Shown: in pieces, positions 1 through 64,000 of the stretch
Layout: every line of letters begins with the position of its first letter
How positions within the stretch are numbered: position 1 is the first letter of the stretch
NCBI GenBank assembly: GCA_018666775.1
Contig: JABIXC010000017.1
Span: 558,001 to 622,000 of the forward strand
DNA: 64,000 nucleotides
Source of the DNA: Rhodospirillales bacterium
Lineage (GTDB): Bacteria; Pseudomonadota; Alphaproteobacteria; SMXQ01
Direction of reading: 5' to 3'
Program-made: the position numbers and the translations under genes
Notes under the pieces: generated by a model
The model's input: only the letters and a program-made list of their open reading frames with translations
Database searches by the model: none
Told to the model about the DNA's origin: nothing

Positions 1-1717
1 GAAGACCAACGGTGATGATCAAAAGACTACCCATTAACAAGGTACCAATGGCCGCAACGGCTTCGATATAGCCTTCATCCCACATGTTCCAGATCAGAAT
101 GGCCAAAACCTGATTTTCCTGGCCTTCATAAAGGATCAATGGCTTACCAGCGATGCGGATGGCATGAAGCATCACCCAAATCCAGACGCCCACAAAAGTC
201 GGCATCATTAATGGGAAGAACACCCGCCACATGGTCCGCCAGCGCATTGCCCCACTAACATGGGCCGCCTCTTCCAGATCTTTGTGAATTTGCAAAATAG
301 CCGCATTCATGGATCGCGTACCATAGGCCATGAAGCCAACGGTAAAGGCGATGGTCATGGCCGTGATGCCACCGTGAATGGGAATGCCCAATTTGTCGAT
401 CTGCAAAAAGGCCCACAAGAATGCCAGCCCCATAACGATCCCCGGAATGGCATGGGGGATAAATGACAACTGATCCAATATCCGCCGCCCAACAAATTTG
501 GAACGAACAATCACCATTGAAACAACGAAAGAACATATGACCGTCGCCGTTGATGTTGCCACCACAAGGATCAGGGTATTTTTCATCACCGTGCCGATCA
601 GCTCGGTTTCAAACAGTTGCATATAATTCGACCAGGTAAAGCCATTAAGTGCCTTCATGCTTGGGGCCTGCAGATACGGCAAAAATGACGTAAACAGGAA
701 CACCAGGAAGGGGAGCAACATGGACAAGGTCAGATACAAAAAAGCGATGCAGAGTGCAGGATAGCGCCATTTACCCAAGGCAAATTCCCGGGGACGATAC
801 CCCTTACCCGTAATAATGGTGAACCGTTCTGAACGCGAGATAACCCGGGCGTAAAAGTACGTTCCGACAATGGCAATCAACAGGTAAACCATGGCCAAGG
901 CATTGGCTTGACCATAATTGGGCAGGTACGTCACCGAATGCAGGATTGAATAGATTTTTGTCGAAAAGACATAAATGCCTGACGGCAGCCCCAAAATACC
1001 CGGCACCTCGAACACTTCTAGTGCCGTCATGGCTTGATAGATAATAACCGCGATCAAACCCGGCAGCATCAAACGGGCTGTCACCTTGCGCATGGTTGTT
1101 GATGGTTTAGCCCCTGACATCGCAGCAGCTTCTTCAAGGGTTGGGTCCATGGACCGCAACAGTGGGACCAACATCAAAAAGGCCGTTGGCACCAGCCGCA
1201 ATCCTTCGATAAAGATCATCCCACCAAGGGAATAAATATTAATGGGTCCAAGGTCGAACAAATCTTTGAGATAGGTATTCAAAAACCCGATGCGCGGGGA
1301 AAGCAGCAAAACCCAAGCCATGGCCTGCAACATGGATGGCACGGCCAACGTCATGGGAATGCCCGCATAAATCCACATTTTTCCGGGTATGTCTGTGCGT
1401 TCCACCAACCACGCCAGCGTCACGGCCGTTAAGATTCCGAACACCGTGGCACCAACCACATAGATCATGGTGTTGTAAAAGACTGAATAGGTAGACGGAT
1501 CGAACCAAACTTCTTCGTAGTTCTCCAGGCTCATTTTATCGAATGAGAACTCAGTCGGCAGGGAAGCCGTGCTGAAACTACCCAGAACCAGAAACACCAG
1601 CGGTGTGATCACCAAAGTCGCAACTGTCAGGAACACCATCCATTGCCATAGACCGAACCGCGTAGCCCACGTTGTGAACGCCACATGGGGCGATCTGATA
1701 ATTTCCATGGCTGTCAT
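1..1717 (-). CDS. ABC transporter permease, FbpB/ThiP-type double module (C-terminus beyond window)
   Basis: Inner-membrane permease of an iron/thiamine/spermidine-type ABC importer. About 572 codons are visible and the C-terminus lies past base 1. Two permease modules are fused in one chain: the cytoplasmic coupling (EAA) loops read LEEAAAMSGA near residue 193 and LEEAAHVSGA near residue 482, each between hydrophobic helices, and the usual total is about 12 helices. I start at the ATG at 1717, which has an AGGGA about 9 nt upstream; a second ATG at 1708 is in frame. It follows the binding-protein gene by 49 bp on the same strand and so should serve it, but no ATPase gene is adjacent. The complete permease at 42664-44415 is a close paralogue along its whole length, for example sharing the SERFTI.TGKGYRPR stretch. 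Specificity is unknown. Confidence 0.93.
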   Translation of the reverse strand, partial: MTAMEIIRSPHVAFTTWATRFGLWQWMVFLTVATLVITPLVFLVLGSFSTASLPTEFSFDKMSLENYEEVWFDPSTYSVFYNTMIYVVGATVFGILTAVTLAWLVERTDIPGKMWIYAGIPMTLAVPSMLQAMAWVLLLSPRIGFLNTYLKDLFDLGPINIYSLGGMIFIEGLRLVPTAFLMLVPLLRSMDPTLEEAAAMSGAKPSTTMRKVTARLMLPGLIAVIIYQAMTALEVFEVPGILGLPSGIYVFSTKIYSILHSVTYLPNYGQANALAMVYLLIAIVGTYFYARVISRSERFTIITGKGYRPREFALGKWRYPALCIAFLYLTLSMLLPFLVFLFTSFLPYLQAPSMKALNGFTWSNYMQLFETELIGTVMKNTLILVVATSTATVICSFVVSMVIVRSKFVGRRILDQLSFIPHAIPGIVMGLAFLWAFLQIDKLGIPIHGGITAMTIAFTVGFMAYGTRSMNAAILQIHKDLEEAAHVSGAMRWRTMWRVFFPLMMPTFVGVWIWVMLHAIRIAGKPLILYEGQENQVLAILIWNMWDEGYIEAVAAIGTLLMGSLLIITVGL

Positions 1718-1766
1718 TTGTTCTAATTCCCTATTCTATGAATTTTACGCAAAACCTTATATTTTA

Positions 1767-3173
1767 CTATTTTTTGCAAGCAACTGATTTAGCTTCTTTC
1801 TTGCCCGTAGGGTGGCTCACCTTACAGCGCATCCCAATCTTCAGGATGGAACGGTCTGCTTCCTGACCATTGATGCTAAGCACCGTCCGCCGACCACTGA
1901 TTTTAATGGTTTTATCTTTGCCCTTCACCTTGAAAGTCAAAAACCGTCCGCCCCGTTTGATTTTGGTAATTTTGGATGAAAACGACAGCAGCGCAAGTTT
2001 CTTTTCAGGCCCAGACAGCCCAATCCATAAGGGATTCCAGATGCGCAACAGTTTCGGATATTCTTTTTCCAATTCTGGCCTGCGGAAGGCAATCGGTTTC
2101 CCCTCTACTGCTTTGGGGAAGGCCAGAAATTTCTTACCCCGAAGGCCTTTGTGAGCAGGCGGGGCGCTATTGGCTGCAAACTGGGATATCTGGCCTTCTT
2201 TTGACAAAAACCAGTTCACGAACAGCTTTGATGCATTGGGATGGGGATTGCCCTTAAGCACACCCATTTCAGAAACGGCCAATGGCACGGGCGTTGGGCA
2301 ATGCCACGCAATAGGCGCACCCTTGGCCACGTACTGGCTGGTCCGATACGACGCCGACGGAACAGCCGCATCAAATTCACCCGCAATCACCAGTGACAGC
2401 AAAGCATTGGTGCCTTCTTTACGAACCTGAGGCTTAACGACCGAAAAGAATTTTTTCATGTAATTGGTCGTCCACTCGGCACCGTTTTTGCCCCACAGCA
2501 TTAACAGCCACAGCTGGGGCCGGTTGCCCGTCCCAATTTTTCCGCCATGCCACCGCTTGTTGGTAAGAATATCCCCCCAGGTTTTGGGAAGATCAGATTT
2601 CTTTACCCGGTCGGTGTTATAGGCCATGCACCAGTAACGCAGGCGTTGACCAACCCACAACCCGCCGGGTTCGCGGGTGCCTTTTTCAAGATTATTAAAA
2701 TTGGGGATTTGCCGTAAATCCATCAACGCATCCGCTTCGCGGTAGCTAAAAAAGCCTCCACCAAAGCCGGTTACAATATCGGTGACAAAACGACCCTGCT
2801 TCCAGGCAATCAACGATTTGATCACCCGTGCGTTAAAACCAGCGCGGGAATAGCGAATATTGACAAAGGGATAGCGTTCCTTGAACGGTGCGGAAAGTTT
2901 TCTGAACTGGGCCGGGTCCCAGGACGCAATGATCTTCAGCGTGCCCTCTTTTTTAGCACCCTTGACCCAGCCTGGGGGCACCTTCAATTCACCATCAAGG
3001 CCCTTTAAAATGGATGGCTCAAATTTGAGTTTTTTCAGAATTTGTTTGGTGGCCTTTGGCAGTTCCCCCGCGTGAGCAGAGGAAACAAATGATGCCATCA
3101 CAGCAGCAGCAATGACCGCCCCGAGAGCCATCCTTGGAACATAGATACGTGGTAAAAATAAGCCCATTGTCAT
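1767..3173 (-). CDS. ABC importer periplasmic binding protein with basic two-Cys C-terminal domain (SBP A)
   Basis: Extracellular solute-binding protein of the ferric-iron/putrescine (type 2) class, 468 aa. It has an N-terminal signal peptide with likely cleavage after AHA near residue 36. The ligand-binding core contains two family-conserved cysteines, in RYWCMAYNTD and WHCPTPVPL. Residues about 402-468 form an extra domain (KRGGRF ... SGRRT ... GMRC ... VAC) that also ends three other ABC binding proteins and, twice, two Tct-type binding proteins in this window. The ATG at 3173 follows a clear GGGGAGG ribosome site. Two tandem stem-loops sit just upstream (3188-3234). The gene lies between the M24 gene and the permease, so it should feed that permease. 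Its counterpart in the inverted cassette is 18118-19494. The ligand is unknown. Confidence 0.93.
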   Translation of the reverse strand: MTMGLFLPRIYVPRMALGAVIAAAVMASFVSSAHAGELPKATKQILKKLKFEPSILKGLDGELKVPPGWVKGAKKEGTLKIIASWDPAQFRKLSAPFKERYPFVNIRYSRAGFNARVIKSLIAWKQGRFVTDIVTGFGGGFFSYREADALMDLRQIPNFNNLEKGTREPGGLWVGQRLRYWCMAYNTDRVKKSDLPKTWGDILTNKRWHGGKIGTGNRPQLWLLMLWGKNGAEWTTNYMKKFFSVVKPQVRKEGTNALLSLVIAGEFDAAVPSASYRTSQYVAKGAPIAWHCPTPVPLAVSEMGVLKGNPHPNASKLFVNWFLSKEGQISQFAANSAPPAHKGLRGKKFLAFPKAVEGKPIAFRRPELEKEYPKLLRIWNPLWIGLSGPEKKLALLSFSSKITKIKRGGRFLTFKVKGKDKTIKISGRRTVLSINGQEADRSILKIGMRCKVSHPTGKKEAKSVACKK

Positions 3174-3187
3174 TTCAACCTCCCCAT

Positions 3188-3234
3188 GTCGGGTTTGTTC
3201 CCGACGTTTTAAATTCCCACGGGTTTGTTCCCGT
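3188..3234 (-). promoter_or_regulatory. Tandem stem-loops in the M24-SBP intergenic gap
   Basis: Two consecutive perfect hairpins: GTCGGG/CCCGAC at 3188-3205 and ACGGG/CCCGT at 3219-3234. On the transcribed (minus) strand both have the same AACAAA hexaloop. They lie between the stop of the M24 gene and the ribosome site of SBP A. Neither is directly followed by a long U tract in the direction of transcription, so mRNA processing or stabilisation of the binding-protein message is more likely than termination (inference). Confidence 0.6.
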
Positions 3235-3273
3235 TATTTTTAAATTTTGAACCACATTGCCTAAAGGGTTAAA

Positions 3274-4494
3274 TCACCCTTCGGCAACGATCAGATCATG
3301 GGGACGCTTTCCTAAGCGCTTCCCCCCATTTTTCGTGATGATTACCGTATCACCCCAAGTACAAATATGCGAACTATTGGCGGTTTCCGCCGAAGGCTTG
3401 CAGATAAAAACCATATTTTCTTTCAGTTCCACGGCCAATTGTTCGGGATCACGGGCATGATTGGTAATAATCGGCCCATCATCCCCGGCACCGCGGCCAT
3501 GCATGGTCAATTTTGTTTTTGCACCGGCAATGGGACCCGAAGTCGGCACCAGTTTTTTACCCGATGCCGCTGTCAATTCTGCCAATTCTTTTACAGATAT
3601 CCCCGGCTTCAAATTTTCCAGGGCCATATTGAACACTTCGCGCTGAACTTTAATCAACTCCTGATGGATTGGGTCCATGACCTCAACAAAAACCGGCTGC
3701 ACGGCTTGTGAACGGTACCCCATCCAGTTGGCCTCCAGTTCATTGAGAATCATATCGCCCCGTTCCAAAATCCGGTGCGATGGCCGGGTCAGGGTACGCA
3801 CAGGATTGTTCCCTGACACCCAGTTACAATGGACAGGAATTTCGGAACCGTTTCGCATCATGGCGTATTGCGCCGCCGCCCAAACTTCCCAATCTTTTTC
3901 GCCCACCTTGGCCGCGGCTACCTTTGCCTCAATGCCCTTTTCAATAATTTCCATGGATTTGGTCAACGCATCCACTTCTTCATCGCTTTTGACGTGGCGC
4001 AAATTGGCCATGACATTGGTGACATCGACCAGTTCTGCTTTTGGAAAGGTTTCACGAATTTGTTTCCAAAACCCATACCCAATGATGCCTTCCGGGGTTC
4101 TGGTCCCACCAATTTCTCCAAGCCCAACAATGCCAATGCGGCCATTATCAACGCCCAGTTCCTTCAGGCGTTCAACGGTAACGCGGCCATAATTGCGCCG
4201 CGCCTCTCTGACATCCAGGGTCCAATCCTGAACCGTTGGCCACCGGGGTGCTGCCGATGTGGCAATGGCGGTAACATCGCCTTCCAATGGAAAGACCACG
4301 GCAATATCCGCATCACCCCCACCCCCCACATGAGACAGGTAACGGGAATTGGCCTGAAAATCAGTGGAATGGCCGGTGTTATTAGGCGCAACGATGACAT
4401 CCAGATTTTCTTCCTGCATTTTCGCGCGCACGCGTTTCCAACGCGCATCGCGTTCAGCCAGTGAAAATCTTGGGTATGGGTACAGTTCCGCCAT
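3274..4494 (-). CDS. M24 (creatinase/prolidase-fold) protein lacking most metal ligands
   Basis: Pita-bread-fold protein of 406 aa: creatinase N-domain over residues 1-150, then the M24 domain. In M24 metallopeptidases five residues (D, D, H, E, E) bind two metals. Here the aligned positions read NELEANWMGYRSQ (first Asp is Glu, second Asp is Gln), TMHGRGAG (His kept), CKPSAE (Glu is Lys) and TWGDT (Glu is Gly). Four of five ligands are therefore changed. Loss of metal ligands with a retained His is also the situation in creatinase, which hydrolyses a C-N bond without metal, so a creatinase-like hydrolase is more plausible than an aminopeptidase; this is inference. The ATG at 4494 follows GAGGAAACC, 19 bp after the double VOC gene. 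The paralogue at 16827-18074 has the same substitutions. Confidence 0.85.
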   Translation of the reverse strand: MAELYPYPRFSLAERDARWKRVRAKMQEENLDVIVAPNNTGHSTDFQANSRYLSHVGGGGDADIAVVFPLEGDVTAIATSAAPRWPTVQDWTLDVREARRNYGRVTVERLKELGVDNGRIGIVGLGEIGGTRTPEGIIGYGFWKQIRETFPKAELVDVTNVMANLRHVKSDEEVDALTKSMEIIEKGIEAKVAAAKVGEKDWEVWAAAQYAMMRNGSEIPVHCNWVSGNNPVRTLTRPSHRILERGDMILNELEANWMGYRSQAVQPVFVEVMDPIHQELIKVQREVFNMALENLKPGISVKELAELTAASGKKLVPTSGPIAGAKTKLTMHGRGAGDDGPIITNHARDPEQLAVELKENMVFICKPSAETANSSHICTWGDTVIITKNGGKRLGKRPHDLIVAEG

Positions 4495-4513
4495 TGGTTT
4501 CCTCTATTTCTTT

Positions 4514-5446
4514 TTATGTGTTGTTTGAAACAAGTTCGATAAAGTTTCCGCCCGGGTCCCGGCAATAGACCGATGCCGAAATTAGATCAGTGTCGCTGTG
4601 TTCAACCGGACCATAGAAGCGCCAATTTTCTGCCCGCAGTCGATCACAGACCGCCGCTAGGCCACGCTGGGACACGCGAAAGGCAACCCGCGGCGTGCCC
4701 AATTTTTCAAATTCCGGGCTTTCCTGCGTGTGCTGATTGGAAAGATAAAGGCCAAGCGTGCTGTCGCCAGCATCGAAGTAAACCTGCATGTTCACCCGGG
4801 GCAAAACTTTCTGATTGACCATGGATGAATAGCGTTTATCCAACCGGCGCGTGCCCGGGGCCATGTCTTCCTTGCCATCCGCCCAGTCTTTCGCGCGAAT
4901 GTAATCGGCCGTCGCCCAACCAACCCGATGGGCCGCTGAAAGCCCGAGAACACGGCCATAAAATATTTCGCCCCATTGAATATCACCAACCTGAACCGCC
5001 ACATGATCAAGCGCTGGGACAAACCCGTCAATATCTTGGCCGACCACAAGCTGCACGCGATTGCCAAAGGGATCAAAAAAGTAGAACGGGTTGGCTTCTT
5101 CGCACGGGTTGTCTTCTTTGTAGGTAAAGGTTTCAATGCCCTGATGACCAAGGCTGGCCGCGATTTTCTTCCGGGCTTCAAGACCAACCCTGAAGGCAAA
5201 ATGAACGCCAGTGTCCTTAAGGTCAATTGGGTTTTTTCCCGCCACAAGAACCAGATGCTGATCCTTGGCACAGTTCAGCACCACACCCCCATCAATGCCC
5301 GGCCAGCGCGCTTGGCCTGACTCCACAAACCCCAAACCATCGGTATAAAAAACACGGGCCGCCTCAAGATCATCGACCTCGATCACCACATGGTTCAGCC
5401 CTTCCACATCAATGTCTGGGAGAGGGTTGGTATCTGCATCAAGCAC
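4514..5446 (-). CDS. Two-domain VOC (glyoxalase/extradiol-type) protein
   Basis: About 310 aa with two vicinal-oxygen-chelate modules, roughly residues 12-140 and 145-310, the architecture of type I extradiol dioxygenases. The usual H-H-E metal triad is split and incomplete: module 1 shows NHVVIEV, VHFAFRV and then NRVQLVV (Gln in place of Glu); module 2 shows DHVAVQV, PRVAFRV (Arg in place of His) and FIELVSN. Whether it binds metal is therefore open. I prefer the GTG at 5446, which has GGAAGGG six bases upstream and gives an N-terminus close in length to the paralogue; a GTG at 5461 is in frame and nearly touches the upstream stop. It is the third gene of the left VOC-Rieske cassette; the counterpart is 15880-16827. 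Confidence 0.85.
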   Translation of the reverse strand: MLDADTNPLPDIDVEGLNHVVIEVDDLEAARVFYTDGLGFVESGQARWPGIDGGVVLNCAKDQHLVLVAGKNPIDLKDTGVHFAFRVGLEARKKIAASLGHQGIETFTYKEDNPCEEANPFYFFDPFGNRVQLVVGQDIDGFVPALDHVAVQVGDIQWGEIFYGRVLGLSAAHRVGWATADYIRAKDWADGKEDMAPGTRRLDKRYSSMVNQKVLPRVNMQVYFDAGDSTLGLYLSNQHTQESPEFEKLGTPRVAFRVSQRGLAAVCDRLRAENWRFYGPVEHSDTDLISASVYCRDPGGNFIELVSNNT

Positions 5447-5463
5447 GTTGATCCCTTCCACGT

Positions 5464-5931
5464 TTAGCCAATCGCCATATCGGGCACGGCGTTGTATTCA
5501 GCGTCTTCATCACGACGCCAGACAATTTCCAGAAAATTGCCACTGGGGTCTTTAAAATAAATAGATTGCCCAAAAGGGCCGGCTTCGGGTTGATCCACAG
5601 GACCTTCAAACCGACAGTCATTGGCTTTCAACTTTGAAAGCACATCATCAAAGTGATCCCGCTTGACGGTAAAGGCGTGGCGAATACCCATGGCACCCTT
5701 TAACTGATCTTCCGGGGGCATGGGCATCAAATCCGGGGCCAAAGCCACGGCAAACAGAAAATCACCCAACATATAGGCTTCGTGAACCGAACGACCGCGC
5801 AGGGTGTCTTCGGTAATGAAATTGACTGCGCCAGCATGGGTGGCACCCAAAACATTGCAATAAAAATCACCCGCTTCTTTCAGGTCGTGGACGCAAATGC
5901 CACTGTGGGAAAGTGTTTCAACATCAGCCAT
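5464..5931 (-). CDS. Single-domain VOC family protein
   Basis: A 155-residue glyoxalase/bleomycin-resistance/dioxygenase-fold protein with an apparently intact metal triad: His in LSHSGICV near residue 9, His in IRHAFTV and Glu in FLEIVW. The end is extended by a short polar tail (RRDEDAEYN). The ATG at 5931 follows AGGAGC. Its counterpart in the inverted cassette, 15404-15883, shares the SHSGICVHDLKEA start and the FLEI.WRRDED end. It lies between the VOC-Rieske fusion and the double VOC gene with short gaps, so the three are probably co-translated. Lyase, isomerase or dioxygenase chemistry cannot be told apart from sequence alone. Confidence 0.88.
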   Translation of the reverse strand: MADVETLSHSGICVHDLKEAGDFYCNVLGATHAGAVNFITEDTLRGRSVHEAYMLGDFLFAVALAPDLMPMPPEDQLKGAMGIRHAFTVKRDHFDDVLSKLKANDCRFEGPVDQPEAGPFGQSIYFKDPSGNFLEIVWRRDEDAEYNAVPDMAIG

Positions 5932-5970
5932 CGTATTGCTCCTGTTATTCAGATCTTCTGTCGCATTGAT

Positions 5971-6786
5971 TCAAGACGGTGCAGCCACCGCGGTGGCACT
6001 TTTGGTACGCGCACCAGGTTCGGCCGGGGTTAATTGATCAGGCAAGAAATCTTCGCGCAACAGCGTCGTTTCCGGGTCTACCACCACCGCACCGGTTTCA
6101 TCTATGTGAATGGGGTGCAACCGCATAGGCGGACAAGGGCGACTTGTTTCCTGCATGATTCCTGAACGACCAAACCGGGCACCGTGCATGGGGCAAATAA
6201 AATGGAAATGTTCTTTTTTCCAGGCCAGCATGCCGTTCAGATGCGTGCACCAGCGTGAAAGGGCCAGAAACCCATCCTCCAGGCGCACCAGAAAAAATTT
6301 CCCCTTAACAAAGGGCTTAACCGTTCCCACGGGAAAATCATCAAGGTTGCCACACGTAATGGGGCCAGTATTTTCACAAATGATCGCGGTCGATTCCGGC
6401 GCATATGCCTGCACCTGATAACGGTGGCCGTCTGGGTCGAACACATCCATCGAATATTCGCCCATGGCGCGGAACTGGGCCCGGCTATCGGTGGTGTCGA
6501 ACCCCATGTTCTCTACCCTTTCGCGGCACCGATTCAATTCATCAATGGTCATCAACCATGCATGATGAATGGTTGATGAATTGGGTCGGATGGGGGTCAC
6601 CTCAGGCACTTCTACCAACAGAATACGCTGGCGGGTATTCATCGCCAAAAGCGACGTCGGCCCGTCATCAATCACAAGATCACGACCAACGATTTCCAAC
6701 CCAAAGGCATCAACGTAAAATTTTTCAGATCGGTCAAGATCAGTCACATGGATCACCATATGACTAAAACCGTCAATGATACTCAC
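5971..6786 (-). CDS. VOC-Rieske fusion protein
   Basis: About 271 aa joining two domains not normally in one chain. Residues 1-130 are a VOC module (His9 in FSHM; His74-His75 in IHHAW; Gln in place of the usual Glu in HRYQVQAY). Residues about 140-245 are a Rieske [2Fe-2S] module with C180-T-H182 and, after 15 residues, C198-P-M-H201. I start at the GTG at 6786: it has GGGGAG 10 nt upstream and makes the N-terminus align residue for residue with the paralogue at 14567 (...FSH at 7-9). The ATG at 6840, 18 codons earlier, has no ribosome site. It is the first gene of the left cassette. A Rieske centre on a VOC protein suggests electron delivery to, or redox sensing at, the VOC site (inference). 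Confidence 0.87.
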   Translation of the reverse strand: MSIIDGFSHMVIHVTDLDRSEKFYVDAFGLEIVGRDLVIDDGPTSLLAMNTRQRILLVEVPEVTPIRPNSSTIHHAWLMTIDELNRCRERVENMGFDTTDSRAQFRAMGEYSMDVFDPDGHRYQVQAYAPESTAIICENTGPITCGNLDDFPVGTVKPFVKGKFFLVRLEDGFLALSRWCTHLNGMLAWKKEHFHFICPMHGARFGRSGIMQETSRPCPPMRLHPIHIDETGAVVVDPETTLLREDFLPDQLTPAEPGARTKSATAVAAPS

Positions 6787-6964
6787 AACTGTTTCACTCC
6801 CCGTGCCTGCCCTTTTATCGGGCAAATCTACCATATCCATGGTTTTTTAGTATTCGAAACGCATTTTAAACATCAAATTAGGCTGTGACACTCAAAAAGT
6901 CACTTTTCGACCTAAATTATTCGGGAATTTGGGGATTGGGCCCTATCAAAGTGGCATACATGGC

Positions 6965-9697
6965 CTAGACCAGGACACGATCAACGGTTCTGCGCACAAA
7001 ACCTAAAAGATCCAGCATGGAAAACGGTTTCTGCAGGAAATTCACACAGGGAGCAAGGTCACTTTTGGCAAAGCCTTCATCACTGGCATATCCGGACATA
7101 AACAAAACCTTCAAATTCTTGTTTTGATGAAGTGCCTGCTCTGAAAGTTCAATGCCATTCATGGCCCCTTTCAGAATAATATCCGTCAACAAAAGGGTGT
7201 GCGCATCTGGTGTCCCAGCCGTTTCAGAAAGCACCGCCAATGCCATTTTTCCCTCACCCAGAGACGTAACGACATAGCCCGCATTTTCCAACATTTTCGC
7301 GGTGGTTTTCCGGACATCATCATCATCTTCAACCAGTAATATCCTTTCCCCCCTGCCCTGAACGTCATGCAATTCAACATTAACTTCTATGGCCGGAACA
7401 TCATCTGCATAACTTCTGGGCAGATAAATTTGAAAAACGGTCCCCTCACCCTGGGTGCTATCGACAAAAACATGGCCTCCGGACTGGCGCGCAAAACCGT
7501 AAACCATGCTGAGACCAAGGCCACTACCATGGCCAACATCCTTGGTCGTAAAAAATGGCTCGAAAGCGTGTTCAATGGCTTCCCCCGACATGCCAAACCC
7601 GGTATCAGCAACCTGCATTAGGACGTAAGCACCTGGCTCCAGGTATTCGCGGCCTTTCAAAATCCCCTCATCTATCTCCACGTTGGAAGTCATGATGGTG
7701 ATGCGCCCCCCATCAGGCATGGCATCACGAGAATTAAGAATCAGGTTAAGGACTGCCGTCTGCAACTGGGTGCGGTCAATGTGGGTGTGCCACAGGTTCG
7801 GGGATGGACGAATGTCTATTTCGATTGATCTGCTTAATGTCCGCCTAATCAACTCCAGCATTTCAGAAACCAGATCATTGACATCAACACTCTCTGGATT
7901 GAGTGCCTGTTTTCGCCCGAAGGCCAAAAGTTGATAGGTCAATGCCGCACCACGCTGGGTAGAAAGCAATGCAGCATCCAGAAAAGAGTTGGTCTTGCCT
8001 GATTCACCATCAGAATTGGCGTCAGAAGATTCAATCGCCAGTTCAAGATTGCCTTGGGTCACGGCTAACAGGTTGTTGAAGTCATGGGCAATCCCTCCGG
8101 TAAGCTGACCCACGGCTTCCATTTTTTGTGCCTGCAAAAGCTGTTCTGCCACCCTTTTTCGCTCAGTCACATCTGTGACCGTAGCAATGGTGCCACCGCC
8201 ATCAATAGGCGTCATTTCAAAGATATAAGCAGTGCCATCAGCCATAATGTGTTCATTGGGGAAAATGTCCTTCATGTCTCGGGTACTCGCATGGTGCTCC
8301 ATCAATTTTTCCATGTCGCTTTCAAGAAATTCGCCACGATTGATCAAGGTCTTAAAAAAATCATCCCGGCCCATGCCTGAGGTCAGAAACCCGCTGGGGA
8401 GTTTCAGGATTTCAACAAATCGATGGTTATAGGTCGTCAGATGCCCTGTTTCATTGAACACAGCAATACCTTGGACCATGTTTTCAAAGGTGGAGGCTAA
8501 GATCGCCGTTTTTTCCTCAACCTCACGTCTGGCCTCTTTCAGTTCACTGATATCAGTATAGGTTGTGACAAATCCACGACCATCGGGCAGGGGTTTGCGA
8601 TGGTAAAGATATTCGGTTCCATCCTGAAGAATGCGCTGCCCGGTTCGTTCCCCCAGATCATCAGCCCTTCGCCTGTGCCAGGCTGATGTTTCACCCTCAT
8701 CCTTAAAAATCCTGCCAAACAGCCCCCTTTCAGAACGAAAATTGATCGTCTCCTCAATGGACATCCCTGATTTTAGAAAACCCTTTGGAAAGCCAAACAT
8801 TTTTTCATAGCGGGAATTATAAGCCAAAAGCCGCTTGTCTTCATCCCAATGCACGAATGCCTGAGCCATGGATTCCACCGTGACATGCAAAAGCGTTGCC
8901 TGCTTTTCAGCCGCCCGTTCAGCCTTCTTGATTTCTGAAATATCAGTGTACGATGTTACAAACCCGCCGCCTGGCATCGGTTTGTGCTGAAAAATATAGG
9001 TCCGACCATCAGGAAGCCTTCGTTCTTCCCGGCGTTCTACGTCACCTGATCTGAAAAATGCCAGCCTGTTTGCAATCACTTCATCCACATCACGGTCAGG
9101 AAAGTGTCCCTGTATGGCCAATTGTCGCAGCACGTCGTCCAGGCCAGTGCCCACCGTCAAAAAACCTTTTGGCAATTGAAAATATTCTTCGAAATGCGTG
9201 TTGAAACCCGCAATTTTTAAATCTGCATCATAAATCGCAAACGCATGCGCTACCGCTTCGAATGCAAGATTATTTAATTGGCTCTGCAACTCAACTTCGG
9301 CTTCTGCAGCCCTGCGCTTTGATATATCGCGAAAGGTCCCCACAAAAAAGCGGGCGCCTTCCAACCCCGTTTCAATGACCGACATTTCAAGAGGGACACC
9401 GTCACCATCTTTACGCTGCCCGACCACCTCGACCAAGCCAGCATCAACGATTTCACTTTGTTTTGAGGGCCCATTTGACAGATAACCGGAAAAAGACTGC
9501 TGATGGGCCAAGGCATTTTCCGTCGACATCAACATCGTGATGTTTTCACCCACAGCCTCATCCGTGCCATAGCCAAAAATTCTCACTGCCGCCTGATTGA
9601 ATTCACAGATGGTGCCCTGATCATCAATCAAAACCATGCCATCAACCAGATTGTCGACAATGGCCCAAAGCGCATCTCTGCCTAAATTTTTATCCAA
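6965..9697 (-). CDS. Soluble PAS-domain hybrid histidine kinase
   Basis: A 910-aa sensor kinase with no membrane segment, so cytoplasmic. Order: one PAS domain (about 8-125), three further PAS-like modules (about 140-265, 270-395, 400-515) that repeat a PKGFL..G motif, a HisKA dimerisation helix with phospho-acceptor His538 in GGIAHDFNN, an ATPase domain, and a C-terminal receiver with the acidic pocket EDDDD near 790 and phospho-acceptor Asp839 in LLLTDIIL. The start is a TTG at 9697 without a strong ribosome site; no better start exists before Met21. No separate response regulator or output gene is adjacent, so its phosphotransfer partner and the signal are unknown. It is flanked by unrelated catabolic operons on the same strand. 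Confidence 0.92.
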   Translation of the reverse strand: MDKNLGRDALWAIVDNLVDGMVLIDDQGTICEFNQAAVRIFGYGTDEAVGENITMLMSTENALAHQQSFSGYLSNGPSKQSEIVDAGLVEVVGQRKDGDGVPLEMSVIETGLEGARFFVGTFRDISKRRAAEAEVELQSQLNNLAFEAVAHAFAIYDADLKIAGFNTHFEEYFQLPKGFLTVGTGLDDVLRQLAIQGHFPDRDVDEVIANRLAFFRSGDVERREERRLPDGRTYIFQHKPMPGGGFVTSYTDISEIKKAERAAEKQATLLHVTVESMAQAFVHWDEDKRLLAYNSRYEKMFGFPKGFLKSGMSIEETINFRSERGLFGRIFKDEGETSAWHRRRADDLGERTGQRILQDGTEYLYHRKPLPDGRGFVTTYTDISELKEARREVEEKTAILASTFENMVQGIAVFNETGHLTTYNHRFVEILKLPSGFLTSGMGRDDFFKTLINRGEFLESDMEKLMEHHASTRDMKDIFPNEHIMADGTAYIFEMTPIDGGGTIATVTDVTERKRVAEQLLQAQKMEAVGQLTGGIAHDFNNLLAVTQGNLELAIESSDANSDGESGKTNSFLDAALLSTQRGAALTYQLLAFGRKQALNPESVDVNDLVSEMLELIRRTLSRSIEIDIRPSPNLWHTHIDRTQLQTAVLNLILNSRDAMPDGGRITIMTSNVEIDEGILKGREYLEPGAYVLMQVADTGFGMSGEAIEHAFEPFFTTKDVGHGSGLGLSMVYGFARQSGGHVFVDSTQGEGTVFQIYLPRSYADDVPAIEVNVELHDVQGRGERILLVEDDDDVRKTTAKMLENAGYVVTSLGEGKMALAVLSETAGTPDAHTLLLTDIILKGAMNGIELSEQALHQNKNLKVLFMSGYASDEGFAKSDLAPCVNFLQKPFSMLDLLGFVRRTVDRVLV

Positions 9698-9777
9698 GGA
9701 ACGTCACCAACCCTACTTTAAAACAATAAATGCACCCACCCGCACCAAATGGGAGTAGGAATTACTATTAAATGATA

Positions 9778-9804
9778 GGCTATGTGTCATACACAACCAT
9801 AGCC
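9778..9804 (-). terminator. Possible terminator between the UbiD gene and the kinase gene
   Basis: A 7-bp perfect stem (GGCTATG / CATAGCC) with an inner TGT/ACA pairing lies between the UbiD stop and the kinase start. It is followed on the minus strand by TATCATTT, a weak U-rich tail, so termination is plausible but not strong. The rest of the 194-bp gap is AT-rich and may hold the kinase promoter, which I cannot place. Confidence 0.4.
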
Positions 9805-9891
9805 TTAATTGATAGGTAAAAAGTATAAAGTTTTAAGAGAGTTTAAGTACAAACGCCTAGGTTGTGCATCCCACCATAAGGACCCATAAGA

Positions 9892-11376
9892 TCAAGACTC
9901 ATCATTGGAGAGAAATTTAAGTTTCCCCTTCCATTTGGTGCGAACTTCTTCGGCATACTCTGGGGAAATGGCGTTGACCTTAGGGAATTCATCCTTCCAA
10001 TGCCATGGACGAACTGCATACATAATGATGCGGCTGTTGGTCATATTGTCTTGTTCACGGCGATCGGGTTGCAACATGGGGTCAATGTAACCTGTCCAGC
10101 ACCCATCAATAATATCAGTCTGTGTCTTGGGATCCCAACGGGTCGCCAAGGCCCACATCACTTCGGCTGGGTTGGTAATATCGATATCATCATCAACCAC
10201 AATCACCATACGCCCAAGATAAGCGCCGGACCCCGAACCAACAGCAACCAACCCCGCCATTTTGGCGTGACCGGCATGCATTTGTTCAATGGAAACCACG
10301 CGAATAAAGCGCGGTCCTCCGCCCGGCATGGTCCAAACGCCTTTAACACCGGGCACACCCGCTGCTTCCAATTCATCCCAAAGGGCCGCTGAGCGGAAGT
10401 GGGCAGACCCCCCCGTACCGTACCAAAACCCGGGCAGAACGGGGCGCATGGGTGGGGCACCTACAATGATGGGGTTATTGCGATGATAGATTGCCTTGAT
10501 TTCAAACACCGGTTCGGGGCGCGAGTTGGATGCGTAATACCCCGGCCATTCCCCAAAGGGGCCTTCTTCGGCAGATCGCTTTTCCGGAGGCGGCATAAAC
10601 CCTTCGAAGACAATTTCTGCATCGGCAGGGAATGTAATGCCGGTGTGTTTGCCCGTCACCAGTTCGATTGCTTTGCCAATCCTGGCACCGGCAATGGAAA
10701 ATTCTGAAACTTTTTCCGGTGCCGTGGATGCAGCCGCCGCACCCAAAACCGGTGCTTGACCAACGCTGATGACCATGGGGCAGTCTTCGCCCCGTTCCCA
10801 ATATTTTTTACGGATAACATCGCCGTGTTTGCCCGTTTCAATGAACGGACACAGCGACGTTTTGTCATTCACTTCCACCCGATACGTCCCGGCATTCACC
10901 CAATCACTATCAGGGTCACGGGTAATAACCATACATTCGGTACCGATATAGCGCCCACCATCATCTTGGTGCCATTTTGGTGCTGGGAAAGCCGCAGAAT
11001 CAATCTCTGCACCCTCCATGATATTTTCAAAAACTGGGCCGGTCTCAACCATTTTCGGCGGGATGGGATCACTGTGTTTGCGGCGGTGTTTGCGATAGCT
11101 CTGCACCAGTTCCAGGCCTTCACCGGTATAAAAAACCTTGGAGGATCGAACATTGACCGCAACGCGGTAACCTTCGGGATAGCCCTTGATTTTATCAAAG
11201 ACCAGAACCTTCGGGGCCTCTTCTTCGAGGCTCAATTCATACAACGCACCGATTTCAAGATCGGGATCAGCCCCTTCGACCAGTTGCAAATCATCGATAC
11301 TTTCTGCCAATTCCAGGCACCGGCGTAAATCACCCAATGCCTCAAGGCGCATCGTTTCTTCATTGTTTAAAGACAT
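9892..11376 (-). CDS. UbiD-family decarboxylase
   Basis: A 494-aa member of the UbiD family, which (de)carboxylates aromatic or unsaturated acids with prenylated FMN. Recognisable family stretches are GRYIGTECMVITRDPDSDW followed by N.GTYR (cofactor and metal region, about residues 140-165) and, near 265-280, EIVFEG and EGPFGEWPGYY, which carry the acidic residues of the E-R-E catalytic set. No UbiX flavin prenyltransferase is in the window, so the cofactor must be made elsewhere. The ATG at 11376 has GGTGAG upstream. A G10 homopolymer (minus strand) lies in the leader about 36 nt before the start. It is the last gene of a minus-strand group with a class II aldolase and an enolase-superfamily enzyme. 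Confidence 0.92.
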   Translation of the reverse strand: MSLNNEETMRLEALGDLRRCLELAESIDDLQLVEGADPDLEIGALYELSLEEEAPKVLVFDKIKGYPEGYRVAVNVRSSKVFYTGEGLELVQSYRKHRRKHSDPIPPKMVETGPVFENIMEGAEIDSAAFPAPKWHQDDGGRYIGTECMVITRDPDSDWVNAGTYRVEVNDKTSLCPFIETGKHGDVIRKKYWERGEDCPMVISVGQAPVLGAAAASTAPEKVSEFSIAGARIGKAIELVTGKHTGITFPADAEIVFEGFMPPPEKRSAEEGPFGEWPGYYASNSRPEPVFEIKAIYHRNNPIIVGAPPMRPVLPGFWYGTGGSAHFRSAALWDELEAAGVPGVKGVWTMPGGGPRFIRVVSIEQMHAGHAKMAGLVAVGSGSGAYLGRMVIVVDDDIDITNPAEVMWALATRWDPKTQTDIIDGCWTGYIDPMLQPDRREQDNMTNSRIIMYAVRPWHWKDEFPKVNAISPEYAEEVRTKWKGKLKFLSNDES

Positions 11377-11448
11377 ATCAAACTCACCATTTTTTTATCC
11401 TAACTGTCTTTCCCCCCCCCCGTCCATCCGGGCACTTTCAGGTGTCAT

Positions 11449-12561
11449 TCAAATTCTGAATTCTTCCAGTTTTTTCAAATCAATGGACGCCCCGATCCCC
11501 GGTCCATCGGGCACCTTGATGGCCCCTTTTTCAAAAATGAATTCGCCATCGAAGACATCCCTGGCCAATTTATGAAAAAAATGGGTTTCCGTGGGCCATG
11601 GGGCCAAATGGGAACACGCCGCGCGCAAATGAATGCGGGCCAATGCACCGATGCGCGATTCTGAATCCGTGCCAATGGTAACTGGCACCCCGGATTTTTC
11701 AGCCATGTCGATGATCTTAAGCGATTCTATGATGCCGGTGCGGCGCAATTTCACACTGACCCCGCCTACCCCATGGCCTTGGACAAGTTTTTCTGCATCC
11801 TCAAAATTGCCCGTGATTTCATCACCCAGCACAGGGATGGGCAAATCCCGGGCAAGCGCCGCCATAGAATCCAAATCTGATGGCGCACAGGGGTCTTCAA
11901 TAAAGGACACCCCGTATTTTTCCAACTGCGACAAAATGGCTCTAGCCTCATCTTCCAGATAGCTGCCATTGGCATCGACCCAGATAATGCAATCGTCCCC
12001 CACGGCTGCACGCACCGCGCGCACCATATCCACGTCTTCCAGAGACCGTTTCCAGGTTTTAAGCTTTAACGCCGAAAACCCGGTTTCATATATGGCCTTT
12101 TCAGCCTCTGCCACCTGTTCCGCCACGGTATTTCCATGGACGATCCAGGTTACGGGAACCGGTGGGGGGGTAACCGTTCCACCCAACACCTTCCAGGCGG
12201 GCATCCCCCGAAGTTTCCCTTCCAAATCCAAAAGGGCAACATCCACCAGGCCGAGGGCCGCCCGGCACGCGGCATCTAAAACCCCGCCACAGCGCTGGAT
12301 TAAACCGGCACGACCAAGGGGGTCTCCGCCCAAAAGCGCCGGACTGAAATGTGTCTCTATGGCTTTGATAATTGTGGCCGGTGTATCTCCGGTCTGGGGC
12401 ATACGGCTGATGCATTCTGCGATGCCTTCGGCGCCATCTTTGGTGAAGATACGCAGCAACACATATTTGCCCGCATCTTCGGTTACAGAATGGAAATGCA
12501 CTGGTTTTTTATAGGGTAATTCAAGACAAAGCGTTTCGATTGCCGCAATACGATCAGCCAT
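11449..12561 (-). CDS. Enolase-superfamily (mandelate racemase/muconate lactonizing) enzyme
   Basis: A 370-aa enzyme with the capping domain followed by the barrel domain. Catalytic elements read ALKLKT near residue 165 (KxK bases), IWVDANGS (Asp), FIEDPC (Glu) and VLGDEITGN (Asp/Glu), with the second-face lysine in VSVKLRRTG. The KxK plus Asp-Glu-Asp/Glu pattern is that of the MLE or dipeptide-epimerase subgroup, so lactonisation, racemisation or dehydration of a carboxylate is expected, with Mg2+. The start at 12561 lies 8 bp after the aldolase stop, which implies translational coupling. The other family member in this window (22719-23822) belongs to a different subgroup. Confidence 0.9.
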   Translation of the reverse strand: MADRIAAIETLCLELPYKKPVHFHSVTEDAGKYVLLRIFTKDGAEGIAECISRMPQTGDTPATIIKAIETHFSPALLGGDPLGRAGLIQRCGGVLDAACRAALGLVDVALLDLEGKLRGMPAWKVLGGTVTPPPVPVTWIVHGNTVAEQVAEAEKAIYETGFSALKLKTWKRSLEDVDMVRAVRAAVGDDCIIWVDANGSYLEDEARAILSQLEKYGVSFIEDPCAPSDLDSMAALARDLPIPVLGDEITGNFEDAEKLVQGHGVGGVSVKLRRTGIIESLKIIDMAEKSGVPVTIGTDSESRIGALARIHLRAACSHLAPWPTETHFFHKLARDVFDGEFIFEKGAIKVPDGPGIGASIDLKKLEEFRI

Positions 12562-12569
12562 AACCCAGC

Positions 12570-13304
12570 CTATTTCCCAAGGCGACGTGCAAAGTAATCA
12601 AAATAAAGCTCGACAGATTCAGTTGATGCACCATCGCCTTTTTTGCGCGCGCGTTCTTCATCATCGGGCCATGACCATGGTATGCCAGATGCCTGGATGG
12701 TCAGCTGTTCCTTGCAGGCTTCTTCTAATTGGACGCCAACAATTAATGCCCGGGCAATGGTTTCACCGCAAAACACAACGCCATGATTGCGCAGAAAAAT
12801 TGCATCATGGCCATCCATGCATTCTGCAACCTCTGTGGCGACACTGACCTTGCGCACCAGTTCCGATGTCCCGGTATACCTGGGCGGTGGTGCTTTGAAA
12901 TAATTCCCGGGGTTCGATACCGCCTGCAGCGGTTCTTCGGCAGCGGAAAAAACACGGCCATAAAACGGGTGGGAATGAAACGAGACATTAAAATCAGGCC
13001 TGCGTTTCAAAATTTCTGCATGGATCGGCCATTCGCTATGACGCTTGCCATCACCAAACAATTGCCTGCCATCAAAACCCAACAAAATAAAATCGCGCCA
13101 ATCTTGAACCTCATCAAACGCAATCCCCCATCGTTTGATCCAAAATCCTTTTCCATCCGGGTCACGTAATGCCCCATGCCCAAGGGTGCGACTGCCATGC
13201 CCCTGAGCCTCAAGAATGCGGCACGCAAGGGCCAATTTATCCAGCTCAGAAATTAATTCCGGTTCCAAAACTTGAGAGGCATTATCAACTAAATTTTCGG
13301 CCAT
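12570..13304 (-). CDS. Class II aldolase/adducin-family protein
   Basis: About 244 aa of the zinc-dependent class II (fuculose-phosphate) aldolase fold. The metal-binding FHSHPF motif is near residue 93 and a third ligand lies in RNHGVVF near residue 155. Members act as aldolases or as decarboxylases of hydroxy-aromatic acids; I cannot choose. I start at the ATG at 13304 because CAGGGAAAA stands 8 nt upstream; an ATG 11 codons earlier at 13337 lacks a site. It is the first gene of the aldolase / enolase-family / UbiD group and is divergent from the amidohydrolase at 13426, so the 121-bp gap must hold promoters for both directions. Confidence 0.9.
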   Translation of the reverse strand: MAENLVDNASQVLEPELISELDKLALACRILEAQGHGSRTLGHGALRDPDGKGFWIKRWGIAFDEVQDWRDFILLGFDGRQLFGDGKRHSEWPIHAEILKRRPDFNVSFHSHPFYGRVFSAAEEPLQAVSNPGNYFKAPPPRYTGTSELVRKVSVATEVAECMDGHDAIFLRNHGVVFCGETIARALIVGVQLEEACKEQLTIQASGIPWSWPDDEERARKKGDGASTESVELYFDYFARRLGK

Positions 13305-13425
13305 CACTTTTCCCTGTTTCAAATTTCGTGATACCATCCAGCACGCTGTGTATTACCGATGATTTCACACCCTATGGGGCAGCACAAGAACCCCTGTCAT
13401 GGCGAACAATTGCAAGGGAGCGATT

Positions 13426-14472
13426 ATGGCCATTATCGATGCCGATGCCCATGTCACGGAGACGCCCGAGACTTGGTCCTATATGGAAGAACATGAACAA
13501 GATTTACGCCCGCAAATATTCCTTCGCGATAAAACCGATGGCGCGCCATTAAAACCCAACATGCGCATGGAGTACTGGGTCATCGATGGTCGGTTGCAAT
13601 CCAAAAGCAATGTTGGCAAAGACGTGCCTGATGCCGCTCGGGACATGGCCAATATTGATGTCAGGCTTGCCCATATGGATGAGATCGGAATCGATATTCA
13701 GGTCATTTATCCAAGCCTGTTCCTGCGCCCCCTGACCATTGAACCCGACACCGATTATGCACTGGCACGCAGTTATAACCGCTGGATGGCTGATATCTGG
13801 TCACGCTCAAACAACCGCTTGCGCTGGGTAGCCGTGCCGCCGCTTTTGTCTCTGGCCGATACTGAAAAAATGCGCGATGAATTGGCCTTTTGTAAAGAAA
13901 ATGGGGCATGCGGCATTTTCATGCGCGGCCTTGAATGCGAACGCGTGTTGTCGCACCGTTTCTTCTTTCCCCTATGGGAAATTGCCCAGGATTTAGACTT
14001 GGCCATTTGTCTTCATGCCGGAACCAACAGCTTTGCCGTACACGACACCCTCCAAGGTGCCTCTTTAATGCTGTTTAAATTTCCCGTTATCGGGGCTTTC
14101 AATGCCTTGTTAGAAGATGAAATTCCCCAACGCTTCCCCGGCCTGCGCTGGGCCTTTATTGAAGCAAGCGCCCAATGGGTGCCTTACGTTCTTGGTGAAG
14201 CAAAAATCAGGCTCAACCGAAAGGGAAAACCCATGTATAGCGATCCGCTGGGGGACAACAATTTTTTCGTCACCACCCAGAAGACCGATGATTTACAATG
14301 GCTGATGGGTGAAGTTGGCGATTACAACCTGATCATTGGCACCGATTATGGCCACCGCGATACAGCCACAGAGGTTGAAGCCATCCAGCGCATGAGCAGC
14401 GATGGTGATCTGGACAAAGCAAGCGTCAAAAAAATTCTGGAAACCAATCCAGCGAACCTATACGCAATTTAG
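13426..14472 (+). CDS. Amidohydrolase-2 (ACMSD-like) family protein
   Basis: About 348 aa, a TIM-barrel metal-dependent hydrolase or decarboxylase of the ACMSD/resorcylate-decarboxylase group. Metal-site elements are DADAH at residues 4-8, CLHAG near 192 and GTDYGH near 310. I start at the ATG at 13426, which has AAGGGAG upstream and begins MAIIDADAH; an ATG at 13399 adds nine residues with no family match. It is transcribed towards the right-hand VOC-Rieske cassette, whose first gene begins 95 bp later. The gap contains three weak inverted repeats (14473-14493, 14502-14525, 14526-14546). Family members commonly decarboxylate aromatic acids or hydrolyse ring-cleavage products; the substrate is unknown. 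Confidence 0.88.
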   Translation: MAIIDADAHVTETPETWSYMEEHEQDLRPQIFLRDKTDGAPLKPNMRMEYWVIDGRLQSKSNVGKDVPDAARDMANIDVRLAHMDEIGIDIQVIYPSLFLRPLTIEPDTDYALARSYNRWMADIWSRSNNRLRWVAVPPLLSLADTEKMRDELAFCKENGACGIFMRGLECERVLSHRFFFPLWEIAQDLDLAICLHAGTNSFAVHDTLQGASLMLFKFPVIGAFNALLEDEIPQRFPGLRWAFIEASAQWVPYVLGEAKIRLNRKGKPMYSDPLGDNNFFVTTQKTDDLQWLMGEVGDYNLIIGTDYGHRDTATEVEAIQRMSSDGDLDKASVKKILETNPANLYAI

Positions 14473-14566
14473 GGCACATCTTTTCAAGGTGCCGCATAAT
14501 CGCTATCATTTTGAAAAACAATAGCTGGCCTAATCCTGCAGGGCCAAAAGGGAGAAACGGACAAGC

Positions 14567-15403
14567 ATGGAATCCAACAGTGCTTTCAGCCATTTGGTGG
14601 TTGAGGTCTCAGACCTTGATAAATCCGAAGCGTTTTACCGGGATGTGATCGGGTTGGATGTTCTTGGCCGCGACCTGGTGGGTGAAGACAGACCCAATAC
14701 CCTATTGGCCACCAACACCAGACAGCGGGTCTTGTTGATTGAGGTTGATGAAGTCCCCCCATACCCGGGCTCAGGTGGGTCCATCCATCACGCCTGGCTG
14801 CTGACCCCGGAACAGTTCAAAAATGCCCGTGATCGGCTTGAATCCTTAGGGTTTGAAACCGGCATTGATCCGCGCCAAAATTTCCGGGCCGTTGGGGAAT
14901 ACAACATGGATATTCATGACCCCGATGGTAACCGATACCAAATTCAGGCTTTTGGGGATGAAGCAACTGACATTTTGCCATCGGGTGCGGGCATGATGAC
15001 CTGTGGCAAGATCGATGATTTTGCCATTGGTTCAGTCACGGCGTTTGGCAAAGGGCGGTTTTTCCTGAACCGGCTAGATGTTGGCTTCCTTGCGTTTTCC
15101 ATGTGGTGTACCCACAAAAATGGCGCAACCATCTGGCAGAAAGAAAGCTGGCATTTTTACTGCCCATTTCATGGTGCAAAATATGATCAAACGGGATGTT
15201 ACGTCGGGCACATGAAATGCAAGCCCATGCGTTTGCATCCCCTGTTTATTGATGATGGCGGCACCATCACGGTTGATACAGCCCGGTTTTACAATCGTGA
15301 AGCCTATGACGAAAGCCAAGCCGTTCCGGCCAAGGCAGGGGCGCAGTTCAACACAAACGGCCTTGAGGCGATTGAGCCCGAACAGAGAGATGGGACACAA
15401 TAA
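14567..15403 (+). CDS. VOC-Rieske fusion protein (second copy)
   Basis: A 278-aa paralogue of the fusion at 5971-6786. The VOC module (1-130) has His9 in FSHL, His74-His75 in IHHAW and Gln in NRYQIQAF. The Rieske module has C181-T-H183, then 15 residues, then C199-P-F-H202, the full [2Fe-2S] ligand set. The ATG at 14567 has GGGAG about 14 nt upstream. The stop TAA is immediately followed by the ATG of the next VOC gene. That both copies keep every Rieske ligand while both replace the VOC Glu by Gln argues that the combination is selected rather than accidental. Cytoplasmic; electron partner unknown. Confidence 0.9.
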   Translation: MESNSAFSHLVVEVSDLDKSEAFYRDVIGLDVLGRDLVGEDRPNTLLATNTRQRVLLIEVDEVPPYPGSGGSIHHAWLLTPEQFKNARDRLESLGFETGIDPRQNFRAVGEYNMDIHDPDGNRYQIQAFGDEATDILPSGAGMMTCGKIDDFAIGSVTAFGKGRFFLNRLDVGFLAFSMWCTHKNGATIWQKESWHFYCPFHGAKYDQTGCYVGHMKCKPMRLHPLFIDDGGTITVDTARFYNREAYDESQAVPAKAGAQFNTNGLEAIEPEQRDGTQ

Positions 15404-15883
15404 ATGGCAGATGTTGAAAGCATTTCCCACAGTGGCATCTGTGTCCATGACCTTAAGGAAGCAGAAGATTTTTATTGCAAGGTTCTGGGGGCTGAAACCC
15501 ACAGCCGAGTAAATTTCAAAACCCAGGATGCGCTTCGGGGCCGGTCCATCCATACCACGCTGGTGCTTGATGATTACCTGTTCGCGGTCATGCTCAGCGA
15601 AGACTGGATGACCATCCCAGATAAAAAAATAATCCATGGGGCCAACCGTACCCGTCACGCATTTTGTGTTCCAAAAGCACGGTTCGCCACAATTATTGAA
15701 CGCCTTGAAACCCACGCGGTTCCGTTCGAAGGCCCGAAAGCCCATCCGGAAAAGGGACCTTTTGGAGAATCCGTTTATTTCCGTGATCCAACGGGGAATT
15801 TCCTGGAAATTATCTGGCGACGCGATGAAGACACCCCGTATAACGAAGTACAGGCTTTGGGCCATGGCGGGAGAGGCATTTGA
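15404..15883 (+). CDS. Single-domain VOC family protein (second copy)
   Basis: A 159-aa paralogue of 5464-5931. The metal triad looks intact: ISHSGICV (His9), TRHAFCV and FLEIIW. It ends in the same RRDED tail with a Gly-rich extension. It starts directly after the stop of the VOC-Rieske gene and its TGA overlaps the TTG start of the next gene by 4 nt, so expression should be strictly coupled. A long open frame on the opposite strand (15074-15898) is a shadow of this and the neighbouring gene. Confidence 0.89.
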   Translation: MADVESISHSGICVHDLKEAEDFYCKVLGAETHSRVNFKTQDALRGRSIHTTLVLDDYLFAVMLSEDWMTIPDKKIIHGANRTRHAFCVPKARFATIIERLETHAVPFEGPKAHPEKGPFGESVYFRDPTGNFLEIIWRRDEDTPYNEVQALGHGGRGI

Positions 15884-16827
15884 CCCAGAGAACATCAATT
15901 CATGAGCCCATCATTGAGGGTATTGCCTTTGCCATCATTGAAGTTTCAGACATTGAAGCATCGGCTGGGTTCTATAAAAAATATTTAGGGCTGAGTAACG
16001 CGCCGCACGATGCGCTGCCTGATGATTTGTCCGGGTCACGTTCCATGGCCCTGCAGTGCCCCTCTGGCCAGATGCTTGTTCTGGTTGAACGTGCGACACC
16101 GCGATGTTTTCCAGACACGGGCGTTCATCTGGCCTATCGCGCCAGTGCGGATGCCCGCGATGCCATATGCCAATCCCTCAACGGGGACGCCATCCCCATT
16201 GAGCACTATCACGAAGACCGTCCAGCAGAATTAGATGATAATTGTTATTTCGCCGATCCTGATGGCAACCGCATACAGATCGTGATTGATGCCTCATCCG
16301 ATAGGGAACAAGGCGTTTTAGGGCTGGATCATGGGGCCATTCAGGCATCTGACCTTGAATGGGCCGAAGAATTTTATATCGATCAACTGGGCTTTCAGGT
16401 TGATCACCGGGTTGGCTGGAAGACATCAGATTATATCCGGGCTCAGGTCTGGAAAGATGGCAAAGAAGATATGGCGCCGGGGACTAGGCGCCTGGATCAG
16501 CGCTATCGCGATATTCCCGGCGGAAAACCCGGCCAAGGCCGCGCTGTTGCCCGACCAAACATGCAGGTATTCCTGAAAATGGGATCGACGGCACTGGGAC
16601 TTTATCTCGCCCTTTCCCATGAACAGGAACCATCAACGGATAAAATCAAAGGCACGCCACGCATTGCCTACAAAACATCGCGCGCAGCCCTTGACCATAT
16701 GGCTAAAAATCTTAAATCCAGCCAGGGGAATTTTCTTGGACCCGAAGATATTGGCAATGGCACTGCGCTTTATTTCCGTGATCCTTGCGGTAATTTTCTT
16801 GAACTGTGGTGCCAAAAGGATAGCTGA
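15880..16827 (+). CDS. Two-domain VOC protein (second copy)
   Basis: A 315-aa paralogue of 4514-5446, with module 1 at about 10-140 and module 2 at about 148-310. Ligand positions: module 1 has AFAII (Phe in place of His), VHLAYR and NRIQIVI (Gln in place of Glu); module 2 has DHGAIQ, PRIAYK (Arg in place of His) and FLELWC. Both copies therefore share the same odd pattern, and this one has also lost the first His. The start is a TTG at 15880 preceded by GGGAGAGG and overlapping the upstream stop by 4 nt. The stop TGA overlaps the ATG of the M24 gene by 1 nt. Confidence 0.87.
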   Translation: MTQRTSIHEPIIEGIAFAIIEVSDIEASAGFYKKYLGLSNAPHDALPDDLSGSRSMALQCPSGQMLVLVERATPRCFPDTGVHLAYRASADARDAICQSLNGDAIPIEHYHEDRPAELDDNCYFADPDGNRIQIVIDASSDREQGVLGLDHGAIQASDLEWAEEFYIDQLGFQVDHRVGWKTSDYIRAQVWKDGKEDMAPGTRRLDQRYRDIPGGKPGQGRAVARPNMQVFLKMGSTALGLYLALSHEQEPSTDKIKGTPRIAYKTSRAALDHMAKNLKSSQGNFLGPEDIGNGTALYFRDPCGNFLELWCQKDS

Positions 16828-18074
16828 TGGTCGACAAAAGCCCGTTCCCAGAACCTCAGGCGCCATATTTTTTGCCACGGTTTTCTATCGCTGAGCGCGA
16901 CCGACGCTGGGCAGCCGTTCGCGCATTGATGGCTGAGCACAACATCGACGTTATCATTGCCCCGCAAAACACTGGGCATTCCATGGATTTTCAGGCCGAT
17001 ACCCGCTACCTCACCCATTGTGGCGGCGGTGGAGATGCCGATATCGCTGCCGTCTTCCCATTGGAAGGTGACGTGACCGTGATTGCCACATCGGCAACAC
17101 CGCGCTGGCTGCCGAATGTTCAAGACTGGACCACAGACATACGCGAAGCACGGCGCAATTACGGCCGTGTCATGGTGGAACGCCTAAGCGAGTTAGACCT
17201 GACCCATAACCGCATCGGCATTACAGGGCTTGGCGAAATTGGCGGCACCCGTTCCCCCGAAGGCCTGATCATGCATGGCACCTGGAAACAAATTAGAGAG
17301 GCCTATCCCAACGCGGAAATTGTTGATGCCACAGATATTCTGGCCACCGTGCGCGACGTAAAAAGCGATGAAGAAGTCGCCTGCCTGAGACGCGCCGTGG
17401 AAATAATCGAACAAGGCTACATTTCCGAGATTGCAGCAGCGCGCGTTGGTGCAGTTGATTGGGAAGTTTGGGCCGCAGCTCAATATGGGCTGTTAAAGGC
17501 CGGGTCCGAAGCCCCCATTCATTGCAACTGGATATCGGGGCTAAATGTTATCCGGACCCTGACCCGACCAACCTTTCGAAAGCTGGAAAGCGGTGATCTG
17601 ATCATTAACGAGCTGGAAGCATGCTGGATTGGCTATCAGGCCCAATGCGTGCAGCCCGTCTTTGTCGAAAAAGCCAACCCCATCCATGAAGAATTGATCA
17701 AAATTCAACACGATGTCTTTCATGACGTTCTGGCCGCGATCAAGCCCGGCACAAACCTTGGCGTTCTATCCGACCTGACCGATTCAATCGTTGCACGCAT
17801 GGCCCCTAAAAAAGGCCCCTGTGCCGGGGCAAGGGCCAAATTGACCATGCATGGCAAGGGTGCCGGCGACGACGGCCCCATTATTACCGGTTCTGCCCGC
17901 GAAGCCCGGGATATGGGTTATGCGCTAAAAGCCAATATGACCGCCGTATTCAAACCCTCGATCATGACCGAAGACGGCACATCACTGTGCACCTGGGGCG
18001 ATACAATCGTTATCACGCCAGAAGGTGGGAAACGCCTGGGCACCCGATCACACGGGCTTGCCATTTCTGGGTGA
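16827..18074 (+). CDS. M24 (creatinase/prolidase-fold) protein lacking most metal ligands (second copy)
   Basis: A 415-aa paralogue of 3274-4494 with the same two-domain layout. Metal positions are again replaced: NELEACWIGYQAQ (Glu and Gln for the two Asp), TMHGKGAG (His kept), VFKPSIM (Lys for Glu) and TWGDT (Gly for Glu). Conservation of the replaced residues between diverged copies shows they are functional, not decay. The nearest logic is creatinase-type metal-free C-N hydrolysis, but the substrate is unknown. It begins with an ATG sharing one base with the upstream stop (TGATG). The binding-protein gene follows after 43 bp with its own strong ribosome site. Confidence 0.86.
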   Translation: MVDKSPFPEPQAPYFLPRFSIAERDRRWAAVRALMAEHNIDVIIAPQNTGHSMDFQADTRYLTHCGGGGDADIAAVFPLEGDVTVIATSATPRWLPNVQDWTTDIREARRNYGRVMVERLSELDLTHNRIGITGLGEIGGTRSPEGLIMHGTWKQIREAYPNAEIVDATDILATVRDVKSDEEVACLRRAVEIIEQGYISEIAAARVGAVDWEVWAAAQYGLLKAGSEAPIHCNWISGLNVIRTLTRPTFRKLESGDLIINELEACWIGYQAQCVQPVFVEKANPIHEELIKIQHDVFHDVLAAIKPGTNLGVLSDLTDSIVARMAPKKGPCAGARAKLTMHGKGAGDDGPIITGSAREARDMGYALKANMTAVFKPSIMTEDGTSLCTWGDTIVITPEGGKRLGTRSHGLAISG

Positions 18075-18117
18075 CATGACACAATGAGTGAAAATTATAA
18101 ATAAATGGGAGGATTAA

Positions 18118-19494
18118 ATGAAACAAGTGAACGCCATCCTTGGAACAGCTTTGATTGTGTCAGCAGCGACGCTCTCCGTGCTTTCCTATTCAGCCGGGGC
18201 TGCCGACCTGCCCAAATCAACCCAAAAAATTATTGCCAAACTTAAACTTCCCCCAGCCTTGTTAAAGGGACTGGAAGAAGAGGCAAAGATGCCCGCCAAG
18301 ATGCTGGCGGCTGCAAAAAAGGAAAAGGGCCGTTTGAAAATTGGCGGCACTTGGGATTCCGATCAATTCAGCAAGCTGATTGCCCCATTTAAAGAACGCT
18401 TTCCTTTCATCGATGTCCGTTATGCCCGGGCCACACGCCATGACCGCGTGATCAAACCCCTGATCGCATATCAGAACGGGCGGATCATCAACGACATCAT
18501 TTCAGGCGTTGGGGCAAAATTCGTTTTGTTCCGCAACCTGAATGCCATTGAGAATTTATCATCTGTTCCCAACTGGAAGAATGTTCCCAAGGGAATGAAA
18601 CATCCAAAGGGCCTATGGATCGGCCAGCGACTGCGTTACTGGTGCATGTCTTACAACACGGACCGGGTTAAGAAAGCAGAACTGCCTAAAACCTGGGATG
18701 ACCTGATTACCGACAAGCGCTGGCATAACAAAAAAATTGGTCTTGGCAATCGGCCTAACCTCTGGCTAATCGGGCTTTGGGGAACCAAGGGCCGAAAGTG
18801 GGCTACCCAATACGCGAGAGATCTTCTTCACGTCGTTAATCCTCAATTGCGTAAAGAGGGCATGAATGCCCTGATCGGCCTGACTGTTGCCGGAGAATTT
18901 GATGCGGCCCTGCCGTCCGCCGCTTACCGCACCGGTCAGATGATTCAAAAAGGTGCCCCGGTTGGCTGGCATTGCCCGGAACCCGTGCCATTGTCCATTT
19001 CAGAAATGGTCGTTATGCGCGGCAGCAAGCGTAAAAATTCTGCATTGATGTTTATCAACTGGTTTTTATCCAAAGAGGGGCAAATCAGCCAATTCGCATC
19101 AAACCTGGCACCCCCGGTTCATCGCGATCTTCAAACCAAGGAATTCCTGACCTTCCCCGATCAAATCGTCGGCAAAAAAATCGCCTTTCGCGATCCGGAA
19201 GTTCTTGAAAGCGATCTGCCAAAGCTATTGCGGGTTTGGGACCCACTCTGGTTTTCAGGTCGGGGCATGAAACTTGTTACCGTTGACTCCACCATCACCA
19301 GATTAAAGCGTGGTGCCAGATATGTGGTCTTCAAGGTCAAAGGCAAATCCCATACGGTCAAGGTTTCAGGCAGCCGGACAGAAGTTAGCGTCAAGGGCAA
19401 GGAAGCCGGGCGCAAACAATTGAAGGTTGGGATGAAATGCAAATTCACCTATCCCGGCGACAAGGAAGAAGCCAAAAGAATTAATTGCAAATAA
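18118..19494 (+). CDS. ABC importer periplasmic binding protein with basic two-Cys C-terminal domain (SBP B)
   Basis: A 458-aa type 2 solute-binding protein. The signal peptide is cleaved probably after AGA near residue 29. Core cysteines lie in RYWCMSYNTD and WHCPEPVPL. The accessory domain spans residues 393-458 (DNA 19294-19491): KRGARY ... SGSRT ... GMKC ... INC. The start at 18118 has GGGAGGATTAA upstream. It is the last gene of the right cassette and lacks a neighbouring permease, so it may share the permease next to SBP A or the one at 42664. A strong terminator follows the stop. Confidence 0.92.
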   Translation: MKQVNAILGTALIVSAATLSVLSYSAGAADLPKSTQKIIAKLKLPPALLKGLEEEAKMPAKMLAAAKKEKGRLKIGGTWDSDQFSKLIAPFKERFPFIDVRYARATRHDRVIKPLIAYQNGRIINDIISGVGAKFVLFRNLNAIENLSSVPNWKNVPKGMKHPKGLWIGQRLRYWCMSYNTDRVKKAELPKTWDDLITDKRWHNKKIGLGNRPNLWLIGLWGTKGRKWATQYARDLLHVVNPQLRKEGMNALIGLTVAGEFDAALPSAAYRTGQMIQKGAPVGWHCPEPVPLSISEMVVMRGSKRKNSALMFINWFLSKEGQISQFASNLAPPVHRDLQTKEFLTFPDQIVGKKIAFRDPEVLESDLPKLLRVWDPLWFSGRGMKLVTVDSTITRLKRGARYVVFKVKGKSHTVKVSGSRTEVSVKGKEAGRKQLKVGMKCKFTYPGDKEEAKRINCK

Positions 19495-19508
19495 CGTAAA
19501 TAAAACTA

Positions 19509-19540
19509 AACCCCCGGGCCATTTGGTCCGGGGGTTTTTT
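19509..19540 (+). terminator. Rho-independent terminator after SBP B
   Basis: The stem ACCCCCGG / CCGGGGGT around a GCCATTTGGT loop is followed by TTTTTT. It separates the plus-strand cassette from the convergent amidohydrolase at 19560, and its reverse strand also ends in a T-rich run, so it may act both ways. Confidence 0.88.
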
Positions 19541-19559
19541 ATTGGAAAGATGAAAAAGA

Positions 19560-21281
19560 TTAATTGGGAACGGGTTGAACGCCGCGCACCAGTTTTCCGG
19601 GCAGGTGTCCGGTTTCCTCGCCTTCGCGATAAATCGGCACACCGGACACAATCGTTGCAACGTATCCCTTCGCCCGCTGCAACAAACGCTTTGCCCCCAT
19701 GGGCAGGTCATTGGCCATGTAGGGCCGTTCAATCTCCAAACGATCCATATCAATAATGTTGAAATCAGCCTTAAAGCCAACATCGATCATGCCCCGATCC
19801 AAAAGCCCGACCACGGCAGCGGTGTCGCTGGTTATTCGCTTTACCAGCCAGCTGATATCAAGCGCGTCTTCGCCCCGGTCGCGGCCCCAATAGCTCAGCA
19901 TAAAGGTTGAAAAACTGACATCGGAAATATGGGCAACATGGGCACCGCCATCGCTGACGGCGACCACAGAGCGGGGATGCTGGATCAGTTCCTTGCAGCC
20001 TTCAAGGTTATGGTGTCCATAGCCTGAATTGGGCGCAAACAGCATGCTGTGACCATCATCTTCCAATAGATAATCATAGACAAAATCGAATGGATCACGC
20101 CCTGCCGCTTCTGCCAGCATATCAATGGAGGTTGAACGATCCGGTGCATAATTGGGTGGGTCACCAAATAGAAACATGAAATCAAAATTCTGGACCCGTT
20201 TAACCACGGTTTCATTTTTTTCATCTGCAGATTCTGAAAGCAATTTTTTCTTAAAATCTGGATCGCGCATGATGGCGCCCTTTTTTTCCAAAGGTTCTTC
20301 GGCAATTTTTTTGTATGAGGGGTGGAAGCAGAAAGGATGGCGTTCCATATCCAGACCAAACAGCGTGCCCAATGGCCGGGGAATGGTCTGGGCGTAAACG
20401 GGATAGCCTTCTTCGGACAACCCATCGATCATTTCCATCGTATCGCGCCAGCCTTCCGGGTCCCTGATTCTCTGCAACACCGTGAGCGACAACGGGCGTT
20501 TTGATTCCGTGACCATTTGTCGGACAACTTTAAACTCTTCTTCGCGATCTTCAGGGCCAAGATTGAGGATCATTTGAAGAACCCCCCTGCCCGCATCGGT
20601 CAGGCCAAGGGCGATGCCCGACAATTCATCTGCATTTGCCCCCATGGATGGGATGGGCTCGCCTTTTTTTGTGCGGTGATTACGCGATAGAGAGGTGGAA
20701 AACCCCATGGCACCGGCCTTCACTGCCTCTACTGTCAGGCGGCGCATTTCAGCAATATCTTCATCCGTTGCGCGTTCACGGCGCACTGCCCGTTCCCCCA
20801 TAACAAAGACGCGCATGGCCGAATGGGGAAGATAGGCACAAATATCAATATCGTGGCGGCGGCGTTCAAGGGCATCCAGATAATCGGGAAAAGAATTCCA
20901 GTCCCATTTCAGCCCCTTACGCAGAACAGCGCCGGGGATATCTTCTACCCCTTCCATCAATTCCACCAAAACATCACGATCTTCGGCACGAACGGGGGCG
21001 AACCCTACGCCGCAATTGCCCATAACGGTAGTGGTCACCCCGTGCCACCCCGATGATAGCAACCGTTCATCCCAAATAGCCTGACCATCGTAATGGGAAT
21101 GGATGTCCACGAAGCCAGGCGTTACCAAAAGGCCTGATGCATCGATTTCTTCTTTGGCTGGCCCTGAAACCGAGCCCACTTCGACAATTTTTCCATCGAT
21201 GACAGCAATATCGGCTTCAAACAGCGGATTGCCCCGGCCATCGGCAATGGTGCCACCCCGAATAATCAGATCATACGTCAT
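19560..21281 (-). CDS. N-acyl-D-amino-acid deacylase / D-aminoacylase family amidohydrolase
   Basis: About 573 aa, amidohydrolase-3 family, which removes acyl groups from N-acyl-D-amino acids or related ring amides using zinc. Visible family features: DLIIRGGTIADG N-terminal beta sandwich, VDIHSHYDGQ (HxH metal ligands, near residue 65), GNCGVGFAPV with ELMEGVEDIPG (hallmark of D-aminoacylases, about 95-125) and SDGGAHVAH near 440 with the catalytic Asp. I start at the ATG at 21281, which has AGGA about 8 nt upstream and fits the family N-terminus; the longer frame from 21332 has none. It stands alone on the minus strand, divergent from the binding-protein gene at 21523. The 241-bp gap between them shows no clear promoter to me. 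Confidence 0.9.
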   Translation of the reverse strand: MTYDLIIRGGTIADGRGNPLFEADIAVIDGKIVEVGSVSGPAKEEIDASGLLVTPGFVDIHSHYDGQAIWDERLLSSGWHGVTTTVMGNCGVGFAPVRAEDRDVLVELMEGVEDIPGAVLRKGLKWDWNSFPDYLDALERRRHDIDICAYLPHSAMRVFVMGERAVRRERATDEDIAEMRRLTVEAVKAGAMGFSTSLSRNHRTKKGEPIPSMGANADELSGIALGLTDAGRGVLQMILNLGPEDREEEFKVVRQMVTESKRPLSLTVLQRIRDPEGWRDTMEMIDGLSEEGYPVYAQTIPRPLGTLFGLDMERHPFCFHPSYKKIAEEPLEKKGAIMRDPDFKKKLLSESADEKNETVVKRVQNFDFMFLFGDPPNYAPDRSTSIDMLAEAAGRDPFDFVYDYLLEDDGHSMLFAPNSGYGHHNLEGCKELIQHPRSVVAVSDGGAHVAHISDVSFSTFMLSYWGRDRGEDALDISWLVKRITSDTAAVVGLLDRGMIDVGFKADFNIIDMDRLEIERPYMANDLPMGAKRLLQRAKGYVATIVSGVPIYREGEETGHLPGKLVRGVQPVPN

Positions 21282-21522
21282 GTAAATTCCTATCCTGAGC
21301 GTCCCAAATGCGTTGTGCACCATCATAGCCACAGCCTGCCCGCAGCAGCAATATGGGCTTTTTCTCTGATTACTCCCGATTTTGAAGAATTATAGACAGA
21401 CTCTCCATTGCCAGACCGGGTTTCACTGGTAAACTTATCTTTGTAAACGCCAAACAACACAATGAATGGCCCAATAGACAAGCTTGAATGGGCGGCGGCC
21501 ATTTTTTAAAGGAGAGTACAAC

Positions 21523-22650
21523 ATGTCTCAAAATCTTCGTGCATGGACAATTGCCTGTCTGGGCATCCTTGCTATTGGGGGCGCGGTAATCAGTGATGCC
21601 AGCGCCCAATCTCTTGAACGATTTTACAAGGTAAAAGGGCTTCGCATTGTCGTCGGCTCTGGGGCTGGTGGTGGGTATGATACCTACACCCGGGCCTTTG
21701 GACGCCATTATACAAACCACCTGCCCGGGAACCCGCGCATTGTGGTCCAGAACATGCCAGGGGCCAGCGGCATCCGTGCAACCAACTGGGTCTACAACAA
21801 GGCACCAAAAGATGGTTCCGTTATTATGGCAACCTATCAGTCCTTGATCGATGAAAACCTTTTGGGCAACCGCAAGGTAAAATTCGATGTTAAAAAATTG
21901 GGCTGGCTTGGGTCTATCGGCAAAACCCACCATCTTTGCGTGAGCTGGAAAGCCCGCAGCAAAATCACCAATATCAAGCAGGCCATCGGCAAGGAATTGA
22001 CCGTATCGGCCACGGGGCGGTCCGGTAATTCGGCGACGGTGCCATTGTTGCTAAATCAAAGTGTCGGTACCAAATTCAAGGTTATTGCTGGGTACTCCAC
22101 CACGGGTTCCAGACTTGCGCTGGAACGCGGCGAAGTGGATGTCATCTGCGGTCTTGGCTATTCAACATTGAAGGCATCAAACCCTGATTGGTTTATCAAG
22201 AAAAGAGTCAATGTCATCGCCCAAATCGCGCTGACCCGGCACAAGGAATTCCCCAATGTGCCGAATGCCATGGAACTGGTTAGCGCCAGTGATAAAAAGG
22301 TCTATCAATTCTTTGGTGTGGCACAGCAAATGGGCCGTCCCTACACGGCACCTCCGGGGCTCGCACCTGATCGGCTTAAAGCCCTTCGGGTTGGGTTCAA
22401 CAACACGGTGAAAGACAAGGCATTCCTTAAAGACATGGGCAGACTTCGTCTTTCCGTTGATCCCCTGACCGGTCAGGAAATGGAAGCCCTGATCGAGAAG
22501 TTGTACCAGTACTCCCCAGACGTTCTGGACCGAGTTGGTAAACTGCTTGGGGTCGCCAAAAAAGAACGCATCTTTGCCTGCAAAAAGTTCTCCAAGAGAC
22601 CAAAGAAGTGCAAGAAAAAGAAAAAGAAGAAAAAGAAGAAAAAATCCTGA
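21523..22650 (+). CDS. Bug/TctC-type periplasmic binding protein with polylysine tail
   Basis: About 375 aa. The signal peptide ends at ASA|Q near residue 30. The mature part has the tripartite-tricarboxylate (Bug) fold with GGGYDTYTRAFGRHYTNHLPG and VVQNMPGASG near 45-80. The last 24 residues are almost all lysine, encoded by an uninterrupted A/G tract at 22612-22644, after a Cys pair (FACKKF, PKKCKK). The ATG at 21523 has AAAGGAGAG upstream; the ATG at 21484 does not fit a signal peptide. No TctA/TctB genes are adjacent, so it either uses the system at 51006-52993 or is an orphan. A terminator follows, then an enolase-superfamily gene. Confidence 0.9.
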   Translation: MSQNLRAWTIACLGILAIGGAVISDASAQSLERFYKVKGLRIVVGSGAGGGYDTYTRAFGRHYTNHLPGNPRIVVQNMPGASGIRATNWVYNKAPKDGSVIMATYQSLIDENLLGNRKVKFDVKKLGWLGSIGKTHHLCVSWKARSKITNIKQAIGKELTVSATGRSGNSATVPLLLNQSVGTKFKVIAGYSTTGSRLALERGEVDVICGLGYSTLKASNPDWFIKKRVNVIAQIALTRHKEFPNVPNAMELVSASDKKVYQFFGVAQQMGRPYTAPPGLAPDRLKALRVGFNNTVKDKAFLKDMGRLRLSVDPLTGQEMEALIEKLYQYSPDVLDRVGKLLGVAKKERIFACKKFSKRPKKCKKKKKKKKKKKS

Positions 22651-22672
22651 TCATCAGGGTTTAAACAAATTT

Positions 22673-22706
22673 CCCCCTCTGGCTTATGCCGGAGGGGGTG
22701 TTTGTT
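22673..22706 (+). terminator. Terminator after the Bug-type binding protein
   Basis: The 11-bp stem CCCCCTCTGGC / GCCGGAGGGGG (22673-22698, one G-T pair, TTAT loop) is followed by TGTTTGTTT. The next gene begins only 20 bp further on without a good ribosome site, so partial read-through or attenuation between the two genes is likely. Confidence 0.8.
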
Positions 22707-22718
22707 TAGTCTTTACCG

Positions 22719-23822
22719 ATGAAAATCACCGCGATTGAGCCAATCTTGATCAAGCTGCCCTATGAACATGGGGCACCAAAGCCCCCTATGGGTGCCGGCC
22801 CTGTACGTGAAACCATGGACGCACTTTTGCTTCGGGTTGAAACGGACAAAGGGATCACGGGCTGGGGCGAAGCATTTGGCTTTGCCACCACACCGGTCAC
22901 CATTTCTGCCATTGAAAATGCCCTGACACCATTGGTCATTGGTCAGGATGTCGACGACATAGAAAAACTGACCACCACCATCAAACGCAAAATGCAAAAT
23001 ATGATGCATGGCGGGCCTGCGCGATTTGCCGTTTCTGCCCTTGACATTGCGCTATGGGATATTCGTGGCAAAGCCATGGGAGAGCCGGTCTGGAAACTGC
23101 TAAATGACAAGGCAACCAGAGATTATGTGCCGGCCTATGCCAGCCTGTTAAAGCTTGGCGAACCAGACCGGGTATCCAAAATATGTGATGCGGCCCTTGA
23201 AAGGGGTTACCGCCATATCAAACTTCATGAACGCACGGTTGAAGCCACCAACGCAGCACGAGAGGCCATCGGCCCAGATGTTTCATTGATGGTTGATACC
23301 AATTGCGCATGGACTGTGGATGAAGCCATAGCAATGGCGCAACAGATGCGCCCCCTGAACCTTACATGGCTTGAAGAGCCAATATCACCCCCCGATGATT
23401 ACGCTGGCCTTGCCCGGGTCCGCTGTGAAGGCGGTGTGCCTGTGGCCGTCGGTGAAAATCTTGGAAACCCCATGGATGTTCATTGGCTGGCAGGTGAAAA
23501 TGCAGCAGATTTCATCCAGCCAAGTGTCGTCAAACTGGGCGGCATCAGTGATGTCTGGAAAACCCAGGCTTATGCAAAAACGAAAGGCATCCGTGTGATG
23601 CCCCATTCCCCATTCGTCGGTCCCGGCCTGATCGCGACCATCCACATTGTCGCTGCCATGGAAGATGATGTCTGGTGTGAACACCGTTATTGCGATCTTG
23701 GGGCCGACCCGCTTAAAGGCACTGCCCCGTTTGTTGATGGCAATCTTATGGTCCCCCAAAAACCGGGGCTTGGGATTGAAATGGATATGGACATCGTTGA
23801 ACGGTATCGTACAAAACCATAA
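22719..23822 (+). CDS. Mandelate racemase-type enolase-superfamily enzyme
   Basis: A 367-aa enzyme. The capping domain occupies about residues 1-120, then the barrel. Catalytic region: HIKLHERT near 168 (KxH in place of KxK), MVDTNCAW, LEEPI and VGENLGN as the three Mg ligands, and MPHSPF near 290 supplying the His of the Asp-His dyad typical of mandelate racemase/sugar-acid dehydratase subgroups. This differs from the KxK enzyme at 11449. It begins 20 bp after a terminator stem and lacks a clear ribosome site. The next gene, a cupin, starts 17 bp after its stop. A hydroxy-acid racemase or acid-sugar dehydratase is most likely. Confidence 0.88.
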   Translation: MKITAIEPILIKLPYEHGAPKPPMGAGPVRETMDALLLRVETDKGITGWGEAFGFATTPVTISAIENALTPLVIGQDVDDIEKLTTTIKRKMQNMMHGGPARFAVSALDIALWDIRGKAMGEPVWKLLNDKATRDYVPAYASLLKLGEPDRVSKICDAALERGYRHIKLHERTVEATNAAREAIGPDVSLMVDTNCAWTVDEAIAMAQQMRPLNLTWLEEPISPPDDYAGLARVRCEGGVPVAVGENLGNPMDVHWLAGENAADFIQPSVVKLGGISDVWKTQAYAKTKGIRVMPHSPFVGPGLIATIHIVAAMEDDVWCEHRYCDLGADPLKGTAPFVDGNLMVPQKPGLGIEMDMDIVERYRTKP

Positions 23823-23839
23823 AAATTGGGAGGACAATC

Positions 23840-24319
23840 ATGACCCAGATAGAAAATAGCCGGCCAGATTTGGATAAAGCACCAAAGCCAGACCCATTCA
23901 GACTTCGGGCGCAGCTTGTGGATGAAGGCAGTAAATCATGGGTGTTGGGCGAAACCGAAAACATGCAGATTAAAATCCGTGTTTATTCACCCAATGGTGG
24001 CGAAAATGCCATGCATGCCCATCACAATCAGGACCACAGTTTCGTTATTTTACAAGGCACAGCCCGGTTTTATGGCGCCCAGGGTGACACCTGGGATTTG
24101 GGCCGGAACGAAGGGCTGATGTTGCCCGATGGGGCTTATTATTGTTTTAAAAATTCTGGTGAAGAGCCTTTGGTTGTTTTGCGCATTGCCGCCAATATGC
24201 CCCATAAGGGCGACCCCCAAAAACGGCTTGGCATTGAGGGAAATCAGATTGATCCCCATACGCCAGAAAACAAACGTCCTGAAAAAATTGTTTATCGTGA
24301 AGGTGAGTTTTACGAATAA
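23840..24319 (+). CDS. Small single-cupin protein
   Basis: A 159-aa protein with one cupin barrel. Motif 1 reads MHAHHNQDHSFVILQGTARFYG (residues about 56-77), providing His ligands but a less regular spacing than the classic HxH...E. Motif 2 is reduced (LPDGAYYCFKNSGEEP), so the metal site may be incomplete. The C-terminal third is polar. The ATG at 23840 has an ideal GGGAGGAC. It follows the enolase-superfamily gene directly and is probably in the same message; a role as isomerase or binding protein for the same substrate is a guess. It ends 36 bp before the convergent MDR gene. Confidence 0.85.
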   Translation: MTQIENSRPDLDKAPKPDPFRLRAQLVDEGSKSWVLGETENMQIKIRVYSPNGGENAMHAHHNQDHSFVILQGTARFYGAQGDTWDLGRNEGLMLPDGAYYCFKNSGEEPLVVLRIAANMPHKGDPQKRLGIEGNQIDPHTPENKRPEKIVYREGEFYE

Positions 24320-24355
24320 ACGGAGAAACCCACAAAGCCCAAACGGGGCCTAGGC

Positions 24356-25279
24356 CTAACGTATCATTAGAACGACTTTGCCCCGGACATGGCCCGTTTT
24401 GCTTAATTCCTGCGCTTGCGCTGCTTCGGCCAAGGGGAATGCTTTGATCTCAGGTGGCTTCAGTGCACCCATATTCACCAAAAGGGCCACTTTATCTAAA
24501 AGGGCACGGCTTCGTTTAACATCGGGGCGCAGAACCTCCACGTTACCCGGTGCCTTAAAACCTTTAGGCCCGCGCGCAATATGGACAAGGCGACCTCCAG
24601 GTTTTAAAACAGCACAACTACGGGCCTGAACATCCCCACCAACGGTGTCAAACACCACATCACAGGGCGGACAAGCTTTCGCAAAATCAACACTGTTATA
24701 ATCGATGACGTCATCGGCCCCTAAACCCCCTACGTAATCATGATTTTGGGCACTGGCGGTGACAATGACATGGGCACCAACATTATGGGCAATTTGCACT
24801 GCCATGCTGCCAACCCCACCGGCCCCGCCATGGATCAAAATGGTTTCACCTTCATCAAGGCGTGCGGTTTCTATTGATACCAGTGCCGTTAATCCACCAA
24901 GCGCCATAGCAGCGGCTTCTGCATGGCTGATTGCATCTGGTTTTTTTGCAATGATGGATGCTTTCATGGCAATGGCCTGGGCACACGCACCTTCTTGACC
25001 CTGATCGGTTACCCCGAACACTTCATCACCTGGATGAAAATCTGTTACATCAGGTGCGACAACACGCACAACACCAGAAAAGTCGCGCCCGGGAATATGC
25101 GGCAAGGTGATCCAGTCTGCATTGCTGTATTGGCCTTCGCGGACCTTCCAATCTGCTGGGTTAATGCTTGCAGCTGCAATGTCGATGACAACTTCACCGG
25201 GGCCCGCGACAGGGTCCAGAACATCACGGAAGTGCAACACCTCCGGTCCGCCATATTCATCGATTTGGATTGCCTTCAT
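24356..25279 (-). CDS. Zinc-free MDR-family NADPH:quinone reductase-like oxidoreductase
   Basis: A 307-aa medium-chain reductase/dehydrogenase. The N-terminal GroES-like domain runs to about residue 120, then a Rossmann domain with GGAGGVGSMAVQIA near 150 that binds NADP(H). The catalytic-zinc and structural-zinc cysteines of alcohol dehydrogenases are absent, which places it with quinone/enone reductases. It begins 11 bp after the stop of the ABC ATPase gene without a strong ribosome site, so it is probably translated from the transporter message. It could act on an imported unsaturated ketone or quinone (inference from position). The stop overlaps a GGCCTAGGCC palindrome at the convergent boundary. 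Confidence 0.88.
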   Translation of the reverse strand: MKAIQIDEYGGPEVLHFRDVLDPVAGPGEVVIDIAAASINPADWKVREGQYSNADWITLPHIPGRDFSGVVRVVAPDVTDFHPGDEVFGVTDQGQEGACAQAIAMKASIIAKKPDAISHAEAAAMALGGLTALVSIETARLDEGETILIHGGAGGVGSMAVQIAHNVGAHVIVTASAQNHDYVGGLGADDVIDYNSVDFAKACPPCDVVFDTVGGDVQARSCAVLKPGGRLVHIARGPKGFKAPGNVEVLRPDVKRSRALLDKVALLVNMGALKPPEIKAFPLAEAAQAQELSKTGHVRGKVVLMIR

Positions 25280-25289
25280 GGCAGATCAA

Positions 25290-26411
25290 TCAAGCTGCGA
25301 TTTCGCCGGCTTCGGCAAGGCCAACACATTTATCAGGGGGCAGAGTGATATTAACCATAGCACCAATTTCAAAATCGCATTCCGGATTGGCCCGGACGCG
25401 AATTTCTTCATCCCCGGCCTCAATCAGATAATCGATCACTTCACCTAAGAATATGCGGTTGGTAATCTTGCCCTCAAAATGATTGCCACCCTCAGCCGGT
25501 GCCTTATCAGACAGGACCACGTCTTCGGGACGAATGACAATAATAATATCATCCTTCAACGATGCATTTTTTGAGAACAAACAGCGGATAATGCCATGGG
25601 GTGTGGCCACAGTTCCCATGCCATCCCCGGCGACGGCACTTTCGACAAAACCCCGCAGGAAATTAGTGGAGCCCACAAAGCCTGCAACAAATTCTGTAAT
25701 TGGCTTGTGATAAATATCATAAGGTGCGCCGCGTTGGATAACATGGCCAGAATTCATAACCGCGATTTCATTGGATAACGCCAATGCTTCCCCTTGGTCA
25801 TGGGTGACATACAAGGTGGTGATGTCGAGTTCCAGCTGCAGACGCTTCAGTTCAAACCGCATTTGTTCACGCAGTTTTGCATCCAGATTGGAAAGCGGTT
25901 CATCCAGCAATAAAAGCTTTGGCTCACGGACAAGGCCACGGGCAAGAGCCAGACGCTGTTGCTGGCCCCCTGAAAGCTGGGTTGATGAACGTTTTTCATA
26001 ACCTTCGAGGCGAACCATTTCCAAAGCACGGGCGACCATTTTTTCAATTTCGCCATTGGTGTATTTCTGGTCCTGGGAAACGCGCATAGGAAAAGCAACA
26101 TTCTCGAACACCGACATATGCGGCCAAATGGCATAGCTTTGAAATACCATGCCAATGCCCCGACGGTTTGCAGGCACATTAATATTTTGTGCCGCATCAA
26201 ACACAATTGTTCCATCAATGATGATGCGTCCCGCATCGGGTTTTTCCAATCCGGCAACCGACCGCAATGTTGTTGTCTTGCCGCACCCTGATGGGCCCAG
26301 TAGCGTCAACAAATTACCGGTATCTAGTTCCAGGGACACACCACCAACGGCGGCCACCGTGGAACCATCACGGGTAATGAAGGTTTTCTCCAGCGCTTCA
26401 ATGGTCAGCAT
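25290..26411 (-). CDS. ABC transporter ATP-binding protein (FbpC/PotA class)
   Basis: A 373-aa ATPase. Walker A GPSGCGKTT (about 38-46), Q-loop in FQSYAIWPHM, signature LSGGQQQR near 138, Walker B LLLLDEPLSNLD near 158 and switch His in TLYVTHDQ. Residues about 240-370 form a TOBE regulatory/ligand domain. It is the only importer ATPase in the window, while there are three large permeases and six or more binding proteins, so it may energise more than one permease. The ATG at 26411 follows AAAGGAG. It is the third gene of the SBP / permease / ATPase / MDR order. Confidence 0.95.
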   Translation of the reverse strand: MLTIEALEKTFITRDGSTVAAVGGVSLELDTGNLLTLLGPSGCGKTTTLRSVAGLEKPDAGRIIIDGTIVFDAAQNINVPANRRGIGMVFQSYAIWPHMSVFENVAFPMRVSQDQKYTNGEIEKMVARALEMVRLEGYEKRSSTQLSGGQQQRLALARGLVREPKLLLLDEPLSNLDAKLREQMRFELKRLQLELDITTLYVTHDQGEALALSNEIAVMNSGHVIQRGAPYDIYHKPITEFVAGFVGSTNFLRGFVESAVAGDGMGTVATPHGIIRCLFSKNASLKDDIIIVIRPEDVVLSDKAPAEGGNHFEGKITNRIFLGEVIDYLIEAGDEEIRVRANPECDFEIGAMVNITLPPDKCVGLAEAGEIAA

Positions 26412-26444
26412 TACGTCTTACTCCTTTGCAACCAACCGGTGTTC

Positions 26445-28184
26445 TTAACCCCGTTTGGAGACTTTATTTTCCATATACCGCATCAAGCCAACGATCATGA
26501 CCAGCGGAACAATTTGAATGACACTGATGGCGGCAACATTACCGAAGCTGCCCCCTTCTTCCCAAAGGGTCAGGCTGATGGTGCCCAGAACCTGGGTTGT
26601 TGGGCCGGCCAAGAACAGCGATGCTGTTAATTCACGAACGCCCATCACAAATATATAAAGCCAAGCCGCCATCAACACCGGCGACATCAATGGCATCAAC
26701 ACACGCCGGAAAGTCTGCATTAATGTGGCACCAGAAACCTCGGCCACTTCTTCCAGTTCTTTATGAATTTGGATCATGCCGCCAGAGGCAAACCGCATGC
26801 CATAGGGCAAATACATGGTCACGTAGGCAATCAAGAGAATCCAGATCGTGTTGTAAACCGGAATGGGCAAGATCAAATAGGCAAACAGAATGGATGCGCC
26901 AATGATCACACTGGGGATGGCAATGGGAATGAACGCGATGGCATCCAGGGTCCAGGCATATTTCATTCGCGTGCGCTGCACGATCCAGGCCATAACGAAG
27001 CCCAGAAACACAACGATGGTCGCCGACATGGCCCCAAGCATCGCGCTGTTCTTAAGGCCGCTCAGGAATACCGGGTATTCCAAAATATAAACGTAGCTTT
27101 CCAGTGTAAAATCTTTGATCAAATCCACATTGGGCACCGTCTTGAAGTAGAACGACTGCCAGACCAGCGTAAACAGCGGCAGGCCCAAAGCCAAAACAAA
27201 CACAAGCCCTGTCATAATGGTGACCGGCCAACGCCAGACACCAAGGCGAAGCGGCGTTGGCATATAGCCCTTACCGGTGATGGTGGCATAGGCTTCGGCA
27301 TGGCGGGTCGCGCGACGATAAAAATAAACGCCGATGATGCAGATCGCCAGCAACGTCAGCCCAAGAGCCGATGAATAGCCGAATTCTGGCGGCGCTTCTG
27401 CGATGGCATCTCGAATTTCTGTTGTAAACACATTGATGCCGCTGGGCTGACCCAACAGCAAGGGAACCTCAAATGATTCAATGGCACGGACAAAGATCAA
27501 CAAAAGGGTCGATAGCAGCGCTGGCTTTAACAAAGGCATGGTAACCCGTCGTGTCACCTGCCAGTTTTTAGCGCCCGACACCACGGCGGCTTCTTCCATG
27601 CGGATATCCAGAACCCGGAAGGCTGGCCCCATCAAAAGATAAGCTAGTGGGAAATAATGGGATGATAGAACCCAGATCATCCCGCCCATGGTAAAAATAT
27701 CAAACGGCGCTTCTGTGAGCCCGAACATGCTTTTCAGCACATCGTTGCCCCAACCAATATTCGGACTGAGCGTTAAGGCCCAGGCCATCGCAATGATTAG
27801 CCCCGGAATGGCAAAGGCGATCAGGGAAAGACCGTGAAAAATGCTTCGCCCGGGTGCATCAGTGCGTTCAACCACCCAGGCAATTGCCACACCAACCACA
27901 AGGGTCAGTGCCGATGATCCAATCGCAAAGATGACGGAATTTTCAACAAGGTTCCACAGGTGATCAACTGTGTAGGCATTAATAAAATTATCAAATGTAA
28001 ATGCGCCGGGACCCTCGGGGGTGTCTTCTGCAAAGGCAACATAAAGAAGGGATGCCAGTGGAACAAAAACCAGCCAAAGACACAAAAGCGCACAGGCAAT
28101 AATCACAAACCGGCTTACGGTCAGCCATTCAGAAAAACGCATAAGAGCGTTCTTTTTCATAGGGATTGTAGGAAGGCTGGACAT
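26445..28184 (-). CDS. ABC transporter permease, double module
   Basis: About 579 aa with twelve predicted hydrophobic helices in two repeats. Coupling loops: MEEAAVVSGA near residue 205 and LEEVAEVSGA near 490. It belongs with FbpB/ThiP-type fused permeases and is more distant from the pair at 1-1717 and 42664-44415 than those two are from each other. I start at the ATG at 28184, which has GGGGGT upstream; the frame from 28214 would run through the stem-loop at 28204-28226. It sits between its binding protein and ATPase and makes this the only complete ABC importer in the window. Confidence 0.93.
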   Translation of the reverse strand: MSSLPTIPMKKNALMRFSEWLTVSRFVIIACALLCLWLVFVPLASLLYVAFAEDTPEGPGAFTFDNFINAYTVDHLWNLVENSVIFAIGSSALTLVVGVAIAWVVERTDAPGRSIFHGLSLIAFAIPGLIIAMAWALTLSPNIGWGNDVLKSMFGLTEAPFDIFTMGGMIWVLSSHYFPLAYLLMGPAFRVLDIRMEEAAVVSGAKNWQVTRRVTMPLLKPALLSTLLLIFVRAIESFEVPLLLGQPSGINVFTTEIRDAIAEAPPEFGYSSALGLTLLAICIIGVYFYRRATRHAEAYATITGKGYMPTPLRLGVWRWPVTIMTGLVFVLALGLPLFTLVWQSFYFKTVPNVDLIKDFTLESYVYILEYPVFLSGLKNSAMLGAMSATIVVFLGFVMAWIVQRTRMKYAWTLDAIAFIPIAIPSVIIGASILFAYLILPIPVYNTIWILLIAYVTMYLPYGMRFASGGMIQIHKELEEVAEVSGATLMQTFRRVLMPLMSPVLMAAWLYIFVMGVRELTASLFLAGPTTQVLGTISLTLWEEGGSFGNVAAISVIQIVPLVMIVGLMRYMENKVSKRG

Positions 28185-28203
28185 TGATACCCCCAACTTA
28201 AAC

Positions 28204-28226
28204 AGCGGGGGCAACCAGCCCCCGCT
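28204..28226 (-). promoter_or_regulatory. Stem-loop between binding-protein and permease genes
   Basis: Perfect 9-bp stem AGCGGGGGC / GCCCCCGCT with an AACCA loop (plus-strand reading). There is no long U tract after it in the direction of transcription. In ABC operons such a structure typically protects the upstream binding-protein message and reduces downstream expression; that role is inferred here. Confidence 0.7.
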
Positions 28227-28247
28227 ACTTTAAGAAACGCGATTACT

Positions 28248-29324
28248 TTATTTTTTTCTTCTTTTTTTCCGCTTCTTCGGGCCCTTACCGAAGATTTTCT
28301 TGAATTTTTTATTCCACTTTTTGTCCTCTTTCCCGGACATGATAACCGGAATGATTTTACGCTTGTTGATAATATCGAGAACGTTAGCGGGATTGGGCGT
28401 CACGTCGGTCCGGGTTGGGATACGGCCGGACTTTGCGAGTTGGGTTTGCCCTTCTTTACTAACCAGATAGTTTGCACCAAGTCTGGCAGCGGAAGGGTTG
28501 CCCGCAGCAGAGCTGATACCGACCTGGCCATAAAACACAGCGACAGGATCCATCACCCACCAGTCAATGGGGTTGCCCTTGAGCTTGGTACGAATGCTCA
28601 GGTTGATGTAGTTGTTCAGCGAAATCAGATGCTCGCCAGAAGCCGTGTTCCGTGCAAGGGCACCGTGGCCTCGGGTCACTTTAACCTGCAGCTTACTCTT
28701 GATCGCACGAAGAAGCTTTTCGCCTTTTTTTGCACCGTAATGATCAAAAACGGCTTTAACCCATTCATTGTCACCCTTATCGATGGCAATGCGGCCTTTC
28801 CATTCAGGGTGCTTCAGAAAATCATCATAGGTCTTCGGCAAATCGGCTTTCTTGACCTTATCACTGTTATAAGCGAGGCCATTGTAATTGGCATACACCC
28901 CATACCAGCGCTTGTTCGGATCCTTGGCGATGGCCGGAATTTCCTTGGCGAGAGGGGGTTCGTATTGGGCCACCCATTTCTTTGGCAATTTGTGCACTGC
29001 TGTGGTCTGGAGAATGTCCCAGCCCGGCTTCTTTGCACGTCTTTCCACGGAGATCCGTGCCATCAATTTGACATCCGATGCCCGCACATAAACTGTTTTG
29101 AGCCCGGTTACCTTGTCGAAGATTTTCCAAAGAGGCAGTGCCTCCCTTTCATTCATCGACCCATAAACAACCAGATTGCCGCCTTCTTTCTTGGCTTTGG
29201 CCAAAAGACCTTTATCCATCCAAGACGGGTCTGCTGCGAACGAAGGTGCAGAACCCACTGCAAGGGTCATAGCCCCGGCACCGAGCAGCGCAAACGCAGC
29301 ATTTTTAGCATATGATTTAAACAT
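28248..29324 (-). CDS. ABC importer periplasmic binding protein with basic tail
   Basis: A 358-aa ferric-iron-type (FbpA class) binding protein. Signal peptide cleaved probably at SFA|AD near residue 31. The core has the YGSMNEREALPLW start and a C-terminal lobe without the two-Cys accessory domain of SBPs A-D. Instead, the last 16 residues are basic (GKGPKKRKKRRKK), encoded by a pyrimidine-rich plus-strand tract at 28251-28290. The ATG at 29324 follows AAGGGGAG. It heads the operon with its permease and ATPase, so it is the dedicated binding protein. An inverted repeat 40 bp upstream resembles an operator. The ligand is not evident; iron-binding tyrosine pairs could not be confirmed. Confidence 0.93.
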   Translation of the reverse strand: MFKSYAKNAAFALLGAGAMTLAVGSAPSFAADPSWMDKGLLAKAKKEGGNLVVYGSMNEREALPLWKIFDKVTGLKTVYVRASDVKLMARISVERRAKKPGWDILQTTAVHKLPKKWVAQYEPPLAKEIPAIAKDPNKRWYGVYANYNGLAYNSDKVKKADLPKTYDDFLKHPEWKGRIAIDKGDNEWVKAVFDHYGAKKGEKLLRAIKSKLQVKVTRGHGALARNTASGEHLISLNNYINLSIRTKLKGNPIDWWVMDPVAVFYGQVGISSAAGNPSAARLGANYLVSKEGQTQLAKSGRIPTRTDVTPNPANVLDIINKRKIIPVIMSGKEDKKWNKKFKKIFGKGPKKRKKRRKK

Positions 29325-29363
29325 TTCATTCTCCCCTTATTGTCGTTTTAGATTCTTTTTTAT

Positions 29364-29386
29364 TGTGTTTCATTATGGAAAACACA
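29364..29386. promoter_or_regulatory. Candidate operator upstream of the ABC importer operon
   Basis: Perfect 7-bp arms TGTGTTT / AAACACA around a 9-bp centre. The inner 15-mer TTTCATTATGGAAAA (29368-29382) recurs with one change at 49631-49645, upstream of another minus-strand operon. Position, about 40 bp before the start codon of the binding protein, fits a regulator site. IclR-type regulators are known to use TTTCC..GGAAA-like palindromes, but no regulator gene is in the window. Confidence 0.5.
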
Positions 29387-29455
29387 CCCCCTGATTGTCA
29401 AACAAGCATTCCAACCAAAGAGCGAATTTATTGGAGGTTTCCCCTTTAATCATTA

Positions 29456-29497
29456 AAAACCCCCGGTTTCCGTTATATGCAGAAGCCAGGGGGTTTT
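29456..29497. terminator. Bidirectional terminator
   Basis: AAAACCCCC (29456-29464) pairs with GGGGGTTTT (29489-29497), enclosing a 24-nt loop. It lies 33 bp beyond the stop of the minus-strand VOC gene at 29530 and gives a T tract on either strand. It insulates that gene from the ABC operon promoter region. Confidence 0.75.
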
Positions 29498-29529
29498 AAA
29501 TGCGTCACCTTTCGGTATTTGTTTCTTGC

Positions 29530-30063
29530 TTACCAGCCTTTGGGCAGCGGATTGGCAATGGCCTCATCCAGTGAACTGGCCCGGCTGAATTGATCCGATG
29601 GCCGCAGGCTGCCCGATTCATCAACTTGATCCATCTGGCAATAAATCTCGAATTCATAATCATCGGGATCACGGAAATTAATGGCGATGTTACACCCCGC
29701 ACCCTTCCGGCCTTCGAACACGATGGGGATATTGTTCGCCTTTAGAAAATCGCGGGCTTTAAGCAAAATGTCGGTGTTATCCACCTCCATGGCCAGATGC
29801 TCTACCTGCATGAATTCTTTAAAATCGGCACGGGGTTTGCCATTGCCAGGTGCTAGGCCAATGGCATGATGGTCCGCTGCACAGCGAAAGAAAACCATGC
29901 CACGTTCGTTGCGATCGGTTTCATGAAATCCCATGACCTCAGTCCAGAATTTGACGGAACGTTCAATGTCGCTAACCACGTAAACCATATGGCCAAGCTT
30001 ATTCACCTTAATCGGTGATGTTCCAACGTATGACGATGTCGCCTCTGTCTTCTGACCGTCCAT
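29530..30063 (-). CDS. VOC family protein
   Basis: About 177 aa with one VOC domain. Metal ligands appear intact: LGHMVYVV, VEHLAMEV and YEFEIY. A 40-residue polar tail follows (SDQFSRASSLDEAIANPLP). The FFRCAADHHAIGL segment in the middle is typical of extradiol-dioxygenase-like VOC proteins. I start at the ATG at 30063, which has GGAGGATAAA directly upstream; the frame from 30099 adds 12 residues with no support. Monocistronic as far as I can see, between the YajQ terminator and the terminator at 29456. Substrate unknown. Confidence 0.89.
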   Translation of the reverse strand: MDGQKTEATSSYVGTSPIKVNKLGHMVYVVSDIERSVKFWTEVMGFHETDRNERGMVFFRCAADHHAIGLAPGNGKPRADFKEFMQVEHLAMEVDNTDILLKARDFLKANNIPIVFEGRKGAGCNIAINFRDPDDYEFEIYCQMDQVDESGSLRPSDQFSRASSLDEAIANPLPKGW

Positions 30064-30132
30064 TTTATCCTCCATCAGAGTGAACTTTCTTGGGGCCATG
30101 ATAGCCCATATTGCAGCAGTTTAGAAACCTTC

Positions 30133-30152
30133 AAAAAACCCCAACGTTTGGG
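30133..30152 (-). terminator. Terminator after yajQ
   Basis: On the minus strand CCCAA / TTGGG closes a short loop and is followed by GTTTTTT, beginning right after the yajQ stop codon. It ends the bicupin/SBP/yajQ run. Confidence 0.72.
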
Positions 30153-30638
30153 CTAATCCCTAAAATTCAGGTATTGCAGCGGATGTTCATGGCCCATGCC
30201 CTTTACCAAATCAATCACGGACTGAAGATCATCACGTTTTTTCCCTGATACACGCAATTCATCGCCCTGAATGGCAACCTGGGCCTTAATTTTGGAACCC
30301 TTGATTGCCTTGACGATTTTTTGAGCCAATTCACGATCCACGCCCTGTTTGATATTCACCACTTGGCGCACAGCATTGCCCGATGCCACCTCTACTTTGG
30401 CAAAGTCAAATGCGCCCGGTTCAACCTTTCTGCGCACCAAGTAGCCCTTAAGCAACTCCTGAATTTGCTTCAGTTTCAAATCATCATCGGCATTCAAGGT
30501 AATAACGTCGTCCTTGCGCTCTATCGTGCAATTGCTGCCCTTAAAATCATAGCGCGTGGAAACCTCACGCAATGCCCCCTGAATGGCATTGTCGACCTCT
30601 GGAAGTTCAGTTCTGGAAACGATATCGAATGATGGCAT
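30153..30638 (-). CDS. yajQ: YajQ-family nucleotide/cyclic-di-GMP-binding protein
   Basis: A 161-aa protein matching the YajQ (DUF520) family along its full length: MPSFDIVS start, REVSTRYDFKGS near residue 28-39, a KQGVDRELAQKIVK stretch near 118 and the terminal QYLNFRD. The family has two ferredoxin-like domains; a Xanthomonas member binds cyclic di-GMP and acts with a transcription factor, others are reported to bind RNA or nucleotides. The ATG at 30638 follows GAGG. It is 22 bp downstream of a bicupin gene but is a housekeeping-type gene and probably only a neighbour. It is useful as a phylogenetic marker in this otherwise accessory window. Confidence 0.95.
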   Translation of the reverse strand: MPSFDIVSRTELPEVDNAIQGALREVSTRYDFKGSNCTIERKDDVITLNADDDLKLKQIQELLKGYLVRRKVEPGAFDFAKVEVASGNAVRQVVNIKQGVDRELAQKIVKAIKGSKIKAQVAIQGDELRVSGKKRDDLQSVIDLVKGMGHEHPLQYLNFRD

Positions 30639-30660
30639 AAGCCAACCTCAATGTTGCTGG

Positions 30661-31752
30661 TTACGGTTTATTGTATTCAGGGCGCGGCTGCTGGACTTCT
30701 ACGCCATTGCCTTTAAGTTCGGCTTCATAATCATTAAAGATTTTAGGATCTTCATCATCATATTCTATCTGATCGGGGCCATCGCCACCACCAGTCATGC
30801 CGATCTTCAGCGGATGTTCTGGACTGCCGCCGCGCCGCAATGCCAAATACCGCGCAGGGTTTGGCCCTGTGTTGAAATGCTGATGGAACCACCATTCTGG
30901 CGGTGCAAACAGGGAATTTTCAGACCAATCCACCCGGGTTGGTTCTTCCCCTTCTTTCCACAACAAGGAATAGCCTTCACCGCCTAAAATAATAACATGC
31001 GCCCCCGGGCCATGGCGGTGGCTTTTTTTATAAGTACCAACTGCAAATTCTGATAAATGGCACGCCATGGTGTGACCAGACATGGACATATGGAATGATT
31101 TGGCCCCGTGTCCCCGCATCTTCCATTGCAGAAGCTGGAATTCCAGCGTATCGGGAATCAGATTAACCCGCGTTACCCGACCACCAATGTATTCATGTTC
31201 GCCATTGAAAAAACTGTTTTCGCCTTCATATCGATCATCAAAAACGAAATCATTATCAAAAACAAATTTTTCATTGTGATAGAGGTTCATGGTCAACGGC
31301 GCATTGGTCACCATCAAAAGACGCGCTGGTTTGTCTGAATCCAGATTGACGTGCTGATAGCGGGTATTGAGCGGCGGCCCAAACAGCGATCGTTTCTGCC
31401 AGGGCACGGCATTGGTTGGTGTGCCCTCTTGTTCAATGATCGTCTCACCATGACCATCGACGACAAAAATCCACGTTTCAAACATATGGGTAATGGGTTC
31501 AGTTTTTCCACCCGGCGGAATTTCAACGATCATTGCCGTGGTCAGAAATGGATCAGCCAAATTGACAAATGCCGCAGGCACGCCCATGCGTTTCCAATGC
31601 CCCAATTCCACATCCATCATGTTCTCAACATGGAACACCTTATGGATGGGAATGCCTTCGCCTTCTTGCCAAGCATCATAGAATGCAGGTGGCTTTACAA
31701 ATTCTTTTGTTGCGGCATCCCCAGATGAACGGGCATTGAAATTATCTGTCAT
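30661..31752 (-). CDS. Bicupin protein, gentisate-dioxygenase-like (bicupin 1)
   Basis: A 363-aa double-cupin protein. The N-terminal cupin is eroded (ITHMFETW near 87-94 and QHVN near 133-136), while the C-terminal cupin keeps a dense His set: H245, H247 and H252 in HRHGPGAH, then H290 and H292 in FHQHFNTG. HxH with a further His in place of Glu plus the motif 2 His resembles the Fe(II) site of gentisate/salicylate ring-cleaving bicupins, but assignment to ring cleavage is inference. The ATG at 31752 follows AAAGGAAG. It is the last of three bicupins alternating with binding proteins C and D. Paralogues: 33214, 35786, 56209, 61251. Confidence 0.87.
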   Translation of the reverse strand: MTDNFNARSSGDAATKEFVKPPAFYDAWQEGEGIPIHKVFHVENMMDVELGHWKRMGVPAAFVNLADPFLTTAMIVEIPPGGKTEPITHMFETWIFVVDGHGETIIEQEGTPTNAVPWQKRSLFGPPLNTRYQHVNLDSDKPARLLMVTNAPLTMNLYHNEKFVFDNDFVFDDRYEGENSFFNGEHEYIGGRVTRVNLIPDTLEFQLLQWKMRGHGAKSFHMSMSGHTMACHLSEFAVGTYKKSHRHGPGAHVIILGGEGYSLLWKEGEEPTRVDWSENSLFAPPEWWFHQHFNTGPNPARYLALRRGGSPEHPLKIGMTGGGDGPDQIEYDDEDPKIFNDYEAELKGNGVEVQQPRPEYNKP

Positions 31753-31785
31753 TTTCAGGCTTCCTTTATAAAGTTTATTTTTTTG

Positions 31786-33177
31786 CTATTTGCTGTTGCA
31801 TGCGACCTTTTTGGCCCGCGCTCCATCACCGGGATAGGTAACCTTGCAGGTCATGCCGGGTTTGAATTTTTTACGGCTTGTATTTTTACCATCTAAGGTC
31901 ACTTCTGTCCGCCGACGACTGATCCCTGCGGTTTTTTTCTTACCCTTGTGCATGAAATAGATGATCCGCCCGCCCCGTTTTACGGCCGTCAAGACCACGG
32001 AAACAGTTTTGGCCGGGCCTGTCTTTTCCACAGGCCCGCCGGCACTCTGCCACATCGGCGTATACATATTCACCAGTTTTGGATATTCCAACCGCAGCTT
32101 GCCTTCATCCCGGATGGCAATGGGCTTGCCCGCCACTTCTTCGGGGAAGGGAATAAATTCTTTGCGATTGGCAAGGTCCGCACGCACAGGAACCGCACTG
32201 TTTGCGCCAAATTGAGAAATTTGGCCTTCTTTTGACAAAAACCAGTTGGTAAAAATCAACGATGAATATTTGTGCGGGTTATCTTTCAAAACCATCATGA
32301 TGGAAATGGCGAGCGGCACGGGCACCGGACAATGAAAGGCAATGGGCGCACCCCTGTCCTGATACTGTTTAACCCGATACGCAGCGGCCGCAACGGTCGC
32401 ATGAAATTCGCCTGCCACGGTCAAACCGATCATGGCGTTGGCACCTTCTTTGCGCAATTGCGGTTTCACGACCGTGAACAATTTACGCATAAAACTCTGA
32501 ACCCAGTCCGGGCCTTTCTTCAGCCACAACATGGAAAGCCACAGGTTGGGCCGATTGGGAATCCCAAGATTCCCACCGCGCCATCGGGGATCGTCAACCA
32601 AATCTTCCCAGCGTTTTGGCATTTCTGATTTTTTTACCTTGTCCGTATTATAGGCCATGCAACGGTGGGCTACTTTTTGGCCGACCCACAATCCATTTTC
32701 TTCGCGCATGTCTTTGGAAAGAAATTTGTAATTTGGCACCACACGCAGGTCTTCCAGCGCGTTGATGTCTTTAAAACGAACCCAATCGCCACCGGGGCTG
32801 ATGATAATATCGCTCAGATACCGGCCAGATTTAAGGGCAAGCAGAGGCTTAATCCCACGGTCATACCGGCCACCACGGGCATAGCTGATGGGGATGTCGG
32901 GGTAGCGCAATTTAAAGGGGGCCGAGAGTTTCCTAAATTGCGAAGGGTCCCAAGCCCCCAGAATTTTAAGCGGTTTTTCTTTTTTTGCGTTGGCCAGCCA
33001 GTTTTTCGGCACAACAAGTTCGGCATCCAGCCCCGAAAGAATTTCTGGATTAAGCTTCAGCTTTTCAAGCAAAGCCTGGGTCGGGGCTGGTAATTGGGCA
33101 GCAACAACCGGGCTACATGCAACACCGCCTGCAATCAGCAGGGCAAGAGACATTTGATTGGCACGTTTTAAAAACAT
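31786..33177 (-). CDS. ABC importer periplasmic binding protein with basic two-Cys C-terminal domain (SBP C)
   Basis: A 463-aa binding protein with signal peptide (probable cleavage VVAA|QLP near residue 27). A Cys at residue 21 lies in the hydrophobic part but does not form a good lipobox. Core cysteines: HRCMAYNTDK and FHCPVPVPL. The accessory domain is at residues 396-463 (31789-31992): KRGGRI ... SRRRT ... GMTC ... VAC. The ATG at 33177 follows GGGAGGCC. It lies between bicupins 1 and 2. No permease is adjacent, so it must use one elsewhere. Confidence 0.92.
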   Translation of the reverse strand: MFLKRANQMSLALLIAGGVACSPVVAAQLPAPTQALLEKLKLNPEILSGLDAELVVPKNWLANAKKEKPLKILGAWDPSQFRKLSAPFKLRYPDIPISYARGGRYDRGIKPLLALKSGRYLSDIIISPGGDWVRFKDINALEDLRVVPNYKFLSKDMREENGLWVGQKVAHRCMAYNTDKVKKSEMPKRWEDLVDDPRWRGGNLGIPNRPNLWLSMLWLKKGPDWVQSFMRKLFTVVKPQLRKEGANAMIGLTVAGEFHATVAAAAYRVKQYQDRGAPIAFHCPVPVPLAISIMMVLKDNPHKYSSLIFTNWFLSKEGQISQFGANSAVPVRADLANRKEFIPFPEEVAGKPIAIRDEGKLRLEYPKLVNMYTPMWQSAGGPVEKTGPAKTVSVVLTAVKRGGRIIYFMHKGKKKTAGISRRRTEVTLDGKNTSRKKFKPGMTCKVTYPGDGARAKKVACNSK

Positions 33178-33213
33178 TTTGGCCTCCCTATGCTCGTTTG
33201 AGAAATCCGGGGT

Positions 33214-34320
33214 TCAGGATTTGTTATACTTTGGTCGATCTTGCCGAATTTCTGCCCCATTCTTTTTAAGCGACTCCAGAAATTCTTCATAAATTTCGGG
33301 GGATTCATCTTCATATTCAATTTGATGATCTTTGGCGAAATCGGGATCCGTATTTGGCCCCGGTGCGCCGATGCGGATCGGGTGTTCCGGTGCGCCCTTG
33401 CTTTTCAATGCAAGATACCGTGCTGGCCCTTTCCCGGTATTAAAGTGCTGGTGGTACCACATGTCAGGGGGTGAAAACATTGCGTTTTCAGACCAGTCCA
33501 CCCGTTTTGGTTCATCACCTTCGGCCCAGTTCAGCGAATAGCCCTCACCTTGTAAAATGATGACATGGGCACCCGGGCCGTGACGGTGTGCCTTTTTATA
33601 GGTTCCCGGTTCAAATTCGGAAACATGGGCCCCGATGGTGTGGTGGCTCATGGACAGAAATACAGAACGCGCAGCTTTGCCCCGTTCCTTCCATTCATGA
33701 AGATAAAATTCCCGGATGTCCTTGACCATATTGGTGCGGGCGTAGCGCTGGCCCATCACTTCGAAATCTGGATTAAAATATCCCTGTTCGCCGCTGTAAC
33801 GATCATCGAACGTGAACTTGTTATCAAAGATGAATTGTTCATTGTGATAGAGGTTCATCGTCAACGGCGCATTGGTCACCATCAAGAGGCGTGCAGGTTC
33901 TTCTGAATCCGTATTGCGATGGGTATAGGTGGTGTTCAGGGGGGGGCCAAACAGGGATTGGGTTTGCCAGGGCACAACCTGATCTTTGGTACCCTCTTGG
34001 CAGATCAGGGTATCACCCTTTCCCTTGATGACAAATACCCACGTTTCAAACATATGCTTGATCGGTTGGGTCTGTTCGCCGGGTTTCAATTCCAGAATGA
34101 TTGACGACGAAATAAACGGATCAGCCAGATTTAAAAAAGCACCATCAACGCCCATGCGATCCCACCGGCCCAGTTCCACATCCATCAAATTGTTGACATG
34201 GAATGTTTCATAACTGGGGATACCCTCGCGTTCCTGCCAGGCATCATAAAAAGGCTTGGGACGAACAAATTCCTTGGTTGCATCATCGCCAGATGAACGC
34301 GCATTAAAATTATCTACCAT
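33214..34320 (-). CDS. Bicupin protein, gentisate-dioxygenase-like (bicupin 2)
   Basis: A 368-aa paralogue of bicupin 1, with the same NFNARSSGD.ATKEFV N-terminus. The C-terminal cupin has AHRHGPGAHVIIL and YHQHFNTG; the N-terminal cupin has IKHMFETWVF and THRN. Conservation concentrates in the C-terminal metal pocket, as in all five paralogues. The ATG at 34320 lacks a strong ribosome site, with GGAG only far upstream. It sits between SBP D and SBP C; products of this array probably accumulate together. Cytoplasmic. Confidence 0.86.
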   Translation of the reverse strand: MVDNFNARSSGDDATKEFVRPKPFYDAWQEREGIPSYETFHVNNLMDVELGRWDRMGVDGAFLNLADPFISSSIILELKPGEQTQPIKHMFETWVFVIKGKGDTLICQEGTKDQVVPWQTQSLFGPPLNTTYTHRNTDSEEPARLLMVTNAPLTMNLYHNEQFIFDNKFTFDDRYSGEQGYFNPDFEVMGQRYARTNMVKDIREFYLHEWKERGKAARSVFLSMSHHTIGAHVSEFEPGTYKKAHRHGPGAHVIILQGEGYSLNWAEGDEPKRVDWSENAMFSPPDMWYHQHFNTGKGPARYLALKSKGAPEHPIRIGAPGPNTDPDFAKDHQIEYEDESPEIYEEFLESLKKNGAEIRQDRPKYNKS

Positions 34321-34353
34321 GGTGCTTTTGGCTTTTTACGAGCCACTCCTTAA

Positions 34354-34381
34354 TTTTTATGGACAGTCTTTTTATGGACAG
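34354..34381 (-). repeat. 15-bp tandem duplication across the SBP D stop codon
   Basis: TTTTTATGGACAG occurs at 34354-34366 and again at 34369-34381, separated by TC. The second copy contains the stop codon of SBP D. It looks like a slippage duplication in the 3' end of the gene. Confidence 0.75.
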
Positions 34382-35757
34382 ACGATCGTTTTTGCTTCGC
34401 CTTTATGGCCGGGATAATTGATGGCGCACGTCATGCCAACTTTGATTTTCTTTCTGGAAACATTCTTTCCCCCGACCTTGATCTTGGTCCGTCGACCACT
34501 GACGGTAACCTTATGGGTTTTGCCACCAACCTTGATCTCAAGAAAACGACCGCCACGCTTTTTGGCCAATATCTTGGTCGTGACAACCGTATATTTGATC
34601 CCGCTGTGGCCATCCCAAAGTGGCCCCCACACCTTGTAAAGATCGGGCAGCATCAGGGCTTCTTTCGGGCCGCGCATGGCGACCTTGTTGCCCGATTGGC
34701 CTTCGCCCCCAAGGGGACGGAACCGGGCCATTTTAATCAGGTCTTTGTGAATGGGCGTGGCGCGGTCGGCCGAGTATTTAGCAATCTGGCCTTCCTTGCT
34801 GAGCACCCAGTTGATGTACAATTTGGCGGCATCAATATTGGGCGCACCTTTCAAAATAGATGATTCTGTAATTGAAACCGGTGCCGGGTCTGGGCAATGG
34901 AACCCAACGGGTGCGCCCAATTCCTGACGTTCCTGGACCCGGAATGGGGCCGCACTGATGGACATATTAAATTCACCCGCAACCAACAAGCCTACCAGTG
35001 CACTGGTGCCTTCCTTGCGCAGCTGTGGTTTTACTTTCGTGAACAATTCATTCAGGAAATTTGTGGTCCATTTAGGCCCTTTGGCCGACCACAGATTGAC
35101 AACCCATTGGTTCGGCCGATTGGCCAGCGCCAGATTACCCTTGCGAAGGGCCGGCATGGTCAATAAATCGCCCCATGTTTTGGGAAGGTCTGCCTTTTTA
35201 ATCTTTTTGGTATTGTACGCTGCACACCAATAGCGCAACCGAACACCAACCCAACGCCCCTTTTTATCCATCATGCCAGCAGGAATGTTGGCGGAATTGG
35301 GTAGCTCACGCAGATCGGCCAGAAGGTCATCTTTGTAATACAAAAACACCTTTCCGCCCAAACCATTGACGATGTCAGTGATATAGCGCCCGGTTTTCAA
35401 GGCGATCAAAGGCTTGATGGCGCGATCATTACGCTTTGGCCTGGAATACTTGATCTTGATAAAGGGATAGCGTTCCCGAAACGGCGCCGACATAGCCACA
35501 AATTCAGAATTTGACCACGATGAATGGATGCGCAATTTTCCTGTCTTGCGTGCGCCATCGACCCAGGCTTTGGGCACCTTCATTTCCTTATCCAGACCGC
35601 TAAGGATGCTGGCATCCAATTTCAGTTCTTTGAGAATTTTCTTGGTGGCATTTGGCAATTCTGCGGCCATCAAAGGCGCAGACAACCCAGCCACCAAAAG
35701 CCCTGCAATGACAGCACCGGTAGTACGACGAATGTTGCGCGTCAATTTCTGATTCAT
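34372..35757 (-). CDS. ABC importer periplasmic binding protein with basic two-Cys C-terminal domain (SBP D)
   Basis: A 461-aa binding protein. Signal peptide with twin Arg near the start (IRRTTG, but no full Tat motif), cleaved probably at LMA|AEL near residue 32. Core cysteines: RYWCAAYNTK and FHCPDPAPV. Accessory domain at 396-461 (34375-34572): KRGGRF ... SGRRT ... GMTC ... IVC. The ATG at 35757 follows GAGGGAGAG. It alternates with bicupins 3 and 2. A short tandem duplication covers its stop codon. Confidence 0.92.
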   Translation of the reverse strand: MNQKLTRNIRRTTGAVIAGLLVAGLSAPLMAAELPNATKKILKELKLDASILSGLDKEMKVPKAWVDGARKTGKLRIHSSWSNSEFVAMSAPFRERYPFIKIKYSRPKRNDRAIKPLIALKTGRYITDIVNGLGGKVFLYYKDDLLADLRELPNSANIPAGMMDKKGRWVGVRLRYWCAAYNTKKIKKADLPKTWGDLLTMPALRKGNLALANRPNQWVVNLWSAKGPKWTTNFLNELFTKVKPQLRKEGTSALVGLLVAGEFNMSISAAPFRVQERQELGAPVGFHCPDPAPVSITESSILKGAPNIDAAKLYINWVLSKEGQIAKYSADRATPIHKDLIKMARFRPLGGEGQSGNKVAMRGPKEALMLPDLYKVWGPLWDGHSGIKYTVVTTKILAKKRGGRFLEIKVGGKTHKVTVSGRRTKIKVGGKNVSRKKIKVGMTCAINYPGHKGEAKTIVCP

Positions 35758-35772
35758 AGAATCTCTCCCTCA

Positions 35773-35794
35773 TTTAATTCTGGTTTTAATTCTG
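35773..35794 (-). repeat. 12-bp tandem duplication across the bicupin 3 stop codon
   Basis: TTTAATTCTG at 35773-35782 is repeated at 35785-35794. The second copy includes the stop codon of the bicupin at 35786. Two neighbouring genes thus carry the same kind of stop-spanning micro-duplication. Confidence 0.65.
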
Positions 35795-36898
35795 AGTTTT
35801 GCCCGGCATTTCCTGGCGAATTTTCACGCCCTTTTTTGCCAGTTCCGCTGCATATTCCGCATAAATCACGGGGTCTTCTTGATCAAATTCAATTTGCGTT
35901 TCACCGAACTGGGTCTTGCCATCGACAATATGTCGAAACCCTGGCAACCCCATACGCACGGGATGTTCTGGATTGTTATTGCGAATGGCAAGGTAACGCG
36001 CTGGTTTATCACCTGTATTAAAATGTTGATGCCACGCCCATTCCGGGGGTGCGAACATCGTGCCTGCATGCCATTCAACCCGTTTGCGCGGCTCGCCATC
36101 TTTCCACAACAGGGAATACCCCTCCCCGTCCAGCATCACCACATGGGCGCCTGCGCCATGGCGGTGGGCCTTTTTGTAGGTGCCAACTTCAAACGAGGAA
36201 ACATGGGCCGCAATGGTGTTGTCAGAAACCGACATGAAAGCGGTTCTGGCACCCTTGCCACGCAATTCCCAATTATAAAGTTCGTATTCGGAAAGGTCCT
36301 GAATGTAGTTCACCCGCGACAGACGACTGCCAAGATATTCAGGCACGCCATCAAAAAAGGTTTCTTCGCCTTTATAGCGTTTGGTGAAGGCATGATCATT
36401 TCCAAAGACAAAGTCTTCATCATGATAAAGGCTTAGGACCAGCGGCGCATTGTTCACCACCAATAATCTGGCTGGCTGATCTGGATCAAGGTTGCGATGT
36501 TGATAGGTGGTGTTAAGCGGCGGCGCAAAGAGGCTGCGTTCCTGCCACTCGATGGTTTGGGGATCGCATCCTTTTTGTTCGATTACCGTTTCGCCCCGGC
36601 CACTGACGACATAGACCGTGCCTTCGAACATATGGTGTATTTTTTTTAGTGACTTGCCCGGGGGAATTTCAAGAACGAAAGACCCCATCAAAAAAGAATC
36701 TGTCAGATTGACGAAACAGCCATTGCCGCCAAAACGATCCCATGGTGCCAGCTCGGCCTTACCCAAATCTTCCATATAGAAGGTTTCATGGATGGGAATG
36801 CCTTCATCCTTTTGCCACTCGAAAAAATACTGCGGTGGCTTTTTATAAGACACAGATTCGGGATCATTCGCCAATGAAGACGGTTTTTTCTCGGTCAC
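35786..36898 (-). CDS. Bicupin protein, gentisate-dioxygenase-like (bicupin 3)
   Basis: A 370-aa member of the bicupin group and first gene of the alternating array. C-terminal metal pocket: AHRHGAGAHVVML and WHQHFNTG. N-terminal cupin: IHHMFEGTVY and QHRN, here with an additional His. It starts with GTG at 36898, preceded by TAGGGAG. It differs from bicupins 1 and 2 in its N-terminus (MTEKKPSSLAND). The promoter for the whole array probably lies in the 205-bp gap shared with the divergent RidA-like gene. Confidence 0.86.
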   Translation of the reverse strand: MTEKKPSSLANDPESVSYKKPPQYFFEWQKDEGIPIHETFYMEDLGKAELAPWDRFGGNGCFVNLTDSFLMGSFVLEIPPGKSLKKIHHMFEGTVYVVSGRGETVIEQKGCDPQTIEWQERSLFAPPLNTTYQHRNLDPDQPARLLVVNNAPLVLSLYHDEDFVFGNDHAFTKRYKGEETFFDGVPEYLGSRLSRVNYIQDLSEYELYNWELRGKGARTAFMSVSDNTIAAHVSSFEVGTYKKAHRHGAGAHVVMLDGEGYSLLWKDGEPRKRVEWHAGTMFAPPEWAWHQHFNTGDKPARYLAIRNNNPEHPVRMGLPGFRHIVDGKTQFGETQIEFDQEDPVIYAEYAAELAKKGVKIRQEMPGKTQN

Positions 36899-36949
36899 GT
36901 TTGTACTCCCTAATGACGGCCTTTCCAGCCCATTATTCCTTATAAACTA

Positions 36950-37024
36950 AGGCCTAGATGCAGACACGTCAAATACCCCGTATCGACAAGCCATGCCTTC
37001 TAGGCCTAAAATTCAGGGTATAAT
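36950..37024 (+). promoter_or_regulatory. Promoter of the RidA-like gene with flanking inverted repeat
   Basis: A consensus -10 box TATAAT at 37019-37024 stands upstream of the gene at 37104. A 9-bp inverted repeat, AGGCCTAGA at 36950-36958 and TCTAGGCCT at 36999-37007, spans the intergenic region, and its right arm overlaps the expected -35 position, as an operator would. The divergent bicupin array could be controlled from the same site. The 205-bp gap holds no gene. Confidence 0.5.
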
Positions 37025-37103
37025 TTTAGCTACCGCCAATGCTGTCTGGGCTTAAACTCGGCATTCGCCATTAATCAACATTTTTCAAAACAGGAGAAAA
37101 CCA

Positions 37104-37490
37104 ATGGCAAAACGTGAAGTAATTGATGTTCCCGCACTGGGGTCCCATGGAGACAACCCCATACCTGCTCTAGTACGCGTTGGCGATATGGTGTTTTCAG
37201 GGGGCATTAGTGGACGCAATGGTGAAAGCGGAGACGTTCCAGAAGATGCGGCTGATCAGGTGGCCAATGCGTTCACCAATATTCGCCTTGCCATGGAAGC
37301 CGCAGGCGGCAGCACAGATGATATCGCCAAGGTCACTGTTTATGTTCGTGACAAAGCCGTTCGCGAACACCTCAACCCGGAATGGGTAAAAATGTTTCCA
37401 GACGCCAAAAGCCGTCCTGTGCGCCATGTCTTAACCGCAGACATACCCAAACGCCTGCACCTGCAGCTTGAAATTATCGCTGTTCTTTAA
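37104..37490 (+). CDS. RidA/YjgF-family protein
   Basis: A 128-aa chorismate-mutase-like trimer protein. Family features: VRVGDMVFSGGISGRNG at the start of the core, NIRLAMEAAGGSTDDIAKVTVYVRD in the middle and SRPVRHVL with the conserved Arg near residue 105 that binds carboxylates in imine-hydrolysing RidA. The family deaminates reactive enamines/imines or, in pathway-specific subgroups, acts in pyrimidine or aromatic amine catabolism. The ATG at 37104 follows CAGGAG. It is a single plus-strand gene between two minus-strand operons, with its own promoter and a terminator that overlaps the end of the convergent Rieske gene. Confidence 0.92.
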   Translation: MAKREVIDVPALGSHGDNPIPALVRVGDMVFSGGISGRNGESGDVPEDAADQVANAFTNIRLAMEAAGGSTDDIAKVTVYVRDKAVREHLNPEWVKMFPDAKSRPVRHVLTADIPKRLHLQLEIIAVL

Positions 37491-37497
37491 TCAGACC

Positions 37498-37529
37498 GAA
37501 GCCTGACACAATCTGTCAGGCTTCGACTT
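37498..37529 (+). terminator. Terminator of the RidA-like gene, overlapping the convergent Rieske gene
   Basis: The 10-bp perfect stem GAAGCCTGAC / GTCAGGCTTC is followed by GACTTTTT. The stem includes the stop codon region of the Rieske gene at 37516, so the two 3' ends share one structure. Confidence 0.85.
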
Positions 37530-38697
37530 TTTCTGACTTCGAAGCTTTAGCAACACGGGCCTGTCCAGTTGAGACTTCCATTTTGATAATGTCATTATGG
37601 GCATCGTCTCTTCTGGTGCCATAAGGATCATTGCCGGCCTCCACTTCGTCAATCTGTTCACGAAGCAATTGGCGGTAAAGTGCAATGCCCTTATCGGCCA
37701 CGCCAAGATTTTCACGGCTGCGATCCGTAATGGGCCCCTGGCTTTCCCATGCCATGGCATCATGGGATGCAAAGCTGTTCATGTGGTAAACGCCTTCTTC
37801 ATCCGTTAACGGTGGCACATTTTCAAAGGGCACCACATCGGGCTGGGGCACCGGTGAACCATCCTCGTTTGGTGTAAACTGATAGCGAATGATCTGGGTA
37901 TGGGTATCATCAACCGGCAGGCGCATATGCATTACCAGATGTTCACGTTGTGGTGACAACAGCATGTTTGGGAAAACCAGCGGGTGGCCAACTTCCTGTT
38001 CTGCATCATCGCCACCATAGATGCGCTGTTTCGTTACACCGCACCAGCCATCTTCCTTGACGATATCAAAATTTACTTTTTCAATAGGACGATAATAATA
38101 CGAACCCGATGCGCCCTTCCCTTTAAGAACAAGGGTGTGCGCATGAAGATAATAGGTGTGGGTTGGATCAACAGAATTTTCCATCACCTGCAACCAGTTG
38201 CAATCTAACTCTGGCAAAATGAACACCGTACGCACCCCATCTTCGCGCAACAGATTATTCCAGCGCGGCAGCAAAGGTGGATCGCCCGGGCCCATATAGG
38301 TGAAGATCACACCGCCCATGGCCTGAACCGGATAGGATTTTTGACGCGCATTCAGATTTTTGGGGGCGTCGTCGTCTTCAAATGGCATTTCGATACATTC
38401 GCCAGAGCAATCAAATTTCCAGCCGTGATAGGCACAGCGCAAACCATCATCTTCAATAAAGCCATAAAGGAGTGATGCGCTGCGGTGGCAACACTGTTCT
38501 TCAATCAGGCCAAGATTACCCCGGCCGTCGCGAAATAAAACCAGATCTTCACAAAGGGCGCGCACTTTTCTCTTAGGCGTCTCCTCTGTTAATTCAGCCT
38601 CAGCAGCAATGGGCTGCCAATACCGACGCAACATTTCGCCAGCCGGCGTACCTGGACCGACTCGTGTCAGACGCTCATTTATCTCATTTGATAACAT
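37516..38697 (-). CDS. Rieske non-haem iron oxygenase, alpha subunit (phthalate 4,5-dioxygenase-like)
   Basis: A 393-aa ring-hydroxylating or O/N-demethylating oxygenase. Rieske cluster ligands C69, H71, C88 and H91 (QCCHRS ... CAYHGW; the residue between C69 and H71 is itself Cys). Mononuclear iron ligands lie in the VDPTHTYYLHAH segment near 165-178 (D-x2-H-x4-H). No reductase or ferredoxin gene is anywhere in the window, so electrons come from elsewhere. It is the last gene of the 12-gene run and follows three RraA genes. The close paralogue at 45611 shares the same N-terminal RVGPGTP.GE segment. The ATG at 38697 follows GGAAGGAA. Confidence 0.93.
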   Translation of the reverse strand: MLSNEINERLTRVGPGTPAGEMLRRYWQPIAAEAELTEETPKRKVRALCEDLVLFRDGRGNLGLIEEQCCHRSASLLYGFIEDDGLRCAYHGWKFDCSGECIEMPFEDDDAPKNLNARQKSYPVQAMGGVIFTYMGPGDPPLLPRWNNLLREDGVRTVFILPELDCNWLQVMENSVDPTHTYYLHAHTLVLKGKGASGSYYYRPIEKVNFDIVKEDGWCGVTKQRIYGGDDAEQEVGHPLVFPNMLLSPQREHLVMHMRLPVDDTHTQIIRYQFTPNEDGSPVPQPDVVPFENVPPLTDEEGVYHMNSFASHDAMAWESQGPITDRSRENLGVADKGIALYRQLLREQIDEVEAGNDPYGTRRDDAHNDIIKMEVSTGQARVAKASKSEKVEA

Positions 38698-38808
38698 CTT
38701 ATTTCCTTCCTACCTGGCAATGCAGGGAATTGACCCATGTTTGCACGTTGTGTCTCCGCCATGTGTCAGAGCCTTGTTTGCGGCCCTTTTACTTATTGTC
38801 CCTATTTT

Positions 38809-39465
38809 CTATGATCCAGTGCCATCCGTCCACCCATACATATCAAGGGTCCGCTGGCCTGCCTTAATATCCTCAATAATCGCCAATTCCTTGGCTTCCC
38901 GGGCTTCCGATGCCCCAAGGGCTGTTTCAATATTGGCTTGCGCCACCACGACAACCCCATCGCGGTCTCCGACCACCAAATCACCCGGGTTCACCAGGAC
39001 ATCGCCCATCGTGATGGGCAAATTGACCCCACCGCCTTCTTCTTTCAGGGTTCCGCGAATGGCAAGACCACGCGAAAAAACCGGAAACCCGATTTCTTCC
39101 AACAGATCAGCATCACGAACACAGCCATTAATAACCATGCCGCCCAATTTACACATGGTCGCGGCATGGGCCATGATTTCCCCAAAATATCCCGCTTCAT
39201 ACCCATCACCCACATCAACAACCAGAACATCACCTGGACGCGCCCGATAAATGGCGCGGTGAAGATTGATGTTGTTGATCGGCTTGGCCTTCACCGTCAC
39301 CGCCGGGCCACAAAGGACCATGCCGGGAATCACCGGTTTCAAGATCGCAGGCAACGCACCGATGCGTCCCATGGCCTCATGAATGGTCGCTGAGGGCAAG
39401 ACACGGGCGCGTGCAAGAAGTGCCGGGTCTGGCCTTTGAAAATCATCAAGATTGCGGGTCATCAT
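38809..39465 (-). CDS. RraA/HMG-CHA aldolase family protein (first of three)
   Basis: A 218-aa protein of the RraA-like fold that includes 4-hydroxy-4-methyl-2-oxoglutarate / 4-carboxy-4-hydroxy-2-oxoadipate aldolases. It has the GDVLVVDVGDG and NGCVRDADLLEEIGFPVFSRG segments, where G..RD carries the catalytic Arg and metal-binding Asp, and a terminal PGDLVVGDRDGVVVV. These keep the aldolase motifs lost in the RNase-E-inhibitor RraA. It releases pyruvate from meta-cleavage products in the protocatechuate/gallate pathway, which fits its operon. The gap to the Rieske gene is 111 bp. Confidence 0.9.
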   Translation of the reverse strand: MMTRNLDDFQRPDPALLARARVLPSATIHEAMGRIGALPAILKPVIPGMVLCGPAVTVKAKPINNINLHRAIYRARPGDVLVVDVGDGYEAGYFGEIMAHAATMCKLGGMVINGCVRDADLLEEIGFPVFSRGLAIRGTLKEEGGGVNLPITMGDVLVNPGDLVVGDRDGVVVVAQANIETALGASEAREAKELAIIEDIKAGQRTLDMYGWTDGTGS

Positions 39466-39470
39466 AAAAC

Positions 39471-40115
39471 CTATTTTCTTTGTAACTGGTGATAGCCGTG
39501 TTTAACCCGTGCCTCATCAAGGCGGGTGCCGGATTTAACCTCGTTAATAATGCCATCTTCTGCAACAGACACGGCCTCGGCAATTTCAAGAATTTCGGAT
39601 TCTTTTTCTTGTGGGATAACGATAATGCCGTCATCGGTGCCCATAACAATATCACCGGGGCGCACCTGAACATCACCTAATGATACTGGCACGTTGGTTC
39701 CCTCAACCTGAACACGGTCTTTACCGGTGCGCATAAACCGTCCACGGCTAAAGATGGGATAACCCACCTCTAGTGATCCAGCGACATCACGGCAAACACC
39801 ATGGATCACGGTGCCTGCAATATTGCGCTGTTTGGACACCGTTGTCAGAATGTCACCCCAAACCGTGCAATCCAGACGGCCACCATTGTCCAGCACCACC
39901 ACGCCCCCTTCAGGCACATCATCGATGTAATCACCGACGGTGCCTTTGGTTACGCCAACGGGGATATATTTAATGGTAAATGCACGACCAACCATGTGAT
40001 GGCCATCGGCTATGGGGCCAATGCCCTGGGCCATGCCATGCAAGCCCAATTTATCCATGGCATCCGACACGGCTGCTGATGAAAGTTTCTTGAAGCCCTC
40101 TACGACGTCATCCAC
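39471..40115 (-). CDS. RraA/HMG-CHA aldolase family protein (second of three)
   Basis: A 214-aa paralogue with GGVVVLDNGGRLD, HGVCRDVAGSLEVGYPIFSRG and PGDIVMGTDDGIIVIPQE. The catalytic CRD motif is present. It starts with GTG at 40115 after AAAAAAGGATAA, 5 bp beyond the previous stop. Three different RraA-type genes in a row suggest either a heteromeric enzyme or three substrates; sequence differences between them are large enough that they are not recent copies. Confidence 0.9.
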   Translation of the reverse strand: MDDVVEGFKKLSSAAVSDAMDKLGLHGMAQGIGPIADGHHMVGRAFTIKYIPVGVTKGTVGDYIDDVPEGGVVVLDNGGRLDCTVWGDILTTVSKQRNIAGTVIHGVCRDVAGSLEVGYPIFSRGRFMRTGKDRVQVEGTNVPVSLGDVQVRPGDIVMGTDDGIIVIPQEKESEILEIAEAVSVAEDGIINEVKSGTRLDEARVKHGYHQLQRK

Positions 40116-40120
40116 AAGCG

Positions 40121-40792
40121 TTATCCTTTTTTCTCATTATCCAGCATTTGTTCATAACCACCGGTTTCCATAATTTCAACGATGCTCCGGCCCTTGCGTA
40201 CGGCGTCTGCCATGCGCGTTTCGCGGGCGGCAATATCCTCGCCAGCGGCAATCACTTCTTCGGCCCTGTCCTGGGGCACGATGATGGTCCCGCTGCCATC
40301 TGCCACCACGTAATCACCGGGGGTTACCGTGATATCGGCAAAGTTGATGGCTTCGTTGATGGTATCCTGCATCACCCGGCCCCGGGCAGTAATGGGCACC
40401 ACAGCCCGGGCATAGACCGGGAATTTCACTGCGGCACTGTCGTCGATATCGCGACATGCCCCATCAATGACAATGCCAGCCAATCCCTTGGTTGATGCTG
40501 CCAGAGACAACAATCCACCCCAGCCCGGCACATCAACGCGCCCGGACAGTTCCATCACCAAAACATCACCGGCCTCTGCCGCTTCGATGGCTTCGGTGCC
40601 AAGATGGCGGGTGGGTTTTTCATCGCCTTGGGGCTTCAATTTCAGGGTCACGGCCCGGCCACAAATGCGGCCACACGCCCACATTGGCCGGATACCAAGG
40701 GTTGCGCCCTTAATTCCGACGCGATCAAGCGCATCAGATACCGTGCAGGCATCCAGTTTTTCCAGTCGTTCCACCAATGCGTCTCTTGCCAT
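40121..40792 (-). CDS. RraA/HMG-CHA aldolase family protein (third of three)
   Basis: A 223-aa paralogue with GDVLVMELSGRVD, DGACRDIDDSAAVKFPVYARAVVP and PGDYVVADGSGTIIVPQD. The catalytic CRD is kept, but the flanking ELSG in place of D..G changes the metal-side loop. The ATG at 40792 follows ATTTAGGG, 18 bp after the LigB-like gene. Transcribed first of the three. Confidence 0.9.
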   Translation of the reverse strand: MARDALVERLEKLDACTVSDALDRVGIKGATLGIRPMWACGRICGRAVTLKLKPQGDEKPTRHLGTEAIEAAEAGDVLVMELSGRVDVPGWGGLLSLAASTKGLAGIVIDGACRDIDDSAAVKFPVYARAVVPITARGRVMQDTINEAINFADITVTPGDYVVADGSGTIIVPQDRAEEVIAAGEDIAARETRMADAVRKGRSIVEIMETGGYEQMLDNEKKG

Positions 40793-40810
40793 TACCCTAA
40801 ATCCTTAATG

Positions 40811-41722
40811 TTATTTTTGTTCCCAATATGCAAATCCCATGGCGCAGCCAACGCCATTGGCGTTGCGATAACACGGCACGTAATCAATCATCTTAGCACC
40901 CTGTCCCGCAATGGCCGCAACGGCGATCCAGTTGCGCAATTCCGATGTACCATGAACCAGATCACTGGCAGGCATGGCCTTGAAATAATCTGGATCAAAA
41001 CGCTCTAACGCATCGATAAAAGCCTGATCCAGTGCTTCATTGATCTTTGTGTGGCTCAACCCACCGGAAGCAATGACCACAATGCGATCTGCCTTGTCAC
41101 TTTGGCGCAATGCAGACCCAAGGGCAGCCCCAAAATCATAACAGCGCGCGGCCGTTGGTGCTGGATCATAAAACGTGTTCAACATGACCGGAACAACCCT
41201 GCGGTTAGGATTGGGTTTGGGCATCAGATAATGTAGCGGCCGCCCGAAGGCATGGCCAAGCCCCGCTTCGTACCGGGTATGGCGGGACCAGGCAGGATCG
41301 AACCCCTCATCCATCAAGGTATCAACCAGTTCCAGGGCCAAGTCGCTCTGCATGGGATAGCGTTCTGTTTGATCAACCGGGTTTTCGCCCAGATAGTGGA
41401 ATTTACGACCCGCATCTGCTTCATCCCCAATAAAGATCGTAAACGGCGGGGTGTTGTCTGCCTGTATGTTTTCTTCCTGATCATCACCTACAATGACCAC
41501 AACATCGGGCGCCCAATCATCCAGTTTGGTTTTCAGGGCCGCAATGGCGTCTTGGCAGCGTTTTTCCTTGGCCAAGAAGACATCATCGCCCAGTTCATTT
41601 TCAATTCCCGATGGGGGATTAAAGGGTGGCCTGACACGATCAGGCAAATCCCCCCATTGCAACGCGGGCATCAACAGCTGCGGCGAATGAGACATTCCAA
41701 GACAACCAACAATTTCAGCCAT
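40811..41722 (-). CDS. Class III extradiol dioxygenase (LigB-family) homologue 1
   Basis: A 303-aa protein of the protocatechuate 4,5-dioxygenase beta / gallate dioxygenase superfamily. The first metal His is in place (His12, MSHSP). The proton-transfer His is in GGLSHT near 223, and a candidate Glu ligand is in GTSELRNW near 258. The second metal His, in the NDH-type motif of LigB, is replaced: the aligned segment reads VVIVGDDQEEN at 76-86. Activity as a dioxygenase is therefore not assured. Extended C-terminus GVGCAMGFAYWEQK is shared with homologue 2. It lies between the TauD-type and RraA genes in the ring-cleavage operon. Confidence 0.87.
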   Translation of the reverse strand: MAEIVGCLGMSHSPQLLMPALQWGDLPDRVRPPFNPPSGIENELGDDVFLAKEKRCQDAIAALKTKLDDWAPDVVVIVGDDQEENIQADNTPPFTIFIGDEADAGRKFHYLGENPVDQTERYPMQSDLALELVDTLMDEGFDPAWSRHTRYEAGLGHAFGRPLHYLMPKPNPNRRVVPVMLNTFYDPAPTAARCYDFGAALGSALRQSDKADRIVVIASGGLSHTKINEALDQAFIDALERFDPDYFKAMPASDLVHGTSELRNWIAVAAIAGQGAKMIDYVPCYRNANGVGCAMGFAYWEQK

Positions 41723-41758
41723 TATAGCCCCCTATACTCCTTTGATGATTCCTTGATT

Positions 41759-42628
41759 CTAAAATGGGATATCTCCACCGATTGACGTCCGATGCAGATG
41801 GCGGATGCCCGGTGGCACAATTCCCCCACAGGCAAGATGAATGGTCGCCCGATTATCCCAGAAAACCAGATCACCCTTGCGCCATTGATGTTGAAAAATA
41901 AATTCAGGGCTAATTTGATGGGCAAACAATTTATCCAGCAACGGCTGCGCTTCATCTTCTTCCATGTCTTCGATAGAGACAGTAAACCGGGGCGACACAA
42001 ACAATGCCTTGCGGCCGGTTTCTGGGTGGGTACGCACAACGGGATGGACGGAATCGGGCACCGGGATGCTGTAATATTCATTTAAATCGCGATCAAATTC
42101 CTTTGATGGCGTGGCGCGCCAATTGCGCCTGCGGTCCCGCACATGGGTGGCTTTCAGGCCATCGATTTTGTGCTTTGTTTCATCATCCAATGTTTCATAT
42201 GCTGTATACATATTGGCCCATGCCGTATCGCCGCCCCCTTTTTCGGGAACCTGCAACGCATGCAGCAAAGACCCCATGCTGGGCCTTTCCGCATAGGTCA
42301 GATCAGAATGCCAGATATCACCTGCATAAGCCGAAGTGGCGCCAACAGTTTTTCCATCTTCTCCCACTTCGTTAGACAGGATCAACACAGGGGGGAAATC
42401 GGGATGCAAAAATTCACCGGACACCCGAACAACCAATTCGCCAAACCGTTGGCTGAAGGCAACCTGTTCGCCCGGCGAAAAATCTTGATCGCGAATAACC
42501 AAAACAAGGTTTTCGTTCAAGGCATTGCGAACGTCCTCAAGGGTTGCATCATCGACTTGGCCAGACAAATCTATGTCGGTGATTTCCGCCCCCAGGGCAT
42601 CGGATAACTTATTAATCTTTAATCCCAT
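41759..42628 (-). CDS. TauD/TfdA-family Fe(II)/2-oxoglutarate dioxygenase
   Basis: A 289-aa oxygenase. The iron facial triad is H-x-D in IWHSDLTY near residue 98-100 and the distal His in ATIHLA near 265. The 2-oxoglutarate-binding Arg is in RHLHRTSIGG near 280. Family members hydroxylate sulfonates, aryloxy-acids or carnitine precursors so that a C-heteroatom bond breaks. In this operon a side-chain or ether cleavage of an aromatic substrate is conceivable but unproven. The ATG at 42628 follows AAGGAGAC, 35 bp after the permease stop. Confidence 0.92.
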   Translation of the reverse strand: MGLKINKLSDALGAEITDIDLSGQVDDATLEDVRNALNENLVLVIRDQDFSPGEQVAFSQRFGELVVRVSGEFLHPDFPPVLILSNEVGEDGKTVGATSAYAGDIWHSDLTYAERPSMGSLLHALQVPEKGGGDTAWANMYTAYETLDDETKHKIDGLKATHVRDRRRNWRATPSKEFDRDLNEYYSIPVPDSVHPVVRTHPETGRKALFVSPRFTVSIEDMEEDEAQPLLDKLFAHQISPEFIFQHQWRKGDLVFWDNRATIHLACGGIVPPGIRHLHRTSIGGDIPF

Positions 42629-42663
42629 TTAATAGTCTCCTTCCCGCTTGGCTATTTGCGCCA

Positions 42664-44415
42664 TCAACTTTTCTGGATATTTGTACCACGGCCAAATCCA
42701 AACAGGCGCAATCCCATGGTTATCAGCAACAGGCCAATCAACATCAATGTGCCAATGGCGGCCACAATTTCTATGTGCCCGTGGTCCCATTCATTCCAGA
42801 TTAACACAGCCAGAACCTGATTTTCAGGGCCTTGATAGAGGATCAACGGCATACCGGCGATTCGGATCACATGCAGCATGACCCAAATCCACACCCCGGC
42901 CAAGGCAGGCATTAACAGCGGCATAAAAACCTTGCGCATGGTACGCCAGACCGTTGCCCCGCTGGTGTAAGCGGCCTCTTCCAGCTCTTTATGAAGCTGT
43001 AACAATGCGGCATTCATGGCCCGGGTGCCATAGGCAATGAAGCTCAGGATAAACCCGATGCAGATGCTCCAGACCGTCCCGTAGATGTTAATTGACGTCC
43101 ATTGGTCGATCTTCAGGAACATCCAGATGAAGGCGACCCCCATGACAATTCCCGGTATGGCATGGGGCATGAAGGAAAGCTGATCCAACAAACGCCTGCC
43201 CCAGAATTTAGAACGCACTACCACCATAGAAATCAGGAATGAAAAGACCGTGGTCACCGTAGAAGAAATAACCACCAGCAAAAACGTGTTCCATAACACC
43301 GTCCCGATGATGGGGTCTTGGCTGAGTTTTACATAATGCCTGAAGGTCAGTTTTCCCAACACTTCCCATGACGGTTCCTGCAGGTATGGCAACAGCGATG
43401 TGTATACCAGCACCAAAAGTGGCAACAGGACTGAGAGCACCAGAAAAGACACAACCAAGCCAATCGCTAGCCCACGCCAACGCCCCAACTCCATCAGTCT
43501 GGGCCGGTACCCTTTTCCAGTAACAATGGTAAAGCGTTCAGACTTGCTGATCATGCGTGCATAGAAAAATGTCGTTACCACCGCGATCACAAGATAGAGC
43601 ATGGATAAAGCATTGGCTTGACCGTAAGCGGGAAGCGCACTTTGTGTGTTAATGATACTGTAGACCTTTGTGCTGAAGACATAAATCCCACCGGGCAACC
43701 CCAGCACTCCGGGCACTTCAAACACTTCCAGCGCGGTCATCGCCTGATAAATAATAACGGCCACTATCCCCGGGGCCATCAGGCGGAGGGTTACCTTGCG
43801 CAAGGTCGATGCAGGCCCTGCACCCGACATAAAGGATGCTTCTTCCAAAGTAGGGTCCATGGAGCGCAACAAGGGTACAAGCATCAAAAATGCCGTGGGC
43901 ACCAAACGCAGGCCTTCGACAAAAATAATCCCGCCAAGGGAATAAACATTGATCCGCCCAATCCCCAGGACATCATCAAAGAAAACATTCAAATACCCAA
44001 TGCGCGGGCTTAAAAGCAGCACCCACGCCATGGCCTGAAGCATTCCCGGCATGGCCAGCGTCATGGGGACGCCAGCATAGATCCACATTTTTCCGGGAAT
44101 ATCGGTCCGTTCCACCATCCACGCCAACATTGCCGCCAGCGTAATACCAAAAATAACACTGCCCGTGACATAAACAGCCGTGTTGTAGAACAGTTTATAG
44201 GTGCTCGGGTCCCACCAAACTTCTTCGTAGTTATCGAGCCCCAGGGTATCGAAGCTGAAATCCGTTGGCAGGTCCGCCATTGAAAAACTGCCAAGGACCA
44301 GAAACACCAGAGGGATCACAACACCAATGAACACCAGAAAGAAAATCAGGTGGTGCCAAACCGACAGCAAGGACAGCCGACCAAAAAGTCTGGAAAGGGT
44401 GTTTATTAAATTCAT
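42664..44415 (-). CDS. ABC transporter permease, FbpB/ThiP-type double module
   Basis: A 583-aa permease with two modules and twelve likely helices. Coupling loops: LEEASFMSGA near 190 and LEEAAYTSGA near 480. It is the complete paralogue of the truncated gene at 1-1717. No binding protein or ATPase is in its own operon, so it depends on proteins encoded elsewhere, for example SBP B, C or D and the ATPase at 25290. Its placement between the Gfo and TauD genes implies uptake of the operon's substrate. The start has only a weak ribosome site. Confidence 0.93.
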   Translation of the reverse strand: MNLINTLSRLFGRLSLLSVWHHLIFFLVFIGVVIPLVFLVLGSFSMADLPTDFSFDTLGLDNYEEVWWDPSTYKLFYNTAVYVTGSVIFGITLAAMLAWMVERTDIPGKMWIYAGVPMTLAMPGMLQAMAWVLLLSPRIGYLNVFFDDVLGIGRINVYSLGGIIFVEGLRLVPTAFLMLVPLLRSMDPTLEEASFMSGAGPASTLRKVTLRLMAPGIVAVIIYQAMTALEVFEVPGVLGLPGGIYVFSTKVYSIINTQSALPAYGQANALSMLYLVIAVVTTFFYARMISKSERFTIVTGKGYRPRLMELGRWRGLAIGLVVSFLVLSVLLPLLVLVYTSLLPYLQEPSWEVLGKLTFRHYVKLSQDPIIGTVLWNTFLLVVISSTVTTVFSFLISMVVVRSKFWGRRLLDQLSFMPHAIPGIVMGVAFIWMFLKIDQWTSINIYGTVWSICIGFILSFIAYGTRAMNAALLQLHKELEEAAYTSGATVWRTMRKVFMPLLMPALAGVWIWVMLHVIRIAGMPLILYQGPENQVLAVLIWNEWDHGHIEIVAAIGTLMLIGLLLITMGLRLFGFGRGTNIQKS

Positions 44416-44433
44416 AAAAAAACCAAATACCTG

Positions 44434-45618
44434 TTATGGAGATGGCATTTGATGGCGCATGCGCCGGGTGCGTCCATCCTTGCTGGAAGCCATGATCGCA
44501 AGGCAGACCTCCAAGGTTGCCTTGCCCCATCGCCCGTCTGGAAATACGTTCCGATTTTCAGCCAGCGCCGATGATAGTTCTCTCAATTCCGATTCACGAC
44601 CATGGCCTTTAACGCAGGTTATTTCTTCACACCCATCTTCGGAATAAACAAAAACACCTTCCGGCGATTGGCGAATAACCCCATGGACACATGAAACAAC
44701 CGTCAGCCCAAAAAATGGTTGGCGCTGCTTTTTGGGGTCTCTTTTTGGTTGGCGATGGACGGCAACGGAACTTTTTTGTTCCATATTTGCAGCACCCTTT
44801 AAGCGGGGTTTGCTGTTGAATTTACGACCCCCCGATTGCACATAACCGCTTTCGCCAATGCCCCAGGTCAAATCCGTAATGTCGAAATAGCCATAGCCAT
44901 TGAAGGCCAACGTCGCTGCCGCACCATTTTCAAACTCCAAAAGCGCATTAAAATGCCCTTCGGTATCAAAATGCTTGTCCGCACGCCCGGTGATGCCGCG
45001 CACAGAACGCACCATGCCCCCACCTATAAAACGGACGATGTCTACCAAATGCGGGCCTTGGCGATAAACCAGTCCACCGCCTTTGGTGGTGTCGAGTTCA
45101 GGGGCAAGACGGGGACGCTGCAACCAATCATTAAAATTCATTGCCTGAATTTGGACCATATCCCCCAGCCGACCACTTTTGATGACTTCACGGATGGCAC
45201 GAATGGGAGCTTGATAGATTTTTGAATGGCCCTGAAGAAGCCGCACCCCATTTTTTTCTGCAGCCCGGATCATGCGGTCACATTCACGCAAATTAACCGC
45301 CATCGGCTTTTCACAAATGACATGTTTGCCATGGCGTGCGGCCATCACCGCATGTTCTGCATGAAACGTATTGGGGGTGGATATCCAAACCGCATCTACA
45401 TCATCGCGTTTACAAAGCGCTTCGACGGAAGTTTCTGTGGGCCGATCATAGCGGCTTTCAAAATCCTGGCATGCATCCGCCCTGACATCCGCACCTGCGG
45501 CAAGCTCATATGGCAAGCCGTCCTGAAATGCTGGTAACACCTGAGATGAAGCAACCCCCAACCCGGCAATCCCAACCCGCAATTTACGTGTTGCCGCCCT
45601 TGATGTTCCTTTAGGCAT
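44434..45618 (-). CDS. Gfo/Idh/MocA-family NAD(P)-dependent dehydrogenase
   Basis: About 394 aa: Rossmann domain with VGIAGLGVASSQ near residue 16, the EKPMAVNL motif near 105 with the catalytic Lys, then the mixed alpha/beta substrate domain. In phthalate degradation a family member (Pht4 type) oxidises the cis-dihydrodiol made by a Rieske dioxygenase, and LigC of the protocatechuate 4,5-pathway is also in this family. The adjacent Rieske gene makes the first role attractive; this is inference. The ATG at 45618 overlaps the Rieske stop by 8 nt. A longer frame to 45684 lies inside the Rieske gene and is rejected. Confidence 0.9.
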   Translation of the reverse strand: MPKGTSRAATRKLRVGIAGLGVASSQVLPAFQDGLPYELAAGADVRADACQDFESRYDRPTETSVEALCKRDDVDAVWISTPNTFHAEHAVMAARHGKHVICEKPMAVNLRECDRMIRAAEKNGVRLLQGHSKIYQAPIRAIREVIKSGRLGDMVQIQAMNFNDWLQRPRLAPELDTTKGGGLVYRQGPHLVDIVRFIGGGMVRSVRGITGRADKHFDTEGHFNALLEFENGAAATLAFNGYGYFDITDLTWGIGESGYVQSGGRKFNSKPRLKGAANMEQKSSVAVHRQPKRDPKKQRQPFFGLTVVSCVHGVIRQSPEGVFVYSEDGCEEITCVKGHGRESELRELSSALAENRNVFPDGRWGKATLEVCLAIMASSKDGRTRRMRHQMPSP

Positions 45619-46780
45619 TGCCAGCCATTCGCTTGGCCCGGAATTCGCCCTGTTGATCTGACAGTTCAATGACAATCCGTTCATTAAGGGCTGGATCGCG
45701 GATCACACCGACAGGGTCTTGGCCGGCTTCCACTGCATCAATTTGTTCCCGCAACAGCTTTCGAAAATAAGCGATGCCACGGTCACCAGTTGCCAGAATT
45801 TCCCGTTCACGGTCCGTCACTGGGCCCTGTGTTTCCCACGCCATGGCATCTTGTGCCCCAAAGGTTTTGAAGTGGTATTCACCATCTTCATCTTTGAAAT
45901 CTGGTGTACGGCTGACGATAATGTCATCCATAGGGACCTTGCTGCCATCTTCGGTTGGCGTGTATTGGCACCTGAAAATCTGGGTATGGGTATCATCCAC
46001 AGGCACCCGAAAATGCATCATGACATTGGGATGGGGTGGCAATAGCAAAATTGTGGGAAAGATCACCGGGTGACCGGGATTGTCTTCTAATGTTTCGCCT
46101 TCATAAATGCGCTTCTTGATGACACCTGCCCAATTCGATTCTTTCTTCACCACAAAATCGATGCCTTTAATTTCGCGATAGTGAAAAGCACCATTATCCT
46201 TTCCCTGAAGGGTCAGGCTGTGGGCATGCAGAAAATAGGTGTGCGTTGGATCAACGGAATTTTCCATCACCTGTAACCAGTTGCATTCCAGTTCAGGCAA
46301 GATGTGAATGACCCGTTCCACATCGTCGCGAACCAAAGCATCCCAGCGCGGCAACAACGGTGCCGGTGCCGGCCCCATATACGCAAACACAAGACCAGAG
46401 AGCACTTCAACAGGATAGGTCTTTGCTTTGACGCTTTTTTGCAAAGGAGAATCATCGGGCTCGAACGGCATTTCAAGACATTCACCGGTGCAGTCAAATT
46501 TCCAGCCGTGATAGGGACACCGAATGCCATCTTCTTCGATGAAGCCATACAGAAAGGAAGCGCTGCGATGGGGGCACTGTTCTTCAATAAGCCCCAAGCG
46601 GCCCTTACCGTCGCGATACAACACCAGATCTTCACCAAGAATCCGAACTTTTTTCTTCGGGTTCTCATCTGTTAAATCATCAACGGCAGCGATGGGATGC
46701 CAATAGCGGCGAAGCAATTCACCACCGGGTGTTCCTGGGCCAACGCTCGTCAGGCGTTCGTTTTCTGCATGGTTCAACAT
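45611..46780 (-). CDS. Rieske non-haem iron oxygenase, alpha subunit (phthalate 4,5-dioxygenase-like)
   Basis: A 389-aa paralogue of 37516-38697. Rieske ligands C69-P-H71 and C88-P-Y-H91; iron site in VDPTHTYFLHAH. The gene is translationally fused by overlap to the Gfo-type dehydrogenase, which suggests the pair performs consecutive steps (dihydroxylation, then diol oxidation). The ATG at 46780 follows AAGGAAGGG. It lacks a co-encoded reductase. Confidence 0.94.
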   Translation of the reverse strand: MLNHAENERLTSVGPGTPGGELLRRYWHPIAAVDDLTDENPKKKVRILGEDLVLYRDGKGRLGLIEEQCPHRSASFLYGFIEEDGIRCPYHGWKFDCTGECLEMPFEPDDSPLQKSVKAKTYPVEVLSGLVFAYMGPAPAPLLPRWDALVRDDVERVIHILPELECNWLQVMENSVDPTHTYFLHAHSLTLQGKDNGAFHYREIKGIDFVVKKESNWAGVIKKRIYEGETLEDNPGHPVIFPTILLLPPHPNVMMHFRVPVDDTHTQIFRCQYTPTEDGSKVPMDDIIVSRTPDFKDEDGEYHFKTFGAQDAMAWETQGPVTDREREILATGDRGIAYFRKLLREQIDAVEAGQDPVGVIRDPALNERIVIELSDQQGEFRAKRMAGNA

Positions 46781-46820
46781 AACTCGTCCCTTCCTTCTTG
46801 TGCCTTCAATTTCTTAAGGC

Positions 46821-47561
46821 TTACGCACCTGAAAGTTTTTCGTAATATCGCCAACCTGCCGTGGCGTGGGGTGACGGTTTACCCGCCCGTTTGGCCAAAC
46901 TTTTCTTAAAATGCTCAATGTCTTCATCGGGAATTGGCTTGGGGTCTCCTAAAAGATGCGCCTGATAGCTCATTTCCGCCAGTTCATTGACCTTGATCGC
47001 CGTCATGGTGGCCTCTTCGACTGTCGCTCCCGCCGTGGTGATGCCGTGCCCCCGCATAAGACAAACGTTCTTTTGTCCCATGGCTGCACAAAATTCTTTG
47101 CTTAGTTCTTCGTTGCTGATGGTGATGGACCGGCCATAGGTCGGGATACCTTCCAAAAGCAAATAAACGCTGGAAGGATCATAGGCCCCATAAAGTGGCA
47201 AAAATTCTTTTTCACAAATGGTGAAAATGACCACCCTTGGGGGATGAATATGAATGACGCTGTTCACCTCTGGGCGTGCTTTATAGAGGCCCGTGTGAAT
47301 ATAGACCTCTTGGGGCACGCTCAACCCATCGGGGCCACCAACTTTTTTGCCATCAAGGTCCACGGTGATGACCTCATCGGCTGTGGTGTAACGCACCCCA
47401 ACTTCATCAGGCCCCCGTGCGCGGATCAGAACATGCTTACCATCAGCTGATCGTTGGCTGACATGGCCGGTGGTTGCCTTGGTCAATTCCAAACCGCCAA
47501 CCATGCGGCATGATTTGGCAACCAGTTCCCGGCCATCCTGATCTTGGCTTTTTACGTTCAT
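46821..47561 (-). CDS. Class II aldolase/adducin-family protein (possible dihydroxy-aromatic acid decarboxylase)
   Basis: A 246-aa zinc protein with IHIHPP near residue 108 and RGHGITT near 178 as metal ligands and an aldolase-like acidic residue in the middle. The 3,4-dihydroxyphthalate decarboxylases of Gram-positive phthalate degraders belong to this family. Next to Rieske, Gfo and LigB genes such a decarboxylation step is a sensible hypothesis. It is unlike the other member at 13304 in its active-site loop (CEKEFLPLYGAYDPSS). The ATG at 47561 follows GGTAGGG. Confidence 0.9.
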   Translation of the reverse strand: MNVKSQDQDGRELVAKSCRMVGGLELTKATTGHVSQRSADGKHVLIRARGPDEVGVRYTTADEVITVDLDGKKVGGPDGLSVPQEVYIHTGLYKARPEVNSVIHIHPPRVVIFTICEKEFLPLYGAYDPSSVYLLLEGIPTYGRSITISNEELSKEFCAAMGQKNVCLMRGHGITTAGATVEEATMTAIKVNELAEMSYQAHLLGDPKPIPDEDIEHFKKSLAKRAGKPSPHATAGWRYYEKLSGA

Positions 47562-47586
47562 TCTATTCCCTACCTATCCATTGTCC

Positions 47587-48591
47587 CTAAAAATCCAGAT
47601 TGAAGACATCTTTGGCATTGTCTTCGAAGATTTTTTTCTTGTCATCGGCCGTCAAGCTGGCGATGCCGTCAATCATAGGCTTTGTATCATCCATCCAGGT
47701 GCCCGTGATCGGGTCCTTGGCAGTGCCGGCCCCTGGGCGTTCGGTACCAAACATGCAACGATCCGTGCCTGCCCAGCGGAACAACATTTCCAACGCATCT
47801 GGGGTGTACAGGGCAGTATCGAAATAAAGCTGGCGGAAACTTTCTTCGAAAGGAATTTTCGAATTGCGCTTAATTCGGCCCGCACGGAAACGGCCAATTT
47901 GATAAGGAATGGCGCCGCCGCCATGACAGATGATCATCTTCAATTTTGGGAAATCTTCGAATACCTTTGAGTCCAGCACGTTTACGATGGCGATGCTTTC
48001 TTCAATGATGAAATTCAACGTGTAATCATGGCGATGTGACCGGCACCCGGCAGCATGAATAAGCACCGGCATATCGTATTCCACCAATTTTTCATAAATG
48101 GGATACCAGTATTCATCACCCAATCCCGGAGGTGCTTCGCCCATGCCTTCGGATGGATCGGGGTTCAACAAGAAACCCTTCATGTTCAGTTCCTTGACGC
48201 AACGTTCCATTTCTTCGAGTGAATTGGACGGGTCCACCCCCATGTTCTGGGGCAGCGATGCCATGCCAACAAATTTGTCAGGAAACAATTCACACTGACG
48301 CGCCGTCAGGTTGTTACAGGATTCGGTAAAGTTATGAACCAGATTTTCCGGCTTTTCCGAATGCATCAATTGGTATGGCCGTGGCGAAATAATCTGAACA
48401 TCGGTACCAACTTCTTCCAACTGCTCAAGATGGGAATTACCGCCATGGACCTTTTTGTTCAAGGCACCCAGGATTTCATCATCGCTGAGTTTAACCACCC
48501 CCCGGCTGCGCCCCCGACTGGCAAGAATATTGGCCTTGTAGGCAAAAAGCTTTTCCGGTGCGGAGAAGTGAGCGTGAATATCAATAATCAT
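47587..48591 (-). CDS. ligJ: 4-oxalomesaconate hydratase-like amidohydrolase
   Basis: A 334-aa ACMSD-fold amidohydrolase. From memory of the LigJ family it shares the order MIIDIHAH (HxH metal ligands), CNNL in the helix after strand 3, NLNPDP-type loop (here LLNPDPSEG), WYP.YEK.VE, FEDFPKLK.IICHGGGA.PY, and the FG.E...GA...DP.TG....DDTK segment. The Glu in GTERPGA in place of the usual barrel Asp is also seen in LigJ. LigJ hydrates 4-oxalomesaconate to 4-carboxy-4-hydroxy-2-oxoadipate, the substrate of RraA-type aldolases encoded downstream. The ATG at 48591 follows AGGGGACC. Confidence 0.82.
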   Translation of the reverse strand: MIIDIHAHFSAPEKLFAYKANILASRGRSRGVVKLSDDEILGALNKKVHGGNSHLEQLEEVGTDVQIISPRPYQLMHSEKPENLVHNFTESCNNLTARQCELFPDKFVGMASLPQNMGVDPSNSLEEMERCVKELNMKGFLLNPDPSEGMGEAPPGLGDEYWYPIYEKLVEYDMPVLIHAAGCRSHRHDYTLNFIIEESIAIVNVLDSKVFEDFPKLKMIICHGGGAIPYQIGRFRAGRIKRNSKIPFEESFRQLYFDTALYTPDALEMLFRWAGTDRCMFGTERPGAGTAKDPITGTWMDDTKPMIDGIASLTADDKKKIFEDNAKDVFNLDF

Positions 48592-48650
48592 AGAGGTCCC
48601 CTGTTCTTTTATTGGATGTCATTTGTGTTTCGTTAAGGTGTGATAACAGA

Positions 48651-49562
48651 TCAGGCTGGCTGGCCATCCCAGTAAGCAAATCCCATTGCGCAGCCGACAC
48701 CATCGGCATTGCGATAGCATGGAACGTAATCAACCATAGACCCGGCACTGCCGGCGACGCCTGCGACAACGATCCAGTTGAGAATTTCCGATGTCCCTGA
48801 AGAAAGTGTTTCTCTGGACATGGACCCCAAATAACCGGTGTCGTTGCTTGTCAGTGCCGCAATAAATTCCTGATCCAGATCTTCATCAATTTGGGTGTGG
48901 CTGAGGCCACCAGAACCGATCACGACCACCCGTTCTGCTGTCGTGCTTTCGGCAATAATTTTGCCCAAAGACGTACCCAGATCAAGGCCGCGCCGCGAAC
49001 TGGGGACTGGTGGGAAATATGTATTCACCATCACCGGAACGATTGCCGTATCGGCTTTGGGGGAAAGGAAATTTAGAATTCGACCAAAGGCATGGCCCAG
49101 CCCACCTTCATAGCGGGTTTGTTTCGACCACGAGGGATCGAACCCATGATCCATCAATTTGTCGATTGATTCTCTCGCCAAAGGTCCATTCACCTTGTAA
49201 TGGGTCATCTGATCTGTGGGCTTGGTTCCCGTATAGCCATATTTCAAGGTCGCATTGACCTCATCGCCGATAAAAATTGTAAAGGGTGGCATGTTGTCAT
49301 GACGCAGATTTTCGTTCTGATCATCACCAACCATAACAATGGTATCTGGCGCCCATTGGGCAAGTTTGTTGCGAAGCACCTCAATCGCTGCGTCACAGCG
49401 CTTACCATAAGCCTGCATAACTTCAGGCGTTAATTCCGCCTCAATACCAGACTTGGGTGTAAAGGGACCCTTGATCCGTGTCGGCAATGACGGCCATCTT
49501 TCAGGCGGGGTCAGCAATTGCGGACCATGCGACATAGCCATGCAACCAATAATATCAGCCAA
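48651..49562 (-). CDS. Class III extradiol dioxygenase (LigB-family) homologue 2
   Basis: A 303-aa close relative of 40811-41722: MSHGP with His12, VGDDQNEN in place of the second metal-His motif, GGLSHTQ and SGTSEILNW. Both homologues share the altered second motif, so it is a subgroup feature. The start is a TTG at 49562 preceded by CGGGAGAA. It is the first gene of the 12-gene run, so the operon promoter and the candidate operator at 49629-49646 lie just upstream. Confidence 0.87.
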   Translation of the reverse strand: MADIIGCMAMSHGPQLLTPPERWPSLPTRIKGPFTPKSGIEAELTPEVMQAYGKRCDAAIEVLRNKLAQWAPDTIVMVGDDQNENLRHDNMPPFTIFIGDEVNATLKYGYTGTKPTDQMTHYKVNGPLARESIDKLMDHGFDPSWSKQTRYEGGLGHAFGRILNFLSPKADTAIVPVMVNTYFPPVPSSRRGLDLGTSLGKIIAESTTAERVVVIGSGGLSHTQIDEDLDQEFIAALTSNDTGYLGSMSRETLSSGTSEILNWIVVAGVAGSAGSMVDYVPCYRNADGVGCAMGFAYWDGQPA

Positions 49563-49628
49563 TGTTTTCTCCCGTTATTTGTCCGGCTTTTCCATCCGGC
49601 ATCTCCGCTTGCCGTATTGTAACACACG

Positions 49629-49646
49629 ATTTTCATTGTGGAAAAT
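49629..49646. promoter_or_regulatory. Candidate operator upstream of the ring-cleavage operon
   Basis: Perfect inverted repeat ATTTTC - ATTGTG - GAAAAT. Its 15-mer TTTCATTGTGGAAAA (49631-49645) matches the site at 29368-29382 in 14 of 15 bases. It lies 67 bp before the TTG start of the LigB-like gene, in the 198-bp divergent gap shared with the MFS gene. Confidence 0.5.
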
Positions 49647-49760
49647 GAGTTTCGGATACAAAATTCAGAATCATGGTGTGTTCCTGCATTCTTTTATCGG
49701 AAAATCACATTCAACAATGAATAATCGCATCAAGGGCATTGCAGGAATGGAAAAACACCC

Positions 49761-50984
49761 ATGACGGCCACCGCAGACCGCGAGCGCTTGCCCTTTAAGG
49801 TGCGGGCGGCGGTTTATTCATCGGGGCTTTTTGCCAACAGCTTGTCTTCAATGATGAACATTGCGGTCCCCCTTTGGGTGATCGCCCTTGATTCCAGCCC
49901 ATTAACCATTGGCCTTGTCATTGGCGCACGATCCTTTCTGCCCCTTTTGCTGTCAATCCATGGCGGCGTGATGATGGACCGCATCGGGACAAGACGGGTT
50001 ATTCTGTTTTTTTCCATCATCGCGATGATCACGGCACCCCTTTATCCCGCCCTGCCCTGGATTCCCGCGCTGATCGTGTTGCAAATGCTGAACGGGCTTG
50101 CCGCTTCCATGGGCTGGATCGGCGCACAAACCATGATTGGCCAGGTCATGGGAGGCAGCACCCGTCATGCCGGCCGACTTAGCTTCATCTCCCGCATGGG
50201 ATCAGTTGTGGCGCCGATTGCAGTGGGCTTGATCTGGGACCTGTTGGGGCCATGGCCAACATTCCTTTTTTTAGCCATTCCCGGCATTGCCATGTGGGCC
50301 ACGGCTAAATTTCTGCCAGAGCAAACAATCGAAAAAGGCGCGCAAAAACCTGAAAAGCGAGCCCGTATTCCCCTACGCGATTTATTGCCAAAATTTTCAG
50401 ATTACGTGAATGCGTTTCGCATGCTGGCAGTCCCGGCTATCGCCTTTGTCGTGATGATTGCGCTCATCCGCATTTCTGGAAACGGGATCAAATCTTCTTT
50501 TTATGTTGTTTATCTGAATGAAATTGGATTAACCGGCACCCTGATCGGGTTGCTGTCATCTGCCAATTCATTTTTCGGTGGGTTTGGGGCGCTCAGTGCC
50601 CGGCCGCTCACAAGAATTTTCAACGCACCGGTTTTATTATTCACAACGGTTGTGCTGTCTATCGCGATCATCTCAGTGACGCCGTTGCTGGGATCATTTT
50701 TCCTGTTGATGGTCTTTGCTTGTCTGCGCGGCACCACCATGGGCATGAGCCAACCCCTAATGATTTCCATCATGTCCAAATCAAGCGGTGAGGCAAAACA
50801 GGGCCAAGCCGTTGGGCTTCGTACCACCATGAACCGGTTGGCCACGGTGATTATCCCCATTTTCATGGGGGGCATCATGGAAGTTGCAGGCATAGAGATG
50901 AGCTTTTACATCACTGGTGCAATTTTAACGTTGCTCTGTCTGGCCCCCTTGTGGGGCATGATCAAGGCCGGATTACACCGTTAA
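49761..50984 (+). CDS. Major facilitator superfamily transporter
   Basis: A 407-aa membrane protein with about twelve hydrophobic helices and a central basic loop near residues 195-215 (EKGAQKPEKRARI). The loop between helices 2 and 3 reads GGVMMDRIGTRRVILF, matching the MFS G...DR.G.R motif. Substrate and direction are unknown. It is the only plus-strand gene between two large minus-strand operons and is divergent from the ring-cleavage operon, so a role in uptake or efflux of an aromatic acid is a reasonable guess. Its stop is 22 bp from the convergent TctB stop with no visible terminator between. Confidence 0.92.
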   Translation: MTATADRERLPFKVRAAVYSSGLFANSLSSMMNIAVPLWVIALDSSPLTIGLVIGARSFLPLLLSIHGGVMMDRIGTRRVILFFSIIAMITAPLYPALPWIPALIVLQMLNGLAASMGWIGAQTMIGQVMGGSTRHAGRLSFISRMGSVVAPIAVGLIWDLLGPWPTFLFLAIPGIAMWATAKFLPEQTIEKGAQKPEKRARIPLRDLLPKFSDYVNAFRMLAVPAIAFVVMIALIRISGNGIKSSFYVVYLNEIGLTGTLIGLLSSANSFFGGFGALSARPLTRIFNAPVLLFTTVVLSIAIISVTPLLGSFFLLMVFACLRGTTMGMSQPLMISIMSKSSGEAKQGQAVGLRTTMNRLATVIIPIFMGGIMEVAGIEMSFYITGAILTLLCLAPLWGMIKAGLHR

Positions 50985-51005
50985 TCCCCGGGCGATTGTT
51001 GGTGC

Positions 51006-51494
51006 TTAATCTTCCCATCCCAACAAATCACCCAACACCGAATCTGGCCAATAGACGTGCATAATGTTGTCATAAACACCAAGAATGAAGGCTGTGATCA
51101 TCGCAGTTAGAATAAGGGTAAGTCGCCAACTGGCACCATAGAATTTAGCATAAACCAACACAAACACGGGCAATGCGGCGCGCAAGCCAATCACATGAAT
51201 GGCCAGGAACAAACCCGCCAGCCAGCCCCATATTTCCATCGTGCCCCAAAAGGTTTTGTTGGGGTCTGTGTCTTTGATGGTGGGCAATTCCATGTCCAGC
51301 TTTTTGGGTTCGCCATCACGATTGCTATCCAGACAATCAAGAACCAGCTGCGCCGATGCCATAAGCACGCCCATGCTGCCCAGTGACAAAACAATGATCG
51401 ATGCGCGAAGTTCCCAATGCGACGCCGTATAGACGGCCACGCCCAACACCAAAATGATAAAAACTGTAAACAGGTCAGTGGCTTTAAAATGCAT
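51006..51494 (-). CDS. tctB: Tripartite tricarboxylate transporter small membrane subunit (TctB-like)
   Basis: A 162-aa protein with four hydrophobic helices, the size and layout of TctB. It starts 3 bp after the TctA stop, with GGGGAGGGG in the end of TctA as ribosome site. In most tct operons the order is C-B-A; here A precedes B. The loop near residues 55-80 is charged (DSNRDGEPKKLDMELPTIKD). It is the last gene of the operon that starts at 59603. Confidence 0.88.
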   Translation of the reverse strand: MHFKATDLFTVFIILVLGVAVYTASHWELRASIIVLSLGSMGVLMASAQLVLDCLDSNRDGEPKKLDMELPTIKDTDPNKTFWGTMEIWGWLAGLFLAIHVIGLRAALPVFVLVYAKFYGASWRLTLILTAMITAFILGVYDNIMHVYWPDSVLGDLLGWED

Positions 51495-51496
51495 GT

Positions 51497-52993
51497 TTAG
51501 CCCCTCCCCGGTTCATCTGTGGTTACATGGGCCAGCCGCCACGCTTTCCAGACCGGATACAAAAGGGTGATAGCAATCACTGTGAACAAGGCCATCACGC
51601 CCGGGCGCCATATCCATTCCATGTCGTAGCGCGCAATGGAAAGCCAAAGATACAATTCCACCTTTGGCCCAAGCACAAAGCCCAACACGATGGGGGCGCG
51701 AGGCCAGCCGCCTATTTTCATAAAATAGCCCAGCACCGAAAGCGCTAATAGCGCAATGATATCGGATATGGAAAAATGGGCCGAAAATGCACTTAAGAAA
51801 CACAGCGCCACGATAATGGGCACCAGAACATAGAACGGAAAGAAACAGACATAAGCGGCGGGCTTAATCATGCCCCAGCAAATTGCTGAAGCTAAAATCT
51901 GGGAAAATGCCAATGCAAAAATAATGGCATAGACATAATGAATTTGGCTGCCGAGCATTTCTGGTCCCGGATTTAATCCGACAGCCACAAAGGCAATCAT
52001 CAACAACGCCATAGAGGTTGACCCCGGAATGCCAAAAGCAAGGGTGGTGATCAGTGCGCCACCTTCTTTGGCATTGTTGGAACTTTCTGGCGCAATCACG
52101 CCGCGCACATCGCCCTTGCCAAAATTTTCGGTATTTTTTTCTGTCTGCTTTGCATGGGCATAAGCAAACCAGTCAGCAACATCACTACCTAGTCCCGGCA
52201 AAATACCAACCCACGTTCCGATACAGGCAGAACGGAAAACCAGCCATTTATGACGAAAGGCATCTTTCATGCCCTCGATTATGCCGCTCTCACCCAGTTC
52301 ACTGACCTCAGCAACGCGCCCTTTACGAGCGGCAAGGGCGATCATTTCCGGGACCGCAAAAATGCTAAGCGAAATCAGCACCACGCTAATCCCTTCCCAT
52401 AAATAGGGCGTATTGTAATCAAACCGCATGGTGCCAGATTTAACATCCTGGCCAACCGTGGACAGGATCACGCCCAAGATGGCTGCCGTCAGCCCCTTCA
52501 TGGGCGCGCCTGCGCTCATGGTGCCGATCATGCTCAACCCCCAGATGGTGAACAGGAATAATTCTGGTGACCCGAAGCTCCTGACCAATGGTTTCATGAT
52601 GGGCAGCGAAGCAAACAGCAAGGATGCCCCAATTAAACCACCCAACATGGACACCATGAAGGCCGCGCTTAATGCACGCTTTGCCTCACCTTTTTGTGCC
52701 ATGGGATAGCCATCCAGCACCGTTGCCTGTGCACCGGACCCCCCCGGCACAGCAACCAGCACAGATGTAAAGGTGTTCCCTGTATTGCCAACGGTGGTGA
52801 CACCAATCAGGAATGCAATGGCATTAATGGGTTCCATCAACATGGCAAAGGGCAACAAAACAGCCAACTGGGCTGGACCACCGACACCCGGAAGAGCCCC
52901 GCCCCACACACCTAAAACAACACCAAAAACAAGAAAACCAAGGGGGACTGGTGCCGATATAGCAGCCAGCCCCTGAAGGATAGACTCAACCAT
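51497..52993 (-). CDS. tctA: Tripartite tricarboxylate transporter large membrane subunit (TctA-like)
   Basis: A 498-aa protein with about twelve helices. The N-terminal GALPGVGGPAQLAVLLPFA segment and the repeated GIPGSTSMALLMIAF element near 300 are TctA hallmarks at the substrate site. It uses a sodium or proton gradient together with a periplasmic binding protein to import carboxylates. Two tandem binding-protein genes stand immediately upstream, with a 72-bp gap. The ATG at 52993 has only a distant GGGGTG as ribosome site. Confidence 0.94.
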   Translation of the reverse strand: MVESILQGLAAISAPVPLGFLVFGVVLGVWGGALPGVGGPAQLAVLLPFAMLMEPINAIAFLIGVTTVGNTGNTFTSVLVAVPGGSGAQATVLDGYPMAQKGEAKRALSAAFMVSMLGGLIGASLLFASLPIMKPLVRSFGSPELFLFTIWGLSMIGTMSAGAPMKGLTAAILGVILSTVGQDVKSGTMRFDYNTPYLWEGISVVLISLSIFAVPEMIALAARKGRVAEVSELGESGIIEGMKDAFRHKWLVFRSACIGTWVGILPGLGSDVADWFAYAHAKQTEKNTENFGKGDVRGVIAPESSNNAKEGGALITTLAFGIPGSTSMALLMIAFVAVGLNPGPEMLGSQIHYVYAIIFALAFSQILASAICWGMIKPAAYVCFFPFYVLVPIIVALCFLSAFSAHFSISDIIALLALSVLGYFMKIGGWPRAPIVLGFVLGPKVELYLWLSIARYDMEWIWRPGVMALFTVIAITLLYPVWKAWRLAHVTTDEPGRG

Positions 52994-53065
52994 TTATTTT
53001 AATTTCACCCCAAATCCATCCCATGTTGTGCCAGATTGGCCTGCCGTCTGTTTACCCTCTTTTGT

Positions 53066-54580
53066 TCAGGGGCAAATTACTTTCCGGGCCTCAACCCGAT
53101 CACCACGTTTGGCCCAACTCATATTGCACGTCATACCCGTCTTCAAAGAAGATCGACCCACAAGCTTGCCAGCAACCGTGATTTCAGATCGAGAGCCACT
53201 GACACGCAGTTTCATTTTTTTGCCATCATGTTTGAACCGCAAAACTCTGCCCCCACGCTGGACCTTGTCGAAGGTCACCTTTGAGAGGCACTTGACCGTA
53301 TTGGCCTCCACCCGGTCGCCGCGTTTTTTCCAGTTCATCATACAGGTCATGCCGGGTTTCAAAGAGGACCGTGGCGCGATCTTTCCAGAAAAAGTGATTT
53401 CAGAACGGCTGCCGCTGACGCGCAGTTTCATGGCCTTGCCCTTGTGCTTGAAGCGCAAGACACGACCACCGCGTTGCACTTTGTCAAAGGTCACCGCCAC
53501 TAATTGGGCTGCTTTGCGGGATACTTTTGGCAGTTTATATTTCTTCCGAAGCCGGGAAATTTCTTTCAATGCGGCCGGCGAAATGGTGATCGCGCTCGCC
53601 ACAAGACGCGCCGTGTCAGGGCCACTCAGGACAGAATACCCAGTCCCTAAAATGTTAAATGCAGCTTTCTTGAAATCAGGGTCTTCGGTAGTTGCTTTGA
53701 AAGATACCTGGAGTGTTTTGATCAGGTTTTTCGGCGTGCCCTGGGTTAGCGCGAAATACTTGTCTACAACGCTGGGGCCAGTCCATGCCTGAAAGGCGGC
53801 CCATTTAACACCCGTTGGTTTTTTGTCGCCTAAGACTTGCTCAAATGTACGCACATTCGGGAAATCAGATCGAGGCACCTGAGCCGTGATGGGGGTTGCA
53901 CCTTCATCTTTAATAAAGCGGTTCAGAATTTTCGTGGTGCCTGACCCAAACATATCAATTTCACCACGGCCAAATGCCAGATAGATTGCATTGGAATTGG
54001 GATAGCCAAGAACAAATTTAAGGTTCCAGCCCAGATATTCCGCTCCAAAAACGGCAATGGCATCTTGGGGCCGATCCGTGGAAACCGATCCCATGGCAAC
54101 GGGTCTTGCTTTCGGGTCCATTAGGTTTTTCAGGACAGATTTGCGAATGAGCTGGAGCGAAGGCCCACGCTCAATCGAGCCAACAAATCCCCATTTGGTC
54201 GGGTCATAGCGAACCGAATTTGATTTACGCGCAACGGGGCCAAGGCTACCGCCACCGGCAAAAACCCCAACGGTCAAACCATTGGGCCGGACCTTATGGG
54301 TTAAATCATTTGCACCAATTAACTGAAGCGGTTTGTTGCGCACCACCAGGTCCGGGGTGCCGGGAATGTGGCGCGCCCAAAACCGGCCCACCAACCGTCC
54401 AGTGGTATCAGTGCCGCCACCGGGGCGCGATGCCACCATCACGGTGAAGGTCTTGCCCTTGTAATATTCGGCTGCGTTTGCGCTTTGATCCGGTCCTGCG
54501 ACCAGCCCCAGCCCAAAACCGGCCAATGCACCGATGATCAAACTTGTGGGTTTAGCAAACTTGTGCTTCATCATATCCAT
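53066..54580 (-). CDS. Bug/TctC-type binding protein with two copies of the basic two-Cys domain (1)
   Basis: A 504-aa protein: signal peptide to about residue 36 (ANA|AEYY), Bug fold to about 350 (VASRPGGGTDTTGRL...IPGTPDLVVRNKP), then two tandem accessory domains at 363-434 and 435-504 (DNA 53279-53494 and 53069-53278). Each repeats VTFDKVQRGGR ... SGSRSEIT ... GMTC ... C. A normal Bug protein is about 320 aa, so the domains add roughly 140 residues. It feeds TctA/TctB directly downstream. The ATG at 54580 follows AAGAGGC. It is a tandem duplicate of the next entry. Confidence 0.93.
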   Translation of the reverse strand: MDMMKHKFAKPTSLIIGALAGFGLGLVAGPDQSANAAEYYKGKTFTVMVASRPGGGTDTTGRLVGRFWARHIPGTPDLVVRNKPLQLIGANDLTHKVRPNGLTVGVFAGGGSLGPVARKSNSVRYDPTKWGFVGSIERGPSLQLIRKSVLKNLMDPKARPVAMGSVSTDRPQDAIAVFGAEYLGWNLKFVLGYPNSNAIYLAFGRGEIDMFGSGTTKILNRFIKDEGATPITAQVPRSDFPNVRTFEQVLGDKKPTGVKWAAFQAWTGPSVVDKYFALTQGTPKNLIKTLQVSFKATTEDPDFKKAAFNILGTGYSVLSGPDTARLVASAITISPAALKEISRLRKKYKLPKVSRKAAQLVAVTFDKVQRGGRVLRFKHKGKAMKLRVSGSRSEITFSGKIAPRSSLKPGMTCMMNWKKRGDRVEANTVKCLSKVTFDKVQRGGRVLRFKHDGKKMKLRVSGSRSEITVAGKLVGRSSLKTGMTCNMSWAKRGDRVEARKVICP

Positions 54581-54635
54581 AATTTTTGCCTCTTTTTATA
54601 CGTATTATCCTGATCACAAACATACCCGAATATCT

Positions 54636-56150
54636 TCACGGGCAAATTACTTTCCGGGCCTCTATCCGATCACCGCGTTTGGCCCAGCTAAGGTTGCACG
54701 TCATGCCCGTCTTCAAAGAGGACCGACCTGCAAGTTGGCCCGCAACCGTGATCTCTGAACGGCTGCCACTGACGCGCAGTTTCATTTTCTTGCCATCGTG
54801 TTTAAACCGCAAAATACGCCCATCGCGCTGCACCTTGTCGAAGGTCACCTTTGACAGACACTTCACCGTGTTTGCCTCTACCCGATCGCCGCGTTTTTTC
54901 CAATTCACAAAACAGGTCATGCCGGGTTTCAAAGCAGATCGTGGCGCGATCTTTCCAGAAAAAGTGATTTCTGAACGGCTGCCACTGACGCGCAGTTTCA
55001 TGGCCTTCCCCTTGTGCTTGAACAGCAAGACACGACCACCGCGTTGCACCTTGTCAAACGTTACCGCCACCACTTTGGCTGCTTTTCGTGACACCTTGGG
55101 CAAATTGTATTTTTTCCGAAGCCGGACAATTTCCTTTAATGCGCCCGGCGAAATGGTGATCGCCCCGGCCACAAGGCGCGCCGTTTCCGCAGGGCTTAAG
55201 ATTGAATACCCGGTGCCCAATATATTTCGGGCGGCTTTTATAAAATCTGGGTCATTCGTCGTTGCCTTGAAAGACACCTGGAGCGTTTTGAGAAGATTTT
55301 TCGGAGTGCCTTTGGTCACCGCGAAATATTTGTCAACGTTACTGGGGCCGGTCCACGCCTGAAATGCGGCCCATTTATCGCCCGTGGGTTTTTTCGCACC
55401 CAGCAGTTCATCAAATGTAACCACATTCGGAAAATCTGCCCGCCGAGTCTGGGCAGAAACAGGGACCGCGCCTTCATCATTGATAAAGCGGTTTAAAATT
55501 TTCGTGGTGCCGGAACCAAACATATCAATTTCACCACGACCAAATGCCAAATAGATCGCACTGGAATTGGGATAGCCAAGAACAAATTTAAGGTTCCAGC
55601 CCAGATATTCTGCACCAAATACGGCAATGGCATCCTGGGTTCGATCTGATGAAACCGATCCCATAGCAATGGGTTTTGCGTTCGGGTCCATCAAATTCTT
55701 CATCGCAGACTTGCGGACCAACTGAAGCGAAGGCCCGCGCTCAACTGCCCCCACAAACCCCCATTTGGTTGGATCATAGCGAACCGCACTTGATTTTCTG
55801 GCAACTGGGCCAAGGCTGCCCGCACCGGCAAAAACCCCAACGGTCAGGCCATTGGGCCGCACCTTATGGGTTAAATCATTCGCACCGATTAGCTGAAGCG
55901 GTTTGTTACGCACCACAATGTCCGGGGTGCCTGGAATGTGGCGCGACCAAAACCGGGCCACCAACCGTCCCGTGGTATCGGTGCCCCCACCCGGGCGTGA
56001 TGCCACCATCACGGTGAATGTCTTGCCCTTATAATATTCGGCAGCATTGGCGCTTTGATCCGGACCAACGTTCAGCCCCAAACCAAACCCGGCCAATACG
56101 CCAATGAGCAAACCAGTGGATTTAGCAAACCTTCCAGTGAAACTACGCAT
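54636..56150 (-). CDS. Bug/TctC-type binding protein with two copies of the basic two-Cys domain (2)
   Basis: A 504-aa tandem paralogue of the preceding gene. Signal peptide ends ANA|AEYY. Accessory domains lie at 363-434 and 435-504 (DNA 54849-55064 and 54639-54848). The second copy has RDGR in place of RGGR. Differences from paralogue 1 cluster in the middle of the binding core (for example around FPNVVTFDELLGAKKPTG), which may change the ligand while the transporter interface stays the same. The ATG at 56150 follows AAGGAGGCC. Confidence 0.93.
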   Translation of the reverse strand: MRSFTGRFAKSTGLLIGVLAGFGLGLNVGPDQSANAAEYYKGKTFTVMVASRPGGGTDTTGRLVARFWSRHIPGTPDIVVRNKPLQLIGANDLTHKVRPNGLTVGVFAGAGSLGPVARKSSAVRYDPTKWGFVGAVERGPSLQLVRKSAMKNLMDPNAKPIAMGSVSSDRTQDAIAVFGAEYLGWNLKFVLGYPNSSAIYLAFGRGEIDMFGSGTTKILNRFINDEGAVPVSAQTRRADFPNVVTFDELLGAKKPTGDKWAAFQAWTGPSNVDKYFAVTKGTPKNLLKTLQVSFKATTNDPDFIKAARNILGTGYSILSPAETARLVAGAITISPGALKEIVRLRKKYNLPKVSRKAAKVVAVTFDKVQRGGRVLLFKHKGKAMKLRVSGSRSEITFSGKIAPRSALKPGMTCFVNWKKRGDRVEANTVKCLSKVTFDKVQRDGRILRFKHDGKKMKLRVSGSRSEITVAGQLAGRSSLKTGMTCNLSWAKRGDRIEARKVICP

Positions 56151-56208
56151 TGCCTTGGCCTCCTTGAGATTCCCTGTACTCTATATTTTATTTTTTGTTT
56201 TTTTATTG

Positions 56209-57351
56209 TTATTCAGCAGCGTCCTTAAAGGTGCAACAGGGGTGATACCCTCCCATGGTACATTTTGCGCCAGCCTTCCCAAGCGCTGCTTCAAAATCTT
56301 TATGAATGGCTGGGTTTTCATCCTCGAACTCGATCTGGCTGCCCCCTTCCTTGATGCTGGTAAAGGTTTCGCCTTCACGGTTCTTTTGTTTCATGAAATT
56401 GTAGCGCCAACTGTTCCAGCGCAAGGCCAGATAGCGCGCAGGCTGGGCGCCTGAATTGAAATGCTGGTGGAACCATTGGTCTGGGGGAACCACAACACTG
56501 CCCGGTTTCCAATGCACCCGTTCGTGTTCAGCCCCTTCTTGCCACAGATCGGAATACCCCTCGCCGCTGACGATGATGACATGGGCACCCGGGCCGTGGC
56601 GGTGGCATTTTTTATACGTGCCGACCGGAAATTCAGAAACATGCGCACCCATGGTGTTGTTGGCCAGATCAAATTTCATGTTGGTGCTGCCCTTGCCCCG
56701 TTCGCTGTAATCGGCGAGCCCAAGGGTCCGGATATCTGGCACAAAATTGGTGGTCATGAAAAAGCGACCATAAATTTCGGGATCGCTGTTGAAGTATTCC
56801 CCCGCTTCGGGATCAAAGCGATCCTTAAAGACATAGTTGTTGTTATAAATATAATCGACGCTGTGAAACAAATTCATGACGAAGGAACAATTGGTCACGG
56901 CGTAATAACGCGCGGGCTCTGATCCACTTGAATTGAAATGCTGGTAATTGGCATTGATGGGCATGGCGAACAGGCTGCCTGGCCCCCATTCAAATGTGTG
57001 CTTGTTCTGGCCATCATTTTGCCAAACCGTGGTCGCGCCATGGCCTTGGGTGATATACACCATTTCTTCGTGCATGTGCTTTTGTGGCTTTAACTGGCCT
57101 CCTGCGGGAATTTCGCAGATATAGGCATCATTGGTGCCCCCGGCTCCTTCAAGCATAACAAAGGCTGCGGGGCCACCCTTCAGCTCCCAATGGGCCAATT
57201 CAGCGGTATTAATATCTGAGATAAAGAAACCGCTGATGATCGGGATGTTTTGCTCGGCCTGCCAATCCGCATAGGTATCAATGCGCTTTGGTTGCCAATT
57301 CCAATCTTTAAGGTCTGCCTTGGTGCCTTCAGGTATTTTTGCCTTGGCCAT
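56209..57351 (-). CDS. Bicupin protein, gentisate-dioxygenase-like (bicupin 4)
   Basis: A 380-aa member of the bicupin group. C-terminal pocket: CHRHGPGAHVIIV and FHQHFNSG. N-terminal cupin: KHMHEEMVYITQGHG, here with HxH...E almost complete, unlike bicupins 1-3. So in this paralogue both halves could bind metal. The tail MGGYHPCCTFKDAAE is unusual, with adjacent cysteines. It lies between the Rieske gene and the binding-protein genes in one operon. The ATG at 57351 follows GGAGGGTAAC. Confidence 0.86.
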   Translation of the reverse strand: MAKAKIPEGTKADLKDWNWQPKRIDTYADWQAEQNIPIISGFFISDINTAELAHWELKGGPAAFVMLEGAGGTNDAYICEIPAGGQLKPQKHMHEEMVYITQGHGATTVWQNDGQNKHTFEWGPGSLFAMPINANYQHFNSSGSEPARYYAVTNCSFVMNLFHSVDYIYNNNYVFKDRFDPEAGEYFNSDPEIYGRFFMTTNFVPDIRTLGLADYSERGKGSTNMKFDLANNTMGAHVSEFPVGTYKKCHRHGPGAHVIIVSGEGYSDLWQEGAEHERVHWKPGSVVVPPDQWFHQHFNSGAQPARYLALRWNSWRYNFMKQKNREGETFTSIKEGGSQIEFEDENPAIHKDFEAALGKAGAKCTMGGYHPCCTFKDAAE

Positions 57352-57379
57352 TCGTTAGTTACCCTCCAAAAATTTATTA

Positions 57380-58549
57380 TTATTTAGCCGCACCCTGTCT
57401 TTCAGGAATGCTGACGCCAATGCGTTCATTGATAACTTCAAATTCTATGGTTTGTTCACCTTCGCCATCACGAACCCGGCCCATGGGGGGCTCACCCCTT
57501 AGAACCTTTGCAATTTGTTCTTGAACCAGGTGCCGGTATTTGGCGACCCCCATATCGGCAGCACCCAGTTTTTCCCGTGAGCGATCATGAATGCCACCCT
57601 GTGTTTCCCACGCCATGGCATCTTGGGCCAACACCATGTCCATACGATAATCACCATCTTCGCCACGCATATTCACCGCCTCCATGGGGGCAATATCATC
57701 GGCTGAACAGCTTTCCGTCTCGGATGGTTCAAACATCACCAGAAAAACCTGGGTATGGGTATCGTCCACCGGCATCCTGAATTGCAGGTTGTGGCGGATG
57801 TTGCCATTTTTCTTGTCCTTCAAAACATGGCGCAAGGTATTTGGAAAAACCAGTGGGTGCTGATCTATCTCTGGGGCATCACCCGGGTTTTTTCCTGGCG
57901 TGGTGCGCCGCTTCATGATGCCGTAATCAAATTCGATAAAATCGTGTTTTTCTTCGTAGTGATCCTGACGGCTTGCAAGATGCGCGCTTTTGCCGTGCAA
58001 CCAATACAAATGCGATGGATCAACCGAGTTCTCCATGGCCTGAAGCCAATTACATTCAAGCAAGGAATGCACCTGGACCCAGCGCTTGCCATGTTCCCAT
58101 GCCAAGACATCCCACCGTGGCAAGGGCGGCGCTTCGCCCTTTCCAAAATAAGCAAACAAAAGCCCACCCAATTTTTGTACTGGGTATGCAGTATGTTTGA
58201 TGCTGTCCTTAAACGTGCTGCCTTTGGGTTCTGCTGGTTGTTCCACGCAATTGCCCGCGCAATCGAACTTCCACCCGTGATAGGGGCAACGGATTCCATC
58301 TTCATCGACATTGCCATACGCAAGGGACGCCATGCGGTGTGGGCATTTTTCAGTAACAAGCCCGTACCCGCCAGAGGTGTCGCGGTAAACAACCAAGTCT
58401 TCGCCAAGACGCCGCACCGCCATGATCGGCTTTTCAGGGGTTAATTGAGCGGCGGCCGCAACCGGCTGCCAATATTGGCGGAGCAAATCCCCTGCCGGTG
58501 TGCCGGGGCCAACCCGGGTCATCGTTTCATTTTCTTCTGGTGTGATCAT
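57380..58549 (-). CDS. Rieske non-haem iron oxygenase, alpha subunit (third copy)
   Basis: A 389-aa oxygenase with C69-P-H71 / C88-P-Y-H91 and iron ligands in VDPSHLYWLHGKS. It is more distant from the pair at 37516 and 45611 than they are from each other, but shares the RVGPGTPAGDLLRQYWQPV start. The substrate pocket differs (Trp in YWLHGKS). It follows the NMT1-like gene and precedes bicupin 4. The ATG at 58549 follows GGGAGAAAA. No electron-transfer partner is encoded nearby. Confidence 0.93.
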   Translation of the reverse strand: MITPEENETMTRVGPGTPAGDLLRQYWQPVAAAAQLTPEKPIMAVRRLGEDLVVYRDTSGGYGLVTEKCPHRMASLAYGNVDEDGIRCPYHGWKFDCAGNCVEQPAEPKGSTFKDSIKHTAYPVQKLGGLLFAYFGKGEAPPLPRWDVLAWEHGKRWVQVHSLLECNWLQAMENSVDPSHLYWLHGKSAHLASRQDHYEEKHDFIEFDYGIMKRRTTPGKNPGDAPEIDQHPLVFPNTLRHVLKDKKNGNIRHNLQFRMPVDDTHTQVFLVMFEPSETESCSADDIAPMEAVNMRGEDGDYRMDMVLAQDAMAWETQGGIHDRSREKLGAADMGVAKYRHLVQEQIAKVLRGEPPMGRVRDGEGEQTIEFEVINERIGVSIPERQGAAK

Positions 58550-58613
58550 AGATTTTCTCCCATAACAAAACCTGCCTGATCAATATGATTTTTTGTCGTT
58601 GATTGAGGCTGGC

Positions 58614-59603
58614 TTAACCACCATAGCCTTTCAACATTCCGGGGTTATCTTTGTACAGGTCTGCGACAAAGCCCGAGTCATTAATGCTTTTCAAAAAGTG
58701 AAAATCCCAAAGCTCAAGCGGATGAATGTTGGCGGCATCGCCATTCTTTTCATCCTGCTTCAGGGCTTCTTGGTAGACATTGGAAATTGCCGTCATGGAC
58801 GGGAACAACCGTGGCTCCAATTTTGGTGCCAGATCGTCATAAAGCATTTCTGCAATTTCCCGGTCTAACACGCCATCATTGTCATATTGTTCCATGAGAA
58901 TTTTGATGGTGTCTTCTTTGTTTTGCTTAAAGAAGGAAATGCCGTCAATGGTCGCCTTCAAGACACGCTCAATAATGTCTGGGCGCTCATCCACCAGTTT
59001 TTTACTGGTCGACATGGTCATGTAGAAAACCATGTGTTGTGGATCCAGCGGGATCACCTTCAAGCCATCTCGCCCGGCAAAATCGGCATTGGGCCGGCTC
59101 AGGAAACAAGCATCAACCTCTTTGTCTTTGACCATATCGGCAAGGCTCTTGCGCTTTGTATCACTGCCATCGGTCACATCTTGTTGAACACGACGCACCA
59201 ATTCAACTTCGTCCTTATCGGCATCAAGACCATGTTGCTTAAGATAAAGCCATGCATTGAGGTACGGGTGATTGCCCCGCGTGCCGACCTTACGCTCGCG
59301 AAGATCGGCGAGACTGTTAATGCCGGTATCTTCACGGGTAATAAGGGAGATGTTGTTGTTGCTCATGGATTGCCCGACATACGTCCAGGTATCGCCGCGC
59401 GCGCGCGCCGCATACGTGGAAACATGATTGCCGGAAACAAATTCGACCTCGGCTGATGGCACCAATTCATGGGCATCTTCGCGGCTGATCACGCGTTTGT
59501 AATCAACATCCAGGTCTTGGCGCGCCCATGCGCCACATTCATTGATGACATGCATCAGCACTAGATGGCTATGCGCACGGTACGGAAAAATAATGCGATC
59601 CAA
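58614..59603 (-). CDS. NMT1/ThiY-fold protein without signal peptide
   Basis: A 329-aa periplasmic-binding-protein-fold protein of the NMT1/SsuA type, but the N-terminus MDRIIFPYRAHSHLV has no signal peptide, so it is predicted cytoplasmic. The fold segment INSLADLRERKVGTRGNHPY near 95-115 and DACFLSRPNADFAG near 175 resemble substrate loops of that family. Cytoplasmic members of the fold include enzymes (Thi5-type synthases, 4,5-dihydroxyphthalate decarboxylase), so an enzymatic role in this Rieske/bicupin operon is possible. The TTG at 59603 follows AGGGAGAA. First gene of the operon. Confidence 0.82.
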   Translation of the reverse strand: MDRIIFPYRAHSHLVLMHVINECGAWARQDLDVDYKRVISREDAHELVPSAEVEFVSGNHVSTYAARARGDTWTYVGQSMSNNNISLITREDTGINSLADLRERKVGTRGNHPYLNAWLYLKQHGLDADKDEVELVRRVQQDVTDGSDTKRKSLADMVKDKEVDACFLSRPNADFAGRDGLKVIPLDPQHMVFYMTMSTSKKLVDERPDIIERVLKATIDGISFFKQNKEDTIKILMEQYDNDGVLDREIAEMLYDDLAPKLEPRLFPSMTAISNVYQEALKQDEKNGDAANIHPLELWDFHFLKSINDSGFVADLYKDNPGMLKGYGG

Positions 59604-59706
59604 AGTATTTTCTCCCTAAACTGTTGCTCCCCTAATTCAGAAGCCATTTATTTTTATTCTATAATTCCCCACAGTTTTAATGATTCCCATGGGTTAATCA
59701 AGGATG

Positions 59707-60582
59707 CTAACGATTGGTCCAGTGGATGGAAGACCGGCCGGGGTCATAATTTCGCAAATTGACGGCGGGGTTTCGATTGATTAAGGGGCGCGCATACATG
59801 GGGTGGCCCATAGAGCGCACCTCGTGATCCAGTGTATAGACCACCTCTCCGGTATCGGGGTCCTTGATGTCTTTAAACCGATACTGATGCTGGTTTGCTT
59901 CTTGATAAACCAATCCAGCATCCAGCAGCTTTTGATACGGCCCAGAAAAATCACAGATGTAAAACTGAATATGGTTGTCATCATAATCAACGTAAGGCGT
60001 TTCTGTTTCCCGGAAATATAGATACTGTCGCTCGCCGACCTGTACCCGGGCGCATGGTGCCCCCTTCCATTCCATCACCTTCGTTGCCGCCCCAAAAATC
60101 TGATCATAAAAACGCTCAATCCCTGCAGACGCCCCGATGGGCACGTCAAATTCAACATAAGCCATGCCAAACCCCATGCGACCAAACTGTGCCTCATCAG
60201 GGGCATGGCAATGAATACGGTTGCCCCATGGACAAACGGTTTCCACGCGATCTTTGGTCTCTTTGAAATCAAACTGGGTATCTGCCAATTGGTCCCGCAC
60301 AGAATCAAGCCTGCTCAACAAGCCTTCGCGATCGGGAATAACCAACCCCGTAATGCCCTGAACCACCTGGGTTCCCCGTGTTGGCAGGTGAAACTGGCTT
60401 ATACCAACATTAGCCCACATGTTGTCGGTGCCCGTCATCAAATAAGGATCACGGGTAAGCCCAAGCCCGGTAATGTAATAGGCCGTCGCTAAAATTTGGT
60501 CCGGCACGAACACATTGACATGCCCAAGATTGATGATGTTGCCAAGATCTTCTTCTGTCCGGTCATATGTTTGATTTGTCAT
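59707..60582 (-). CDS. Two-domain VOC protein
   Basis: A 291-aa protein with two VOC modules (about 14-130 and 135-260). Candidate ligands: LGHVNVFV, QFHLPT and RIHCHAPDE in the first module; AYVEFDV and NHIQFYI in the second. It is not a close relative of the double VOC proteins in the cassettes. The C-terminus (HPMYARPLINRNPAVNLRNYDPGR) is family-specific and polar. The ATG at 60582 follows TTGGGGGAA. It is separated from the NMT1-like gene by 103 bp that contain a CCCATGGG palindrome and a possible promoter, so it may be transcribed separately. Confidence 0.87.
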   Translation of the reverse strand: MTNQTYDRTEEDLGNIINLGHVNVFVPDQILATAYYITGLGLTRDPYLMTGTDNMWANVGISQFHLPTRGTQVVQGITGLVIPDREGLLSRLDSVRDQLADTQFDFKETKDRVETVCPWGNRIHCHAPDEAQFGRMGFGMAYVEFDVPIGASAGIERFYDQIFGAATKVMEWKGAPCARVQVGERQYLYFRETETPYVDYDDNHIQFYICDFSGPYQKLLDAGLVYQEANQHQYRFKDIKDPDTGEVVYTLDHEVRSMGHPMYARPLINRNPAVNLRNYDPGRSSIHWTNR

Positions 60583-61147
60583 GTTTCCCCCAAGCTATAG
60601 CGACCTGTTTCATATCCAAGAGCCTGATCTCAAGTGCCAAGTTTCCAGACTTGCATATTACACTAAATGTAGCGCCAAATCGCCTCATGAAGAGGCTTTT
60701 CAGGTGCCCAGAATAGTAATTTGTAGTTGACATTGAGGGATAGCTGTACTTTCCTTCGTATTGTTGCATTTTGAGCTGACACCACCAAATGTAGGGCAGT
60801 AACAGCTTTAGACAATCCTAAATGACGCTGCAAGATTGGCCAAGAAATGGTCACAATTACTATGACGACGGCCAGGCGCAGGTAGAAAGGGATTTTTATG
60901 CCCAATCCACAAAAGAAGCCCAAAAAGCGCTGGAAATCGATGAAACCGTGGACGGTATGTCTGCTGGGGATATTGATGAGCGCCTGCGCGAATTCCGGCG
61001 CAAATGAATGCAGCTGGGTTCGCGTGATCACCCTTGATCAAGCCGATGTCCTAAGCCAACCCACCAAACGCCGCATCCTTTCCCACAATCTGAAAGTTCA
61101 GGACTTCTGTCGCCGGGATTAATCCCTGATCACATTTCACCAATTTT
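60583..61147. other. Gene-poor interval of about 670 bp between VOC and bicupin genes
   Basis: This is the longest stretch without a clear gene. It contains a 5-bp hairpin GCCTC/GAGGC with TTTT at 60682-60700, one modest plus-strand reading frame (60822-61007) and, at its end, a strong plus-strand terminator. It may be the remains of an inactivated gene or encode a short RNA. I see no mobile-element ends, tRNA or repeats in it. Confidence 0.6.
60822..61007 (+). CDS. Possible small charged protein (uncertain)
   Basis: A 61-codon frame rich in charged residues (DGQAQVERDF...DIDERLREFRRK). Composition looks protein-like and the terminator at 61148-61179 reads in the same direction. Against it, there is no clear ribosome site and no family that I recognise. 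It could be the C-terminal remnant of a decayed gene. Confidence 0.35.
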   Translation: MTLQDWPRNGHNYYDDGQAQVERDFYAQSTKEAQKALEIDETVDGMSAGDIDERLREFRRK

Positions 61148-61179
61148 GCCGCCGGGTTAACCCCCGGCGGCCTTTTTTT
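61148..61179 (+). terminator. Strong rho-independent terminator
   Basis: The 9-bp stem GCCGCCGGG / CCCGGCGGC with a six-base loop is followed by CTTTTTTT. It terminates plus-strand transcription from the gene-poor interval just before the bicupin gene at 61251. Confidence 0.9.
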
Positions 61180-61250
61180 GTGCCTAAAAACGACTTGATC
61201 GGCTAAAATGGGTAGATTAATCACAAAGTTCATTAAACAAAGGAGAACCC

Positions 61251-62453
61251 ATGTCTGACAGTACCGATGCAGGCCTTGAAGTCGATCTCAGTGATAAATT
61301 TCTTGTTGATCCCTATCTTAACTGGGCCGAAGGCGAAGGCATCCCCATTCATCTTGATTTCGGACATGATCTTTTGGCGCTGGAAACCAGCGACTGGGAC
61401 CGATACGACGCAAAGGGCTGTTTCGCCCATACCCACGGGCGCGGCGATTTCATGGCCAATTATGTGCTTGAGGTAACGGCCGGGAAGAAAACCCGCCCCA
61501 TTAAACATTTATATGAAGCGTTCTTTTTCATCCTGTCTGGCCATGGGTCCACCACCGTGACCCTGCCCAGTGGCGACACGCGCACCTTTGAATGGGGACC
61601 AAAAGCTGTTTTTGCCATCCCGCTGAATTGCGAATATCAGATTTTCAATGGCTCTGGTCAGGAATCAGCCCGGATTTCGGTCACCAATGATGCACCGCTG
61701 ACCATGAACCTCTATCACAATCTGGATTTTGTCTTTGAAAACCCCTGCACCTTCCCTGAACGCTGCGGCGACAAAAGGCATTTTGATGGTGAAGGCGACC
61801 TTATTCCAGTCAATCGCGGCTCTAACGTTGCCAGCCTGAACATCTGGGAAACCAACTTCATCCACGATCTGACCAGTTTCAAACTTTATGAAATGGATGC
61901 ACGCGGCAAGGGATCAAAAAACATTTCCTTTGTCTTTGCCGATGGCACCATGCATTCCCATTCTTCAGAAATTCCAACGGGGCGCTATAAAAAGGCCCAT
62001 CGCCATGCCGCAGGCACCCATGTCCACGCCGTTTCCGGCGAAGGGTATTCCTTGCTCTGGCACGAAGGGGATTCTGAGTTTAAGGAAATTCCATGGCGTC
62101 ACGGGGTCATGTACACGCCCCCATTCTGGATGTTCCACCAACATTTCAACACCTGCGATGAACCCGCACGCTATTTGGCATGTTCATTGGGCAGCCGTCG
62201 CTATCCATTTATTTCATTGCGCAAGAAAAGTGCTGAAGGCGGCGGGGCAACCTCTATTCAGGATGGTGGCCGTCAGATCGAAAACGAAGATCAAGATCCC
62301 CGTATCCATCGCAAATGGCTGGATGCCATCAAGGCGAATGGCGTTAAATCAGAAATGGGCGACATTTTTGACGAAGAAGCCATTATGGCCCTTGATCCCG
62401 ATGACTTAACGGGCGTTATCCAGTCGCCACCATCAATCGGCCCTGCCGTTTAA
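61251..62453 (+). CDS. Bicupin protein, gentisate-dioxygenase-like (bicupin 5)
   Basis: A 400-aa, the longest of the five bicupins. C-terminal pocket: AHRHAAGTHVHAV and FHQHFNTC. N-terminal cupin: IKHLYEAFFFILSGHG and reduced motif 2. A 30-residue acidic tail (FDEEAIMALDPDDLTG) is absent from the others. The ATG at 61251 follows AAAGGAGAA. It is first in a plus-strand group with a VOC protein and a dehydrogenase, and is separated from them by a very stable stem-loop. Confidence 0.87.
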   Translation: MSDSTDAGLEVDLSDKFLVDPYLNWAEGEGIPIHLDFGHDLLALETSDWDRYDAKGCFAHTHGRGDFMANYVLEVTAGKKTRPIKHLYEAFFFILSGHGSTTVTLPSGDTRTFEWGPKAVFAIPLNCEYQIFNGSGQESARISVTNDAPLTMNLYHNLDFVFENPCTFPERCGDKRHFDGEGDLIPVNRGSNVASLNIWETNFIHDLTSFKLYEMDARGKGSKNISFVFADGTMHSHSSEIPTGRYKKAHRHAAGTHVHAVSGEGYSLLWHEGDSEFKEIPWRHGVMYTPPFWMFHQHFNTCDEPARYLACSLGSRRYPFISLRKKSAEGGGATSIQDGGRQIENEDQDPRIHRKWLDAIKANGVKSEMGDIFDEEAIMALDPDDLTGVIQSPPSIGPAV

Positions 62454-62474
62454 GCAAGACCACATCAAGACACG

Positions 62475-62517
62475 CCAATCTCGCCCAAGGCCAAATATAA
62501 TGGCCGGGCGAGATTGG
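62475..62517 (+). promoter_or_regulatory. Long stem-loop between bicupin 5 and VOC genes
   Basis: A 12-bp perfect stem CCAATCTCGCCC / GGGCGAGATTGG encloses a second stem GGCCA / TGGCC. There is no T tract after it, so it is not a classical terminator. An mRNA-stability, processing or protein-binding element is more likely. Confidence 0.7.
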
Positions 62518-62544
62518 TAAAGATCGCTTAACTGGGAGGTCGCT

Positions 62545-62943
62545 ATGGTCGAATGTATCGGTGTTGGACATTTTTCAATTCCTGTTTCTGATCTAGACAG
62601 AAGCATTAAATTCTATGCGGAAGTCGTTGGCTGCAAGCTGTTGGTCAGTGATGGCAAAAAACACGCCTTCATGGATGCTGGCGGCATCTGCCTTTTGCTG
62701 TGTGCAGATAACCCGCCCATCAACCAGCCCGATGCCAGGGACCATGTGCATCATGCCTTTGTCATCTCATCCGATGACCTGAAAACGGCCACCGAACACC
62801 TGACCGCCCATGGGGTGGAAATTCTTTATTCCGAAGACCGCGAAGGCGGAACCGTTAACGGGCCCAGAACCTATTTCCGGGACCCCGACGGCACGCGCCT
62901 CGAATTTCTGGACATGACCAGCTACGATCCAAATCCCCGTTGA
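62545..62943 (+). CDS. Single-domain VOC family protein
   Basis: A 132-aa minimal VOC protein. The metal triad is intact: GHFSIPV (His8), VHHAFVI near residue 74 and RLEFLD near 121. Compact size and the RDPDGTRLEF end resemble glyoxalase-I or extradiol-dioxygenase-like lyases. The ATG at 62545 follows GGGAGGTC. The dehydrogenase gene starts 28 bp after its stop. Substrate unknown. Confidence 0.9.
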   Translation: MVECIGVGHFSIPVSDLDRSIKFYAEVVGCKLLVSDGKKHAFMDAGGICLLLCADNPPINQPDARDHVHHAFVISSDDLKTATEHLTAHGVEILYSEDREGGTVNGPRTYFRDPDGTRLEFLDMTSYDPNPR

Positions 62944-62971
62944 TGGGGGAATTATTAAGGGGGGACATAAC

Positions 62972-63817
62972 ATGACACAAACCGTTGGCCTTATTGGTGT
63001 TGGTGCGATGGGACAGGCATTGCTTCATCGGTTGCATTTGGCGGGGCATCAAGTTCAGGTTTACGACATCAACCAGACACAGATGGACCTCGCCCAGGAA
63101 TCCGGGGCAATCCCCAAGGCATCGGCCATAGAGGCTGCAAGTGATGTGGATCACATCCATCTGTTTGTTCGAAGCGATCAAGATTTTCTGGATGTCACCC
63201 TTGGCCCGGATGGGATTCTGACCAAGCCCGGGATCAAGAAAAATGCAGTGCTGTATCTCCATGGCACGGTGCTTCCAGAAACCACACAAAAAATAGGTGC
63301 TGAGGCTTTAAAACAAGGCATTCGCCCGCTGGATGCACCGATAACTGCCGTGCCCCGTGTCGTCCATGCCGGCAACGCAACGTTTCTTATTGGCGGCGAA
63401 GATGATACAGCGAAAACGGCTGAGACTCATCTGGCTGGACTGGGCAAGGCCGTTTATCATTTTGGGGCCCTTGGTTCCGGCAACGCTGCAAAGATCGTCA
63501 AGAACCTGATCAACGCGAATGAACGCATCGCGCTGTCTGAGGCATTAAACATTGCAGAAGCCAGTGGTCTGGATGTGAAACAATTCATGGAAATGGCCCT
63601 GTCTGCAGATGGCGGTTCCACTTCTGCGCGCTGGGAGAAAGCCTTCAACATGGATGGCAATCATCCTGTCCCAAGACCTGCCAGCAACATGTTGAACAAA
63701 GACATTCATCTGGCGGCGAAGTTTGCAAAAATCTTAGGCCTGGATACACCAATGACCCAGGGTGCAAGCGACACAGCAGCAAAATGGGTTGCCGGTTGGG
63801 AAAAAGATAAATTATAA
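62972..63817 (+). CDS. Beta-hydroxyacid (3-hydroxyisobutyrate-type) dehydrogenase
   Basis: A 281-aa NAD(P)-binding protein of the 6-phosphogluconate/3-hydroxyisobutyrate/tartronate-semialdehyde family. N-terminal GLIGVGAMGQALLHRL dinucleotide motif, DAPITAVPRVVHAG substrate-binding segment near 117 (usually DAPVSGG, so the pocket is altered), and GSGNAAKIVKNL near 165 with the catalytic Lys. The ATG at 62972 follows GGGGGGAC. It is last in the plus-strand group and is followed by an inverted repeat that acts mainly on the opposite strand. Confidence 0.9.
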   Translation: MTQTVGLIGVGAMGQALLHRLHLAGHQVQVYDINQTQMDLAQESGAIPKASAIEAASDVDHIHLFVRSDQDFLDVTLGPDGILTKPGIKKNAVLYLHGTVLPETTQKIGAEALKQGIRPLDAPITAVPRVVHAGNATFLIGGEDDTAKTAETHLAGLGKAVYHFGALGSGNAAKIVKNLINANERIALSEALNIAEASGLDVKQFMEMALSADGGSTSARWEKAFNMDGNHPVPRPASNMLNKDIHLAAKFAKILGLDTPMTQGASDTAAKWVAGWEKDKL

Positions 63818-63849
63818 AAAAAAATCTACGGCCGATTGAGGCCGTAGAT
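63816..63849 (-). terminator. Terminator of the minus-strand gene at the right edge
   Basis: The 10-bp stem ATCTACGGCC / GGCCGTAGAT with a GATTGA loop lies after the stop at 63882. On the minus strand it is followed by a run of nine T. It also lies just after the plus-strand dehydrogenase. Confidence 0.85.
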
Positions 63850-63881
63850 TATCTCAACTGCACTTTTGATCAGCGTTAGCC

Positions 63882-64000
63882 TTATTCGGGGTTAACGTGG
63901 CTACCATCGCCAGCCATTTTCCTTTTGCGATTAATCGCTCGCATATCTGTTTTTGTATCAAAATTGATGTGCTGGTTCGCGCTGTTTGGGCCGGTGCGCG
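63882..64000 (-). CDS. C-terminal fragment of an unidentified protein
   Basis: An open frame enters from the right edge and ends at TAA (63882-63884) after about 38 codons, with a basic stretch followed by GDGSHVNPE. A strong terminator follows, so a real gene ends here. The visible part is too short to assign to a family. Confidence 0.55.
   Translation of the reverse strand, partial: RTGPNSANQHINFDTKTDMRAINRKRKMAGDGSHVNPE

Follow-up and report, generated by a model that had tools for sequence, protein, structure and literature searches.

The usual view of Gram-negative bacteria is that a solute-binding protein either carries a lipid anchor or moves freely in the periplasm. In C-terminal sorting systems the signal stands strictly at the C-terminus and the passengers are varied, and signals of the PEP-CTERM/LPXTG type have a hydrophobic helix at the C-terminus with a basic end after it. 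Another small domain of relevance here, DUF5666 (PF18914), is itself a domain of unknown function. Lineage-specific expansions of Bug/TctC binding proteins are reported for Bordetella and Rhodoplanes (PMC5812351, PMC5994714). The word "C-terminal" is absent from the Rhodoplanes Bug/TctC paper, and the available text of the TTT review describes no added C-terminal domain (PMC5812351, PMC5994714); literature searches on SBP tails, SBP charge and DUF5666 returned nothing on point. The domain reported here, which we call the tag, is not described on binding proteins in the searchable literature, and the finding extends further than was apparent from the window (the whole stretch of 64,000 nucleotides of Rhodospirillales DNA that was analysed). 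Its kind is already known, since it is a case of binding proteins with an added domain, here one remotely like a known domain. The source genome resembles Rhodoplanes and Bordetella in encoding far more Bug-type binding proteins than TctA proteins (about 47 versus 12).

The initial annotation had placed eight copies of the domain in the window, and all eight were found there by HMM match, each ending a secreted protein. The six proteins and their tags are as follows.

1767..3173, minus strand: SBP A, ABC-type (SBP_bac_6/PhnS-like) binding protein, 468 aa
1770..1973, minus strand: tag at the C-terminus of SBP A
18118..19494, plus strand: SBP B, ABC-type binding protein, 458 aa
19291..19491, plus strand: tag at the C-terminus of SBP B
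31786..33177, minus strand: SBP C, ABC-type binding protein, 463 aa
31789..31992, minus strand: tag at the C-terminus of SBP C (match at 31795-31992; chain end NSK)
34372..35757, minus strand: SBP D, ABC-type binding protein, 461 aa
34375..34575, minus strand: tag at the C-terminus of SBP D
53066..54580, minus strand: protein E, Bug-type, 504 aa, with a tandem pair of tags
53285..53491, minus strand: first tag of E
53069..53275, minus strand: second tag of E
54636..56150, minus strand: protein F, Bug-type, 504 aa, with a tandem pair of tags
54855..55061, minus strand: first tag of F
54639..54845, minus strand: second tag of F

Fourteen positions are invariant in these eight copies (R7, R10, G18, K19, S26, R29, G36, R41, K45, G47, M48, C50, A61, and C66). 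The bodies of SBP A to D received Pfam SBP_bac_1/6/8 calls and belong to SBP_bac_6 at 40-55 bits, with a cut-off of 24.6. Pfam TctC was not called on the bodies of E and F, which align with TctC-type paralogs. The model of E has a Bug fold, and its top PDB matches are terephthalate-binding proteins; for TBP, TphC, BugD and Bug27, E-values are about 1e-12 to 1e-14 and TM is up to 0.75, the value for BugD 2f5x. In this model, residues 354-359 form a linker with pLDDT below 50, after which come two all-beta modules with pLDDT of about 75-89. These results strongly support a tag that is a small all-beta module in its own right, with a short flexible linker between it and an otherwise ordinary binding-protein body. 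The tagged hosts carry signal peptides, without a convincing lipobox, which agrees with the periplasmic location previously claimed for them. SBP A and SBP B adjoin similar gene sets (window 3274-6840 and 14567-18074), each with M24-peptidase-like and ring-cleavage/VOC-like proteins as judged from C-terminal sequences, and the two clusters look like paralogs.

A profile HMM of the eight window copies was searched against the source genome (G000; 2.41 Mb in 19 contigs, 98% complete), yielding 43 copies in 41 proteins, with a best E-value of 7e-35 within this one genome, so that the pattern is not due to chance. Thirty-five hosts are Bug/TctC-type proteins forming one similarity cluster, five are ABC-type SBP_bac_6/PhnS-like proteins forming a second, and one is a stand-alone copy, a secreted protein of 101 residues with little beyond the domain. 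The claim of a recurrent, unnamed C-terminal domain on two binding-protein families therefore holds across the genome, and the 40 binding proteins leave the secreted stand-alone copy as the single match outside that class. Among the 40 large hosts, Pfam called TctC on 17 and SBP_bac_1/6/8 on five, and NCBIfam added TRAP-TAXI and PhnS calls. Hosts in related genomes are likewise binding proteins: for 80 full-length hosts, TctC was called on 53 and SBP_bac/phosphonate-binding families on a few more, and no further family was named. The tagged fraction of the source genome's binding proteins is 35 of about 47 for the Bug type and 5 of 10 for the SBP_bac_6 type. Because the tag is found on both Bug/TctC-type and ABC-type binding proteins, it is, on strong evidence, not tied to one kind of permease. 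A link between the tag and TctA neighbors was considered and dropped, as tagged and untagged binding proteins both adjoin TctA.

The tag is the C-terminal end of all 41 host proteins. A sorting or export signal, for example to the cell surface via a dedicated secretion system specific for C-terminal signals, would account for this strict position and for passengers of two families. We regard such a role as quite improbable, since no partner machinery was identified, surface export would part the binding proteins from their permeases, and the tags lack a C-terminal hydrophobic segment of the PEP-CTERM kind. Unlike PEP-CTERM/LPXTG-type signals, all copies are beta-rich and have no hydrophobic helix, both in their sequences and in the model.

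All eleven sampled genomes of the window's family, its own and ten others, are tagged, with 7 to 68 copies each, while 30 genomes of the same class but of other families are all without the tag. Among 385 genomes sampled across the class, it was found in the window's family and two others only (2-4 copies and 1 copy). Among 399 sampled across the phylum, every match outside the source genome was at chance level; up to 15 candidates per genome were scored in both of these larger samples. A search of plasmids gave no match. The best explanation of the tag is a lineage-specific C-terminal module of soluble periplasmic solute-binding proteins. The named tag-bearing relatives are all metagenome-assembled genomes, and the record names of several point to sea water.

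An alignment of 121 copies from the source and related genomes, with about 67 columns, has the two cysteines as its sole invariant columns, and nine further positions are nearly invariant (G9, G18, S26, T30, G36, R41, K45, G47, and M48). Both cysteines are also invariant in a joint alignment of 126 copies, so that the conserved pair noted from the window extends to every aligned copy. One opens the penultimate predicted strand and the other falls within the final one, which makes a disulfide between them plausible in the modeled fold. The AlphaFold2 model of the tag is a six-stranded small barrel with a mean pLDDT of 85, and the structure prediction suggested at the outset thus gave a small all-beta, OB-like barrel. 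Foldseek matched it to OB-like folds, the best being an S-layer self-assembly domain (9fs9, TM 0.62, E 0.03) and the second CusF (TM 0.59, E 0.63). Across small barrels of this type (9fs9, CusF 2qcp, HypC, and the RuvA N-terminal domain) the all-beta fold is similar, at TM of about 0.4-0.62, but identity is 4-14% and no E-value falls below 0.02, so that function is not transferable. CusF is a periplasmic metal-binding OB fold, and what was measured between it and the tag is fold similarity only. The match nevertheless raises the question of whether a metal or small ligand is bound by the tag, which would then aid substrate capture or hand-over to the permease, and for which the conserved basic core could hold carboxylates or phosphonates. 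This is very unlikely, because the tag occurs on ABC and TTT binding proteins alike, with the same core on many different bodies, and many low-charge copies have Leu or Gln in place of Met48, so that a metal site built on Met is not favored.

Sequence searches of Pfam, NCBIfam, and PDB with the tag gave chance-level matches only, the best of them involving few or single members (B3, 9.5e-4; DegS, 5e-4). A named family was rejected on this ground, and the domain, which the initial annotation did not recognize, has no convincing Pfam or NCBIfam family. DUF5666 was not among the matches when tag copies were scanned alone against Pfam, and a search of the source genome with PF18914 gave no match at E <= 1e-4. 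Profile alignment with hhalign matched the tag to DUF5666 with a probability of 90.5 and a score of 33.3 for low-charge tags, and a probability of 76 and a score of 28.2 for all tags, over 52 of 65 columns. Decoys scored at most 14.8; they comprised 120 host windows, 100 column shuffles, and reversed sequences rather than other OB folds, and the DUF5666 side consisted of eight hand-trimmed repeats from other alphaproteobacteria. Both domains have about 60 residues, a similar order of motifs, and DLK.G..V.V near the end. The tag differs in its two invariant cysteines and in standing single or paired at the C-terminus of binding proteins, whereas the DUF5666 copies examined are mostly internal repeats in other proteins. 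By this profile comparison, the tag is probably a remote relative of DUF5666.

The positive charge of the tag had been taken as a property of the domain that indicated binding of a ligand, and this is not supported in that form. Across 24 genomes, tags span net charges of 0 to +37 per 100 aa, in step with the bodies of their hosts (r = 0.66 for 132 proteins; r = 0.78 for genome means). Charge was accordingly rejected as a defining trait. Another genome of the same family (G002, 3.0 Mb) has 84 Bug-type places, of which fewer than 10 are tagged, and both tags and bodies are near neutral; many of these Bug-type matches have one stop counted inside or ending the matched frame. The profile nevertheless picks up its tags, at +1.6 to +4.7 net per 100 aa, with a best E of 1e-19, which disposes of the concern, raised with the original observation, that the alignment merely reflects Lys/Arg composition. 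R10, R29, R41, and K45 are basic in 69-100% of low-charge copies, and many other Lys/Arg columns are filled in high-charge copies only. As tag charge follows the host and these four positions stay mostly basic in low- and high-charge copies, the basic character is, judging from the alignments, mostly a lineage effect over a small conserved basic core.

Tagged hosts in the source genome have a median pI of 10.3, and cytosolic-class proteins in the sampled stretches have a mean of -1.9 net per 100 aa. Other exported proteins are also strongly basic, including a D,D-carboxypeptidase (+12.7 per 100 aa), a polysaccharide deacetylase (+8.6 per 100 aa), an LptA-like protein, and a lytic transglycosylase, and part of the charge is therefore periplasm-wide. 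In a survey of marine proteins, the periplasmic proteins of marine bacteria had fewer Lys/Arg and more acidic residues (PMC11928666). The basic exported proteins of the source genome are the opposite of this trend, which makes salt adaptation unlikely as the origin of the charge.

The dependence of tag charge on host charge fits a structural or oligomerization module that caps the C-terminus, stabilizes the protein, or pairs or clusters proteins, with charge as lineage composition. Neutral tags exist, as this would allow, and the top fold match is the S-layer self-assembly domain; the tandem tags of E and F and the stand-alone copies beside tagged Bug genes would fit contacts between tags. We consider a structural role somewhat unlikely, since the weak S-layer match could merely reflect the general fold, and since this reading leaves unexplained the Lys-rich tails that stand at the same place on untagged proteins. 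The window's two untagged proteins of the Bug and SBP_bac_6 classes both have such Lys/Arg tails.

21484..22650, plus strand: Bug-type binding protein, untagged, ending ...CKKFSKRPKKCKKKKKKKKKKKS (about 22573-22647)
28248..29324, minus strand: ABC-type (SBP_bac_6) binding protein, untagged, ending ...FGKGPKKRKKRRKK (about 28251-28325)

Among about 12 Bug-type and 5 SBP_bac_6-type untagged proteins of the source genome, Lys/Arg-rich ends are found on 15 of 17; the last 25 residues have a net charge of at least +8 in 14 of them, and the fifteenth ends in LLKKKKK. The remaining two, L127 and L130, lack tag and tail alike. Tails of at least +8, a threshold chosen after the tails were seen, occur in 9 of 356 other proteins (Fisher p = 6e-17) and in 2 of 47 exported-looking proteins (p = 2e-9). 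The background is a sample of 464 kb, made up of the window and 20 stretches of 20 kb each, and the signal-peptide rule is crude, so that the comparison with exported-looking proteins is approximate, while that with the 356 is independent of the rule. A genome-wide scan for at least five Lys codons before a stop, in a pattern that omits TAG stops and Arg, found 10 distinct places, eight of which are binding-protein genes; of the other two, one does not close an open frame and the second is a doubtful frame of 30 codons, so that no confirmed gene besides those for binding proteins was found. Six tails have two closely spaced cysteines followed by poly-Lys (for example CKALAKNKKMCKKKKKKKKKKK), all on Bug proteins (window 21484-22650, L120, L121, L123, L124, and L125), and in a relative (L116) this form is found in a neighboring open frame. 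Peripla_BP_6-type proteins (n=3) are without Lys-rich tails; two have lipobox-like starts and one a possible N-terminal anchor.

Taken together, the tag and the Lys tails suggest that different transporters share one way of holding their binding proteins in place. We tentatively propose, as quite possible, that they are an envelope-tethering module for soluble binding proteins that replaces the lipid anchor, a function that we infer. Tag and tails would do the same job, tethering binding proteins that would otherwise diffuse freely to something anionic in the envelope, such as peptidoglycan, LPS, or inner-membrane lipid. Like a lipid anchor, they would thus prevent loss from the cell and keep the proteins concentrated close to the permeases. 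R10, R29, R41, and K45 would be the putative binding site, which may be reinforced, in lineages such as that of the source genome, by a strongly raised charge over the remainder of the domain, and the Cys pair would staple the last two strands. Tethering is favored by the occurrence of Lys/Arg tails where the tag is absent, by the constant C-terminal position and the large tagged share of binding proteins, by the modular build of the E model, by the two host families and the secreted stand-alone copy in a TctA-TctB-Bug operon, by the invariant cysteines and conserved basic core, and by the lack of tails on the apparently lipid- or TM-anchored Peripla_BP_6-type proteins, a contrast that rests on n=3. 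Against it, no binding partner was identified, L127 and L130 do without either feature, and basic exported proteins are common in the source genome. The Bug proteins examined in G002 have no Lys-rich tails, and together with its near-neutral tags this means that electrostatic tethering is not universal for the domain. A family-wide version, in which interchangeable C-terminal tethers (OB-like disulfide domain, poly-Lys, and CxnC-poly-Lys) fix dozens of SBPs of both host families within one cell to an anionic polymer of the envelope, is doubtful.

What calls for explanation is one common C-terminal module on most Bug-type and half of the SBP_bac_6-type proteins, with Lys-rich tails on nearly all others. 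In the family-wide form, tethering would be a third way of holding binding proteins, next to the lipid anchor and the permease fusion. Tethering, if true, would bear on how bacteria manage many more binding proteins than permeases, and could yield a protein-engineering tag for periplasmic retention.

Within the set of 35 Bug hosts, body-to-body and tag-to-tag distances are correlated (Mantel r = 0.55, with 0 of 2000 permutations as high), and the tag therefore appears to have been mostly inherited with the Bug body through duplications. The proposal that the domain was recruited at least twice, by two unrelated host families, is plausible in that the ABC-type tags form one clade in 0% of bootstrap trees and the starred branches force at least three changes; it is weakened by the tag tree, which rests on 67 residues and is poorly resolved. 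Stand-alone copies were found in the source genome and in relatives.

L219:4053-4358 (C17 near 465550-465860): stand-alone secreted tag of the source genome, with two extra Cys (VCIKGAC)
L111:3212-3553: stand-alone tag of a relative
G001:C107 (L217): stand-alone tag of a relative
G005:C163 (L218): stand-alone tag of a relative

The copy in the source genome lies in the run TctA-TctB-[stand-alone]-[tagged Bug], adjoined by cupin-like and ornithine-cyclodeaminase-like genes (these and TctB were named from sequence reading). L111 has a related arrangement, in which the stand-alone copy closely resembles its neighbor's tag, and the arrangement is partly the same in G001 and G005. Seven of the 12 TctA open frames in the source genome are 657-712 aa instead of about 500, and these long frames may be TctA-TctB fusions.
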